Shown one piece after another: positions 1 to 64,000 of a stretch of 64,000 nucleotides of DNA (position 1 is its first letter; every line of letters begins with the position of its first letter). The DNA is taken from contig CM026570.1 of assembly GCA_015143295.1 (NCBI GenBank), positions 10,316,047-10,380,046 of the forward strand, in the 5' to 3' direction. Below the pieces are notes generated by a model. That model ran no database searches. It was not told the DNA's origin and saw only the letters and a list, made by a program, of their open reading frames with translations. Position numbers and translations under genes: made by a program. This DNA is from Tetracentron sinense (lineage: Eukaryota; Streptophyta; Magnoliopsida; Trochodendrales; Trochodendraceae).

Positions 1-1731
1 ATGGCCAATATCATCTCGGCAGCTCCCTTCCAATGCACATTAATTGTCTTCGTGGTTTTCTTCCTCATCAAGACCCTGCTGCATTTCTTCTCCGAATTGA
101 AGGCTTCAACATGGAGGACTGTGCAACTCTGCTTCACTTTATCCATATCTATACCTAACTTTAAGACAGCCCAAGAGAGAATGGCTTTCTCAGTTGGGCT
201 ACCGGCAATCTCAGGTATTGTTCCTAAAGTGGTTCTGTAAACACCACCAGTAGTGTTCAAACAGGCTCCTTGTTGCAGCAATTCAAAAACAGTGGGTGAG
301 ATTTCGAAGGAAGTATCATCGTTCATTGATTCGATGCCGAGCCAAAACATAGTGACCTTCATCTGGTTCAATGTGAGGGTGCCCGTTTTGTCTGTGCAGA
401 TGGTGGTGGCTGAACCCATAGTCTCACAAGCGGAGAGTTTTCGAACCATAGCATTATATGCCATCATTCTCTTCATAGAATAAGCAAGAGTGAGAGTGAC
501 AGCTAGTGGCAGACCTTCCGGAATAGCCACCACCACAATGGTTACTGCAGCAGCAATTATACTCACTACTGCATTCATCACATCATTGACTTTAGTCTTG
601 CTGCCATTGAACTCCCGATTTCCCAATTCGTCTTCTGTGGTGCCCATGAAATAACGCACCAGCAACACCAGGAGAACAAGGAAAGCGACCACCAAACCGA
701 CCTTCCCTATATAAGAAGTCAAATTGTTGAGCCTAGCTTGTAACGGGGTTTGCTCGTCTAAGTCATGGCTTATCAGGCTCATCATCTCACCCCATGTTGT
801 GTGTACGCCCACAGATGTGACAAGCATCCTGAGCATATCCGTCGGCCACCTTTTGCACCGGAGAAGAGGAAGGGATTACGGCTTCTATCGACTTCTAACA
901 TGGTCACTTCTCCTGTCATGCTTGACTCATCCACCTTTAAAGAGTGGCCGTCCAAGAACAACCCGTCAGCTGGAATTTGATCCCCAATCTTTAGAAAACT
1001 ATGTCTCCAACTACCACGTTGAAGATGGAAATTTGATGTCGCTGTCCATCTCTCATTACTTCCACCCTGATGTTGTTGCTTTCGTCTGACAGCTTCTTGA
1101 ACTGTCTCGACTGCTTGAAGTTACTCACAGCAGAGACTGCGACAACGAGAAATATGGCAAAAACAATACTCCCACCATCATACCACCCGTCTTTGAGGCC
1201 ATGTTGTTTGATGCCAAAGCCAAGAGAGAGGATGGCACAGCCCAAAAGTAGGAGGATGGTTGTATCCTTGACAGCTTCAAATACGAAACTTAGGGAAGCC
1301 TTTTACAGGCGGCTTCTGGTATGTGTTAGAACCAAAGACAGTCCTTCGGCGAGTGAATTCTGCATCATCTCCGAGTATTCCACTTTCCATGTGAGTTTGA
1401 AGAAGCGTAGCCACCCCGTCACTCCTCCGATTTGAGTAAGGCTATCCAAGTTCTTCTCCCTCGTGATGTCCACGAGGATCTTCTGATCAATGTTGAAGAA
1501 GGGTTCATGATTGTCATCTTTGGGTTGAATATCAAGGATGGTGTAAGACGGGGAGTGTACAATTCCGGACAAGAACCGCTCCTTCTTGGACAAAATATCT
1601 TTAGTAAGAGAGATAAGAACTCGGGTGGCGTAGATGGATGCGAAAGCCAAGCGCCATCTCCGGTGTGGTCTGGTGAGGGAACGTACGTTGAGGGATACCA
1701 TTGCAGTGCACTGTGGATTACTAGACTTCAC
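1..1731 (-). CDS. ACA12: Autoinhibited plasma-membrane-type Ca2+-ATPase (ACA12/ACA13-like), N-terminal half, frame interrupted
   Basis: P2B-type Ca2+ pump that exports Ca2+ from the cytosol at the cost of ATP; the family is held inactive by an N-terminal calmodulin-binding segment. The start at 1731 gives a basic N-terminus with RRWRLAFASIYATRV, like the ACA autoinhibitory/calmodulin site. Further in come the first membrane region (GCAILSLGFGIKQHG, then WYDGGS), the actuator domain (GDQIPADG, DESSMTGE), the PEGLP helix at about 505-521 and the phosphorylation motif DKTGT at 378-392. The part beyond base 1 is outside the window. No introns are seen, as in Arabidopsis ACA12 and ACA13. The frame is broken by about seven single-base indels, near 1424, 1292, 993, 906, 897, 847 and 829; from about 828 to 1 it stays open. 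Between indels conservation is high and no independent stop appears, so sequencing error and a young pseudogene are both possible. Family assignment is firm; the exact paralogue is not. Confidence 0.9.
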
Positions 1732-1866
1732 AATGACAAGTAAGACGGGGAAGTCTTTAAAAGCATTGAACGTTCAAATTCAATCGAGAGAGACTGTAAG
1801 TAGTATTCTGCCAATTCACAGTCAATCAGAAAAGAATAGATTGATATGTTATTGGGGGATTGAGTT

Positions 1867-1874
1867 CTTATATA
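1867..1874 (-). promoter_or_regulatory. Probable TATA box of the Ca2+-ATPase gene
   Basis: Read on the minus strand this is TATATAAG. It lies about 135 bases upstream of the start codon at 1731, which would give a leader of roughly 100 bases. Position and sequence fit a plant TATA box; no transcript evidence is available. Confidence 0.5.
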
Positions 1875-2018
1875 GAAACTCGAAAGGTTTTTTCTTTGGT
1901 GAAGTTTCTTTGAAACTCCATCAATTAAATTTACAGTTTGGGCTCCGTTTGTTTCGAGGTAAAATAGGAGACAATAAAGAAAATATCAATTGTCCTAAAA
2001 AAAATTAGGAAATGATTT

Positions 2019-2163
2019 TGAGACCGCATAAGGGCCGAGACCTCCGAGACCTCGCGCCTGTGTGCCGGGTTTCAGGTGGAGCCCACCATGTGATGATGGA
2101 CCCCACCTAAAATCCCGCACACAGGCTCGAGGTCTCGGAGGTCTTGGCCCTAATGCGGTCTCA
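2019..2163. mobile_element. Foldback MITE with near-complete palindrome
   Basis: About 60 bases at the left (TGAGACCGCATAAGGGCC...) are repeated in inverted form at the right (...GGCCCTAATGCGGTCTCA), leaving a short centre near 2080-2105. The element is GC-rich in an AT-rich setting and has no coding capacity. No clear target duplication was found. Its transcript would form one long hairpin, so it could feed small-RNA production; that is inference. Confidence 0.65.
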
Positions 2164-3359
2164 GTAGCAAAGTCCAAAAAAATTGTGCGAAAAATGATAT
2201 TTTCCGTGAAATTCATTTGTTTTCCCTTATTTTACATCAAAACAAACTGAACATTAACTAAGAGGAGCTCGCCGGCCTTGAGCTATCACTTCCCTTCGAA
2301 ACTTCATGTATTAAATTTTCAGTTTAAATATGCAAAAGAGGAGCACGGCTTCCTGGCGTTGAGCTATCACTTTCCTTTTTACACTATCAAGGTGGCATTC
2401 TTGTAATTGTTGTATATTGCAAAACTGCCCCAGCCTCTTTCATTATTTACAAACATGCCAATATTATAATATAAAAACGGGAGCTCCGCTCCAACGCCAT
2501 GAAGGAGAGCTCTGGCTCAAAATTTATCTCATAAATTTCTGTTTTCTTCAAACGTCCTCAGTAATTTCTCACTTTGCTAAAAGGTATCTCCCGCCTTTTT
2601 AAAAAACTTGTTAATTGTTTAAGATTTTAAAAAAGTTTTTTTAACTTTTTAAAAAGTTACTAATTATTCATGACTTTTTAAAAAAGTCTAGAATAAATTA
2701 TGTATGAATTATATTCGTTTATAATTTCTATAGTTAATTATTTTATTTTTTATTCTTTTACATTTCCCCCCTAAATATTACTTCGTTTCATGAAAACCTT
2801 TTTTAAAATAAAGTTGAAATAATAAATTATCTTTTGGATTATAAAGGGTGTGAACAAAATATTTCTAATTGAAATGAAAAAGGATTACGAAGGATTTGTG
2901 ATAAAATAATTTTACTTTTTCCATGAAAGGTGGCTTTTTTGTTGACACCCTTAATATTGTAACGGGTGATGTTAGTTATACTTTCTTGTGTAGTGATAGG
3001 CAGACCCTTGGCTCCATTAACTATTTCCCTACTTTCTTTTAAACTTACTTTCTTGGTCCCTTCATTTGTTTAGAATCCGTGGAAAAGTAAAGCTAATTTA
3101 ATGAAAAGAAGCTTTCGGTTTGTAAGAATTAATGGAGCCCACAAAATCTTGTCTTTTAGTGTATACTTTTCTCACATTCTTTGGATTTTTCCTTTATGCT
3201 ATGTTTGGTTGCTGATAAAATTGAAGGAAACATGGAAAAGAAAAAAAAATTTTAAACCTTTAATATAATTTTTTAATTGTGTTTTGTCTTATATATATAT
3301 ATATATTATATATATTTTTCCTATGTTTTTACTTATTTTCTCAACAATCAAACATAGGG
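2164..3359. other. AT-rich intergenic stretch without recognised gene
   Basis: No supportable coding region. It contains two imperfect copies of a segment ending TTGAGCTATCACTT (about 2262-2298 and 2336-2373), a GAGCTC-rich patch near 2480-2515, long A/T runs, and a (TA)n microsatellite at about 3289-3315. Confidence 0.6.
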
Positions 3360-3362
3360 TTA

Positions 3363-4080
3363 GGGTGTGTTCGGTTGAAAGGAATGTGAGGGAAAGTAGG
3401 AGAAACTCCCAGTTTCATCCTTTTTGGTTTGAGGGATTTTGGGATAAAGTGAAACCTCAACTTTTTCGATAGTGTATCACTCTCTCTCATTTTCACCTAA
3501 ACTTTATTCCACCAAAATGTTGAGATTATGAAAGAAAGTGAAGTAAAAATTCCAAATCTACCATTTTGTATGATTATAGTTTTAAAGAGAATAAAGGATA
3601 ATTTTGGAAAAATTTATATTTTCTCCTAATACTTTTTCCTCAAGCCAAACACACTTGTACAATTCTTTTACTTTTTTTTTTTTTTTTAGTAATCAAGATT
3701 GCTTCATCTCATTGAACTAGGAAGAGTTACAGGAATTAACATCGCCCTTTCTGGTGGGCGAGGTCCCGAGTTAATAAGAAAAGATGATAAAGAGAGTCTG
3801 GTAATGCTGGAATTTAGAGCCACTTGGGCTTTACTGTGAGCGGCAAAATTGGCTTCTCTTTTGATGAAACGGAAGAGGATTGTTCCACACTGAGAACTAA
3901 GACGACGGATATCCTGAGCCTTGAAAGGTCAGACTAAGTCCCACGGGCTGACATAAGTAAACTACCATCCTATGCAACAGATATTGAGGGGAGCTAGCAA
4001 ATCGAATTCGAGACCTCTGGGTTTATGGTTCGTCCAAGTGACCACTGGGCTACACCCTCGGTGGTTAACCGAACACACCC
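3363..4080. mobile_element. Harbinger/Tourist-type DNA transposon (non-autonomous), with internal SINE-like insert
   Basis: Perfect 14-bp terminal inverted repeats GGGTGTGTTCGGTT (3363-3376) and AACCGAACACACCC (4067-4080) are flanked by the 3-bp direct repeat TTA (3360-3362 and 4081-4083), the target preference of PIF/Harbinger elements. No transposase is encoded. A diverged third copy of the terminus, inverted, lies near 3642-3655 (CCAAACACAC), so the original element may have ended there before further insertions. Confidence 0.7.
3672..4066 (-). mobile_element. SINE-like retroposon (tRNA-derived head, A tail)
   Basis: On the minus strand the 5' end has GGGTGTAGCCCAGTGGTC, which fits a Pol III A box, and about 35 bases on GGTCTCGAATTCGA, a weak B box. 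The 3' end is an A tail of about 16 (T run at 3672-3687 on the plus strand). It lies inside the Harbinger-like element. It is long for a SINE and its target duplication is unclear, so a different retroposon is possible. Confidence 0.4.
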
Positions 4081-4318
4081 TTAAAAAAAAGTATGTTCTT
4101 TCAAAAGAAAATAGAGAAACATTTTGAATTTTTCTATTTTGCTCTTAATTTATTATCACATCATTTTTTATATATTATGTTAATAAATATTATTAGTAAG
4201 GATAAATTTGAAATTTGATATCACATTCTTTTCTTTCATACCAAACACTCCAAAAGATAGTTTATTTTATTTTCTCTTACTTTCCTTTTTTTTAATTTTC
4301 TTTTCTCCTACATTTTTT

Positions 4319-4552
4319 TATAAAAATTTTCTTCTCTCGTACTTTCCATTTTTTAAATCATCCCGTTTTCTTTTCCCACACTACTTTCTTTCATTAAGAA
4401 AAAAGACGTGTTATAACCCACCAATCCATCCAATTATAAAAATTTTCTTTTCTCTTACTTTCCATTTTTTAAATCATCCCGTTTTCTTTTCCCACACTAC
4501 TTTCTTTCGTTAAGAAAAAAGACAAGTGTTATAACCCACCACTCCATCCAAT
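4319..4552. repeat. Tandem duplication, unit about 116 bp
   Basis: The block containing ACTTTCCATTTTTTAAATCA and CCCACACTACTTTCTTTC occurs twice, starting near 4319 and 4435, with a few substitutions. It is pyrimidine-rich, and the 101-codon open frame across it is low-complexity and not a credible gene. Confidence 0.75.
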
Positions 4553-4629
4553 TAAAAAAACAAGTGAGTCTTGAGTGTTGCTAGCATTATCCTCGGCCCT
4601 AAGAAAGTGTCAAAAGCATTTCCCATACG

Positions 4630-5516
4630 TAGGGGTGTCAAAGGGCCGGGTTGGGGTAGGGCCGGGGTCAACCCTAGCCCTACCCTTCCTTATAAGAGTA
4701 GAGCCCTAGCCCGGCCCTAGCCCTTCAAGGGCCAGGGTTGATTGGGCCCTAGCCCGGCCCCTCAAGGGCCGGGGCCAAGCCGGGCCGGCCAAAGGGCCGG
4801 AAGAAAGAGCGGAATTTTTTTTTTTTCATCTAAGATAATAAATTTTTTTTTACTACACCGACTGTCAACCTTACATGGAAATGGATACCCTCCTCTTTTA
4901 TTCGGGTTTGGGATCAACATTGCAACAAAAAGAGCAATGACAGAGTTAAAAAAAAAATTTCCTTATCAGTGACAGTCATGCATAATAAACCAAAACATAG
5001 TATAGGTAAACAAGTAGAATAATAAAACTATATAGAACAAAATTGAAAATATGTTTAAATATAAACTGAAAGTAGAGAGTAAGATATGAGAGAGAGAGAG
5101 AGATGATCGATGAAGAGCCGAAGTGGTATGTGGCCTGTGCGATTGAAGTTGAAGAATGAAGAGGCAAAGTCTTAGAATGTGAATACAAGTTAGGGTTTGG
5201 TCTATGTTAGGTTGGTTTTTATAAGGTCTTTAGTTGGCGCAATTACAAACATAGCCCTACTTTCGTAACGTTAATGAAAGGTTAAAGGGAGCATATTAGT
5301 AAAATTATTAAAAAATATTTATCTTAAGATAAAGTAGGGCCGGGCCGGGCCGGGAAGGGCCGGACAGGGGGAGCCCTAGCCCGGCCCTAGAGAACAAGGG
5401 CTTCCAATTTTTTGGCCCTGCCCGGCCCAACGGCTGGGGTAGGGCCGGGCTTTGGAGGACTTTGGAGGGCCGGGCCGGGCCGGGTCCCCTTCTATATGGG
5501 CTTTTTTGACAGCCTA
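4630..5516. mobile_element. hAT-like non-autonomous element with GC-rich termini
   Basis: The left end TAGGGGTGTCAAAGGGCC and the inverted right end TAGGCTGTCAAAAAAGCCC form imperfect terminal repeats. Both subterminal regions consist of repeated GGGCCGGGCC/AGCCCGGCCCTAG motifs, typical of plant hAT MITEs. The interior (about 4810-5330) is AT-rich with a short (GA)n run at 5088-5103 and no transposase. An 8-bp target duplication could not be matched, so the class is tentative. Confidence 0.5.
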
Positions 5517-5602
5517 CGGTAACCTTCTCAGGGAATTACCTAGGAAAGTACAAGTGTGGATAACAGCCCTCTTGCAATTCAATACAAAAATCATTAATTT
5601 TT

Positions 5603-5817
5603 AGGGAGTGGATTCTCTCTGCAACTTGAGAGAATCTCTCAAGTTGGAACCCCTAGAGGTCGCCACGTGTTTCTTTTCTCCTTAACCATGGGTAAGGTTC
5701 ACCCACCCCTACGGTTCACTCACCATCCTTGGTTTTTTTCTTTTTATATTAATTATTTTTTTTTAAATTAAAAAACTGTTTTTAGATTCTCTCAAGTTGC
5801 AACTTGAGAGATTCCTG
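5603..5817. mobile_element. Small foldback MITE
   Basis: Both ends carry AACTTGAGAGA and TCTCTCAAGTTG motifs in inverted order (about 5603-5645 and 5785-5817). The interior is non-coding and AT-rich. No clear target duplication was seen. Confidence 0.45.
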
Positions 5818-5989
5818 GGCCTAATTTTTAATGAGGAGACGTGTTGTAAGTGGAAAGTTATTTTGTGTTGCACGCTTCTTTTTTTAGTTAGCACAGTGAC
5901 ACACCCGAAAACACACAAACACGCCCCAGACCATAAAGTCATTGCACCAAAACACCCTCTATGTGTTGCACACCTCAATAAGGCTCACA

Positions 5990-6415
5990 TGGGGCGTGAA
6001 AAAGGGGAGAAGTCATTTCATTTTCTCCCCATGATTTTGACTTCTCCCCACTTGATATCTCTCCCCCTTTTGTCTCATTATTTAACGCCTGATATCGCAT
6101 AATGTGTGGAGAAATCAAAATCATGGGGACAATGAAATGACTTCTCTAATCACATGTCGCACACATTGTGGTAGCCTGAGACCACCCTTTCTGGCTTCGC
6201 CAGAGAGATTCCAAGGCCCCTCAAGCTCAGGATTATCTCTGGTAAAACCAGAAAGGTGTTTTCAGGATACCACAAATTATGCGACATGTGACGTGAAAAA
6301 GGGAAGAAGTTATTTCATTTTCTTCCCATGATTTTGACTTCTCCCACTTGATATCTCTCCCCCTTTTTCTCACCTCATGTTGCATAATGTTTATTGAAAT
6401 CAAAATCATAAACAA
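5990..6415. repeat. Compound foldback: repeated hairpin arms
   Basis: A block A (about 5990-6050, with GAAGTCATTTCATTTTC) recurs inverted at about 6106-6150 and direct at 6290-6346. A second block B (about 6151-6196) recurs inverted at about 6243-6290. Together 6106-6196 can pair with 6243-6346 to give a hairpin with arms of about 90 bases. The remaining sequence to 6415 starts a further degenerate inverted copy. No coding region is credible here. Confidence 0.65.
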
Positions 6416-6479
6416 GTCAAGGACAACCCGACTGACAGTATGGACCTAACCACCTAGCATTTGATGGGTTAGTTACTGG

Positions 6480-7090
6480 TAGGGGTGATTTCGACCCGAG
6501 CCGAGCCGAGCCGAGTAGTGGTGTGTTTAAGCTTGTTCGTTTATTAAACGAGCTCGGAAATCATGTTCAAGCTTGACTCGTTTATTGAATAACCGAGTTT
6601 GAGCCGAGCTCGAATTTTACTAGCCGAACTCGAGTCGAGTTTGAGTAGTTCACGAGCAACTTGTTTTATTGGATATAGCTATTTACATTAGGTAAAAAAA
6701 TTCACTTTATTATCTTTGACAAAGAAGTCACGGTGTTAACTAAAATTTTAGTATAAGATTATAATTATATAAAGGGTATTCTAATCATATAAAATACATT
6801 ATATACTATTAATCTTTTTTAGTATATAATATATATATATATATTTAATTTTAATACTTAAATGAAATAAGTATATTTTAAATATTTTAGTAGGTTAATA
6901 TATATATATATAATTGAATTGAGCTTTTATCGAGCCGAGCAAGGGTGTGTTCAAGCTCAGCTTGTTTACTAAACGAGTTTGAAAATGATGTTCAAGATCG
7001 GCTTGTTTACTAAATGAACGAATGATACTTGAGCTTTTAACGAGCCGAGCCTGAGTAGTTCATGAACATTTTGTTCAATAACCACCCCTA
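6480..7090. mobile_element. hAT-type MITE
   Basis: Begins TAGGGGTGATTTCGA and ends ...AATAACCACCCCTA, giving TAGGGGTG-type inverted termini, with repeated GAGCCGAGC/AAACGAGCT subterminal motifs. It is flanked by an 8-bp imperfect duplication, GTTACTGG (6472-6479) and GTTATGGG (7091-7098), as expected for hAT. The same family occurs in reverse orientation at 10560-11136 and 29307-29883. It has no transposase. Confidence 0.75.
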
Positions 7091-7904
7091 GTTATGGGTC
7101 TGGTTTTAAAACCTCACCGACTCATCTTTGATCATATATATTTATATGTATGATACAACCTTCTCATAACAGCGTGAGTGCATGGGGGTGTGTGTTTCCT
7201 TTGTCTTGCCTTCAACTATCACCTTGTGCAGGAGTTGAGTTAACCAAAAAAAGAAAGAGCCTTGGACTATCGCCTTGTGTGATGTAGTTGTGTTAACCAA
7301 AAAATGAAAGAGCAGCGTAAAGAGATTTGCGCCTATACTTCATCTTGCATGTATTAGGAATTTAAGAGGATTCACGTTATATATATGTTTGTTCAACAAT
7401 AATACCTTTATAAATCTACATGAATCATCGATCCAACGGTTATAAATGTCTTGGCATTTTGTTAGCTTACAGTCTGAAGCGGTACATGTCATGTTCGAAA
7501 AAACATCTTCTGATGCGGGCTCCATCGTTTAAGAATGATGTCCCCATGGAATAAATTGTTCTTTTCCCGAGGAATTCTATGGGTTTGATTTTTAAGTCAA
7601 TCTTCTTGACCACGTCTTTGCTAATTCACATCAGAGACTTTGACGAATGTACAATGATCATTGTGCGTGACGGCAGGTTTTTCTTTTTGAAATACGTTTT
7701 CATATTTTAGAAGGATGAAGGTTTGGTATCGCATCTATTTATAAGAAAAAGACCTCTCATATTTAAAAAAATAAAGTTCATTTTTTTTTAGTATTTTTGG
7801 AAAATAAGAGTGCGTCTATTGCGGGTAGATGATAGAAAATTTTTTTTTATTATTTAAAAAAAAATGATTGAAAAGAGATTTTTATTATTATTTTTAAAAA
7901 TTAC
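7091..7904. other. Intergenic stretch, no recognised gene
   Basis: An imperfect tandem repeat of about 52 bp lies at about 7208-7313 (two units containing ACTATC-CCTTGTG and GTTAACCAAAAAA). Otherwise it is unique AT-rich sequence with no supportable coding frame. Confidence 0.5.
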
Positions 7905-9054
7905 ATTAATTGCCCCTACAATATGATGTAACAAGATGATGTTATCAAACACATTTTTACAAAATTTAAAAGATATTTTGGGTATAGAAACTTGAGGAAC
8001 GTTTTAGAAATAAAGAAAATAAAATATGGGCAAACTTGAGGTTTGGTCACCTGATCAGTTCGATGTTTGGTACGGTTATAAAAATATTGTTTTATATATT
8101 AATAAATGACAGTTATAGAAGTAAATTAAATTTCAATCAATTTTTTAAGTCTACTATATTTTTTGGTGAAAAGTCTTCTATATATAATTAAAAGTTAAAA
8201 TTAATAAAAGAAAATTTTGGAATTAAATTAATTTTTTTAAGTATCATTTCTCTTTAAATATTAGCAAAATAATAGTTTTGAAATTAAGCTAAAATTCAAT
8301 CAAATGTTTAAAGTATCACTATCTTTATATATATATATATATATATGAGTAAATGGTAGTTTTGAAATTAAATAAAATTTAGCCAATGTTCTGAACCCTT
8401 ATGTGTAAGGTAGTCTTGGAATTAGCTAAAGTTTAATCAAAACATTTGAACCTATATCAGTAAAGGGTAATTTTGAAATTAGTTAAATTCATTCAACATG
8501 TCTAAATGACCGTTGTGGAATTAACTAAAATTTAATCAACGATTGAACTTATATGAGTCAAGGGTAATTTTTTTTTTTTTATGAGTAAAGGGTAATTTTG
8601 AAATTAACTACTTATATGAATGAGGACAATTTTTGAATTAACTAAAATTTATTCAATATTTTAAATCTATATGAGTAAATGACAGTTTTGGAATTAGTTA
8701 AAATGAAGGACAATTTTAGAATTAGTTAAAATTTAAGGGTAGTTTTGAAATTAACTATATTCAATCAATATTTTGATCCTTATAATCCTTATATGAATAA
8801 ATGCAATTTTGAAATTAACTAAGCATCAACCTATGTTTTTAAGCCGCACCAAAAAACCTATTTTTTTTAACTTTCTCAATCTCATTATACTAGTGGGTGG
8901 CACGTGAGAGAAAGGGGATGTGGAGAGAGACTCGGAAGAGGGACCCTAGTGAAGGCATTTTGAAAAAAATTAAGATATTTTGGGTATAGAAAATTGAGAG
9001 ACAATTGGATTAAAAAATATTGTGAGGGACATGTTGCTTATAAAATATGACATA
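7905..9054. other. AT-rich non-coding region with degenerate repeats
   Basis: Many loosely repeated segments of the type GAGTAAA-GGTAATTTTGAAATTA-ACTAAAATT between about 8200 and 8850, and an (AT)n run at about 8325-8346. TTTTGGGTATAGAAA occurs near 7977 and 8979. No coding region. The counterpart in copy 2 is 26644-27795. Confidence 0.6.
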
Positions 9055-9647
9055 GGGACTGTAAGCACCCCAATTTTGCACCTTCAAAGTTTTTCAAAAA
9101 ACTCTTTAAAAATCTATTTTAAACCTCTCTCTAAACTCTATTTTCATGTGCTCTATTTTTGGAAAATGACCTGAAAGCAAGAAAATGACCAAAATGCCCT
9201 TATGGTGAAAAAAAAAATCAAATCACCCTTGAAAAGTTCTGAAAATTTCACATGTTATCCAAAATATTTTTCTAAATTTTTATCAGTTTAATTCCGGTTG
9301 TTTTTGGGATCAAATCAGGCCTAAAGGGGAAAATTACTAAAATGACCCTAAGGTGTGGAATGATCAAAATACCCCAGAAAAAGTACTCAAAAGTTGTCAT
9401 TTTGTCCAAAATAAATTTACAATTTTTTGGTTCAAATTTGGCTATTTCCGAACTCAAATCGGGCTTAAAACACAAAAATGAGTTTTCAACGAACCAAAGT
9501 GCGACGCATGGCACCAAAAAAGCATTAAAAAATGATTTTTGAGACCCTCAAGAGAGGAGCTGCATCAAGTAGCGCCCACCCCTTGTGGGACCCTCCTTTT
9601 GACTGGTCAAACCACCCTACTACGCGTTTAAAAAAATATCTTAGGGG

Positions 9648-9668
9648 GGCGCTACTTCAAGTAGCGCC
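9648..9668. promoter_or_regulatory. Palindrome in LTR U3, one of three related copies
   Basis: GGCGCTACTT / AAGTAGCGCC arms around one central C. Half-sites or degenerate versions occur at about 9551-9577 (CATCAAGTAGCGCCCACC) and 9740-9765 (GGTGCTACTAGAAGTAATGCC). All lie upstream of the TATA box at 9780, so they may be a transcription-factor or silencing target; that is inference. Confidence 0.5.
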
Positions 9669-9779
9669 CACCTCTGTTTGCACTCTTTTGCCACCTTATT
9701 ATTTCCTACCGCCTTGCTTTTCGGAGATATTATCTATAAGGGTGCTACTAGAAGTAATGCCCCCCCTATTTTCAAATCC

Positions 9780-9787
9780 TATAAATA
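9780..9787 (+). promoter_or_regulatory. LTR TATA box (U3/R promoter)
   Basis: TATAAATA followed by a pyrimidine-rich stretch (about 9800-9840), about 720 bases from the LTR start. Transcription would be expected to begin about 30 bases downstream. The copy 2 equivalent is at 28526-28533. Confidence 0.6.
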
Positions 9788-10043
9788 CCCCACCTCCCTT
9801 CTTCATTTTTCACTCATTCCTTCTCTCTCTCTCCTATTTCAAAACTCCTTCTAGCGTTTGGTTTCCCTGGAAAGTCGACTTCGAATGGTGATTCTAGGGA
9901 CATCTTTCCAGAAATGTTTTTTAGATTTTCTGGAAGGTAACTTTTCTCTAAACTCCGTCTTTTGCTTTGTCTTTTAGTAGTTTAAATTACTTTTTAAATT
10001 ACTTGTACGTTGATTTTTTAAATTGTTAGACCGTTTGCTTTGC

Positions 10044-10240
10044 CTAGTCGAACTTCTGCCTAAATCTTGGTTCAAATCTAACCCTGTCTAGTCGAACATT
10101 TGCCCAAATTCTGGTTCAAATCTAGCCTTGCCTAGCTGAACCTCTGCCTAAATCCCGATTCAATTCTAGTCTGCCCTAGTCAAACCTCTGCACAAATCCC
10201 GATTCAAATCTAGCATACCCCAGTCGAACCTCTACCCGAA
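10044..10240. repeat. 44-bp minisatellite inside the solo LTR, about 4.5 units
   Basis: Successive units of 44 bases beginning CTAGTCGAAC and containing AAATC-CGATTCAAATCTAG. They grade into a degenerate AACCCTAGCTAAACC-rich segment up to about 10500. The same array is present in copy 2 at about 28789-28985. Confidence 0.75.
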
Positions 10241-10559
10241 CCCCAACTCAAACTTAACTCTAGCTAAACCATAGCTTAACCGTAGCCTAACCCTAGCTTC
10301 ACCCTGCTTAGCCTTAGACTAACCCTAGCTAAACCATAGCTTAACCCTAGCTTCACCCTAGCCTTACCCTAGCTAAACCCTAGTCGAACCTCTGCCTGAG
10401 TCCTAGTTCGAGCCAAACCCTAGCTCAACCCTAATCAAACCTCTATCCAAACCCCAATTAAAATTTAACCCTAGCTAAACCTTAGGTGAACCCGTGCCTG
10501 AATCTCAATTCAGGTTTACCTTGCCTAAATCCTATTCAGAATCCCATTCATCACCTATC

Positions 10560-11136
10560 TAGGGATGGTTATTGAACAAAATGTTTGTGAACTACTCGGG
10601 CTCAGCTCGTTAAAAGCTCGAGTATCGTTCGTTTATTTAGTAAACGAGCTGAGCTTGAACACCGTTTTCGAACTCGTTTAGTAAACGAGCTAAGCTTGAA
10701 CACACCCCCTGCTCGGTTTGATAAAAGCTCGGTTTGATTATATATACATATTATCCTACTAAAACATTTAAAATATACTTATTTCATTTAAATATTAAAA
10801 TTAAGTATATATATTATATACTAGTAAAGATTAATAGTATATAATGTATTTTATATGATTAGAATACCCTTTATATAATTATAATTTTATACTAAAATTT
10901 TAGTTAACACCGTGACTTCTATGCTTAGGATAATAAAGTGAATTTTTTACCTAATATAAATAGCTATATCCAATAAAACAAGTTGCTTGTGAACTACTCG
11001 AGTTCGGCTAGTAAAGCTCGAGCTTGGCTCGAGCTCGGTTATTCAATAAACGAGTCAAGCTTGAACATGATTTCCGAGCTAACGAACAAGCTTGAACACA
11101 CCACTACGCGCTCAGCTCGGCTCGATATCACCCCTA
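10560..11136. mobile_element. hAT-type MITE nested in the solo LTR
   Basis: Ends TAGGGATGGTTATTGAAC and ...GATATCACCCCTA; reverse-orientation relative of the element at 6480-7090. Imperfect 8-bp flanking duplication CACCTATC (10552-10559) and CCCCCATC (11137-11144). Non-coding. Confidence 0.75.
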
Positions 11137-11267
11137 CCCCCATCGCTCTTAGACACGAGCTTAAACTGCCCCATCGCTCATCCGCACGTGCTTAGAATGC
11201 CTTTTCGCTCATCAAATATGAGTGAAAACCATCAATCACCTTTATCCAAACAAATCACCTCAAACCA

Positions 11268-11739
11268 ATGTTACCTAGTTCGTCGGTTTGCTTGGTTCGA
11301 ATTCAGGTTCGCGGTTTGCAATTTTCCACTCTACAATGAACCTGGTTTGCTAGGGGTAGGATGAGATAATTTGTTTTTCGGTTCGTTTAGATTCTTAGTT
11401 GGTTCGCTAGCTTGGTTTGCTACTTAAGCATGTAAAACAAAATATATATTATAAAAATATATCTTTTAAGCATGTAAAGAATATATTTCAAATACTTATT
11501 TGGAAAATAATAATAAAAAATATCTTTTTATGAACGATTTGTGAACTCAAAGTATAAATTTGCCAAACATAATAAAAAATATCAGTGAATTTGAATAAAA
11601 AATTAGACAAACTAAGATTGTTTTGAAACCACTATGTGGTTCGCTCAATTTCACGAACTAGACCGAACTGAACCACGAACCAGTTCGGGTTCGCTCGGTT
11701 CGCGATTCGCTATAGCATGTAGCGAACTTGGTAACCTTG
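11268..11739. mobile_element. Mutator-like MITE nested in the solo LTR
   Basis: Flanked by a perfect 10-bp direct repeat CCTCAAACCA (11258-11267 and 11740-11749). Inverted ends share GTTACC-AGTTCG, and many TTCGGTTCG/GGTTCGC motifs fill the subterminal parts. The 9-11 bp duplication suggests a Mutator-type element. In copy 2 the same element is split at its centre by the 30247-40397 retrotransposon. Confidence 0.7.
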
Positions 11740-11766
11740 CCTCAAACCATCAACTACCCTTTGAAA

Positions 11767-11821
11767 CTACGTGTGGCTTGATTCCACTGATAGTGGATAC
11801 GTAGGCAACCCTGATCGGGTT
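11767..11821 (+). other. Two-hairpin LTR module around TACGTAGGCA (solo LTR copy)
   Basis: CTACG, then hairpin TCCAC(11783-11787)/GTGGA(11793-11797), then TACGTAGGCA (11798-11807), then hairpin AACCC(11807-11811)/GGGTT(11817-11821). The same layout with different but complementary stem sequences occurs in other LTRs of this window at 32250, 35916, 40017, 44927 (minus) and about 61000. In copy 2 (about 40670-40730) the second stem has lost one C. Confidence 0.6.
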
Positions 11822-12323
11822 CAGCTCCCCCATTATAGAACCTCTATTTTGTTATTGTCCTGTCTATCCCAATTCATTTATTTATGTAAATATTACATTG
11901 TTTAGCATATAAATCAAACTTCAAGCTTCTTCTATGATTTTCTTTATTTGATTCAGACTTAGGAAGTAGGTAACCATCTCACGATAAGAGTTTAGGGGTG
12001 CCTATATAACACCTTCCCCTAACTCAAATGAATCCCTTACCCTGAATTCTATTTCTAGACCATGCCTTATCCAACCATCTCAGGGACCCTATTTCCTTTA
12101 GAATTGCAATAGGTGACGACTCTCGACCCAATTGCGATTTATTGCTTGTTCCTCATCGGGTTCAATCCTTGATCGGGAACAGAGGTTAAAAGCCCATGCT
12201 TTCAGGGATTTTAAAAAAACAAAAAAATTTAGGGATATTTTGGGTATAGCAAAGAATGGGGTGAGCGGGGCCTTGGTGAGACGTTCTTCTTTCGGAGCGT
12301 TTTGCCAGAGAGCGAGGAGTTCA

Positions 12324-13367
12324 GTTATGACGCCATCGAGGTTACCATGTGTCCCTTTTAACACTTTTTAACTGTGATTAAGATTCACCCAGGGTTCACT
12401 TATCTTTGTTTTTTAGAAAAAATTATGAAACAAAAATTTAACCTGAAAGGTTAGTGAATTTTAACCAAGGTTTCAAAAAAATATTTTTTTTTCTAAAAAC
12501 CACGAATAAGTAGGTAAACCTAGGGGTAGATGAATCTTAACCACAGTTGGAGTCCGGTTACGCCCTTAAAGTTGCCATGTGTCTCTTTTGACACCCCTTA
12601 ACTATGGTTAAGATTCATCTATCCCTAGAATTCACCCATCTATCCTTAGTTTTTTTTTAAAATATTAATTTTTTAAACCCTGGTTAAAATTCACTAACTC
12701 CAATGATTAATTTTTCTTTTACATTTTTTTTTTCTAAAATCCAAGTTTAAGTGGGTGAAAACTAAGGGTGGGTGACTCTTAACCACAGTTAAGAAGTGTT
12801 AAAAAGGGACACATGGCGACCTCAGTTGGGTAGAGAATTTCAAGTCTTATATGTATGGATAGTTAGATGAGTAAGGGATAGTATGGGAATCAAGCAAAAT
12901 ATTCAATCAAGTGTTTATCTTATATAATGATTATAATAAGGGTAGTTTGGGAATTATGAACAAATTCATCTATATTTTTAAGGGGGAGTTATTATTCTAT
13001 ATAAGATAAGATATACATAGAGGATAGGTCCACTGAAAAACAATTAACCCTAGGAGTTAGTGAATTGGGTCGATGAATCTTAACCATAGTTGGAGTCTCG
13101 TTACGCCCTTGAGCTTGGCATGGGTCTCTTTTGACACCCTTAATTGTGGTTAAGATTCATCTACCCCTAGAGTTCACCCACATGTCCTTAGTTTTTAGAA
13201 AAAATTATTAATTTTTTAAATCCCTAGATAAAATTCACTAATTCCTAAGGTTAATTTTTTTTATCCTAAAATCCGATGATAAGTGGTTGAACCTTAAGGG
13301 TGAGTGAGTCTTAACCACATTTAAAGATTGTTAAAAGGGACACATGGTGACTTCAGTGGCGTAACCG
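12324..13367. mobile_element. Cluster of three related foldback MITEs
   Basis: A family with inverted ends of the type GGTTACGCC...GCCATGTGTC-CTTTT-ACAC...TTAACTGTGGTTAAGATTCA. Members are about 12324-12555 (right end truncated), 12556-12833 (about 278 bp, both ends) and 13099-13367 (both ends). Interiors contain a second weaker inverted repeat around AATTCACTAA and T/A runs. A half-copy lies at about 20978-21100. Copy 2 equivalents are at about 41231-42290. Non-coding. Confidence 0.6.
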
Positions 13368-16300
13368 GACTCTTTGAATTTCAAGCCTAATAGATAGATG
13401 AGTAAGGGTAGTATGGAACTCAAGCAAGCATTCAATTAAGTGTTTGTCTTATATAATGATTATGATAAGGGTGTTTTGAAAACTTTGCAAAATTTCATCT
13501 ATGTTTTCAAGGGTTCAATATATACAAGATAAGAATGGTTCAGTAAATACAAGATAAGAAGAAAAGAAAATGAGATAAGAGCAAATGATAGTTTTGGAAT
13601 TACAAATGATTCAATCAACGTTTTGAACATGGGACATTTTTCGAGTAAAGAACAAAATTTATGTATTTTTGGAATAGTTTTTCATAATAAGGATGTATTG
13701 AGATTCCTAGCATATACCTGTTTTTATTGATTATCCTTATCCATTTTTTCTTATAAATCTTAATCCTCTAGCCCCATTACAACCTTTATTACTGACCATT
13801 TGATCTTAGGTGGGTTGGTGGTGTGATTGGAGGGGTTTCCAATTGATGATATTCTTTCATTGAGATCTTATTATTATTTGTTTTAGCTTTTGTATTCGAT
13901 TTTTAATATATTTGAGAGAAGACCTGTAAAATCTTTAAGTGCATTATTCTGAGTGATTTAAAATCTTTGTGAGATTTGAAGTCAAAGTTTTTATCCAGAT
14001 GTCTCTCTTATTTGTATGTGTTTTAAGTTTGTTGGTACGAATAGTTATGAGCTTAGCATACATACAAATTCCGAGTTCGCTTGTTAATGGAGAAACTTGG
14101 AAAACATGATGAACTTTTTGCAAAATTTATTTGAATGCTTTAGCCTATATTCATGAAGATCGATCGGTTAAGTGTTTTGTTTAAAAGTTGATTTTTGCTA
14201 GGGACTGACAATATTCAGGTTGTGGGGTGTGATGAGTGTGCAATAGTACACTCCAAATTAGTTATTATGTAACCCTTTATCACCCTTTTTAAGCTGAATT
14301 CAGGATTTAAAGTATATATTTAACTTGTTTCCCCTCTATAAATTATGAATTCTAAGTATTTTTATATTATTTTATACAAAAATTCGAGTAAAGAGTTTTC
14401 ATGGAAATCAACAGATAAAGAAAAGTCAAAAAGACGAAAGAAGAATCCTAACTTGGACCATTTTTGGGATTAGAGAAATAAAGCCCAAGTTCAAGAAGCC
14501 CAAGACCCAAGTCAAAAAGTCAAAGTCCAAGACCAAGTATAGAAAGATTCTGTCCACATGGGTAGGGAATCTTAACCAGATATGGATGATGTGATTTTGG
14601 CACAAAAAGGATGAAATTCTCTTGAATTAAAAGAAGTGTGAGTGGTTTTATTGATTTTTCTATTTTAGAAAAATGAGAAAATCTAAATCAAATAAAACCG
14701 AAAGGGAAGAGCAACATTGCATACATCCATGCCATATGGACATCCTACCATCACTCTGCATATGCTCATGCTAATCTCAGTCTCCTCTCTTTCTTATTAT
14801 TGTTTTAGTTTTTTCTTTGTATGGATTGCTAAATTCCTAGTTTGAATATATCTTTCAATTGAATCTCCTGGGTTTAAATGTTTTCATGGTTTAATCACTT
14901 TTACTCGTACTTAGATAAAATTCTTGATTTCTCAAAGGGAGAACTATAATCTCAAAGGATATGATCATTTGCTCCGATATTGCCTCTGAGCATTGTCGAC
15001 TTCAAATCTTTCTGGTGAGGTTATTGTTTGGGTAAAACTTGGTTTGGATTGTTGAGTAAAATTGATTTTAGGTTTTTTTATTAAAATTGAATTTCTACAT
15101 CTTCCGATTGAGGGTTTGGGATTGAAATCTCCAATTGAGTTATACTTTAAATTAATCGAATTAATATTACACCGTTAAGAGGAGAAAATCCGATGTCTTG
15201 ACGCTTTCTCTCATTGATATTCACTCTAAATTAATTGTAACTTTTTTTTATTAAAAATCTACAATATCTTTTATTTACAAGTGTTTCCTTCCTTCACTTT
15301 TCCTGTGGCCGACAACCCTTTTTGTACTGCATAAGTACCGTATATTTTGAGCGACATCAAGTCCCAAGAAAAAATGATTTTCAATTAATGATTTCAAAGA
15401 GAAATAAGAAGAAGAAGAATAAAACAGTTGACATCAGCTATTGATTCTTCTGAAGGAAAACAACAAAGAGAGGAAGAAACCTACTCGAGTTAAGGAGTTG
15501 TTTTATAGTGTCTCATCGCTTGCTGTTTTAGAGGTAAGGCATTTTCTCCCACTATTGATGAATTGGCCTTTTAATAAATAAGTAGGGGTCTTGCCTAACC
15601 CCCCCTCCCTCACGGGATGATTTTATTTTTAAAAAAATTCATATTATTTTCTTTTCAAATCCAAGTTTTTTAGATGTAAAACAATATTTATTTTGAAAGA
15701 AAATTAAGTGCTAATTTTCTCATTTTTTTTCCATTTTTTTAAATCAATAAATGTTAGAAAATTGGATTTTCTTTCACTGTTTCAAGGGAATCACACAAGA
15801 GATTAGAGTTAATCTTTTTGTTAGTCTATTAACCCCAATCCTAATGCTGAGGTAATATGGCTGACAAAGCTTAAGCAATCTTTTGCAGCCAAATTCACCT
15901 TGCAGTGCTATTCAAGGCATATATTTACTTTCTTAGAGCAAGTAAATGGCGAGTAGCCTTTATTAGGGGAGGCTACCTCATAGGGTTGCCTTGTAAGAGT
16001 GCTAGGTGGTTTTTTTTATTTTGTTTATTTTTAAGAACACGTAATAGAATTGATAACCAATTCCTAGGGAAGTCTTGAACTATCTATGGGTAAATGCTTT
16101 TGGGATTTGTTGGACCCATAATTCATACAAAGGCTGTACTTTCCTTAGCAGATTGGGTTTACCCACATAGTTCTTAGCCTTTGTTTCAGACAAGCTTAAT
16201 CATCCCCAAAGTTGGACTCCAAAAGTGTTTGTATTTTTACTTTTTGGGAGTGGTTAAGTTGAATAGAGACCAAGGCTAGTACTCCCCTTGTTCTAATTTC

Positions 16301-16579
16301 TAAAGTTGAAGATGTTGGAAGTGTGAAGTCTAATCACATATCTTTGATCCTTTTTCTAAAGTTTTATCGTTTAGCTTTGTTGCTAAGTATGCATTATCAC
16401 GTTACATTATAGATCTTTTTCCGTTTTACCTTTACTGTATGGCTTGGGTCGATATACTCTCTGAGTCAGTCTATGGGTATTGTATAGCTTAGGTGGATAT
16501 GCTCTAATCATTTAATTCAAATATTTAATGGCCAAGATTATAGTTAATATGACTTTCAAATGACAAAACTGATTCATAT
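13368..16579. other. Long non-coding stretch, no recognised gene
   Basis: AT-rich sequence with no frame of convincing length or similarity in either strand. Its counterpart in copy 2 (42290-44626 and 48169-49070) differs by scattered substitutions and 1-base indels throughout, which also argues against protein-coding constraint. Confidence 0.5.
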
Positions 16580-16702
16580 GCTAGCCTATTCTCAGGCTTT
16601 CCTACTCTCACATTTAGCAAACCACCTCATGATTAAAACACACTTTATGGATAGGTAGTTGGCTAAATGTGAGAGTAGGAAAGCCCTGAGAATAGGGCTA
16701 GC
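16580..16702. mobile_element. Foldback MITE, internally deleted form
   Basis: Arms GCTAGCC-TATTCTCAGG...ACATTTAGC and the inverted equivalent enclose a short loop. The copy 2 form (49071-49235) is 42 bases longer and has the missing arm and loop portion, so the copy 1 form is a deletion derivative. Confidence 0.65.
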
Positions 16703-16938
16703 ACTCCTCTACAGTATATGTATTCACTTTTTCGGTAAGTTTTCTTGTAAACCCAACAAATAAAAGAAAAAACTGAACACAATAAAAAAGGATATCTACT
16801 AAGAAGCCAGACTTTGTGTCAAAAAGTTTGTATTTTCGATTCTCTCGTTTCTCATTCCTCAGGATTTCCCTCCTGATCTGGCTATTATTGTAGATAAAGA
16901 TAGATCCGGTTGGTTGTAAATATTGGTGGGGTTCGTAT

Positions 16939-17009
16939 AAAAAGCTATTGAATTAACTGAACAAGTAGATACAAAAGGAATTCAAGTATAAATTGCGGGT
17001 CGTATCGAC
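16939..17009 (+). pseudogene. rps3: Plastid rps3 fragment (nuclear plastid DNA insert)
   Basis: Translation in one frame gives [16 protein letters not shown], then a stop (TAA at 16989-16991), then IAGRID. From my knowledge of plant chloroplast ribosomal protein S3 this matches the segment near its C-terminal third, where Q occupies the stop position. Copy 2 (49469-49532) still has CAA there, so the stop arose in copy 1 by C to T. Only about 70 bases are recognisable; similarity ends at ATCGAC. No expression is expected. Confidence 0.7.
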
Positions 17010-17094
17010 TCGATGGATGGAGGGAGGGAAAGCCCCTATCTTATAGAGTGAGCTCCCCTTCCGTGGGGTCTGTCCCACTCCCCCGGCCCTAGTG

Positions 17095-18410
17095 GCTTTT
17101 TGCAAATACACTGTTGTATAATCACAGTTTTGCAAATTAACTCATTGTTTTCCCACAGTTGGACAAATAACCTCAACTCATAGTTCCGTTAGACTTTCAT
17201 TTGTAATTATTATCAAATGACTATAATGCCCTTAAGAGTTCCCTAACCTTACAAAGTCCCTTTAACTGCTCTTGAACTATGATTAATAATTTTAGCCCTT
17301 ATGGTTAATTAATTTTTTTAATATTTTCTTAAAATTCAAGGTTAGATGCTTTAATCTAAGGATTATTGAATCTTAACCATAGTTGAATGGAGTTTAAAGG
17401 CGACATGTTAAATTTTTTTTCTAAAAACCAAGGTTAGATGCTTTAACCCAAGGGTTAGTGAATCTTAACCAGAGTTAAAGGGAGTTAAAAGGAGACACTA
17501 TTTTCTTTCTACAAACCAAGGTTAGATGCTTTAACCCTAAGGGTTAGTGAATTTTAACATCACGTAACATGTTAATTTTTTAAAAAAAATTCTAAAAACC
17601 AAAGTTAGATTCTTTAACCCTAAGAGTTAGTAAATCTTAACCACAGTTAAAGAGTTAAAAAGGGACACATTAATTTTTTTTTTAATACAAACGTTAGATT
17701 ACTTAACCCTAAGGGTTAGTGAACCCTAACCACAATTACAAGAAGTTATAAGACAGGTAAATTTTTTTTTTTTTTCTCAAAACCAAGGTAGATGCTTTAA
17801 CCCTAAAGGTTAGTTGATCTTAACTACAGTTAAAGGGAATTAAAACTAGATATGTTAAATTTTAATTTTTTAAAACTAAGGTTAGATGCTTTAATCCTAA
17901 GTGCTAGTGAATCCTAACCACGGTTAAAGAGAGTTAAGAGGGGACACATTAATTTTTTTCTTCTAAATATAAGGGTTAGATGCTTTAACCGTAAGGATTA
18001 ATGAATCTTAATAAGAGTTAAAAGGGGACACGTTAATTTTTTTCTTTTAAAAATCAAGATTAGATGCTTTAACCCTAAGGGTTAGTATATCTTAACCATA
18101 GTTAAAGGGGACACATTAATTTTTACAACCAAGATTAGACGCTTTATCCTTAAGGGTGTGAATCTTAATCATAGTTAAAGAAAGTTAAAATGGGACAAAT
18201 TAACCAAAAGGGTTGAAACCTGTTATCCATAGTTCAAGGATAGTTAAAGGGGTTGTGAGGTAATGAAATATCTTAAGGGTGTAAAAGTCATTTTACTAAC
18301 AATAATAAACGAAAGTCTAACGGAACTAAGGGTCGAGGTTGTTGTCTAATGGTTGCAAAACCATGACTTAATTTGTAAGACTGTTACACGTAACAATGTA
18401 TTTGTACAGC
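17095..18410. mobile_element. Foldback element with long inverted ends and an internal tandem array
   Basis: The outer about 200 bases at each side are imperfect inverted repeats: GCTTTTTGCAAATACA..., then TAGTTCCGTTAGACTTTC, then GCCCTTAAGAG, mirrored at 18410-18215. Between them lie about 10 tandem units of 80-95 bp (about 17290-18215), each with TTAGATGCTTTAACCCTAAG, GTTAGTGAATCTTAACC and GGGACACATTAATTTT. The unit resembles the subterminal part of the MITE cluster at 12.3-13.4 kb. No transposase and no clear target duplication. Confidence 0.7.
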
Positions 18411-19049
18411 AAATAGAACCTAGCAACTGATATGCAAAAACCCCCAACAAAAAAAAAAACTTATTTCTTCTAATTTCTATCACTTTCTTGTGGAAGGATC
18501 ACCTTTACAAGCAGCTTATCTTGCTTATCTTGCAGGTTCAAAAAGAGGAATGCTAGATTTCCGTATTTTAATGGTGAGAGTTATTTTTTTAGTCTCCTTG
18601 CAAATTTGCAAACGTAATGGGAGAGCAACGACATAAGTGGCTTTCCCAATTAGATTATGGGATTTTGAGAGCCCCATTAGCAATCATATCATTCTACTAA
18701 TAAAAATATAAGGAGTATGCAAAACTTTATTTGGAAGTAAATATACTTTAATTAAAAATATTAACTTACTAACCTATTATATCTACTAAAAAAAAATTAA
18801 TAGAAGTTTTAACTTGTTTATAATTGTAGATGTGGAATACCTCACGAATAGCACTCCCCTCTCTAGGTTGAAGAGTCCAATATGGACTCTCATTCTCTCT
18901 TGTCTAAGTTTTTTTTTTAAAAAGTTATGGGATCCACTCGATATGGAGGTTTTCTTGCCCTTTCATTCACTCTATTCCCTCACCTCATGTATTCAACCTC
19001 CCAGGTGAGTCCCCTTCCTTTTTTTAAAATTTTTTTTTATTATTATTAT
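18411..19049. other. Non-coding stretch
   Basis: No gene recognised. A short frame near 18495-18590 reads GSPLQAAYLAYLAGSKRG, where copy 2 lacks a 9-base repeat (CTTATCTTG); I cannot assign it. The rest is AT-rich. Confidence 0.4.
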
Positions 19050-19482
19050 TAACAGAAACCCCGCGCGATGCACGGATGTGAATAAAGAAATAAAAAATAA
19101 ATCTCTACCCCTCTTATCAAAATTTCTCTCTACATTCTCTCTTTTATCCCTCTTATCACAATCCTCTAAAACCGCTCTTTACATTCAATCTCTTTTATCA
19201 CAATCTCCTTAAATCTCTCCCTTTCTACAGGTGCCAAAGAGAGATAATGGTTGAGATTAGATATACAACGGTGGACGGAACAATCTCCTAAAATCCCTCA
19301 AATGGTGTTTGAATTGAGAGGGAAATTGAGAGAGAGAGAGTTAATAATTGAGATTAAAGAAGAGAGCCACATGGTATCCTTAAAATAGAACTCATACGAT
19401 TCTTGAGATTAAAGATTAGAGAATAAAGAGATGAGGTTAGCTAGGTGATACTTATTTCTTTATATAATAGTTAAGTATAGAT
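19050..19482 (-). mobile_element. Helitron-like non-autonomous element
   Basis: On the minus strand the 5' end reads TCTATACTTAACTATTATATA, close to plant Helitron starts, with host T next to it. The 3' end has a GC-rich hairpin CCGTGCATCGCGCGG (19059-19075) followed by GGTTTCTG. In copy 2 (about 51585-52013) the hairpin is perfect (CCGTGC/GCACGG). The terminal CTRR is not clear, so the exact 3' boundary is uncertain. No Rep/helicase is present. Confidence 0.5.
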
Positions 19483-19788
19483 AGATGCCACTCCTCTCCA
19501 TCTCCCTTTATTATATAAGGAGACGGGTTAGCCCATTAGATTGGGCTCGACCCACCAGGACTCGAGCCTTATGCCTGAGACAGGCTGCAATGGACTGAAC
19601 CCACTTACACTTGATTTTTTTTCTAAAGCCTACTTACACTTGTATTTGTTTTGTATCAGTTTTAATTTGATAAAAATTAAAGTTCAAGTCATGAGCCCAA
19701 TCATGAAGCTCGGAATTCTCATGTAACAATACAAATTTGAAAAGGTATGAGAAGAGTTTATGTACCCAGTCATCTCGCAGCCACGATT

Positions 19789-20043
19789 TCAAGCTACAGT
19801 ACTAAGCGCATACTTCTTGAAATCAGTTGAGTTAAACATGAAATCCTCCAAGCACTCCAATTCGAGAGTAAGATAAATGGGGTCGAGATGCTCATTCATC
19901 ACAAGACATATGCTTAGAGTCTTCCCAAGAGCAACCACAATGTTCTCATAGTAAGTACTTAGCCCTTTGGCGTAATCCTTAGTTGTATTAACAGTGCTCC
20001 ACTTCGTCCTTTCAATGATTTGATCAAACACAGGAGGTTGCAG
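19789..20043 (-). pseudogene. Gene-like exon fragment of unknown identity
   Basis: An 80-codon frame ends at 19789, and open sequence continues upstream to a splice-acceptor-like TTTTCTAG at 20044-20047. The protein segment (MFDQIIERTKWSTVNTT ... LELECLEDFMFNSTDFKKYA) has protein-like composition and looks like the last exon of a host gene, with a possible 3' UTR to about 19540. I do not recognise the family. Copy 2 (about 52325-52576) has a 1-base insertion that breaks the frame. It sits between two Helitron-like ends and may have been captured or interrupted by them. Confidence 0.45.
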
Positions 20044-20198
20044 CTAGAAAAGAGACCCCGTGCGATGCACGGATAATAATTTAGGAATATCTAAAATTAA
20101 ATAATATTATTTATTTATTTAAATATTAAATAATATTTTAGGAATATTTAATATATATCTTTTAAATATTATATGTTTTATTATTATTATTTGATAGA
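20044..20198 (-). mobile_element. Short Helitron-like element
   Basis: On the minus strand it starts TCTATCAAATAATAATAATA and ends with hairpin CCGTGC-ATC-GCACGG, then GGTCTCTTTT and CTAG, the canonical Helitron 3' layout. It is only about 155 bases and very AT-rich inside. Copy 2 equivalent about 52577-52732. Confidence 0.55.
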
Positions 20199-20207
20199 TA
20201 TCATTGT

Positions 20208-20713
20208 TTGTCCTTACCTCACTTGAGGTTTGCCCAAATTATAAAAACTCCCCTCTTATTTTTGAAATTATACTACCATTCTTTGACGTTTGGTAAAATT
20301 GTAATAAACTTCACTCTTGTTTTTAAAATTACACCATCCTCTCTTATCCGGCTCGTTAAGTTGACACTCTTAATGGAGGATGCACTTTAACGATATTTTC
20401 CCCCATTTATTTGCTTGAGGAAACAACATCGTATAACCAAGTTGACTGACTTTAAATATGATAATTTGAGAATTTTAAATTGTGTAAACCATGAAATATT
20501 CAAAATTCATCTATGCTAGTAACGACATACTAATGAAAGGAAGAATCTATTACCGATAATTGAAGTGGAGTGGATGACAATGTAATTTTAGAAACAAAAG
20601 GAAGGTCTAAGCAATTTCTCCAAATCTCAAGGGGAGGTCTGTGTAATTTCAAAAACAATAAGAAAGGTTTTGCAATTTAACCAAACATCAATGACCACTA
20701 CTGTAATTTATCC
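20208..20713. mobile_element. Foldback MITE
   Basis: The left part (TTGCCCAAATTATAAAAACTCCCC..., ...TTTTTAAAATTACACCATCC) and right part (...GATGACAATGTAATTTTAG, ...GCAATTTAACCAAACATCA) are imperfect inverted repeats of over 100 bases. Copy 2 equivalent about 52739-53251. Non-coding. Confidence 0.5.
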
Positions 20714-20977
20714 CCAGAAATACTTTATAGTCATTGTTGTTTTGTTGATAATGTGTCTTTTTCAAAGGACTGCGCCATGAGCTATGCGTATTTCCATTGG
20801 CTATAAAAAAAGTTGACTTGAAATTCTATAACTGTTTCTGTTGTACCCGGACTCGGAGGAGTCTAGTTACAACACAAAATCATTCTTTTAACTTTGGTTA
20901 ACAACTTTAATTTTATAGTAAATATTTTTATAATTTTTTTTCTAAATCCCAATACAATTAATATTTTTATAATTTTT

Positions 20978-21245
20978 TTTCTCAGAACCAAAGGTAGATG
21001 GTTGAAACCTAAGGATTAGTAAATCTTAACCACAATTAAGGAGTATTCAAAGGGACACATGTTGACCCGTGGGACGTAACTGTAAAGAATTTCACGACTA
21101 AAATGTTTCATAACTTTAGATCAGACCGGTTATAACATGGAGGTGACACCCTTCGTTGTTCATTTTTTTTTGAGCAGTGATAGGCGAACCTAGGAAATGG
21201 ATTTTAAGTCCATCCTTGGATTTTAAAATCCATTTCTTAGGTACG
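20978..21245. repeat. Half-MITE and short hairpin
   Basis: 20978-21100 matches the right half of the 12.3-13.4 kb MITE family (TCTTAACCACAATTAAGGAG, GGGACACATGTTGACC). At about 21190-21242 a hairpin has arms CCTAGGAAATGGATTTTAA and its inverse, about 19 bases each. Confidence 0.5.
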
Positions 21246-23300
21246 TTTAACTATTCCTTTTTTTTTTTTTCTTTTCTGCTTTGGGATATCATTTACCTAA
21301 GGTAGTACCGTGTTGGCAGGAAATCTGGTTGTGTGCCAGCGGCAAGTAGCATAACATAAAACGGTTTTACAATTGTGAACCCGTTTCGGTGTCAACATAC
21401 GGTTAGTGGTTTTCACCAGAGCTCCTTATTAGCGTCAAAAATCTTACTCTTAACATCAAAAGGAAGGTAAAGTTTAATAGAGCTCCCGTAGACACCAGAT
21501 TCCAGCACCGACGAAGATGACTGAAAGAACAATACTCTATATCTCTGCACAGAGATGGAACCCGGACCCGGAGTCCACCAGGCACCAGGCACTAGTGATA
21601 TCCATGAGACTGTGGACGTACGGATAATGTGGCTCCTGTGGTTCCTCCCTTGCATTTAACCCATTTAAAGAACTCCTCAACTCTAATCCACAATCCTAGC
21701 CCAATTAAAATACGTAACTAAATAGAGATATTACTTAAACTGAAAATTATAATAACAGTTAAATTGAAATTTAACAATTGTCTATATATTAAGTATATAA
21801 TTATGGATAGTAGTTATAAAAATTAACTCGGTACTACAACCTATTAGGTCAATTGCGTCAATGGATCCCAACCTAAACACAATTTTTGTCAATCAAATTG
21901 GACGGCCAAAACTATGCTATTGGGGAGTCAAATTCACCCAATCTTAATCTCCTAGGATTTATTCGGATTCTGTTCCTACTCCTCGTTACTAAATTTCTAA
22001 GATGGCAACGCGTATTTCTCTCTGTGAGTTTTGGCTCAAATTTTGTATATGGGTTTTGTTGGGAAGTTGGTATGGATCTTACCCGAATGCTTGATGACCC
22101 GGTGTGCGACCTGAGTGATCCAAAATTTTGATCCGTATTTCCGACGTGTTTGTCTTCTCGTTGTAACCCTAGATATATTAAGAGTTTTCTTTGAGGATGT
22201 GAGATAAGGAGTTTTTTCGAGGGTTTCAGAAGAGGGTTTCAGGAGAGCATGTATACACTATTTTTCTCCCGTATTCTTAATGAATTTCTTTCCGTTTTCT
22301 CCCGTGAACGTAAGCACCTTGCCGAACCATGTATATCTTGTCTCCCTTGTGCGATTGCTTGATTTCTCGTTTTCTTGTTTCTCTAGATTTGTTGAACTGG
22401 TTATAACACTCTCCCCAACGATAGGTCTTGAAACCTCTCTCATTGTATGGGAATTCCTTAAAACAACCTATACCAAGCATTTAACCCCAAACTCTTCGAA
22501 AAGAGTCCATTCCCATGTCCAACTACCTCAATCAGATTATGAGCATTGTCGATGCTCTTGCCGCTATTCAAGATGCGGTCTCTGATCGGGACTTAGAGTG
22601 ATATGTGCTCCTGGAGGATTATCACATGAAATGAATCCTTTGTGACAGCCATAACCAATCGAGTAGAACCGATTGGTTTTTCGGAACTTCGCTCGAGATT
22701 GTTCACTCACGAGCAAAGGCTTCCTCTGTTTCGGTCAACCCCAACCATGTTCTTTATACAGATCGTCAACCTAATCGTGGTCATGGCTGAGACTATAACA
22801 GACCTCTTAATCAACGCAACTACTGGAACGACAACAACAATAGAGGCCCAATTGATTTTCGCAGTAGGAATAACACCTATAACAATGCAATTGAACTGAA
22901 TGAATTTTGTAATAGGGGGCCAACTTATTTTCGAGGTCCATAAACAATATAATCCATGCGAGAAACCTCCTATTCCAAATCAAGGAACTCGTCAAATCTG
23001 CAATCCCTCATACCATGGTGCTCTCCGTTGCCAAAATCGCTTCAACCATTCTTACCAAGAAGGGCTCCCCAATCATTTGCAGCTATGACAATTGGCTCTC
23101 CAGGTGATGACAATTGGTACCTTGATATTGGTGCAACCAGTCACGTGATTCATGTTCAATCCATCCTCCAACAACCAGAATTATACACTGGAAACGATCA
23201 AATGATATCGGTAATGGAACATGTATCCCATTTATAACTCACATTGGTATATCTTCTTTTCACATTTCGAGTCGTGATTTTCATCTCAAAGACGTATTAC

Positions 23301-23464
23301 TTGTGCCTCAAATTGCTAAAAACTCCTCTCAATTGCTTCATTCACAAGAGACAACAACTGTGCGTTTAATATAAAGGATCTGTTGTGCCTCAAATTGCTA
23401 AAAATCTCCTCTCAATTGCTTCATTCACAAGAGACAACAACTGTGCGTTTAATATATAGGATCT
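23301..23464 (+). repeat. 82-bp tandem duplication inside the copia remnant
   Basis: Two consecutive units start TTGTGCCTCAAATTGCTAAA and end near AGGATCT. Also present in copy 2 (55835-55998), so it predates the large duplication. Confidence 0.85.
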
Positions 23465-23842
23465 ATGAACAGGGAAATGCCTAGTCACGGGATAAATTAA
23501 TGGAGACTTGTACCCACTTTCGCTAAGCATTGACAATCAAATAAAGCTTTTACAAGTGCTGTCTCGTCTTCTATAGTGGCATCACAAACTTGGACATCCG
23601 TCAGCCTTATTCTACGTTACCTGTCTTCCAATAAATGTATCGATGCTTCAATAAAAATGCTAAAAATATTTTCCCATGATTGTAGCATTGTTAAGCATCA
23701 TAAGATCTAATTCCATAATGTATTGCATACGCCCCCTCATCCCTTATACTTAATTCACAGCAACGTGTGGGAACCATCCCCTGTTTCATCAGTCTCTAAT
23801 TACCGATACTATATCATCTTCATTGGTGAGTTTAGCCGGTAC

Positions 23843-25488
23843 TGTCGGGCCTCAAAACCCCACCTAGGAGAATGTGAGATCTTGGCACATGACTTACTTG
23901 ACAAACCATCTTGTTAAAGCATTTAAGGCATACTAAAATACGATCTTAAAAATTTATTCAATTAAAACATCAACTAAATTCATAATCATTGACTGCAACT
24001 AAAATAAATTAAATATGATCTTCCATCATGATCATCCTCAAACTAAACTAACATAAATATCCATAAAGTAAATTGAAGTTTCCTTGAAATTTGACCATAA
24101 CCAAATAAAATTCAACAGTAGGGCCAACGATCAAGATCCCGTTCTTCCTCAGGATAATCACATTCCAGTTCCTCGAAGTATTCCTCTTCTTCCCACGGTC
24201 CAGGCGAACAAATATCAAAACCTGAACCAGCCGACAACAAAAGTCATCGGTTGAGTAACGAGTTACTCTGTGTATATAACAGACCATAGAGGATAATATA
24301 ATGAATATTAAATTACATGCAGTATACAAATTCATACATTAGTTCACGTACATAATCAGAGTGCGGAAAAAAAACAACCAAATACATTGTGTCAATCTTT
24401 TTTTTTTTTTTTTTACTTTTCTGATTACATACTTTATTGTTTCAGGAACAAATCATTCACATGCATTATTAATAACTTAAAATACCGCTTTACCGTATAA
24501 AGAAATGAGTTACTATACTTTACTTTACCGAGACACTACCCTTCGTACATTACCCGGCACGGATGGCTTAGTACATTTCAATACGACGGCTTACTTACTT
24601 TGGCATACTATTCGCCATTTGATGGTATCCGGTGGTGCACAACACATATATACATTATCGCTTTTGTGTGTTCTTCTTCTTACTTACTTACTTTTATATT
24701 CGGTCTTACTTATTCTTTTCTTAGTGTCTTAGATTCTCTCTTAATCATTATGCATATTTTTCATTCGTGAGTGCTCAATGATACATCTTTTGTTTAAATT
24801 ACACCTAAGAGTAACCGTCAAGGGCCATAGGACATCTTACCATAGCACCCCATCCCATTATGTTAACCGAGCCTAGGCAAGCTTGACTTTCCTTAAAGGC
24901 TCCTTTACCCAAATGTATATCACGTATAAGGAACATAAAAGAAGCGCACAAAATATCATATTTCCAAACGAATTGATAACATAAAATCACAGTTATATCA
25001 AGCACTCATAAATCACGATTTGATGTAAATGTCAAAATTTCCTTTCTGTTTAAATCAAGATCAACATCCTCATTTTAACCCATTCACCAATTAGAATTTT
25101 CGTGAATTATAAAAATATAAAATCAACTCACATACAGTTAAAATCTCATAATAATTTATCTATTCAATTCATCTATTCTCCTTAATCATCCATACACTTC
25201 AATAAAATTTCCAAATCGATCACCGCCGGTGGGCGATCGATCGGCCAACGCGCCGATCTTCATTTTTTTTTTTTTTTTTAAAGTCTTTTGCTACTTTTTG
25301 TTCTTCTTTTATTTTATGTAATTTATTCTTCCAAACTAGCTAAATTGAATGAAATAAATAGTTTTTCTCATCCGAGATTTTAACACATTAATTTCTCCTA
25401 GGATTTATGTATAATTCTTGTGTATTTTTCTAGAAAATTAAATTATATAACCGGCAAACAAGGAATTTAAATTCAGGTCATTACATCA
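23843..25488 (-). mobile_element. Solo LTR of a second Ty3/gypsy family inside copia integrase
   Basis: On the minus strand it starts TGATGTAATGACCTG and ends GGCCCGACA (1,646 bp). It is flanked by GTAC (23839-23842 and 25489-25492), and the copia integrase frame resumes directly across it, which fixes the boundaries. No coding region inside. Copy 2: 56378-58025. Confidence 0.8.
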
Positions 25489-25609
25489 GTACATATGGTT
25501 TTATCGTATGAAATTGAAATCGGATATCAAGACATGCTTTGACCATTTTCAAAAAGTTGTTGAAAACCTTTTCTCTAGAAAGATCAAACACTTTAAAGTG
25601 ACGGGGTGA

Positions 25610-26407
25610 ATGATAATTGTATAAAACTTACTTTTTCTCTTTTATTACATATTACTGAATATTAACATGGTCACTCGGGCTTAATTGAGTTAATTTTCTA
25701 TTATATGTGTTAAAATCAAAGTTGTGTGAAAAAAACCCAAAAAAAAGTAATTTAGTGATTGATTAAAGAGGAAATCTTAAAAAATTAGAATTTTCCGAAT
25801 TGGGAAGATACTATTGGAAAGGATGAAAAGAAAAGAAAGATGACTTAGAAAAGAAAGAAAGAATTGAAAAGAAACAAAAAAAATGAAAGAGTTTATTACA
25901 AAAAGGGAGAAAATCTTTTTTCTCTCCCACTTTTAATTTGCAACATCTTCTCTCTTCTACTTTTGTTACTTACGTAACTTTCTTTCTCTCTATTCTCACA
26001 CACTTTTTCTCTGTCGTATCTTACATTTTCTTTTTTTCTCATTCTTCTAGTTATTTTTAGGGTCATTTTTTAGCTTTGTTGAAGATTGTTCTATGACAAT
26101 GGCAGGCTAAAACCCTATTTAAGACTAAAGGTGAAACCTAATGATTATGTTTTTTTGTTTTTGATTCAAAAAATTTGGGATTAATGTTTAGTTTTGATTA
26201 AGTGATTAGTTGAATTATGTTCGATAAATATTGCATACCTATGTATTTTCTTTAATTAATCATTATTTAAAATTGTTACATTGAATGTTTAGAGAATCTC
26301 TGTGATGTGTCAATAAAGTTAGATTGTTCTTCTCTTCTATCCCACAATATAATTTTCAAGATTTTATTTGTTATATTTTTTTATTAGATAAAATCTTTAT
26401 TCAATTC
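25610..26407. other. Non-coding stretch with pyrimidine-rich block
   Basis: No gene recognised. It contains a CT-rich segment (about 25910-26050) and AT-rich flanks. It has the look of a promoter or leader but no adjacent coding region supports that. Copy 2: 58148-58946. Confidence 0.4.
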
Positions 26408-26643
26408 TGTAAGCACCCCATTTTTACACCCCCTAAGCTTTGGGCTCAAGGCCCATTACACTAGGACAAACCCTAGGAGAGCCCTAGACCAAACCCTAGA
26501 CCTAGCCCTAGCTAAACCCTAGCCCAAGACCTAGGACAAACCCTATGGGTTCAAGGCCCACTACACAACCCATCCAAAAAAAAAAGCCTTAAAACCAAGG
26601 CCCAAACACTTTAGGGCCCACACTTGGGCCCACCTCAACCCAT
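26408..26643 (+). mobile_element. Truncated gypsy LTR at the duplication junction
   Basis: The first 235 bases match the LTR of the element at 58947, including the subtype-specific stretch CCCTAGACCAAACCCTAGAC that the 30247 element lacks. It stops at CCTCAACCCAT and joins the start of copy 2. It is the copied piece of the 58947 element, not an independent insertion. Confidence 0.9.
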
Positions 26644-29306
26644 ATTAATTTGCCCATTTACAATATGATGTAACAAGATGGATGTTATCAAAACCATTTT
26701 ACAAAATTTTTAAAAGATTTTGGGTATAGAAACTGGAGGAACGTTTGAGAAATAAAGAAAATAAAATATGGGCAAACTTGAGGTTGGTCACCTGATCAGT
26801 TCGATGTTTGGTACGGTTATAAAAATATTGTTTTATATATTAATAAATGACAGTTATAGAAGTAAATTAAATTTCAATCAATTTTTTAAGTCTACTATAT
26901 TTTTTGGTGAAAAGTCTTCTATATATAATTAAAAGTTAAAATTAATAAAAGAAAATTTTGGAATTAAATTAATTTTTTTAAGTATCATTTCTCTTTAAAT
27001 ATTAGCAAAATAATAGTTTTGAAATTAAGCTAAAATTCAATCAAATGTTTAAAGTATCACTATCTTTATATATATATATATATATATGAGTAAATGGTAG
27101 TTTTGAAATTAAATAAAATTTAGCCAATGTTCTGAACCCTTATGTGTAAGGTAGTCTTGGAATTAGCTAAAGTTTAATCAAAACATTTGAACCTATATCA
27201 GTAAAGGGTAATTTTGAAATTAGTTAAATTCATTCAACATGTCTAAATGACCGTTGTGGAATTAACTAAAATTTAATCAACGATTGAACTTATATGAGTC
27301 AAGGGTAATTTTTTTTTTTTATGAGTAAAGGGTAATTTTGAAATTAACTACTTATATGAATGAGGACAATTTTTGAATTAACTAAAATTTATTCAATATT
27401 TTAAATCTATATGAGTAAATGACAGTTTTGGAATTAGTTAAAATGAAGGACAATTTTAGAATTAGTTAAAATTTAAGGGTAGTTTTGAAATTAACTATAT
27501 TCAATCAATATTTTGATCCTTATAATCCTTATATGAATAAATGCAATTTTGAAATTAACTAAGCATCAACCTATGTTTTTAAGCCGCACCAAAAAACCTA
27601 TTTTTTTTAACTTTCTCAATCTCATTATACTAGTGGGTGGCACGTGAGAGAAAGGGGATGTGGAGAGAGACTCGGAAGAGGGACCCTAGTGAAGGCATTT
27701 TGAAAAAAATTAAGATATTTTGGGTATAGAAAATTGAGAGACAATTGGATTAAAAAATATTGTGAGGGACATGTTGCTTATAAAAATATGACATAGGGAC
27801 TGTAAGCACCCCAATTTTGCACCTTCAAAGTTTTTCAAAAAACTCTTTAAAAATCTATTTTAAACCTCTCTCTAAACTCTATTTTCATGTGCTCTATTTT
27901 TTGGAAAATGACCTGAAAGCAAGAAAATGACCAAAATGCCCTTATGGTGAAAAAAAAAATCAAATCACCCTTGAAAAGTTCTGAAAATTTCACATGTTAT
28001 CCAAAATATTTTTTCTAAATTTTTATCAGTTTAATTCCGGTTGTTTTTGGGATCAAATCAGGCCTAAAGGGGAAAATTACTAAAATGACCCTAAGGTGTG
28101 GAATGATCAAAATACCCCAGAAAAAGTACTCAAAAGTTGTCATTTTGTCCAAAATAAATTTACAATTTTTTTGGTTCAAATTTTGGCTATTTCCGAACTC
28201 AAATCGGGCTTAAAACACAAAAATGAGTTTTCAACGAACCAAAGTGCGACGCATGGCACCAAAAAAAGCATTAAAAAATGATTTTTGAGACCCTCAAGAG
28301 AGGAGCTGCATCAAGTAGCGCCCACCCCTTGTGGGACCCTCCTTTTGACTGGTCAAACCACCCTACTACGCGTTTAAAAAAATATCTTAGGGGGGCGCTA
28401 CTTCAAGTAGCGCCCACCTCTGTTTGCACTCTTTTGCCACCTTATTATTTCCTACCGCCTTGCTTTTCGGAGATATTATCTATAAGGGTGCTACTAGAAG
28501 TAATGCCCCCCCTATTTTCAAATCCTATAAATACCCCACCTCCCTTCTTCATTTTTCACTCATTCCTTCTCTCTCTCTCCTATTTCAAAACTCCTTCTAG
28601 CGTTTGGTTTCCCTGGAAAGTCGACTTCGAATGGTTGATTCTAGGGACATCTTTCCAGAAATGTTTTTTAGATTTTCTGGAAGGTAACTTTTCTCTAAAC
28701 TCCGTCTTTTGCTTTGTCTTTTAGTAGTTTAAATTACTTTTTAAATTACTTGTACGTTGATTTTTTAAATTGTTAGACCGTTTGCTTTGCCTAGTCGAAC
28801 TTCTGCCTAAATCTTGGTTCAAATCTAACCCTGTCTAGTCGAACATTTGCCCAAATTCTGGTTCAAATCTAGCCTTGCCTAGCTGAACCTCTGCCTAAAT
28901 CCCGATTCAATTCTAGTCTGCCCTAGTCAAACCTCTGCACAAATCCCGATTCAAATCTAGCATACCCCAGTCGAACCTCTACCCGAACCCCAACTCAAAC
29001 TTAACTCTAGCTAAACCATAGCTTAACCGTAGCCTAACCCTAGCTTCACCCTGCTTAGCCTTAGACTAACCCTAGCTAAACCATAGCTTAACCCTAGCTT
29101 CACCCTAGCCTTACCCTAGCTAAACCCTAGTCGAACCTCTGCCTGAGTCCTAGTTCGAGCCAAACCCTAGCTCAACCCTAATCAAACCTCTATCCAAACC
29201 CCAATTAAAATTTAACCCTAGCTAAACCTTAGGTGAACCCGTGCCTGAATCTCAATTCAGGTTTACCTTGCCTAAATCCTATTCAGAATCCCATTCATCA
29301 CCTATC

Positions 29307-29883
29307 TAGGGATGGTTATTGAACAAAATGTTTGTGAACTACTCGGGCTCAGCTCGTTAAAAGCTCGAGTATCGTTCGTTTATTTAGTAAACGAGCTGAG
29401 CTTGAACACCGTTTTCGAACTCGTTTAGTAAACGAGCTAAGCTTGAACACACCCCTGCTCGGTTTGATAAAAGCTCGGTTTGATTATATATACATATTAT
29501 CCTACTAAAACATTTAAAATATACTTATTTCATTTAAATATTAAAATTAAGTATATATATTATATACTAGTAAAGATTAATAGTATATAATGTATTTTAT
29601 ATGATTAGAATACCCTTTATATAATTATAATTTTATACTAAAATTTTAGTTAACACCGTGACTTCTATGCTTAGGATAATAAAGTGAATTTTTTACCTAA
29701 TATAAATAGCTATATCCAATAAAACAAGTTGCTTGTGAACTACTCGAGTTCGGCTAGTAAAGCTCGAGCTTGGCTCGAGCTCGGTTATTCAATAAACGAG
29801 TCAAGCTTGAACATGATTTCCGAGCTAACGAACAAGCTTGAACACACCACTACTCGGCTCAGCTCGGCTCGATATCACCCCTA
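29307..29883. mobile_element. hAT-type MITE, copy 2
   Basis: Duplicate of 10560-11136 with the same imperfect 8-bp flanks (29299-29306 and 29884-29891). Confidence 0.75.
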
Positions 29884-30246
29884 CCCCCATCGCTCTTAGA
29901 CACGAGCTTAAACTGCCCCATCGCTCATCCGCACGTGCTTAGAATGCCTTTTCGCTCATCAAATATGAGTGAAAACCATCAATCACCTTTATCCAAACAA
30001 ATCACCTCAAACCAATGTTACCTAGTTCGTCGGTTTGCTTGGTTCGAATTCAGGTTCGCGGTTTGCAATTTTCCACTCTACAATGAACCTGGTTTGCTAG
30101 GGGTAGGATGAGATAATTTGTTTTTCGGTTCGTTTAGATTCTTTAGTTTGGTTCGCTAGCTTGGTTTGCTACTTAAGCATGTAAAACAAAATATATATTA
30201 TAAAAATATATCTTTTAAGCATGTAAAGAATATATTACAAATACTT

Positions 30247-32631
30247 TGTAAGCACCCCATTTTTACACCCCCCTAAGCCCTAGGACGAACCCTAGTGAAA
30301 CCTTAGGACAACCCCTAAAACCTTAGAATCTCCCCCCTAAGCTTTGGGCTCAAGGCCCATTACACTAGGACAAATCCTAGGAGAGACCTAGGACAAACCC
30401 TATGGGCTCAAGGCCCACTACACAACCCATCCAACAAAAAGCCTTAAAACCAAGGCCCAAACACTTTAGGGCCCACACTTGGGCCCACCTCAACCCATGA
30501 GGATCACATGGGTGGGACCCACAAACCCTAAATCCAAAATGGGCGGGAATTGCCCTAAATGGCTGCCCACAACCCTTTTGACCCAAGTGGATTTGGGTTT
30601 GGCCCGAAATAGCATGAAATCGGTAATGTCCCCAATCGAATTACCGACATTAAGTTTTTGGCCTATTTTTTTAATGTCCCCATTTGGATTACCGACATTA
30701 CCGTGTTTCCATGTTTAGCGTGTGCAGGCTCCACTGCAGCACCACCAGAGGCTTGGGACCTCCCCCATTGGTCCCTGGACCTTCCCTAAATACCCTAAAT
30801 GCCCTTGGGAGTCCTCCTTCATTTCCTATAAATCCCAAGCCATCCCCATGCAAAATCCAAGCTTTTCCATTTGCATCAAACCCCTGTCCGAGCTCATCCA
30901 GTAACTAGGACTTGTTTGAACCCTCCTTCAGTATCATTAAGCCGTCCTAGGCCAGTCCCGGACACCGCCACCACCTTGGCTCCACCTCAACCGACCGTCC
31001 AAGGGTAGGGATCATCCCTCACCCCTCCTTTTTGCTGCTCTTACTGTAAGGGACCTCTGGTCCTGATCCAGGGGTCCCCTTTTGCTTTCCCTTCAATTGT
31101 ATGGTTGCTACAGCCGAGGATAGGGGTCCCCCGCCTTCACCATAGGTGTAGGGAACTCCCTAGAGGCTAAGTTCGGGTGCAACACTTCACCCATTGTGCA
31201 TGGAAGCCTCCCATAGGGTCTGAGGGTCCCTCAAGCCATGAGAGAACCTTTAAACCCCTTTTGGTTCAAAGCCAGTGGGCAAAAATCGGTTTTTGAAAGA
31301 ATCTGCTAGTGGTCGGCAGAATAATTGCCGACCACACAAAATTGGGCTAAAAGCTTAATGTCCTCATTTGGTTTACCGACATGCTCAAAATAGCCTAAAA
31401 ACTCTTTGTCCCCATTTGGTTTACCGACATAATGAGCTTATTTTGGTACTGACTTCGGGCGCCTGTGGGGCCCACATGCCAAGTCCTCTGGGGTCCACCC
31501 CAGGCTTGTTGGAAAGCTCTTGATCTCCCCTAGCTCCCTGTAAAATTTCAGGTTCAGGGGCTATGCCTAACCATGATTAACAAACCCCTAAAGATGGGTT
31601 AAAATACTGTTCATAGTGTCGGCAGTTCAAATGCCTACATTACAGACTAATTTTTACCTGACTTTGAGTCCCTGTAGGGCCCACACCTGGCATATTCAGA
31701 GGCTGAGACCTATACCATTTGAAAGGTGACACTCCCAACTTTCTAACCTTGCTTTTGTTTTACCCAGGGGGGATCCCTAACCCTAGTTAATCACCCACAA
31801 ACTCTGGTTAAAATATTGCTGAAATGGAGGTAATCCGATTACTTCCATTTTGGAATTTCTTGATTTCGGGCTTTGTGAAGGGCCCAAACCTGGTAGGAGG
31901 CCACTCTAGGCCCTGCCATACCCTTTGGGCCCATCCTTGACTGACCTTGACCCTTAACCATGGTTAAAATGGCCCCCCGGTTAACATTTAACCATGGTTA
32001 AGCACCACTTAACCCCACAAAAAATATGGAAAAATCTCTAAAAATCCATAAAAATGCAAAACACCAAAAAAACATCAATCTTGCTTGCTTGCTTGCTTTC
32101 TTAACCATGGTTAATACCTTTCTAACTGCGGTTAGACTCTACTTTGCACTTGACCAACTCGGTCAGCCAACCCTAACCTCCGGGCTAGACCCTTGACCAC
32201 CTTGCACACACACACACCCCTAGCCTTGGCACGGACTCATGTTCCAGAACTACGCTCGGTCTGATCTCACCCCTATGTGAGTACGTAGGCAATCCAACTC
32301 GGATTCGACCCCAGTCTAGACAACCCCTAGTCTAGCTTGCTTTGCTTATTTTTTTATTAACATTTCATTAAGCACTTAAGCATTTAATTAATTTTGAGAT
32401 TAAACTTGGCTTAACTATAGGGAGTAGGTAACCATTTCTTAAATGGGGGTCTTGGGGTGCCTAACACCTTCCTCAAGGCTTAATCGAGCCATTTACCCTA
32501 ATCTTTGATAGACCTTTTGCCTTATCTAAATAATTGCTTACCCGGGACCTATCCCTAAGAATGAATAGGTGGCGACTCTAAAAGCCAATCTTTGCTTTTA
32601 TGTGGGCGGACCGCAAAATCCCATGCTCACA
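30247..32631 (+). repeat. Left LTR of the TR-GAG element
   Basis: 2,385 bp. TATA box TATAAAT at 30827-30833. It contains hairpin CGGTAAT/ATTACCG (30621-30646), a perfect 10-bp hairpin GTGGTCGGCA/TGCCGACCAC (31309-31335), four copies of a TGTCCCCATTTGG-TACCGACA motif, several TTAACCATGGTTAA palindromes, and the two-hairpin module at 32250-32305. It lacks a 20-base segment present in the right LTR near 39850. Confidence 0.9.
32250..32305 (+). other. Two-hairpin LTR module (left LTR)
   Basis: CTACG (32250), stem CTCAC (32266-32270)/GTGAG (32277-32281), TACGTAGGCA (32282-32291), stem AATCC (32291-32295)/GGATT (32301-32305). A third hairpin CCATTT/AAATGG follows at 32432-32446 before GGGTGCCTAACACC. 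The right LTR has the same module at about 40017-40072. Confidence 0.6.
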
Positions 32632-32635
32632 GCTC

Positions 32636-32653
32636 TGGCGACTCTGCTGGGGA
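32636..32653 (+). other. Primer binding site, complementary to tRNA-Arg
   Basis: TGGCGACTCTGCTGGGGA, four bases after the LTR end. It complements the 3' end of plant tRNA-Arg(ACG) (...CCCCAGCGGAGTCG plus CCA) with one mismatch, from my knowledge of that tRNA. tRNA-Arg priming is known for Ogre/Tat-type elements. Confidence 0.8.
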
Positions 32654-33647
32654 CGATGGTTCAAGCCAGAATCTACACTTAAGCCAAATTAATCTCAACA
32701 TTAATCAACATGCTTAATTGTTTAATCAAGTGCTAATATTTCTTATGGGTGTGCATTTCATACATATCATTGGTAGTGTAATAACCCAACACCTATTAGA
32801 CAGGCTTATTACGCTAAAGGCCGCTGGATGATGATCCTCGGTGTCAGTAGCTTAAACGTCTTGGAGGTCCGCGGAATTTTGCCTGTCGGGTGATGATCCT
32901 CAGGAAACGATTCTGAACGCTCCCGCTTACACCAATCGTCCCCGGTATGTTCTATACCTTGGAGTCGCATATACGGTGTTAAGTGATCCCCCCATCTTGC
33001 TAGGAACACCTCCTGCATTACACCAGCATACATACATATAGCCTAGGCTAGAGTATAATCTACAAGCAGTCCATCCGGGAGGGGTTATCCTAAGCCCTAA
33101 CCTGCTTGCACCTTATATCTGGCCCCTGTCATGGTTGACTAACCGGGCACATTCTACCCGGATAAGCACCCACCCAGGGGCATGTACTGAGCCTTTTGTT
33201 GTGCCTGTAATAAAATGCACTCTACCCTACTTCCCGACATAACATATGGGGTTCAAAACCCAGGTAGATAGGTCTTCACCAGACCTACTCTCATTTTTGA
33301 CCTGATAGGCCCTCGGTTCCCAATAACCCGGGTAAAGCATGTCGGACCTCTCTCCGTCTGCCCTATCGGATCACATATGTCTTGTCACACCAAATTCCAA
33401 AAAAAATTCAAAAAATTCAAAAATCAAAAATCAAAATTCTCTCTCCTGCATGTCATTCTGAATTCCAGAATAGGGGCATTACCCCTATGTCAGTTAGACT
33501 GCTAGGTCTTTTGCTTGCTTGTCAATCTTCCCGCCCTTATCTACTCCGGCTCTTACTCTATACATTTCCATTATTTCAGGAGCAGACCCTGAGTTGAGTA
33601 CTTATCTGAAAGATACCACCAATTGATATCTGATCAAGCAATACAGT
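32654..33647 (+). other. Untranslated leader of the TR-GAG element
   Basis: About 1 kb between primer site and gag with no convincing frame. Contains two GGATGATGATCCTC-like blocks (about 32825 and 32890) and an A-rich CAAAAATCAAAA segment (about 33390-33440). It may hold packaging signals; not determinable here. Confidence 0.5.
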
Positions 33648-35225
33648 ATGGATCAATTAGTGGATGGACATGAGACTGATCCTGATACCCCGACATCTCA
33701 GCAGCTGCAAGCCCCGAGCCTCGAGGCAAGAATGACTGAGAATTCCCGGAGCATAGAAGAGCTGAAAAACATTGTGCATGATTTTATGCGAGCAGTAACA
33801 CATGCTCTCTCCTCCTCAAATCCTCGACCGGCCGATGTGCCAGACCCATCACAAGCTAATCCGCCACATATCAACAATCTTATCCCACAACCACCTGTCA
33901 TCAACATCCCTCCATCACCTATTCAACCACAAACCGACTTTACCTTCGGCATGCCACCTCCTCCTGTTCAACCACAACCCATTCCCCACATCATACCTCT
34001 CATCACTGACCAGTTTGAGGAGGAGGAAGCTAGGGCCGGCAATGAACCCCATACTGGATCAACTCACATATCTTCCAGTTCGGCACAGATTCCAGATGCT
34101 TACAAGGAGAGGATTGAGAAGTTAGAAGAATTGGTGAAGACAGTGCAAGGAACCCGTAAATCTGCAGATTTCAAAGACATGTGCATGCACCCAGGGATTC
34201 AATTGCCCCGGGATTTCAAGATACCTGATTTCGATAAGTACAATGGGAAGGGATGTCCCGAGATGCACCTAAGGGTTTACCGAGGAGAGCTGTTCCAGTT
34301 GGAACACGATAACAAACTCTTGGTCCAGTTATTTCAGAAGAGTCTGAAAGGAGCAGCCCTACAGTGGTTCACTAAAGTCGACCCTAACAAAGTCAAGACA
34401 TGGGAGGGCCTCTGTGAAACTTTCTTGGCTAAATACTCATACAATGTCGATCTAGTCCCCCAGAGGGTAGATTTGGAAAAAATGTCACAGAGGGATAATG
34501 AGTCCTTCATCGAGTACTCTGTTCGATGGAGAGAAGTCGCTGGAAAAATGAGCACCTCTCTGCCGGAAGATGAGCAAGTGACTACTTTCCTCCGCACTCT
34601 CAAGCATCCGCTAAAGACTCTCTTGGCCGCACAACCAGTCTCTGATTTCAGTACAATGGCCAAATGTGGCGCTAGGATTGAGGCAACCATGGACGATATA
34701 GGGGCATTTGACATGTTCCAAGCTTCAAAGGGTGCATCCTCTTCCCGTGCTCCCCTGCCTCCAAGGAAGGACAACAGAAGGAAAGAGAGTGATGGACAAA
34801 TGGTCGCGGCCATTCGAGTCCCCAACCTCCCTCAACAACCTCGGCAACCACCGCAGCCTCGGCAGCCTCAACAAGCTCCACAGAATCAAAGGAAACTCCT
34901 CTCTCATCAAATGACCTTTGAACAAAGAAGAAATCGGGTATTCACGCCGCTCCCGTATTCTTTGACATCGCTGCTCCCTTTCTTGTTGAATAAGAAATTG
35001 ATCACTCTGAAGGAACCCCAGCCTCCACCAGTAGTTCTCCCAAAGGGTTACAGACCAGACCAACACTGTGGATATCATCAGTCGCCAGGACATCCTACGG
35101 ATCTATGCTATGACTTCAAGCATGCTATCCAAGACCTATTGGAGACAGATGCAATTCGCTTTGAACCAGGAAATGAGGACATCACTCAAGTCCCTCTGCC
35201 CAACCATGCTACTCCTGGAAATTAA
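33648..35225 (+). CDS. gag: Gag polyprotein of the TR-GAG element (intact, 525 aa)
   Basis: Structural capsid protein of a Ty3/gypsy retrotransposon, expected to assemble the cytoplasmic particle that packages element RNA. Residues about 1-55 are charged and possibly helical; 60-130 are Pro/Gln-rich; about 150-172 form a short coiled coil (YKERIEKLEELVKTVQ). The retrotransposon Gag core is at about 190-310 with GAALQWF, FLAKYSYN and SVRWREVAGKM. A second P/Q-rich linker lies around 395-420, and a C-terminal zinc-knuckle-like CGYHQSPGHPTDLC at about 474-487 is followed by a conserved-type HAIQDLLE. The ATG at 33648 begins a continuous frame, and the truncated-looking relative at 62393 starts at the same codon with the same total length. 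It ends without overlapping a pol frame, so no Gag-Pol fusion is possible. Confidence 0.92.
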   Translation: MDQLVDGHETDPDTPTSQQLQAPSLEARMTENSRSIEELKNIVHDFMRAVTHALSSSNPRPADVPDPSQANPPHINNLIPQPPVINIPPSPIQPQTDFTFGMPPPPVQPQPIPHIIPLITDQFEEEEARAGNEPHTGSTHISSSSAQIPDAYKERIEKLEELVKTVQGTRKSADFKDMCMHPGIQLPRDFKIPDFDKYNGKGCPEMHLRVYRGELFQLEHDNKLLVQLFQKSLKGAALQWFTKVDPNKVKTWEGLCETFLAKYSYNVDLVPQRVDLEKMSQRDNESFIEYSVRWREVAGKMSTSLPEDEQVTTFLRTLKHPLKTLLAAQPVSDFSTMAKCGARIEATMDDIGAFDMFQASKGASSSRAPLPPRKDNRRKESDGQMVAAIRVPNLPQQPRQPPQPRQPQQAPQNQRKLLSHQMTFEQRRNRVFTPLPYSLTSLLPFLLNKKLITLKEPQPPPVVLPKGYRPDQHCGYHQSPGHPTDLCYDFKHAIQDLLETDAIRFEPGNEDITQVPLPNHATPGN

Positions 35226-35915
35226 GGTTGCATCGGCCAGAATCTTCAGTCAAATTTTGAGCAAACTCTGATTTTTTGTGATGTCTTTGCTTTATTTTCA
35301 TCAGTTATCTTGCAGTTAGCCACAGTGGCCCGTGTCGGTCTCTTTTCCCCAATCTAATCGGTCAGTGGCCAGTCGCCTTACTTCAGTTGCTTTGTTTTGA
35401 AGTCAGTTTGTGTCCAGTGGCCTTTGTTTTAGTGTCTTTTGTCGTGTTTGTTCACCCATTAATATCTTAATGAAATGACTCGTTTAAATCAAATTCTCAC
35501 TATGCTCTGAGATGCTTACTTTGGGAACCGAACTAGCTTTTAATGCCCTAGGAATAATTTGATAAAGGTTGATCACTCAAATCGATGGATATCCTTACAA
35601 GATTGAACATTCCTGAACAAGAACAATACAAGAATTGAAGACCTCTCTGAGTCATCAAGTGTCAATCAACTGAAATGAGGATGATGCAATGTCCATACAT
35701 GCTCTCGACCAATCAAGGAAAAGATATGAGGCCATCTCTTGATACCCCTTTCAATATCTCTCTTACCCATGCTGTATACATATTCGCTAGTTAGACCTTT
35801 GAGCCTGCTAACCTTTATTTCAAACACCCACATATGGGCACTCCTTGAAAGTCAAAGAACAATACAAAGGAACAGCCAGCAAAGAGCAACAGCATCAAGT
35901 GGCCTTTCGGCCGAA

Positions 35916-35966
35916 CTACGTCTTGACCTGATCCCTATTTGGGTACGTAGGCAGCCTGAAATCAGG
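35916..35966 (+). other. Internal copy of the two-hairpin module
   Basis: CTACG (35916), weak stem CCC (35933-35935)/GGG (35941-35943), TACGTAGGCA (35944-35953), strong stem CCTGA (35955-35959)/TCAGG (35962-35966). An outer CCGAA/TTCGG pairing is also possible (35911/35967). It lies inside the element, not in an LTR, so it is either an LTR relic or an independently retained signal. Confidence 0.55.
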
Positions 35967-36361
35967 TTCGGTCATAACAAAACAAATGTTCACAATACAA
36001 GGCAACTGTGTACAAAGAAAAACAAAAAAAAAAAAAAAAGAGAAGAAAAGAAAAGCACTTGGCCAAAAGGCGAAGCAAAGCTTCATTAAAGGGAAAAATG
36101 CAGAAGCTGGTTCTATACCAACAATGAACAAAGGTCATAGGGTGCCTTATCCTTGCTGAGGCATTGAATTTTGAGCTTGATCTCGTTTCTAGCCAAACCA
36201 CGTTTCGTCCTAGATATTAAGCCCTCCTTGATCCCTGAAAGGACTTGAGCATCAATGGTCAAAAGCATTCATCACCATTTTCGACAGGCAATGACGAGAG
36301 AAGAGCGGAACATTATCAAAGCAAATTCGAGAGCAGAACATGAGAAATGCAAAGCTTGTAT

Positions 36362-36595
36362 ACCCAGTCCTGGTGAACCCGAAAGAGCCCAGGGGCAAAA
36401 AAGGGATAAATCAAACTTCTAAATTCACGGGCATAGCAAGGAATCACCAATCCGGCTACTGCGCAAAAATTACGTGAACCCAGTCCTGGTGAAAACCTGA
36501 AAAGGCCCAGGGGCAAAAAAGGGACAAAGATCAACATGTACAACCCAGTCCTGGTGATAACCTGAAAAGGCCCAGGGGCAAAAAAGGGAAAGATA
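36362..36595 (+). repeat. Three-unit repeat with purine tract-like ends
   Basis: ACCCAGTCCTGGTGA ... GGCCCAGGGGCAAAAAAGGG occurs at about 36362, 36478 and 36544. The GGGGCAAAAAAGGG core resembles the element's own purine tract (AAAAGGGGCAGC). Confidence 0.75.
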
Positions 36596-37192
36596 AACAA
36601 GTGCAAGCTTTGCTAGCCGATGATCAAACATCATGATCAACCACGGCTTAATTATCTTTCTCTGAAGGCTAAAGAACCTAGCTAGGTCTCCCATTATAAG
36701 CAATCTCAGGTACTGTTCAAAATACAAACAGTCAATTTCATTGTTTACAGTCTGCTAGTCAACTGTCAGTCCACCACTTGTCAGTCAGTTCATTTGTCTT
36801 TCTAACAAGTCAATCGTATCATTTGTCAGTTATTCACACTTTTTAGTCAAGTTTCAACCTCCAGTAGAGTCAGCTCAATGTCGACTGTTCATTCTCACTG
36901 GTGCAAGGAAAGTATTGATACTAGGGCAAAGCAAAGTCAGTAGACTATCCCGGGCAAACACAGATATCTGAAGCGGATCGGTACATCCTGGGGGGCAAGT
37001 GCCAACAATCGGATCACCCGAGTAAGGGGCATTTCAAATCTATGAGGTTATTTGTGCAAGGAGGCAGAGATTCAGGTTAAGGCTCAGGGTCACCGCTCTC
37101 ATTCCTCATATCAAACTCATCTTGCTTTCTTTGTTTCACGAACTTCCTATCATTCCAGATCACTATCTTTGGTTTTGCTTGCTTGCTTTTCA

Positions 37193-37816
37193 GGTGGACC
37201 AGTCGGGCGGCTGTCTTTACCCTCATCTCCTTTGCTTACTTCCGTGTAAAGCAGTCGGGCGGCTGTCTTTACCCTGCTTGCTTGCTTCCGCGTAAAGCAG
37301 TCGGGCGGCTGTCTTTACTTGCTTGCTTACTTTTCAGGTGAACCGGTCGGACGACTGTCTTCACCTTCATCTCTTTTGCTTGCTTCCGTGTAAAGCAGTC
37401 AGGCGGCTGTCTTTACCCTATTTGCTTGCTTTCCAGGTATAGCAGTCGGGCGGCTGTCTTCACCTTCATCTCCTTCGCTTGCTTCCGTGTAAAGCAGTCG
37501 GGCGGCTGTCTTTACTTGCTTGCTTACTTTTTAGGTGAACCCGTCGGGCGGCTGTCTTCACCTTCATCTCCTTCGTTTGCTTCCGTGTAAAGCAGTCGGG
37601 CGGCTGTTTTTACCCTGCTTGCTTGCTTTCCTGGTGGACCAGTCGGGCGGCTGCCTTCATCCTCATCACCTATGTTTGTTTTCGTGTAAAGCAGTCGGGC
37701 GACTGTCTTTACTCTCTCATCTTTCTTGCTTGCTCCAGGTAAAGCAGTCGGGCGGCTGTCTTTACTCTCCTCTCTCTTGGCTTGCTACTCTGTCAGACAA
37801 TCGGGCGGTTGTCTAC
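37193..37816 (+). repeat. Array of about 13 hairpin-forming repeats
   Basis: Units of about 45-53 bp alternate two spacer types and share AGTCGGGCGGCTGTCTTTAC. In most units the core folds as GTAAAG-CAGTC-GGGC-GGCTG-T-CTTTAC. Variants keep pairing by matched changes: GGTGAA with TTCACC (units near 37340 and 37535), CAGTC with GACTG (37693), AGACAATC with GGTTGTCT (37794-37813). Spacers are pyrimidine-rich (CTTGCTTGCTT). It sits in the 3' non-coding region just upstream of the purine tract. Confidence 0.8.
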
Positions 37817-37980
37817 AATCTTGCTCTGCTAGTTCATTATTTTAGGAGTACACTAAGTTGGAACGAACGAGTATCCACTCCTCTTCCTCACCATGTGTGC
37901 TTTCATCCATCCTGCTTGCTGGTAAAAATTGGTTGATTCCAGTCTTTGTCATTCAATTGCCAAACTCGGTACTCTCTGAC

Positions 37981-37992
37981 AAAAAGGGGCAG
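37981..37992 (+). other. Polypurine tract
   Basis: AAAAGGGGCAGC lies immediately before the right LTR (37993), as expected for the plus-strand primer. Confidence 0.7.
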
Positions 37993-40397
37993 CTGTAAGC
38001 ACCCCATTTTTACACCCCCCTAAGCCCTAGGACGAACCCTAGTGAAACCTTAGGACAACCCCTAAAACCTTAGAATCTCCCCCCTAAGCTTTGGGCTCAA
38101 GGCCCATTACACTAGGACAAATCCTAGGAGAGACCTAGGACAAACCCTATGGGCTCAAGGCCCACTACACAACCCATCCAAAAAAAAGCCTTAAAACCAA
38201 GGCCCAAACACTTTAGGGCCCACACTTGGGCCCACCTCAACTCATGAGGATCACATGGGTGGGACCCACAAACCCTAAATCCAAAATGGGCGGGAATTGC
38301 CCTAAATGGTTGCCCACAACCCTTTTGACCCAAGTGGATTTGGGTTTGGCCCGAAATAGCATGAAATCGGTAATGTCCCCAATCGAATTACCGACATTAA
38401 GTTTTTGGCCTATTTTTTTAATGTCCCCATTTGGATTACCGACATTACCGTGTTTCCAGGTTTAGCGTGTGCAGGCTCCACTGCAGCACCACCAGAGGCT
38501 TGGGACCTCCCCCATTGGTCCCTGGACCTTCCCTAAATACCCTAAATGCCCTTGGGCGTCCTCCTTCATTTCCTATAAATCTCAAGCCATCCCCATGCAA
38601 AATCCAAGATTTTCCATTTGCATCAAACCCCTGTCCGAGCTCATCCAGTAACTAGGACTTGTTTGAACCCTCCTTCAGTATCATTAGGCCGTCCTAGGCC
38701 AGTCCTGGACACCGCCACCACCTTGGCTCCACCTCAACCGACCGTCCAAGGGTAGGGATCATCCCTCACCCCTCCTTTTTGCTGCTCTTACTGTAAGGGA
38801 CCCCTGGTCCTGATCCAGGGGTCCCCTTTTGCTTTCCCTTCAATTGTATGGTTGCTACAGCCGAGGATAGGGGTCCCCCGCCTTCACCATAGGTGTAGGG
38901 AACTCCCTAGAGGCTAAGTTCGGGTGCAACACTTCACCCATTGTGCATGGAAGCCTCCCATAGGGTCTGAGGGTCCCTCAAGCCATGAGAGAACCTTTAG
39001 ACCCCTTTTGGTTCAAAGCCAGTGGGCAAAAATCGGTTTTTGAAAGAATCTGCTAGTGGTCGGTAGAATAATTGCCGACCACACAAAATTGGGCTAAAAG
39101 CTTAATGTCCCCATTTGGTTTACCGACATGCTCAAAATAGCCTAAAAACTCTTTGTCCCCATTTGGTTTACCGACATAATGAGCTTATTTTGGTACTGAC
39201 TTCGGGCGCTTGTGGGGCCCACATGCCAAGTCCTCTGGGATCCACCCCAGGCTTGTTGGAAAGCTCTTGATCTCCCCTAGCTCCCTGTAAAATTTCAGGT
39301 TCAGGGGCCATGCCTAACCATGATTAACAGACCCCTAAAGATGGGTTAAAATACTGTTCATAGTGTCGGCAGTTCAAATGCCTACATTACAGACTAATTT
39401 TTACCTGACTTTGAGTCCCTGTAGGGCCCACACCTGGCATATTCAGAGGCTGAGACCTATACCATTTGAAAGGTGACACTTCCAACTTTCTAACCTTGCT
39501 TTTGTTTTACCCAAGGGTGATCCCTAACCCTAGTTAATCACCCACAAACTCTGGTTAAAATATTGCTGAAATGGAGGTAATCCGATTACCTCCATTTTGG
39601 AATTTCTTGATTTTGGGCTTTGTGAAGGGCCCAAACCTGGTAGGAGGCCACTCTAGGCCCTGCCATACCCTTTGGGCCCATCCTTGACTGACCTTGACCC
39701 TTAACCATGGTTAAAATGGCCCCCCGGTTAATGTTTAACCATGGTTAAGCACCACTTAACCCCACAAAAAATATGGAAAAATCCCTAAAAATCCATAAAA
39801 ATGCAAAACACCAAAAAAATATCAATCTTGCTTGCTTGCTTGCTTTCTTAACCATGGTTAGGCCCTCTAACCATGGTTAACACCTTTCTAACTGCGGTTA
39901 GACTCTACTTTGCACTTGACCAACTCGATCAGCCAACCCTAACCTCCGGGCTAGACCCTTGACCACCTTGCACACACACACACCCCTAGCCTTGGCACGG
40001 ACTCATGTGCCAGAACTACGCTCGGTCTGATCTCACCCCTATGTGAGTACGTAGGCAATCCAACTCGGATTCGACCCCAGTCTAGACAACCCCTAGTCTA
40101 GCTTGCTTTGCTTATTTTTTGATTAACATTTCATTAAGCACTTAAGCATTTAATTAATTTTGAGATTAAACTTGGCTTAACTATAGGGAGTAGGTAACCA
40201 TTTCTTAAATGGGGGTCTTGGGGTGCCTAACACCTTCCTCAAGGCTTAATCGAGCCACTTACCCTAATCTTTGATAGACCTTTTGCCTTATCCAAATAAT
40301 TGCTTACCCGGGACCTATCCCTAAGAATGAATAGGTGGCGACTCTAAAAGCCAATCTTTGCTTTTATGTGGGCGGACCGCAAAATCCCGTGCTCACA
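37993..40397 (+). repeat. Right LTR of the TR-GAG element
   Basis: 2,405 bp. TATA box TATAAAT at 38574-38580. Compared with the left LTR it has an extra 20 bases where TTAACCATGGTTA occurs twice, explained by slippage or deletion between these repeats in the left LTR. Confidence 0.9.
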
Positions 40398-41230
40398 TAC
40401 TTATTTGAAAAATAATAATAAAAAATATCTTTTTATGAACGATTTGTGAACTCAAAGTATAAATTTGCCAAACATAATAAAAAATATCAGTGAATTTGAA
40501 TAAAAAAATTAGACAAACTAAGATTGTTTTGAAACCACTATGTGGTTCGCTCAATTTTACGAACTAGACGGAACCGAACCACGAACCAGTTCGGGTTCGC
40601 TCGGTTCGCGGTTCGCTATAGCATGTAGCGAACTTGGTAACCTTGCCTCAAACCATCAACTACCCTTTGAAACTACGTGTGGCTTGATTCCACTGATAGT
40701 GGATACGTAGGCAACCTGATCGGGTTCAGCTCCCCCATTATAGAACCTCTATTTTGTTCTTGTCCTGTCTATCCCAGTTCATTTATTTATGTAAATATTA
40801 CATTGTTTAGCATATAAATCAAACTTCAAGCTTCTTCTATGGTTTTCTTTATTTGATTCAGACTTAAGAAGTAGGTAACCATCTCACGATAAGAGTTTAG
40901 GGGTGCCTATATAACACCTTCCCCTAACTCAAATGAATCCCTTACCTTGAACTCTATTTCTAAACCATGCCTTATCCAACCATCTCAGGGACCCTATTTC
41001 CCTTAGAATTGCAATAGGTGACGACCCTCGACCCAATTGCGATTTATTGCTTGTTCCTCATCGGGTTCAATCCTGATCGGGAACAGAGGTTAAAAGCCCA
41101 TGCTTTCAGGGATATTTTTTAAAACAAAAAATTTTAGGGATATTTTGGGTATAGCAAAGAATGGGGTGAGCAGGGCCTTGGTGAGACGTTCTTCTTTCGG
41201 AGCGTTTTGCCAAGAGAGCGAGGAGTTCAG

Positions 41231-42290
41231 TTATGACGCCACCGAGGTTACCATGTGTCCCTTTTAACACTTTTTAACCGTGATTAAGATTCACCCAGGG
41301 TTCACTTACTTATCTTTGTTTTTTAGAAAAAATTATGAAACAAAAATTTAACCTGAAAAGTTAGTGAATTTTAACCAAGGTTTCAAAAAAATAATATTTT
41401 TTTTCTAAAAACCACGAATAAGTAGGTGAAACCTAGGGGTAGATGAATCTTAACCACAGTTGGAATCCGGTTACGCCCTTAAAGTTGCCATGTGTCTCTT
41501 TTGACACCCCTTAACTATGGTTAAGATTCATCTATCCCTAGGATTCACCCATCTATCCTTAGTTTTTTTTTAAAATATTAATTTTTTAAACCCTGGTTAA
41601 AATTCACTAACTCCGATGATTAATTTTTCTTTTACATTTTTTTTTTCTAAAATCCAAGTTTAAGTGGGTGAAAACTAAGGGTGGGTGACTCTTAACCACA
41701 GTTAAGAAGTGTTAAAAAGGGACACATGGCGACCTCAGTTGGGTAGAGAATTTCAAGTCTTATATGTATGGATAGTTAGATGAGTAAGGGATAGTATGGG
41801 AATCAAGCAAAATATTCAATCAAGTGTTTATCTTATATAATGATTATAATAAGGGTAGTTTGGGAATTATGAACAAATTCATCTATATTTTTAAGGGGGA
41901 ATTATTATTCTATATAAGATAAGATATACATAGAGGATAGGTCCACTGAAAAACAATTAACCCTAGGAGTTAGTGAATTGGGTCGATGAATCTTAACCAT
42001 AGTTGGAGTCTCGTTATGCCCTTGAGCTTGGCATGGGTCTCTTTTGACACCCATTAATTGTGGTTAAGATTCATCTACCCCTAGAGTTCACCCACATGTC
42101 CTTAGTTTTTAGAAAAAAATTATTAATTTTTTAAAACCCTAGATAAAATTCACTAATTCCTAAGGTTAATTTTTTTATATCCTAAAATCCGATAATAAGT
42201 GGTTGAACCTTAAGGGTGAGTGAGTCTTAACCACATTTAATGATTGTTAAAAGGGACACATGGTGACTTCAGTGGCGTAACCGGACTCTT
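41231..42290. mobile_element. MITE cluster, copy 2
   Basis: Counterpart of 12324-13367, same three members and order, with scattered substitutions. Confidence 0.6.
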
Positions 42291-44626
42291 TGAATTTCAA
42301 GCCTAATAGATAGATGAGTAGGGGTAGTATGGAACTCAAGCAAGCATTCAATTAAATGTTTGTTTTATATAATGATTATGATAAGGGTGTTTTGAAAACT
42401 TTGCAAAATTTCATCTACGTTTTCAAGGGTTCAATATATACAAGATAAGAATGGTTAAGTAAATATAAGATAAGAAGAAGAAGAAAATGAGATAAGAGCA
42501 AATGATAGTTTTGGAATTACAAATGATTCAATCAATGTTTTGAACATGGGACATTTTTTCGAGTAAAGAGCAAAATTTATGTATTTTTGGAATAGTTATT
42601 TCATAATAAGGATGTATTGAGATTCCTAGCATATACCTAGTTTTTATTGATTATCCTTCTCCATTTTTTCTTATAAATCTTAATCCTCTAGCCCCATTAC
42701 AACCCTTATTACTGACCATATGATCTTAGGTGGGTTGGTGGTGTGATTGGAGGGGTTTCCAATTGATGATATTTTTTCCTTGAGATCTTATTATTATTTG
42801 TTTTAGCTTTTGTATTCAATTTTTAATATATTTGAGAGAAGACCTATAAAATATTTGAGTGCATTATTCTAAGTGATTTAAAATCTTTATGAGATTTGAA
42901 GTCAAAGTTTTTATCTAGATGTCTCTCTTATTTGTATGTGTTTTAAGTTTGTTGGTACGAATGGTTATGAGCTTAGCATACACACAAATTCCGAGTTCGC
43001 TTGTTAATGGAGAAACTTGGAAAACATGATGAACTTTTTGCAAAACTTTTATTTGAATGCTTTAGCCTATATTCAAGAAGATCAATCGGTTAAGTGTTTT
43101 GTTTAAAAGTTGATTTATTGCTAGGGATTGACAATATTCAGGTTATGGGGTGTGATGAGTGTGCAATAGTACACTCAAAATTAGTTATTATGTAACCTTT
43201 TATCACCATTTTTAAGCTGAATTCAGGATTTAAAGTATATATTTAACTTGTTTCCCCTCTATAAATTATGAATTCTAAATATTTTTATATTATTTTATGC
43301 AAGAAATTCGAGTAAAGAGTTTTTATGGAAATCAACAGATAAAGAAAAGTCAAAAAGACGAAAGAAGAATCCTAACTTGGACCATTTTTGGGATTAGAGA
43401 AAATAAAGCCCAAGTTCAAGAAGCCCAAGACCCAAGTCAAAAAGTCAAAGTCCAAGACCAAGTATAGAAAGATTCTCTCACACATGGGTAGGGAATCTTA
43501 ACAAGATATCGATGATGTGATTTTGGCACAAAAATGATGAAATTCTCTTGAATTAAAAAGAAGTGTGAGTGTGTTTTATTGATTTTTCTATTTTAGAAAA
43601 ATGAGAAAATCTAAATCAAATAAAAACCGAAAGGGAAGAGCAACAATTGCATACATCCATGCCATATGGACATCCTACCATCACTCTGCATATGCTCGTG
43701 CTAATCTCAGTCTCTTCTCTTTTCTTATTATTGTTTTAGTTTTTTCTTTGTATGGATTGCTAAATTCCTAGTTTGAATATATCTTTCAATTGAATCTCCT
43801 GGGTTTAAATGTTTTCATGGGTTTAATCACGTTTTACTCGTACTTAGATAATAATTCTTGATTTCTCAAAGGGAGAACTATTATCTCAAAGGATATGATC
43901 ATTTGCTGCGATATTGCCTCTGAGCATTGTCGACTTCAAATCTTTCTGGTGAGGTTATTGTTTGGGTTAAAACTTGGTTTGGATTGTTGAGTAAAAATTG
44001 ATTTTAGGTTTTTATTATAAATTGAATTTCTACATCTTCCGATTGAGGGTTTGGGATGTGAAATCTCCAATTGAGTTATACTTTAAATTAATCGAATTAA
44101 TATTACACCGTTAAGAGGAGAAAATCCGATGTCTTGACGCTTTCTCTCATTGATATTCACTCTAAATTATTTGTAACTTTTTTTTTATTAAAAATCTACA
44201 ATATCTTTTATTTACAAGTGTTTCCTTCCTTCACTTTTCCATTTGGACCGACAACCCTTTATTGTACTGCATAAGTACCGCATATCTTTGAGCGACATCA
44301 ACTCACAAGAAAAATATGATTTTCAATTAATGATTTCAAAGAGAAATAAGGAGAAGAAGAATAAAACAGTTGACATCAGCTATTAATTCTTCTGAAGGAA
44401 GACAACAAAGAGAGGATAGAAACCTACTCGAGTTAAGGAGTTGTTTTATAGTGTCTCATCGCTTGCTGTTTTAGAGGTAAGGCATTTTCTCCCACTCCAT
44501 TGATGTAATTGGCCTTTTAATAAATAAGTAGGGGTCTTGCCTAACCCCCCCTCCCTCACGGGATGATTTTATTTTAAAAAAAATTCATATTATTTTCTTT
44601 TCAAATCAAAGTTTTTTAGATGTAAA
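42291..44626. other. Non-coding stretch, counterpart of 13368-15680
   Basis: No gene recognised; many substitutions and small indels relative to copy 1. Confidence 0.5.
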
Positions 44627-44926
44627 TGTGAGCGCGGGTTTCGGGGGAACCCTGGTTTGCATCTCACGGGTTGAGTTAAGAGTCGCCACCTATTCATTCG
44701 GAAGAGATAAGTCCTAGGGATTTGGATAAGGTCTTAGTCTGCAGTCTGAGGTCAAGGTAAGAGGTTCGGTTAAGTCCGGGGAAGGGGTTAGGCACCCCGG
44801 CACTTCCACTTATCAGTGGTTCCCTACTTGCTAGGATTAAGCCAAACTAATCTCAATTTTAATCGAATGCCTTAAGTATTTAAGAAAATGTTAATCTAAG
44901 AAAGAGAAAATCCTAGACTAGGGTCG

Positions 44927-44987
44927 AACCCGGGTTGGGCTGCCTACGTACTCACATAGGGGTGAGATCAGACCGAGCGTAGTTCTG
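44927..44987 (-). other. Two-hairpin LTR module (minus strand)
   Basis: Read on the minus strand: CTACG, stem CTCAC/GTGAG (44951-44966), TACGTAGGCA (44941-44950), stem AACCC/GGGTT (44927-44936). A further hairpin CCACT-GATA-AGTGG lies at about 44806-44820, at the place where the TR-GAG LTR has CCATTT/AAATGG. Confidence 0.6.
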
Positions 44988-45096
44988 GCACATGAGCCCG
45001 TGTTAAGGCTAGGGGTGTGTGTGTGCACCAAGGGTGGTTTAGGGTCTAGCCGGGAGGCTAGGGGTGGTTGACCGAGTTGGTCAAGTTCTTGGTATT

Positions 45097-45292
45097 GGGC
45101 CCAGTAGGCCTAAGGTAAGTCCGATAGACTAGGGTTGGGCCCTGTAGGCCGAGAGTGAAGCCTGGTAGGCTAGTTTGGGCCCAGTAGGTCGAAATTGGGC
45201 CCGGTAGGCCAAGGATGAGCCCGGTAGGCTAGGGTTTGGCTTGTAGGCCGAGATTAGGCCCGGTAGGCCAAGGGATGAGGCCCGGTAGGCCC
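45097..45292. repeat. Short-unit minisatellite in the solo LTR
   Basis: About nine degenerate units of 20-26 bp with GGCCCGGTAGGCC or GGGCCCAGTAGGCC cores. Confidence 0.65.
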
Positions 45293-48168
45293 AATGTGTC
45301 TTAACCAAGGGTTAGGGTTGCTAACCGAGGTTAAGAAAGGCGATTAATCCTGGTCAGGGGTTCTAACCATGGTTAAAAAGAGTCCAATATTAGAATTTTG
45401 GTCTTTTGAATTTTTCTGATTTTTTTTTTTTGGATTTTTTCAGATTTTTTTTAGCGGTCAAAGGTGCTTAACCGCGGTTAAGGAGGGGAGGTCACCATGG
45501 TTAAGGGTCTTACCCATGGTTAAATGGTCAAAAGAGACCATTTTTGGGTTTCTCCTAATATTTTGGACTTTTTGAGCATTTTTCCAGATTTTTTCCGGGT
45601 CAGGATTTTTTACCCGTGGTTAAGGGTCAAAAATGGGGTCAACTCTAATTAAGTATCTTAACCACAGTAAAAAATGCAATTGAAGACATTTCTGGATTCC
45701 ATGTAATATTTATGATTTTTTGATGATTTTTCCAGAATTTTTGCTAGGTCATGGGCCGCTTAACCATGGTTAAATGTTAACCACGGGTGAGTTTAACCAT
45801 GGTTAAGGGGCCGACTGAAGCAAAAGTGGGCTCAAGGTTCATGGCAGGGCCTAGACTGGCCTCCTACCCGGTCTGGGCCCCCACAAATATCCAAAATTGC
45901 AAAAAAAACTCCAAATTTTCATCAAATTTTTAACCATAGTTAACTTGAATTTAACTATGGTTAACGGGGGAATCGCGGGAATCCGAGACCACCAGTGGGT
46001 AGCCTGATATGTGGGGAACAATTTGGGCCCTTATAGGACCCAAGGGGATACCGTATGTGGGCCCCACAGTGGCCCAAAGTTGCCCCGAAAAATACCACAT
46101 AAAATGACGATTTCCACCAAAAACTGATTTGTTTTCAAAATTTGCGGCGATTTTTTGCCGCTGATTGGCTCAACCCCTGGGGGATCCGAGACCATGGTCG
46201 CGAAGCTTGCTATGAGAGCAACAATTTGGGCCCTTGTGGGGCCCAAGGGGAGGCCGGCTCTTGGCCCCACAGAGGCCCAAAGTGGTCCCGTTGCACAGAT
46301 TTTCACACTGTCGACCCCACTTTGGGGTCGATTTAACTATGGTTAACGAGGGAGTTAAGAGCCGAAAATTTGCAGAGGGTTAGCCCGTAGTATGGGGAGT
46401 CTAACCATGGCCTTGGTTTCGACCAAGGCCTAGTCTAACCATGGTTAAACCATGGTTACAGGGGGGCTGCCTGGAATCCTTTTTTTTGCAGAAAAAACGT
46501 TTTTATAAAAACTTTGGGGCTGTGGTACTAAACCCATGAAGGTCCAGGGGGATTCCTCATGGACTGAGGACCCCCCAGACCTCTAGGGAGTGCTGGACAC
46601 GCTGAAAAGAAAGAAAAAGAATGATAAAAAAAAAGGGAGGGTGTATAACCTCGTGTTGTTGGCAGCCGCACAAGAGGTCGTGGCGAGTGGTTGCTGTGGG
46701 GATTTGGGACAGCAACCGGTGCTGTTTTTGATCTTCTTGGGTGAAGAATCAGGGGTGATACTTCTATTGGATGGAACGTAGGCAGACCAAAGCTTTTAAC
46801 AGATTTTTTTTTGAAAAACTCCCATTTGAACAGTGGCTATGGTTGTGTTTGTAGATGGTGAAACCTAAGGTGGTATAGAGGTAGTGGTATGCTTGAGAAA
46901 GGTTTAAGGGCTTGCCTAAGGTGGATGGAAGGGTTGGTCGGAATGAGGGGAAGCACTGTAATTTTAAAAAAAAAATTGAACAGTGGTATGCAATTGTGGT
47001 ATGTGGTGGTTGCACACCAAATGGGGGGCTGTTATGGACTTAGGGGGGCGTCCTAGGACTAAAGGGGTGGAGTTTGGAGGTTGGGCCAGTGATAGGAGGT
47101 GACCGAAATTTTTTTTTGAAAACTCTCTCCGTGAACAGTGGCCACCGTGGGATTTATAGGAGAACAAGGAGGATTTGCGAGAAAGGATAAGGATGAAGAG
47201 GACGTGTGGCACTAGGCGTGGGGGACAAGGGTCTGGAGGAAGGGCAGGGCGGCAGGGGAGCCAGAGGCAACAAGGGGGACTGTTCTCGTCTTCCTGAGGA
47301 AGACGATGAACAGTACCTTTAGATTGTTTTTGATTTTTTTTTTTTTTTTGTGTTCTTATGTTGTATACGGTCATATGGGTTGGTTACTTGAGTTGGGCCC
47401 ACCCACATGTGGACCCTACCACATGGGGTTGGTGCCCAATTTATTTATTTATTTATTTTTTAATTTTTAATTTTTTTTATTTTTAAAACCTAAAAGAAAA
47501 AACCTTTTTGTTTTTAGTAAATTTATTTTTATTATTATTGTTTTTACCGTTTTGGGCTTATCTTTCTTACACATGAGCCAACACCCTTGTTGGATTTGCC
47601 AAACAAGGGTGGGCACCTAAAACTAAAAAAAATCCATTCTTCCTTTTTTTTTGGTGATCTTTTATTTGGTTTAGGGTGGGTCCCACCCCCTACTAAAAAA
47701 TCATGGGCTTTTTTTTGTTATTATTTTTTGTGTTATTATTATTTTTTTAATTTTGAATTTTAAACTTTTGTTTTGTTTACTTTTTTGTGCCTAACCACCA
47801 TACATGTGGGGAAGGCAAAAAATGTTTTTGCCATTTTGGGAATTGGCTCCAAAATTTGAATTTTAAAATGAGTGAAGTGGGTCCCCATTGAATTGGGCTT
47901 AGTGGGCCCATGCTTGGGCCCAAAACAGAGTTTTATCCATTTTTAGAGTTTTGGACTTAAAATGAGCCTTGAGCCCGTGGGTCTCTGTCTAGGGCTTGGG
48001 CTAGGGCTAGGGCTAGGGCTAGGGCTAGGCTAGGGTTAGACCTAGGATTAAGTCTAGGGTTTACCTAGGGTTACTAGGGCTTGAGTTACGGTCTACCTAG
48101 GGTTACTAAGGTTTGGTCGGGGACAACGGAGGTTGACCAGGGTGTAAAAATTGGGTGCTTACTGTAAA

Positions 48169-49070
48169 ACAATATTTATTTTGAAAGAAAATTAAGTGCT
48201 AATTTTCTCTTTTTTTTTTCCATTTTTTTAAATCAATAAATGTTAGAAAATTGGATTTTCTTTCACTGTTTCAAGGGAATCACACAAGAGATTAGAGTTA
48301 ATCTTTTTGTTAGTTTATTAACCTCAATCCTAATGCTGAGGTAATATGGCTGACAAAGCTTAAGCAATCTTTTGCAGCCAAATTCACCTTGCAGGGCTAT
48401 TCAAGGCATATATTTACTTTCTTAGAGCAAGTAAATGGTGAGTAGCCTTTATTAGGGGAGGCTACCTCATAGGGTTGCCTTGTAAAAGTGCTAGGTGTTT
48501 TTTTTTTTGTTTTTTTTATTTTTAAGAACACGTAATAGAATTGGTAACCAATTCCCAGGGAAGTCTTGAACTATCTATGGGTAAATGCTTTTGGGATTTG
48601 TTGGACCCATAATTCATACAAAGGCTGTACTTTCCTTAGCAGATTGGGTTTACCCACATAGTTCTTAGCCTTTGTTTCAGACAAGCTTAATCATCTCCAA
48701 AGTTGGACTCCAAAAGTGTTTGTATTTTTACTTTTTGGGAGTGGTTAAGTTGAATAGAGACCAAGGCTAGTACTCCCCTTGTACTAATTTCTAAAGTTGA
48801 AGATGTTGGAAGTGTGAAGTCTAATCACATATCTTTGATCCTTTTTCTAAAGTTTTATCGTTTAGCTTTGTTGCTAAGTATGCATTATCACGTTACATTA
48901 TGGATATTTTTCCGTTTTACCTTTACTGTATGGCTTGGGTCGATATACTCTCTGAGTCAGTCTATGGGTATTGTATAGCTTAGGTGGATATGCTCTAATC
49001 ATTTAATTCAAATATTTAATGGTCAAGATTATAGTTAATATGACTTTCAAATGACAAAACTGATTCATAT
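48169..49070. other. Non-coding stretch, counterpart of 15681-16579
   Basis: Resumes copy 2 after the solo LTR. No gene recognised. Confidence 0.5.
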
Positions 49071-49235
49071 GCTAGCCCTATTCTTAGGCTTTCCTACTCT
49101 CACATTTAACCAACCACCTGTCCATAAAGTGAAAAAGCTACCGGATAAAGTATACTCTCATGATTAAAGCGCACACTTTATGGATAGGTGGTTGGCTAAA
49201 TGTGAGAGTAGGAAAGCCCTGAGAGTAGGGCTAGC
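49071..49235. mobile_element. Foldback MITE, full-length form
   Basis: Inverted arms of about 65 bases starting GCTAGCCCTATTCT, including CCACCTGTCCATAAAGTG and its inverse. The copy 1 form (16580-16702) has lost 42 bases of arm and loop. Confidence 0.7.
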
Positions 49236-49468
49236 ACTCCTCTACAGTATATGTATTCACTTTTTCGGTAAGTTTTCTTGTAAACCCAACAAATAAAAGA
49301 AAAAACTGAACACAATAAAAAAGGATATCTACTAAGAAGCCACAGACTGTGTCAAAAAGTTTGTATTTTTGATTCTCTCGTTTCTCATTCCTCAGGATTT
49401 CCCTCTTGATCTGGCTATTATTGTAGATAAAGATAGATTCGGTTGGTTGTAAATATTGGTGGGGTTCG

Positions 49469-49532
49469 TATAAAAAGCTATTGAATTAACTGAACAAGTA
49501 GATACAAAAGGAATTCAAGTACAAATTGCGGG
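49469..49532 (+). pseudogene. rps3: Plastid rps3 fragment, copy 2
   Basis: Same insert as 16939-17009, but the codon at 49522-49524 is CAA (Gln), giving uninterrupted [22 protein letters not shown]. This is the ancestral state relative to copy 1. Confidence 0.7.
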
Positions 49533-49623
49533 TCGTATCGACTCGATGGATGGAGGGAGGGAAAGCCCCTATCTTATAGAGTGAGCTCCCCTTCCTTGGG
49601 GTCTGTCCCGCTCCCCCCCAGTG

Positions 49624-50940
49624 GCTTTTTGCAAATACACTATTGTATAATCACAGTTTTGCAAATTAACTCATTGTTTTCCCACAGTTGGATAGATAAC
49701 CTCAACCCATAGTTCTGTTAGACTTTCATTTGTAATTATTAATCAAATGACTATAATGGCCTTAAGAGTTCCCTAACCTTACAAAGTCCCTTTAACTGCT
49801 CTTGAACTATGATTAATAATTTTAGCCCTTATGGTTAATTAATATTTTTAATATTTTCTTAAAATTCAAGGTTAGATGCTTTAATCTAAGGATTATTGAA
49901 TCTTAACCATGGTTGAATGGAGTTTAAAGGCGACATGTTAAATTTTATTTCTAAAAACCAAGGTTAGATGCTTTAACCCAAGGGTTAGTGAATCTTAACC
50001 AGAGTTAAAGGGAGTTAAAAGGAGACACTATTTTCTTTCTACAAACCAAGGTTATATGCTTTAACCCTAAGGGTTAGTAAATTTTAACATCACGTAACAT
50101 GTTAATTTTTAAAAAAAAATTCTAAAAACCAAAGTTAGATTCTTTAACCCTAAGAGTTAGTAAATCTTAACCACAGTTAAAGAGTTAAAAAGGGACACAT
50201 TAATTTTTTTTAATACCAACGTTAGATTACTTAACCCTAAGGGTTAGTGAACCCTAACCACAATTACAGGAAGTTATAAGACAGGTAAATTTTTTTTTTT
50301 TTTTCTGAAAACCAAGGTAGATGCTTTAACCCTAAAGGTTAGTTGATCTTAACTACAGTTAAAGGGAATTAAAACTAGATATGTTAAATTTTAATTGTTT
50401 AAAACTAAGGTTAGATGCTTTAATCCTAAGTGCTAGTGAATCCTAACCATGGTTAAAGAGAGTTAAGAGGGGACACATTAATTTTTTTCTTCTAAATATA
50501 AGGGTTAGATGCTATAACCGTAAGGATTAATGAATCTTAATAAGAGTTAAAAGGGGATACGTTAATTTTTTTCTTTTAAAAATCAAGATTAGATGCTCTA
50601 ACCCTAAGGGTTAGTATATCTTAACCATAGTTAAAGGGGACACGTTAATTTTTACAACCAAGATTAGATGCTTTATCCTTAAGGGTGTGAATCTTAATCA
50701 TAGTTAAAGAATGTTAAAATGGGACAAATTAACCAAATGGGTTGAAACCTGTTATCCATAGTTTAAGGATAGTTAAAGGGGTTGTGAGGTAATGAAATAT
50801 CTTAAGGGTGTAAAAGTCATTTTACTAACAATAATAAACGAAAGTCTAACGGAACTAAGGGTCGAGGTTGTTTGTCTAATGGTTGCAAAACCATGACTTA
50901 ATTTGTAAGACTATTACACATAACAATGTATTTGCACAGC
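49624..50940. mobile_element. Foldback element with internal tandem array, copy 2
   Basis: Counterpart of 17095-18410 with the same number of internal units as far as can be judged by eye, and scattered substitutions. Confidence 0.7.
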
Positions 50941-51584
50941 AGATAGAACCTAGCAGCTGATATGCAAAAACCCCCCAACAAAAAAAATAACTTATTTCTT
51001 CTAATTTCTATCACTTTCGTGTGGAAGGATCACCTTTACAAGCAGCTTATCTTGCAGGTTCAAAAAGAGGAATGCTAGATTTCCGTATTTTAATGGTAAG
51101 AGTTATTTTTTTAGTCTCCTTTGCAAATTTGCAAACGTAATGGGAGAGCAACGACATAAGTGGCTTTCCCAATTAGATTATGGGATTTTGAGAGCCCCAT
51201 TAGCAATCATATCATTCTACTAATAAAAATATACGGAGTATGCAAAACTTTATTTGGATGTAAATATACTTTAATTAAAAATATTAACTTACTAACCTAT
51301 GATATCTACTAAAAAAATATTAATAGAAGTTATAACTTGTTTATAATTGTAGATGTGGAATACCTCATGAATAGCACTCCCCTCTCTAGGTTGAAGAGTC
51401 CAAATGGACTCTCATTCTCTCTTGTCTAAGTTTTTTTTTTAAAAAGTTATGGGATCCACTCGATATGGAGGTTTTCTTGCCCTTTCACTCACTCTATTCC
51501 CTCACCTCATGTATTCAACCTCCCAGGTGAGTCCCCTTTCTTTTTTTTTTTTTTTAAATTATTTATTTATTTATTATTATTATT
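50941..51584. other. Non-coding stretch, counterpart of 18411-19049
   Basis: No gene recognised. Lacks the 9-base CTTATCTTG repeat seen in copy 1. Confidence 0.4.
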
Positions 51585-52013
51585 AACAGAAACCCCGTGC
51601 GATGCACGGATGTGAATAAAGAAATAAAAAATAAATCTCTACCCCTCTTATCAAAATTTCTCTCTACATTTTCTCTTTTATCCCTCTTATCACAATCCTC
51701 TAAAACCGCTCTTTACATTCAATCTCTTTTATCACAATCTCCTTAAATCTCTCCCTTTCTAGAGGTGCCAAAGAGAGATAATGGTTGAGATTAGATATAC
51801 AACGGTGGAGGGAACAATCTCCAAAAATCCCTCAAATGGTGTTTGAATTGAGAGGGAAATTGAGAGAGAGAGTTAATAATTGAGATTAAAGAAGAGAGCC
51901 ACATGGTATCCTTAAAATAGAACTCATACGATTCTTGAGATTAAAGATTAGAGAATAAAGAGATGAGGTTAGCTAGGTGATACTTATTTCTTTATATAAT
52001 AGTTAAGTATAGA
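51585..52013 (-). mobile_element. Helitron-like element, copy 2
   Basis: Counterpart of 19050-19482 with a perfect 3' hairpin CCGTGC-GAT-GCACGG at 51595-51609. Confidence 0.5.
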
Positions 52014-52324
52014 TAGATGCCACTCCTCTCCATCTCCCTTTATTATATAAGGAGACGGGTTAGCCCATTAGATTGGGCTCGACCCACCAGGATTCGAGCC
52101 TTATGCCTGAGACAGGCTGCAATGGACTGAACCCACTTACACTTGATTTTTTTTCTAAAGCCTTCTTACACTTGTATTTGTTTTGTATTAGTTTTAATTT
52201 GATAAAAATTAAAGTTCAAGTCATGAGCCCAATCATGAAGCTCGGAATTCTCATGTAACAATACAAATTTGAAAAGTTATGAGAAGAGTTTATGTACCCA
52301 GTCATCTCGCAGCCACGATTTCAA

Positions 52325-52576
52325 GCTATAGTACTAAGCGCATACTTCTTGAAATCAGTTGAGTTAAACATGAAATCCTCCAAGCACTCCAATTCGAGAG
52401 TAAGATAAATGGGGTCGAGATGCTCATTCATCACAAGACATATGCTTAGAGTCTTCCCAAGAGCAACCACAATGTTCTCATAGTAAGTACTTAGCCCTTT
52501 GGTCGTAATCCTTAGTTCTATTAACAGTGCTCCACTTCATCCTTTCAATGATTTGATCAAACACAGGAGGTTGCAG
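52325..52576 (-). pseudogene. Gene-like exon fragment, copy 2, frameshifted
   Basis: Counterpart of 19789-20043. One inserted base near 52503 breaks the frame that is open in copy 1. Identity unknown. Confidence 0.4.
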
Positions 52577-52732
52577 CTAGAAAAGAGACCCCGTGCGATG
52601 CACGGATAATAATTTAGGAATATCTAAAATTAAATAATATTATTTATTTATTTAAATATTAAATAATATTTTAAGAATATTTAATATATATCTTTTAAAT
52701 ATTATATGTTCTATTATTATTATTTGATAGAT
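52577..52732 (-). mobile_element. Short Helitron-like element, copy 2
   Basis: Counterpart of 20044-20198; CTAG at 52577-52580 and hairpin CCGTGC/GCACGG just to the right. Confidence 0.55.
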
Positions 52733-52738
52733 ATCATT

Positions 52739-53251
52739 GTTTGTCCTTACCTCACTGAGGTTTGCCCAAATTATAAAAACCTCCCCTCTTATTTTTGAAA
52801 TTATACTACCATTCTTTGACGTTTGGTAAAATTGTAATAAACTTCACTCTTGTTTTTAAAATTACACCATCCTCTCTTATCCGGCTCGTTAAGTTGACAC
52901 TCTTAATGGAGGATGCACTTTAACGATATTTTCCCCCATTTATTTGCTTGAGGAAACAACATCGTATAACCAAGTTGACTGACTTTAAATATGATAATTT
53001 GAGAATTTTAAATTGTGTAAACCATGAAATATTCAAAATTCATCTATGCTAGTAACGACATACTAATGAAAGGAAGAATCTATTACCGATAATTGAAGTG
53101 GAGTGGATGACAATGTAATTTTAGAAACAAAAGGAAGGTCTATGCAATTTCTCCAAATCTCAAGGGGAGGTCAGTGTAATTTCAAAAACAATAAGAGAGG
53201 TTTTTGCAATTTAACCAAACATCAATGACCACTACTGTAATTTATCCCCAA
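52739..53251. mobile_element. Foldback MITE, copy 2
   Basis: Counterpart of 20208-20713. Confidence 0.5.
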
Positions 53252-54395
53252 AAATACTTTATAGTCATTGTTGTTTTGTTGATAATGTGTCTTTTTCAAA
53301 GGACTGCGCCATGAGCTATGCGTATTTCCATTGGCTATAAAAAAAGTTGACTTGAAATTCTATAACTGTTTCTGTTGTACCTGGACTCGGAGGAGTCCAG
53401 TTACAACACAAAATCATTCTTTTAACTTTGGTTAACAACTTTAATTTTATAGTAAATATTTTTATAATTTTTTTTCTAAATCCCAATACAATTAATATTT
53501 TTATAATTTTTTTTCTCAGAACCAAAGGTAGATAGTTGAAACCTAAGGTTTAGTAAATCTTAACCACAATTAAGGAGTATTCAAAGGGACACATGTTGAC
53601 CCGTGGGACGTAACTGTAAAGAATTTCACGACTAAAATGTTTCATAACTTTAGATCAGACCGGTTATAACATGGAGGTGACACCCTTCGTTGTTCATTTT
53701 TTTTTAGCAGTGATAGGCGAACCTAGGAAATGGATTTTAAGTCCATCCTTGGATTTTAAAATCCATTTCTTAGGTACGTTTAACTATTCCTTTTTTTTTT
53801 TTTTTCTTTTCTGCTTTGGGATATCATTTACCTAAGGTAGTACCGTGTTGGCAGGAAATCTGGTTGTGTGCCAGCGGCAAGTAGCATAACATAAAACGGT
53901 TTTACAATTGTGAACCCGTTTCGGTGTCAACATACGGTTAGTGGTTTTCACCAGAGCTCCTTATTAGCGTCAAAAATCTTACTCTTAACATCAAAAGGAA
54001 GGTAAAGTTTAATAGAGCTCCCGTAGACACCAGATTCCAGCACCGACGAAGATGACTGAAAGAACAATACTCTATATCTCTGCACAGAGATGGAACCCGG
54101 ACCCGGAGTCCACCAGGCACCAGGCACTAGCTATATCCATGAGACTGTGGACGTACGGATAATGTGGCTCCTGTGGTTCCTCCCTTGCATTTAACCCATT
54201 TAAAGAACTCCTCAACTCTAATCCACAATCCTAGCCCAATTAAAATATGTAACTAAATAGAGATATTACTTAAACTGAAAATTATAATAACAGTTAAATT
54301 GAAATTTAACAATTGTCTATATATTAAGTATATAATTATGGATAGTAGTTATAAAAATTAACTCGGTACTACAACCTATTAGGTCAATTGCGTCA

Positions 54396-57300
54396 ATGGA
54401 TCCCAACCTAAACACAATTTTTGTCAATCAAATTGGACGGCCAAAACTATGCTATTGGGGAGTCAAATTCACCCAATCTTAATCTCCTAGGATTTATTCG
54501 GATTCTGTTCCTACTCCTCGTTACTAAATTTCTAAGATGGCAACGCGTATTTCTCTCTGTGAGTTTTGGCTCAAATTTTGTATATGGGTTTTGTTGGGAA
54601 GTTGGTATGGATCTTACCCGAATGCTTGATGACCCGGTGTGCGACCTGAGTGATCCAAAATTTGATCCGTATTTCCGACGTGTTTGTCTTCTCGTTGTAA
54701 CCCTAGATATATTAAGAGTTTTCTTTGAGGATGTGAGATAAGGAGTTTTTTCGAGGGTTTCAGAAGAGGGTTTCAGGAGAGCATGTATACACTATTTTTC
54801 TCCCGTATTCTTAATGAATTTCTTTCCGTTTTCTCCCGTGAACGTAAGCACCTTGCCGAACCATGTATATCTTGTCTCCCTTGTGCGATTGCTTGATTTC
54901 TCGTTTTCTTGTTTCTCTAGATTTGTTGAACTGGTTATAACACTCTCCCCAACGATAGGTCTTGAAACCTCTCTCATTGTATGGGAATTCCTTAAAACAA
55001 CCTATACCAAGCATTTAACCCCAAACTCTTCGAAAAGAGTCCATTCCCATGTCCAACTACCTCAATCAGATTATGAGCATTGTCGATGCTCTTGCCGCTA
55101 TTCAAGATGCGGTCTCTGATCGGGACTTAGAGTGATATGTGCTCCTGGAGGATTATCACATGAAATGAATCCTTTGTGACAGCCATAACCAATCGAGTAG
55201 AACCGATTGGTTTTTCGGAACTTCGCTCGAGATTGTTCACTCACGAGCAAAGGCTTCCTCTGTTTCGGTCAACCCCAACCATGTTCTTTATACAGATCGT
55301 CAACCTAATCGTGGTCATGGCTGAGACTATAACAGACCTCTTAATCAACGCAACTACTGGAACGACAACAACAATAGAGGCCCAATTGATTTTCGCAGTA
55401 GGAATAACACCTATAACAATGCAATTGAACTGAATGAATTTTGTAATAGGGGGCCAACTTATTTTCGAGGTCCATAAACAATATAATCCATGCGAGAAAC
55501 CTCCTATTCCAAATCAAGGAACTCGTCAAATCTGCAATCCCTCATACCATGGTGCTCTCCGTTGCCAAAATAGCTTCAACCATTCTTACCAAGAAGGGCT
55601 CCCCAATCATTTGCAGCTATGACAATTGGCTCTCCAGGTGATGACAATTGGTACCTTGATATTGGTGCAACCAGTCACGTGATTCATGTTCAATCCATCC
55701 TCCAACAACCAGAATTATACACTGGAAACGATCAAATGATATCGGTAATGGAACATGTATCCCATTTATAACTCACATTGGTATATCTTCTTTTCACATT
55801 TCGAGTCGTGATTTTCATCTCAAAGACGTATTACTTGTGCCTCAAATTGCTAAAAACTCCTCTCAATTGCTTCATTCACAAGAGACAACAACTGTGCGTT
55901 TAATATAAAGGATCTGTTGTGCCTCAAATTGCTAAAAAGCTCCTCTCAATTGCTTCATTCACAAGAGACAACAACTGTGCGTTTAATATATAGGATCTAT
56001 GAACAGGGAAATGCCTAGTCACGGGATAAATTAATGGAGATTTGTACCCACTTTCGCTAAGCATTGACAATCAAATAAAGCTTTTACAAGTGCTGTCTCG
56101 TCTTCTATAGTGGCATCACAAACTTGGACATCCGTCAGCCTCTATTCTACGTTACCTGTCTTCCAATAAATGTATCGATGCTTCAATAAAAATGCTAAAA
56201 ATATTTTCCCATGATTGTAGCATTGTTAAGCATCATAAGATCTAATTCCATAATGTATTGCATACGCCCTCTCATCCCTTATACTTAATTCACAGCAACG
56301 TGTGGGAACCATCCCCTGTTTCATCAGTCTCTAATTACCGATACTATATCATCTTCATTGGTGAGTTTAGCCGGTACTGTCGGGCCTCAAAACCCCACCT
56401 AGGAGAATGTGAGATCTTGGCACATGACTTACTTGACAAACCATCTTGTTAAAGCATTTAAGACATACTAAAATACGATCTTAAAAATTTCTTCAATTAA
56501 AACATCAACTGAATTCATAATCATTGACTGCAACTAAAATAAATTAAATATGATCTTCCATCATGATCATCCTCAAACTAAACTAATATAAATATCCATA
56601 AAGTAAATTGAAGTTTCCTTGAAATTTGACCATAACCAAATAAAATTCAACAGTAGGGCCAACGATCAAGATCCCGTTCTTCCTCAGGATAATCACATTC
56701 CAGTTCCTCGAAGTATTCCTCTTCTTCCCACGGTCCAGGCGAACAAATATCAAAACCTGAACCAGCCGACAACAAAAGTCATCGGTTGAGTAACGAGTTA
56801 CTCTGTGTATATAACAGACTATAGAAGATAATATAATGAATATTAAATAACTTGCAGTATACAAATTCATACATTAGTTCACGTACATAATCAAAGTGCG
56901 GAAAAAAAACAACCAAATACATTGTGTCAATCTTTTTTTTTTCTTTTTTTACTTTTCTGATTACATACTTTATTGTTTCAGGAACAAATCATTCAATGCA
57001 TTATTAATAACTTAAAATACCGCTTTACCGTATAAAGAAATGAGTTACTATACTTTACTTTACCGAAACACTACCCTTCGTACATTACCCGGCACGGATG
57101 GCTTAGTACATTTCCAATACGACGGCTTACTTACTTTGGCATACTATTCGCCATTTGATGGTATCCGGTGGTGCACAACACATAAATACATTATCGCTTT
57201 TGTGTGTTCTTCTTCTTACTTACTTACTTTTATATTCGGTCTTACTTATTCTTTTCTTAGTGTCTTAGATTCTCTCTTAATCATTATGCATATTTTTCAT

Positions 57301-58147
57301 TCGTGAGTGCTCAATGATACATCTTTTATTTAAATTACACCTAAGAGTAACCGTCAAGGGCCATAGGACATCTTACCATAGCACCCCATCCCATTATGTT
57401 AACCGAGCCTAGGCAAGCTTGACTTTCCTTAAAGGCTCCTTTACCCAAATGTATATCATGTATAAGGAACATAAAAGAAGCGCACAAAATATCATATTTC
57501 CAAACGAATTGATAACATAAAATCACAGTTATATCAAGCACTCATAAATCACGATTTGATGTAAATGTCAAAATTTCCTTTCTGTTTAAATCAAGATCAA
57601 CATCCTCATTTTAACCCATTCACCAATTAGAATTTTCGTGAATTATAAAAATATAAAATCAACTCACATACAGTTAAAATCTCATAATAATTTATCTATT
57701 CAATTCATCTATTCTCCTTAATCATCCATACACTTCAATAAAATTTCCAAATCGATCACCGCCGGTGGGCGATCGATCGGCCAACGCGCCGATCTTCATT
57801 TTTTTTTTTTTTTTTTAAAGTCTTTTGCTACTTTTTGTTCTTCTTTTATTTTATGTAATTTATTCTTCCAAACTAGCTAAATTGAATGAAATAAATGGTT
57901 TTTCTCATCCGAGATTTTAACACATTAATTTCTCCTAGGATTTATGTATAATTCTTGTGTATTTTTCTAGAAAATTAAATTATATAACCGGCAAACAAGG
58001 AATTTAAATTCAGGTCATTACATCAGTACATATGGTTTTATCGTATGAAATTGAAATCGGATATCAAGACATGCTTTGACCATTTTCAAAAAGTTGTTGA
58101 AAACCTTTTCTCTAGAAAGATCAAACACTTTAAAGTGACGGGGTGAA
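54396..58147 (+). pseudogene. Degenerate copia retrotransposon, copy 2
   Basis: Counterpart of 21861-25609, with the same disrupting lesions, the same 82-bp internal duplication (55835-55998) and the same nested solo LTR. Shared lesions show the element was already dead before the large duplication. Confidence 0.8.
56378..58025 (-). mobile_element. Solo gypsy LTR inside copia integrase, copy 2
   Basis: Counterpart of 23843-25488; GTAC at 56374-56377 and 58026-58029. Confidence 0.8.
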
Positions 58148-58946
58148 TGATAATTGTATAAAACTTACTTTTTCTCTTTTATTACATATTACTGAATATT
58201 AACATGGTCACTCGGGCTTAATTGAGTTAATTTTCTATTATATGTGTTAAAATCAAAGTTGTGTGAAAAAAACCCAAAAAAAAGTAATTTAGTGATTGAT
58301 TAAAGAGGAAATCTTAAAAAATTAGAATTTTCCGAATTGGGAAGATACTATTGGAAAGGATGAAAAGAAAAGAAAGATGACTTAGAAAAGAAAGAAAGAA
58401 TTGAAAAGAAACAAAAAAAAATGAAAGAGTTTATTACAAAAAGGGAGAAAATCTTTTTTCTCTCCCACTTTTAATTTGCAACATCTTCTCTCTTCTACTT
58501 TTGTTACTTACGTAACTTTCTTTCTCTCTATTCTCACACACTTTTTCTCTGTCGTATCTTACATTTTCTTTTTTTCTCATTCTTCTAGTTATTTTTTAGG
58601 GTCATTTTTTAGCTTTGTTGAAGATTGTTCTATGACAATGGCAGGCTAAAACCCTATTTAAGACTAAAGGTGAAACCTAATGATTATGTTTTTTTGTTTT
58701 TGATTCAAAAAATTTGGGATTAATGTTTAGTTTTGATTAAGTGATTAGTTGAATTATGTTCGATAAATATTGCATACCTATGTATTTTCTTTAATTAATC
58801 ATTATTTAAAATTGTTACATTGAATGTTTAGAGAATCTCTGTGATGTGTCAATAAAGTTAGATTGTTCTTCTCTTCTATCCCACAATATAATTTTCAAGA
58901 TTTTATTTGTTATATTTTTTTATTAGATAAAATCTTTATTCAATTC

Positions 58947-61383
58947 TGTAAGCACCCCATTTTTACACCCCCTAAGCTTTGGGCTCAAGGCCCATTACAC
59001 TAGGACAAACCCTAGGAGAGCCCTAGACCAAACCCTAGACCTAGTCCTAGCTAAACCCTAGCCCAAGACCTAGGACAAACCCTATGGGTTCAAGGCCCAC
59101 TACACAACCCATCCAAAAAAAAAAGCCTTAAAACCAAGGCCCAAACACTTTAGGGCCCACACTTAGGCCCACCTCAACCCATGAGGGGCACATGGGTGGG
59201 ACCCACAAACCCTAAATCCAAAATGGGCGGGAATTGCCCTAAATGGCTGCCCACAACCCTTTTGACCCAAGTGGATTTGGGTTTGGCCCGAAATAGCATG
59301 AAATCGGTAATGTCCCCAATCTAATTACCGACATTAAGTTTTTGGCCTATTTTTTTAATGTCCCCATTTGGATTACCGACATTATCGTGTTTCCAGGTTT
59401 AGCGTGTGCAGGCTCCACTGCAGCACCACCAGAGGCTTGGGACCTCCCCCATTGGTCCCTGGACCTTCCCTAAATACCCTAAATGCCCTTGGGAGTCCTC
59501 CTTCCTCTCCTATAAATCTCAAGCCATCCCCATGCAAAATCCAAGCTTTTCCATTTGCATCAAACCCCTGTCCGAGCTCATCCAGTAACTAGGACTTGTT
59601 TGAACCCTCCTTCAGTATCATTAGGCCGTCCTAGGCCAGTTCCGGACACCGCCACCACCTTGGCTCCACCTCAACCGACCGTCCAAAGGTAGGGATCTTC
59701 CCTCACCCCTCCTTTTTGCTGCTCTTACTGTAAGGGACCCCTGGTCCTGATCCAGGGGTCCCCTTTTGCTTTCCCTTCATCTGTTTTGGTTGCTACAGCC
59801 GAGGATAGGGGTCCCCCACCTTTACCATAGGTGTAGGGAACTCCCTAGAGGCTAAGTTCGGGTGCAACACTTCACCCATTGTGCATGGAATCCTCCCATA
59901 GGGTCTGAGGGTCCCTCAAGCCATGAGAGAACCTTTAGATCCCTTTTGGTTCAAAGCCAGTGTGCAAAAATCGGTTTTTGAAAAAATCTGCTAGTGGTCG
60001 GCAGAATAATTGCCGACCATACAAAATTGGGCTAAAAGCTTAATGTCCCCATTTGGTTTACCGACATGCCCAAAATAGCCTAAAAACTCTTTGTCCCCAT
60101 TTGGTTTACCGACATGCTCAAAATAGACTAAAAACTCTTTGTCCCCATTTGGTTTACCGACATAATGAGCTTATTTTGGTATTGACTTCGGGCACCTGTG
60201 GGGCCCACATGCCAAGTCCTCTGGGGTCCACCCCAGGCTTGTTGGAAAGCTCTTGATCTCCCCTAGCTCCCTGTAAAATTTCAGGTTCAGGGGCCTTGCC
60301 TAACCATGGTTAGCAGACCCCTAAAGATGGGTTAAAATACTGTCCATAGTGTCGGCAGTTCAAATGCCTACATTACAGACTAATTTTTACCTGACTTTGA
60401 GTCCCTGTAGGGCCCACACCTGGCATATTCAGAGGCTGAGACCTATACCATTTGAAAGGTGACACTCCCAGCTTTCTAACCTTGCTTTTGTTTTACCCAG
60501 GGGTGATCCCTAACCCTAGTTAATCACCCGCAAACTCTGGTTAAAATATTACTGAAATGGAGGTAATCCGATTACCTCCATTTTGGAATTTCTTGATTTC
60601 GGGCTTTGTGAAGGGCCCAAACCTGGTAGGAGGCCACTCTAGGCCCTGCCATACCCTTTGGGCCCATCCTTGACTGACCTTGACCCTTAACCATGGTTGA
60701 AATGGCCCCCGGTTAACGTTTAACCATGGTTAAGCACTACTTAATCCCACAAAAAATATGGAAAAATCCCTAAAAATCCATAAAAATACAAAACACCAAA
60801 AAAACATCAATCTTGCTTGCTTGCTTGCTTTCTTAACCATGGTTAGGCCCTCTAACCATGGTTAACACCTTTCTAACTGCGGTTAGACTCTACTTTGCAC
60901 TTGACCAACTCGGTCAGTCAACCCTAACCTCCGGGCTAGACCCTTGACTACCTTGCACACACACACACCCCTAGCCTTGGCACGGGCTCATGTGCCAGAA
61001 CTATGCTCGGTCTGATCTCACCCCTATGTGAGTACGTAGGCAATCCAACTCGGATTCGACCCCAGTCTAGACAACCCCTAGTCTAGCTTGCTTTGCTTAT
61101 TTTTTGGATTAACATTTCATTAAGCACTTAAGCATTTAATTAATTTTGAGATTAAACTTGGCTTAACTATAGGGAGTAGGTAACCATTTCTTAAATGGGG
61201 GTCTTGGGGTGCCTAACACCTTCCTCAAGGCTTAATCGAACCACTTACCCTAATCTTTGATAGACCTTTTGCCTTATCCAAACAATTGCTTACCCGGGAC
61301 CTATCCCTAAGAATGAATAGGTGGCGACTCTAAAAGCCAATCTTTGCTTTTATGTGGGCGGATCGCAAAATCCCGTGCTCACA
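58947..61383 (+). repeat. Left LTR of the second TR-GAG element
   Basis: 2,437 bp, TGTAAGCACCCC...GCTCACA. TATA box TATAAAT at 59511-59517. Five copies of the TGTCCCCATTTGG-TACCGACA motif rather than four. Two-hairpin module at about 61000-61056, with TACGTAGGCA at 61033-61042. Confidence 0.88.
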
Positions 61384-61387
61384 GCTC

Positions 61388-61405
61388 TGGCGACTCTGCT
61401 GGGGA
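61388..61405 (+). other. Primer binding site, tRNA-Arg type
   Basis: Same 18 bases as at 32636-32653. Confidence 0.8.
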
Positions 61406-62392
61406 CGATGGTTCAAGCCAGAATCTACACTTAAGCCAAATTAATCTCAACATTAATCAACATGCTTAATTGTTTAATCAAGTGCTAATATTTCTTATGG
61501 GTGTGCATTTCATACATATCATTGGTACTGTAATAACCCAACACCTATTAGACAGGCTTATTACGCTAACGGCCGCTGGATGATGATCCTCGGTGTCAGT
61601 AGCTTAAACGTCTTGGAGGTCCGCGGAATTTTGTCTGTTGGGTGATGATCCTCAGGAAACGATTCTGAACGCTCCCGCTTACACCAATCGTCCCCGGTAT
61701 GTTCTATACCTCGGAGTCGCATATACGGTGTTAAGTGATCCCCCCATCTTCCTAGGAACACAACTGCATTACACCAGCATTCATACATATAGCCTAGGCT
61801 AAGGTATAGTCTACAAGCAGCCCATCCGGGAGGGGTTACCTAAACCCTAACCTGCTTGCACCCTATACCCGTCCCCTGTCATGGTTGACTACCCGGGCAC
61901 ATTCTACCCGGATAAGCATCCATCTAGGGGCATGTACTGAGCCCTTTTGTTGTGCCTGTAATAAAATGCACTCTACCCTGCTTCCCGACATAACATATGG
62001 GGTTTAAATCCCAAGTAGATAGGTCTTCACCAGACCTACCTTCATCTTTGACCTGATAGGCCCTCGGTTCCGAATAACCAGGGTAAAGCATGTCGGACCT
62101 CTCTCTGTCTGCCCTATCGGATCACATATGTCTTGTCACACAAAAAAAAAATTCAAAAAAATCAAAAGTCAAAAGTCAAAATTCTCTCTCCTGCATGTCA
62201 TTCTGAATTCCAGAATAGGGGCATTGCCCCTATGTCAGTTAAACTGCTAGGTCTTTTGCTTGCTTGTCAATCTTCCCGCCCTTATCTACTCCGGCTCTTA
62301 CTCTATACATTTCCATTATTTCAGGAGTAGACCCTGAGTTGAGTACTTATCTGAAAGATACCACCAATTGATATCTGATCAAGCAGTACAGT

Positions 62393-63970
62393 ATGGATCA
62401 ATTAGTGGATGGACATGAGACTGATCCTGATACCCCGACATCTCAGCAGCTGCAAGCCCCGAGCCTCGAGGCAAGAATGACTGAGAATGCCCAGAGCATA
62501 GAGGAGTTGAAAAATATTGTGCGAGATTTTATGCGGGCAGTAACACATGCTCTCTCCTCCTCAAATCCTCGACCGGCCGATGTGCCAGGCCCATCACAAG
62601 CTAATCCGCCACATGTCACCAATCTTATCTCACAACCACCTGTCATCAACATCCCTCTATCACCTATTCAACCACAAACCGACTTCACCTTCGGCATGCC
62701 ACCTCCACCTGTTCAACCACAACTCATTCCCCACATCATACCTCTCATCACTGACCAGTTTGAGGAGGAGGAAGCTAGGGCCGGCAATGAACCCCATACT
62801 GGATCAGCTCACATATCTTCCAGTTCGGCATAGATTCCGGATGCTTACAGGGAGAGGATTGAGAAGTTAGAAGAGTTGGTGAAGACAATGCAAGGAGCCC
62901 GTAAATCTGCAGATTTCAGGGACATGTGCATGCACCCAGGGATTCAACTGCCCCGAGATTTCAAGATACCTGATTTCGATAAGTACAATGGGAAGGGATG
63001 TCCCGAGATGCACCTAAGGGTTTACCGAGGAGAGCTGTTCCAGTTGGAACACGATAACAAACTCTTGGTCAAGTTATTTCAGAAGAGTCTGAAAGGAGCA
63101 GCCCTACAGTGGTTCACTAAGGTCGACCCCAACAAAGTCAGAAACTGGGAGGGCCTCTGTGAAACTTTCTTGGCTAAATACTCATACAATGTCGATCGAG
63201 TCCCGCAGAGGGTAGATTTGGAAAAAATGTCACAGAGGGATAATGAGTCCTTCATCGAGTACTCTGTTCGATGGAGAGAAGTCGCTGGAAAAATGAGCAC
63301 CTCTCTGCCGGAAGATGAGCAAGTGACTACTTTCCTCCGCACTCTCAAGCATCCGCTAAAAACTCTCTTGGCCGCACAACCAGTCTCTGATTTCAGTACA
63401 ATGGCCAAATGTGGCGCTAGGATTGAGGCAACTATGGACGATATAGGGGCATTTGACATGTTCCAAGCTTCAAAGGGTGCATCCTCTTCCCATGCTCCCC
63501 TGCCTCCAAGGAAGGACAACAGAAGGAAAGAGAGTGATGGATAAATGGTCGCGGCCATTCGAGTCCCCAACCTCCCTCAACAACCTCGGCAACCACCGCA
63601 GCCTCGGCAGCCTCAACAAGCTCCACATAGTCAAGGGAGACTCCTCTCTCATCAGATGACTTTTGAGCAGAGAAGAAATCGGGTATTCACGCCGCTCCCG
63701 TATTCTTTGACATCGCTGCTCCCTTTCTTGTTGAATAAGAAATTGATCACTCTGAAGGAACCCCAGCCTCCACCAGTAGTTCTCCCAAAGGGTTACAGAC
63801 CAGATCAGCACTGTGGATATCATCAGTCGCCAGGACATCCTACAGATCTATGCTATGACTTCAAGCATGCTATCCAAGACCTATTAGAGACAGATGCAAT
63901 TCGCTTTGAACCAGGAAATGAGGACATCACTCAAGTCCCTCTGCCCAACCATGCTACTCCTGAAAATTAA
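62393..63970 (+). pseudogene. gag: Gag gene with two nonsense codons
   Basis: Exactly as long as the intact gag at 33648-35225 (1,578 bases) and collinear with it. Two in-frame stops split it: TAG at 62831-62833, where the intact copy has CAG, and TAA at 63542-63544, where the intact copy has CAA. Both are C to T on the coding strand; no frameshift is present. The Gag core (about codons 162-383) and the zinc-knuckle-like end are preserved between and after the stops, so inactivation is recent. A full Gag cannot be made from this copy. Confidence 0.88.
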
Positions 63971-64000
63971 GGTTGCATCGGCCAGAATCTTCAGTCAAAT

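Follow-up and report, generated by a model that had tools for sequence, protein, structure and literature searches.

What is the conserved sequence near the end of the long terminal repeat (LTR) at 30247-32631 of this DNA, and what might it do for the element that carries it? The earlier note had read it as CTACG followed by two hairpins on either side of an invariant word, and had proposed a cis-acting RNA structure in R/U5. Here we demonstrate the position, the recurrence and the compensatory pairing of a 65 nt module, present in 7 copies in the window (the whole stretch of 64,000 nucleotides that was analysed) and in thousands of copies genome-wide. We are confident that its fold is a selected, cis-acting, sense-strand RNA element of what appear to be Ty3/gypsy-type elements, a class assigned here from Retrotrans_gag and integrase matches. 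Its role is probably in the handling of the element RNA. The parts of the fold in the 5' LTR copy, and the two hairpins that come after it, are the following:

32247..32254, plus strand: box 1, GAACTACG; its CTACG (32250-32254) is complementary to CGTAG of box 2
32258..32261, plus strand: 5' strand of stem P1, GGTC, pairing with 32307-32310
32262..32265, plus strand: junction J12, TGAT (TGAT in 106 of 121 parsed sites, TAAT in 13)
32266..32281, plus strand: hairpin P2, CTCAC/GTGAG, stem 1 of the earlier note; two-sided changes at 5 of 5 pairs
32282..32291, plus strand: box 2 or junction J23, TACGTAGGCA; invariant in 43 of 43 aligned rows, because the sites were picked by that word
32292..32304, plus strand: hairpin P3, ATCC/GGAT, stem 2 of the earlier note; two-sided changes at 3 of 4 pairs
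32307..32310, plus strand: 3' strand of P1, GACC, pairing with 32258-32261
32432..32446, plus strand: hairpin H3, CCATTT/AAATGG; two-sided changes at 4 of 5 pairs
32451..32477, plus strand: hairpin H4, CTTGGGG/CCTCAAG; two-sided changes at 7 of 7 stem pairs

The first strand of P1 (4-6 nt) lies between box 1 and P2, and its partner 2 nt after P3. This third stem encloses P2 and P3, and the fold is therefore a three-way junction, with TGAT, TACGTAGGCA and 2 nt as its junction strands. Across the 121 sites the hairpins span 10-18 nt (P2) and 11-22 nt (P3). Both stems described in the earlier note are real and covary as it had claimed, except that at 44927 on the minus strand the second stem exists but is not AACCC/GGGTT, which would leave no loop; GCCC/GGGT pairs around AACCC instead. 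The third hairpin that it had placed about 130 bases on is H3, equally real, and a fourth, H4, comes next. A regular expression for H4 matched 68 of 82 LTR-type modules but, of the 18 internal-type ones, none; among the 14 LTR-type copies left, some have variant loops. The H4 loop, TGCCTAACACCTT (32458-32470), is near-invariant and contains TGCCTA, the reverse complement of TAGGCA in box 2; in gypsy LTRs it may pair with box 2, GGCA of the junction with TGCC. The enclosing stem P1 and the complementarity between CTACG and CGTAG had both been overlooked.

In the window, TACGTAGGCA occurs exactly at 7 sites (11798, 32282, 35944, 40048, 40704 and 61033 on the plus strand, 44941-44950 on the minus strand), and the layout is found at each place where the earlier note had reported its recurrence. 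At 46775, an eighth site differs from the word by one mismatch and lacks the module. With up to one mismatch, the 8 window matches compare with a shuffle mean of 1.25, and none of 100 shuffles reached 8. The 1.16 Gb genome holds 11,898 exact copies of TACGTAGGCA, against 721 of the reversed word. The two-box pattern, that is GAACTACG plus C or T, then 18-42 nt, then TACGTAGGCA, occurs at 7,550 genome places, against 2 for the reversed controls; the counts for T and C are 3,060 and 4,490, with 2 and 0 in the respective controls. Flanks were available for 107 TACGTAGGCA sites, the 100 first-listed ones of contig C1 and the 7 of the window; the module is present at 100 of them (93 on C1, 7 in the window) and missing at 7. 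A covariance model built from 43 modules gave 93 hits at E ≤1.2e-05 in loci L001-L088 and 7 strong hits in the window. In other collections, the two-box pattern was found at 15 places in a bacterial and archaeal collection of 257 billion bases and at 3 in a viral collection, while a search of the plasmid collection with the module gave no match. Rfam 15 at the gathering score gave no match in the whole window or in 8 loci, and no Rfam family was retained as a candidate; a search of 32150-32450 with E up to 10 returned one weak match, outside the module.

The pairing of P1 was tested by fixing P3 first and then reading the next positions, so that the partner was not chosen by its ability to pair. 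The sample had 140 sites, 132 of them distinct, and 121 could be parsed; the 11 that were dropped, mostly for a weak P3, favour the model by their absence. At the predicted offset of 2 nt, 78 of the 121 have a fully Watson-Crick 4-bp P1, and none of ten other offsets gives more than 2. When G-U is allowed, 92 of 121 are fully paired at offset 2, but so are 89 of 121 at offset -3, 5 nt away, and the Watson-Crick count is therefore the more telling one. At least one non-standard pair is found in P1 at 29 of the 121 sites. The forms of the stem include GGTC/GACC (53 sites), GACC/GGTC (16), GGCT/AGCT (8) and AGCT/AGCT (5), and more rarely GGCT/AGCC (2), GGCC/GGCC (1) and GACT/AGTC (1). The rare forms include compensation among close relatives, with GGCT/AGCC in L091 and GACT/AGTC in L092, and L086 has GGCC/GGCC where its kindred copies have GGTC/GACC.

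Covariation was measured on 43 sequences no more than 90% identical, taken from the 121 parsed sites and aligned by sequence alone; many of the sampled copies are near-identical relatives. In this alignment 91.4% of the cells pair, compared with 83.9% (sd 0.6) after shuffling, a value that none of 500 shuffles reached, and with at most 46% when the partner strand is slid. This supports the proposal of a cis-acting RNA structure kept by pairing. For P1 alone, 89.0% of the cells pair versus 75.1% in shuffles (0 of 500 reached it), sliding leaves no more than 44.8% paired, and all 4 pairs have two-sided changes; note that two of the five measures for P1 alone were not above the shuffles, namely two-sided pairs (reached by 337 of 500) and pair types (500 of 500). 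The stretch with H3 and H4 was taken from 35 non-redundant copies, where 85.4% of the cells pair versus 74.8% shuffled, and at most 63.6% when slid.

A tree-aware test, in which every substitution was kept on its branch and in its column and the outcomes alone were randomised, was run with 2000 nulls. On a tree of all columns the observed value was reached by 14 nulls for P1, 29 for P2, 19 for P3, 72 for H3 and 0 for H4; on trees of the unpaired columns the numbers were 0, 7, 10, 12 and 0, respectively. The tests that use complementarity support P1, P2, P3, H3 and H4. Over the five helices there are 89 G-U cells versus 58 A-C cells, an excess that is expected of a sense RNA, although the two are level in P1 (11 to 11) and H3 (7 to 8). 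Two other stems were rejected: the alternative YYTG/TAGG that RNAalifold offers for P1 shows no two-sided change and is reached by 241 and 193 of 2000 nulls, and an outer stem GAAC/GTTC is broken, by eye, in some B-type modules (L001, L019, L059, L080) and in L040 and L041.

The earlier note had asked for covariation above the phylogenetic expectation in R-scape, and here the outcome is divided. A home-made imitation of R-scape, which uses one set of sequences, moves the substitutions of each branch among columns and ignores complementarity, found none of 18 module pairs significant at E<0.05, five possible pseudoknot pairs included, and one of 12 H3/H4 pairs, in H3. This null counts against the fold, whereas the complementarity tests and the sequences from outside the genome speak for it. 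Note that the one-set test has only about eight to ten types, by eye, to work on, and that a handful of deep splits between them is enough for everything to covary.

Among 18 loci from outside the genome, the model search scored L164 at 49.3 bits and L152 at 43.6 bits, with the next best at 19.8. In both, P1 pairs at 6 of 6 bases at the predicted place, GGACTT/AAGTCC in L152 and GGCCTT/AAGGCC in L164; when P1 strands were mixed among sites of this genome, a full 6-mer match anywhere downstream was obtained in 449 of 20,000 draws. L152, filed under Solirubrobacter, is a contig of 4.2 kb with the look of a plant LTR: TATATATA occupies 1012-1019 and the module 2826-2896, and TGGCGACTCCACTGGGGA follows from about 3515. 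By eye, an H4-like hairpin is present there too, in which TGCCTA and ACCTT lie on either side of an insert. L164 comes from a gut-bacterium assembly, on a contig where the other genes that were scanned look bacterial (MreB, SpoIID and others), and the part with the module is probably plant DNA joined during assembly. Both outside sequences are probably plant DNA.

Where, then, does the module sit in the elements? The copies of the window and their LTRs are:

30247..32631, plus strand: 5' LTR, with the module about 330 nt before its end
37994-40397: 3' LTR of the same gag-only element, 97.9% identical to the 5' LTR
40012..40078, plus strand: module in the 3' LTR of the gag-only element, 76.6 bits
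35912..35975, plus strand: internal module, B type, P1 GACC/GGTC, 70.7 bits
60997..61063, plus strand: module in a third copy of the 30247..32631 LTR type, 72.7 bits
44920..44986, minus strand: module in a variant of the 30247..32631 LTR type, 78.3 bits
11763..11828, plus strand: module in a second LTR type (C type, P1 GGCT/AGCT), 72.4 bits
40669..40733, plus strand: module in a second C-type copy, interrupted by the gag-only element, 67.9 bits

Of the three LTR families and one internal position that had been counted, the internal type stands, but the LTR types are only two, since the sites at 32282 and at 44950 on the minus strand are variants of one. The element holding the 32247-32310 module has one long frame, with a Retrotrans_gag match. 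A Pfam scan of the window, covering 20 pieces of reading frames of which most belong to the C-type element, gave no retroelement domain and no pol match, and a PDB search with the gag frame gave no match.

Types seen outside LTRs make up 18 of the 100 modules (B 14, D 3, F 1) and lie mostly just 3' of a sense frame, frames of at least 150 codons being counted; several of these loci are near-identical copies of one another. In seven B loci the module comes 191-201 nt after the frame (L001, L003, L007, L079, L019, L020, L080), and all four that were scanned (L001, L079, L080, L020) have an integrase match upstream, which exceeds the Pfam cut-off in L001 and L080. In three others the distance is 667-686 nt: the window and L038, both with gag, and L067. 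The B-type module of the window lies 3' of the gag frame at 33648-35225 and has 16 consecutive A after it, at about 36024-36039. The frames of the B loci L059 and L084 end 81 nt and 893 nt upstream, and no upstream sense frame of at least 150 codons was found in L035 and L053 (B) or L040 (F). The D-type modules come 217, 221 and 289 nt after a sense frame, and Pfam gave no match for the two of these frames that were scanned. An A-type LTR module follows the B-type one at a distance of 4.1-5.1 kb in L080, L019 and the window. The presence of the module in integrase-bearing as well as gag-only elements, in line with the earlier note, is supported by the four integrase loci and by gag in the window and L038. 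Its assignment specifically to R/U5 leaves aside the types seen outside LTRs; because internal copies come after integrase (about 190-200 nt) or gag (about 670-690 nt), a purely R/U5 role is too narrow.

Of the seven sites that lack the module, two (L023 and L069) carry a related motif and read CGTG-TACGTA-GGC..GCC-GAAC-CACG. The pair ACGTAGGC, 3-16 nt, CCGAACCAC occurs at 800 genome places, compared with 0 for the reversed controls, in elements that we take to be copia LTRs from the look of their sequence. In twenty examples the outer helix has CGTGG or near as its second strand in most and is broken in a few, the first strand being fixed by the search itself, and GGCA pairs with TGCC within many of the hairpins. 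The order would be permuted: GAA-CTACG ... CGTAG-GCA in gypsy elements, CGTGG-ACGTAGGC ... GCC-GAA-CCACG in the copia-looking LTRs. We think it distinctly unlikely, on present evidence, that the module is a pseudoknotted RNA core common, in permuted order, to both superfamilies of plant LTR retrotransposons; if it were, a common host factor or tertiary fold would explain the same words in unrelated elements.

How would such a fold act? P1 closes P2 and P3 into a compact unit with the invariant junction TACGTAGGCA and the near-invariant 5' flank GAACTACG, with H3 and H4 next in most LTR copies, and we propose that the module would act after transcription, as a recognition platform on the element RNA. 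The most likely mechanism, which we put forward tentatively and by analogy, is a host-facing role in the nuclear export or the stabilisation of full-length RNA. We favour it because the module, besides its place in the downstream part of the LTR, is also found just 3' of the last sense gene and because related boxes are present in the copia-looking LTRs.

Known elements offer partial parallels, taken from the accessible passages of the papers. The ENE, which raises the mobility of Evade and whose U-rich internal loops clamp the poly(A) tail, is likewise a structured RNA between the reading frame and the 3' LTR of a plant element (Evade/Copia93), and encoded A runs, which may be unrelated, follow many internal modules here; unlike the ENE, the module has, by eye, no U-rich internal loop between G-C helices, and it is present in LTRs as well (PMC12501189). 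The mouse export elements, MTE of MusD and RTE of IAP, are also compact folds of LTR element RNA, export goes by way of host factors, and pseudoknot and kissing-loop motifs are described for the MTE. Their hosts are mice and not plants, export would be a putative function of the module, and the likeness is one of description, not of sequence (PMC12786077).

Is export or stability then a better reading than packaging? Packaging, dimerisation and reverse transcription, three of the functions that the earlier note had named for R/U5, would make the module a signal of the 5' leader, which we regard as possible but rather unlikely. Dimers could start at the palindrome TACGTA, and the module would be kept by non-autonomous elements in order to be copied by autonomous partners. 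The LTR copy of the window fits this, with a distance of about 330 nt to the end of the LTR and the PBS-like TGGCGACTCTGCTGGGGA there, as do the sharing of the module by gag-only and integrase-bearing elements and the presence of H3 and H4 after most LTR-type copies. However, the same fold also lies 3' of pol, and related boxes appear in the copia-looking LTRs, where a Gag-specific signal is not expected. Export or stability is, in our best reading, more likely than packaging.

The position after genes also bears on a 3'-end element, which would mark or drive the formation of 3' ends, those of the full-length RNA at the LTR and those of a shorter mRNA after pol. Where a frame is visible, most internal modules come directly after it, and an encoded run of at least 10 A follows within 155 nt downstream of 12 of the 18 internal-type modules, versus none of the 82 LTR-type modules. 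In L040 the module is met by a converging antisense frame, which matches the Plant mobile domain weakly. We nevertheless consider this unlikely: there is no AATAAA in the window LTR, and the encoded A runs, missing in the internal modules of L019, L020 and L080, may be unrelated.

The complementarity of boxes 1 and 2 raises the possibility of an exoribonuclease-resistant RNA, in which a pseudoknot CTACG/CGTAG in the three-way junction would hold the 5' flank and stop 5'-3' decay. The three-way junction with a 5' flank complementary to it speaks for this, as does a steady distance between CTACG and TGAT: within a search range of 4-12 nt it measures 6-9 nt at 120 of the 121 sites, although the hairpins differ in length. 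The CTACG/CGTAG cells are paired in 98.6%, with no two-sided change, and in the tree-aware test 408 and 460 of 2000 nulls reach the observed value, which carries no information; since both boxes are invariant, the pseudoknot is unproven. Among copies with CTATG in box 1, the restoring TACATAGGCA is not in excess (107, versus 116 for TATGTAGGCA), a weak test, since it compares two of four combinations and neutral decay probably accounts for most such changes. Six modules folded as single sequences gave nothing out of the ordinary (z -0.5 to -2.3): the minimum-energy fold prefers CTACG/CGTAG over P1 in 5 of 6, and in the 32247-32310 copy it keeps P1 and replaces P2 by a CCUAUGU/ACGUAGG hairpin that uses box 2. 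P1, from covariation, and CTACG/CGTAG, from invariance and energy, could together form a pseudoknot, or they could be two alternative states. The flaviviral class 1 xrRNA, in the part of its description available, resembles the module in having a three-way junction; the pseudoknot is a possible one here, ring closure and resistance are putative, and CTACG/CGTAG is invariant (PMC7527734). Since the pseudoknot lacks covariation, the module matches no Rfam family and, by eye, there is no conserved pairing between the P3 loop and the 3' flank, we judge resistance to decay quite improbable.

That the module is not RNA at all, and that a DNA site (the palindrome TACGTA) or the shared descent of a few families mimics stem conservation, would suit the few types under the sample, the null of the one-set test and the invariant boxes, but is very improbable in view of the two-sided changes among close relatives and of the two outside sequences, whose complete P1 pairing mixed strands seldom equal. 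Hammerhead ribozymes carry the core strands CUGAUGA and GAAA in a three-way junction; these strands are absent from this junction, and with no Rfam match either, a hammerhead or retrozyme was rejected, as was a tRNA, since ARAGORN found none in the window.

Returning to the selected RNA element with a probable role in RNA handling, is it new? Structured cis-acting RNA of LTR elements is a known kind, and the fold itself appears to be new. No description of the module was recognised in the open-access literature, among the matches listed. The literal TACGTAGGCA turns up there in maize actin primers, again among the matches listed. By its layout, the host element resembles Retand, which, as far as its available passages tell, has a long region between POL and the 3' LTR, antisense frames and tandem repeats (PMC11963269). 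Here integrase and the module are followed by several kb and then by the module of the 3' LTR, an antisense frame is present in L040, and tandem repeats occupy 37175-37814 of the gag-only element. Unlike in Retand, whose LTRs measure 315-1,194 bp, the LTR here has 2.4 kb, and the likeness is drawn from layout and not from RT lineage. In the available passages on Retand, no conserved RNA structure, hairpin or secondary structure is mentioned (PMC11963269), and the accessible passages of a 2025 review of the plant LTR retrotransposon life cycle contain no packaging signal, dimerization, hairpin or secondary structure (PMC12786077). According to Benachenhou et al. 2013, in the part available, the varying length of plant Metaviridae LTRs prevented their modelling (PMC3601003).

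Plant LTR retrotransposons make up much of many plant genomes, and their cis-acting RNA signals are little described. With a compact fold marking both the LTRs and the end of pol, there is a handle for finding and classifying such elements and for placing the parts of very long LTRs. It is also a handle on testing the export, stabilisation or packaging of element RNA.

The near-invariant loop of H4, one of the hairpins downstream of the LTR-type modules, starts with TGCCTA (window 32458-32463), which is the reverse complement of the box 2 sequence TAGGCA (32286-32291), the junction strand of the predicted fold. This complementarity makes a long-range pairing between the H4 loop and box 2 possible. 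The loop changes found in L078 and L088, two loci of the same genome, occurred without compensation for this pairing, and with the change present in L041 a G-U pair with box 2 can still be formed.

In copia-looking LTRs (L023, L069 and L129-L148) the order CGTGG-ACGTAGGC-loop-GCC-GAA-CCACG was observed. A pattern search for ACGTAGGC-n(3-16)-CCGAACCAC identified 800 copies genome-wide, compared to 0 in the reversed controls.

Motif in copia-looking LTRs
L023, about 996-1030: motif in copia-looking LTR
L069, about 975-1015, minus strand: motif in copia-looking LTR

The gag-only element that holds the studied module (30247-40397) interrupts the second unit of the C-type element, an 18.7 kb unit present as a tandem repeat (window 7905-26643 and 26644-59182). 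This second unit carries another insertion at about 44.6-48.2 kb. Note that the gag-only element has tandem repeats (37175-37814) between gag and the 3' LTR. The word TGGCGACTCT (32570-32579) in its putative U5 recurs, with all ten bases the same, at the start of the PBS-like TGGCGACTCTGCTGGGGA (32636-32653), located 3' of the LTR. A similar word pair, at about 3232 and 3515, is present in L152 (NZ_QPKJ02000028.1), a Solirubrobacter contig whose sequence reads as plant LTR DNA; L164 (JAFUBK010000065.1), a gut-bacterium contig, appears fused to plant DNA. At the window edge, a frame with P-type ATPase domains (3-875, minus strand) is probably part of a host gene.

In L040, the F-type module (967-1030) is opposed by an antisense frame (1243-2001), with matches to Plant mobile domain and DUF7745 under Pfam's cut-off. 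This frame is reminiscent of Retand elements, which have antisense frames of their own.

Finally, encoded A-rich or purine-rich runs were found 3' of 12 of the 18 internal-type modules.

Encoded A-rich or purine-rich runs after internal-type modules
Window about 36024-36060: run after the internal module
L001, L003, L007, L038, L040, L047: run after the module
L050, L053, L059, L065, L084: run after the module

These runs could represent an internal polypurine tract, a structure partner or chance.
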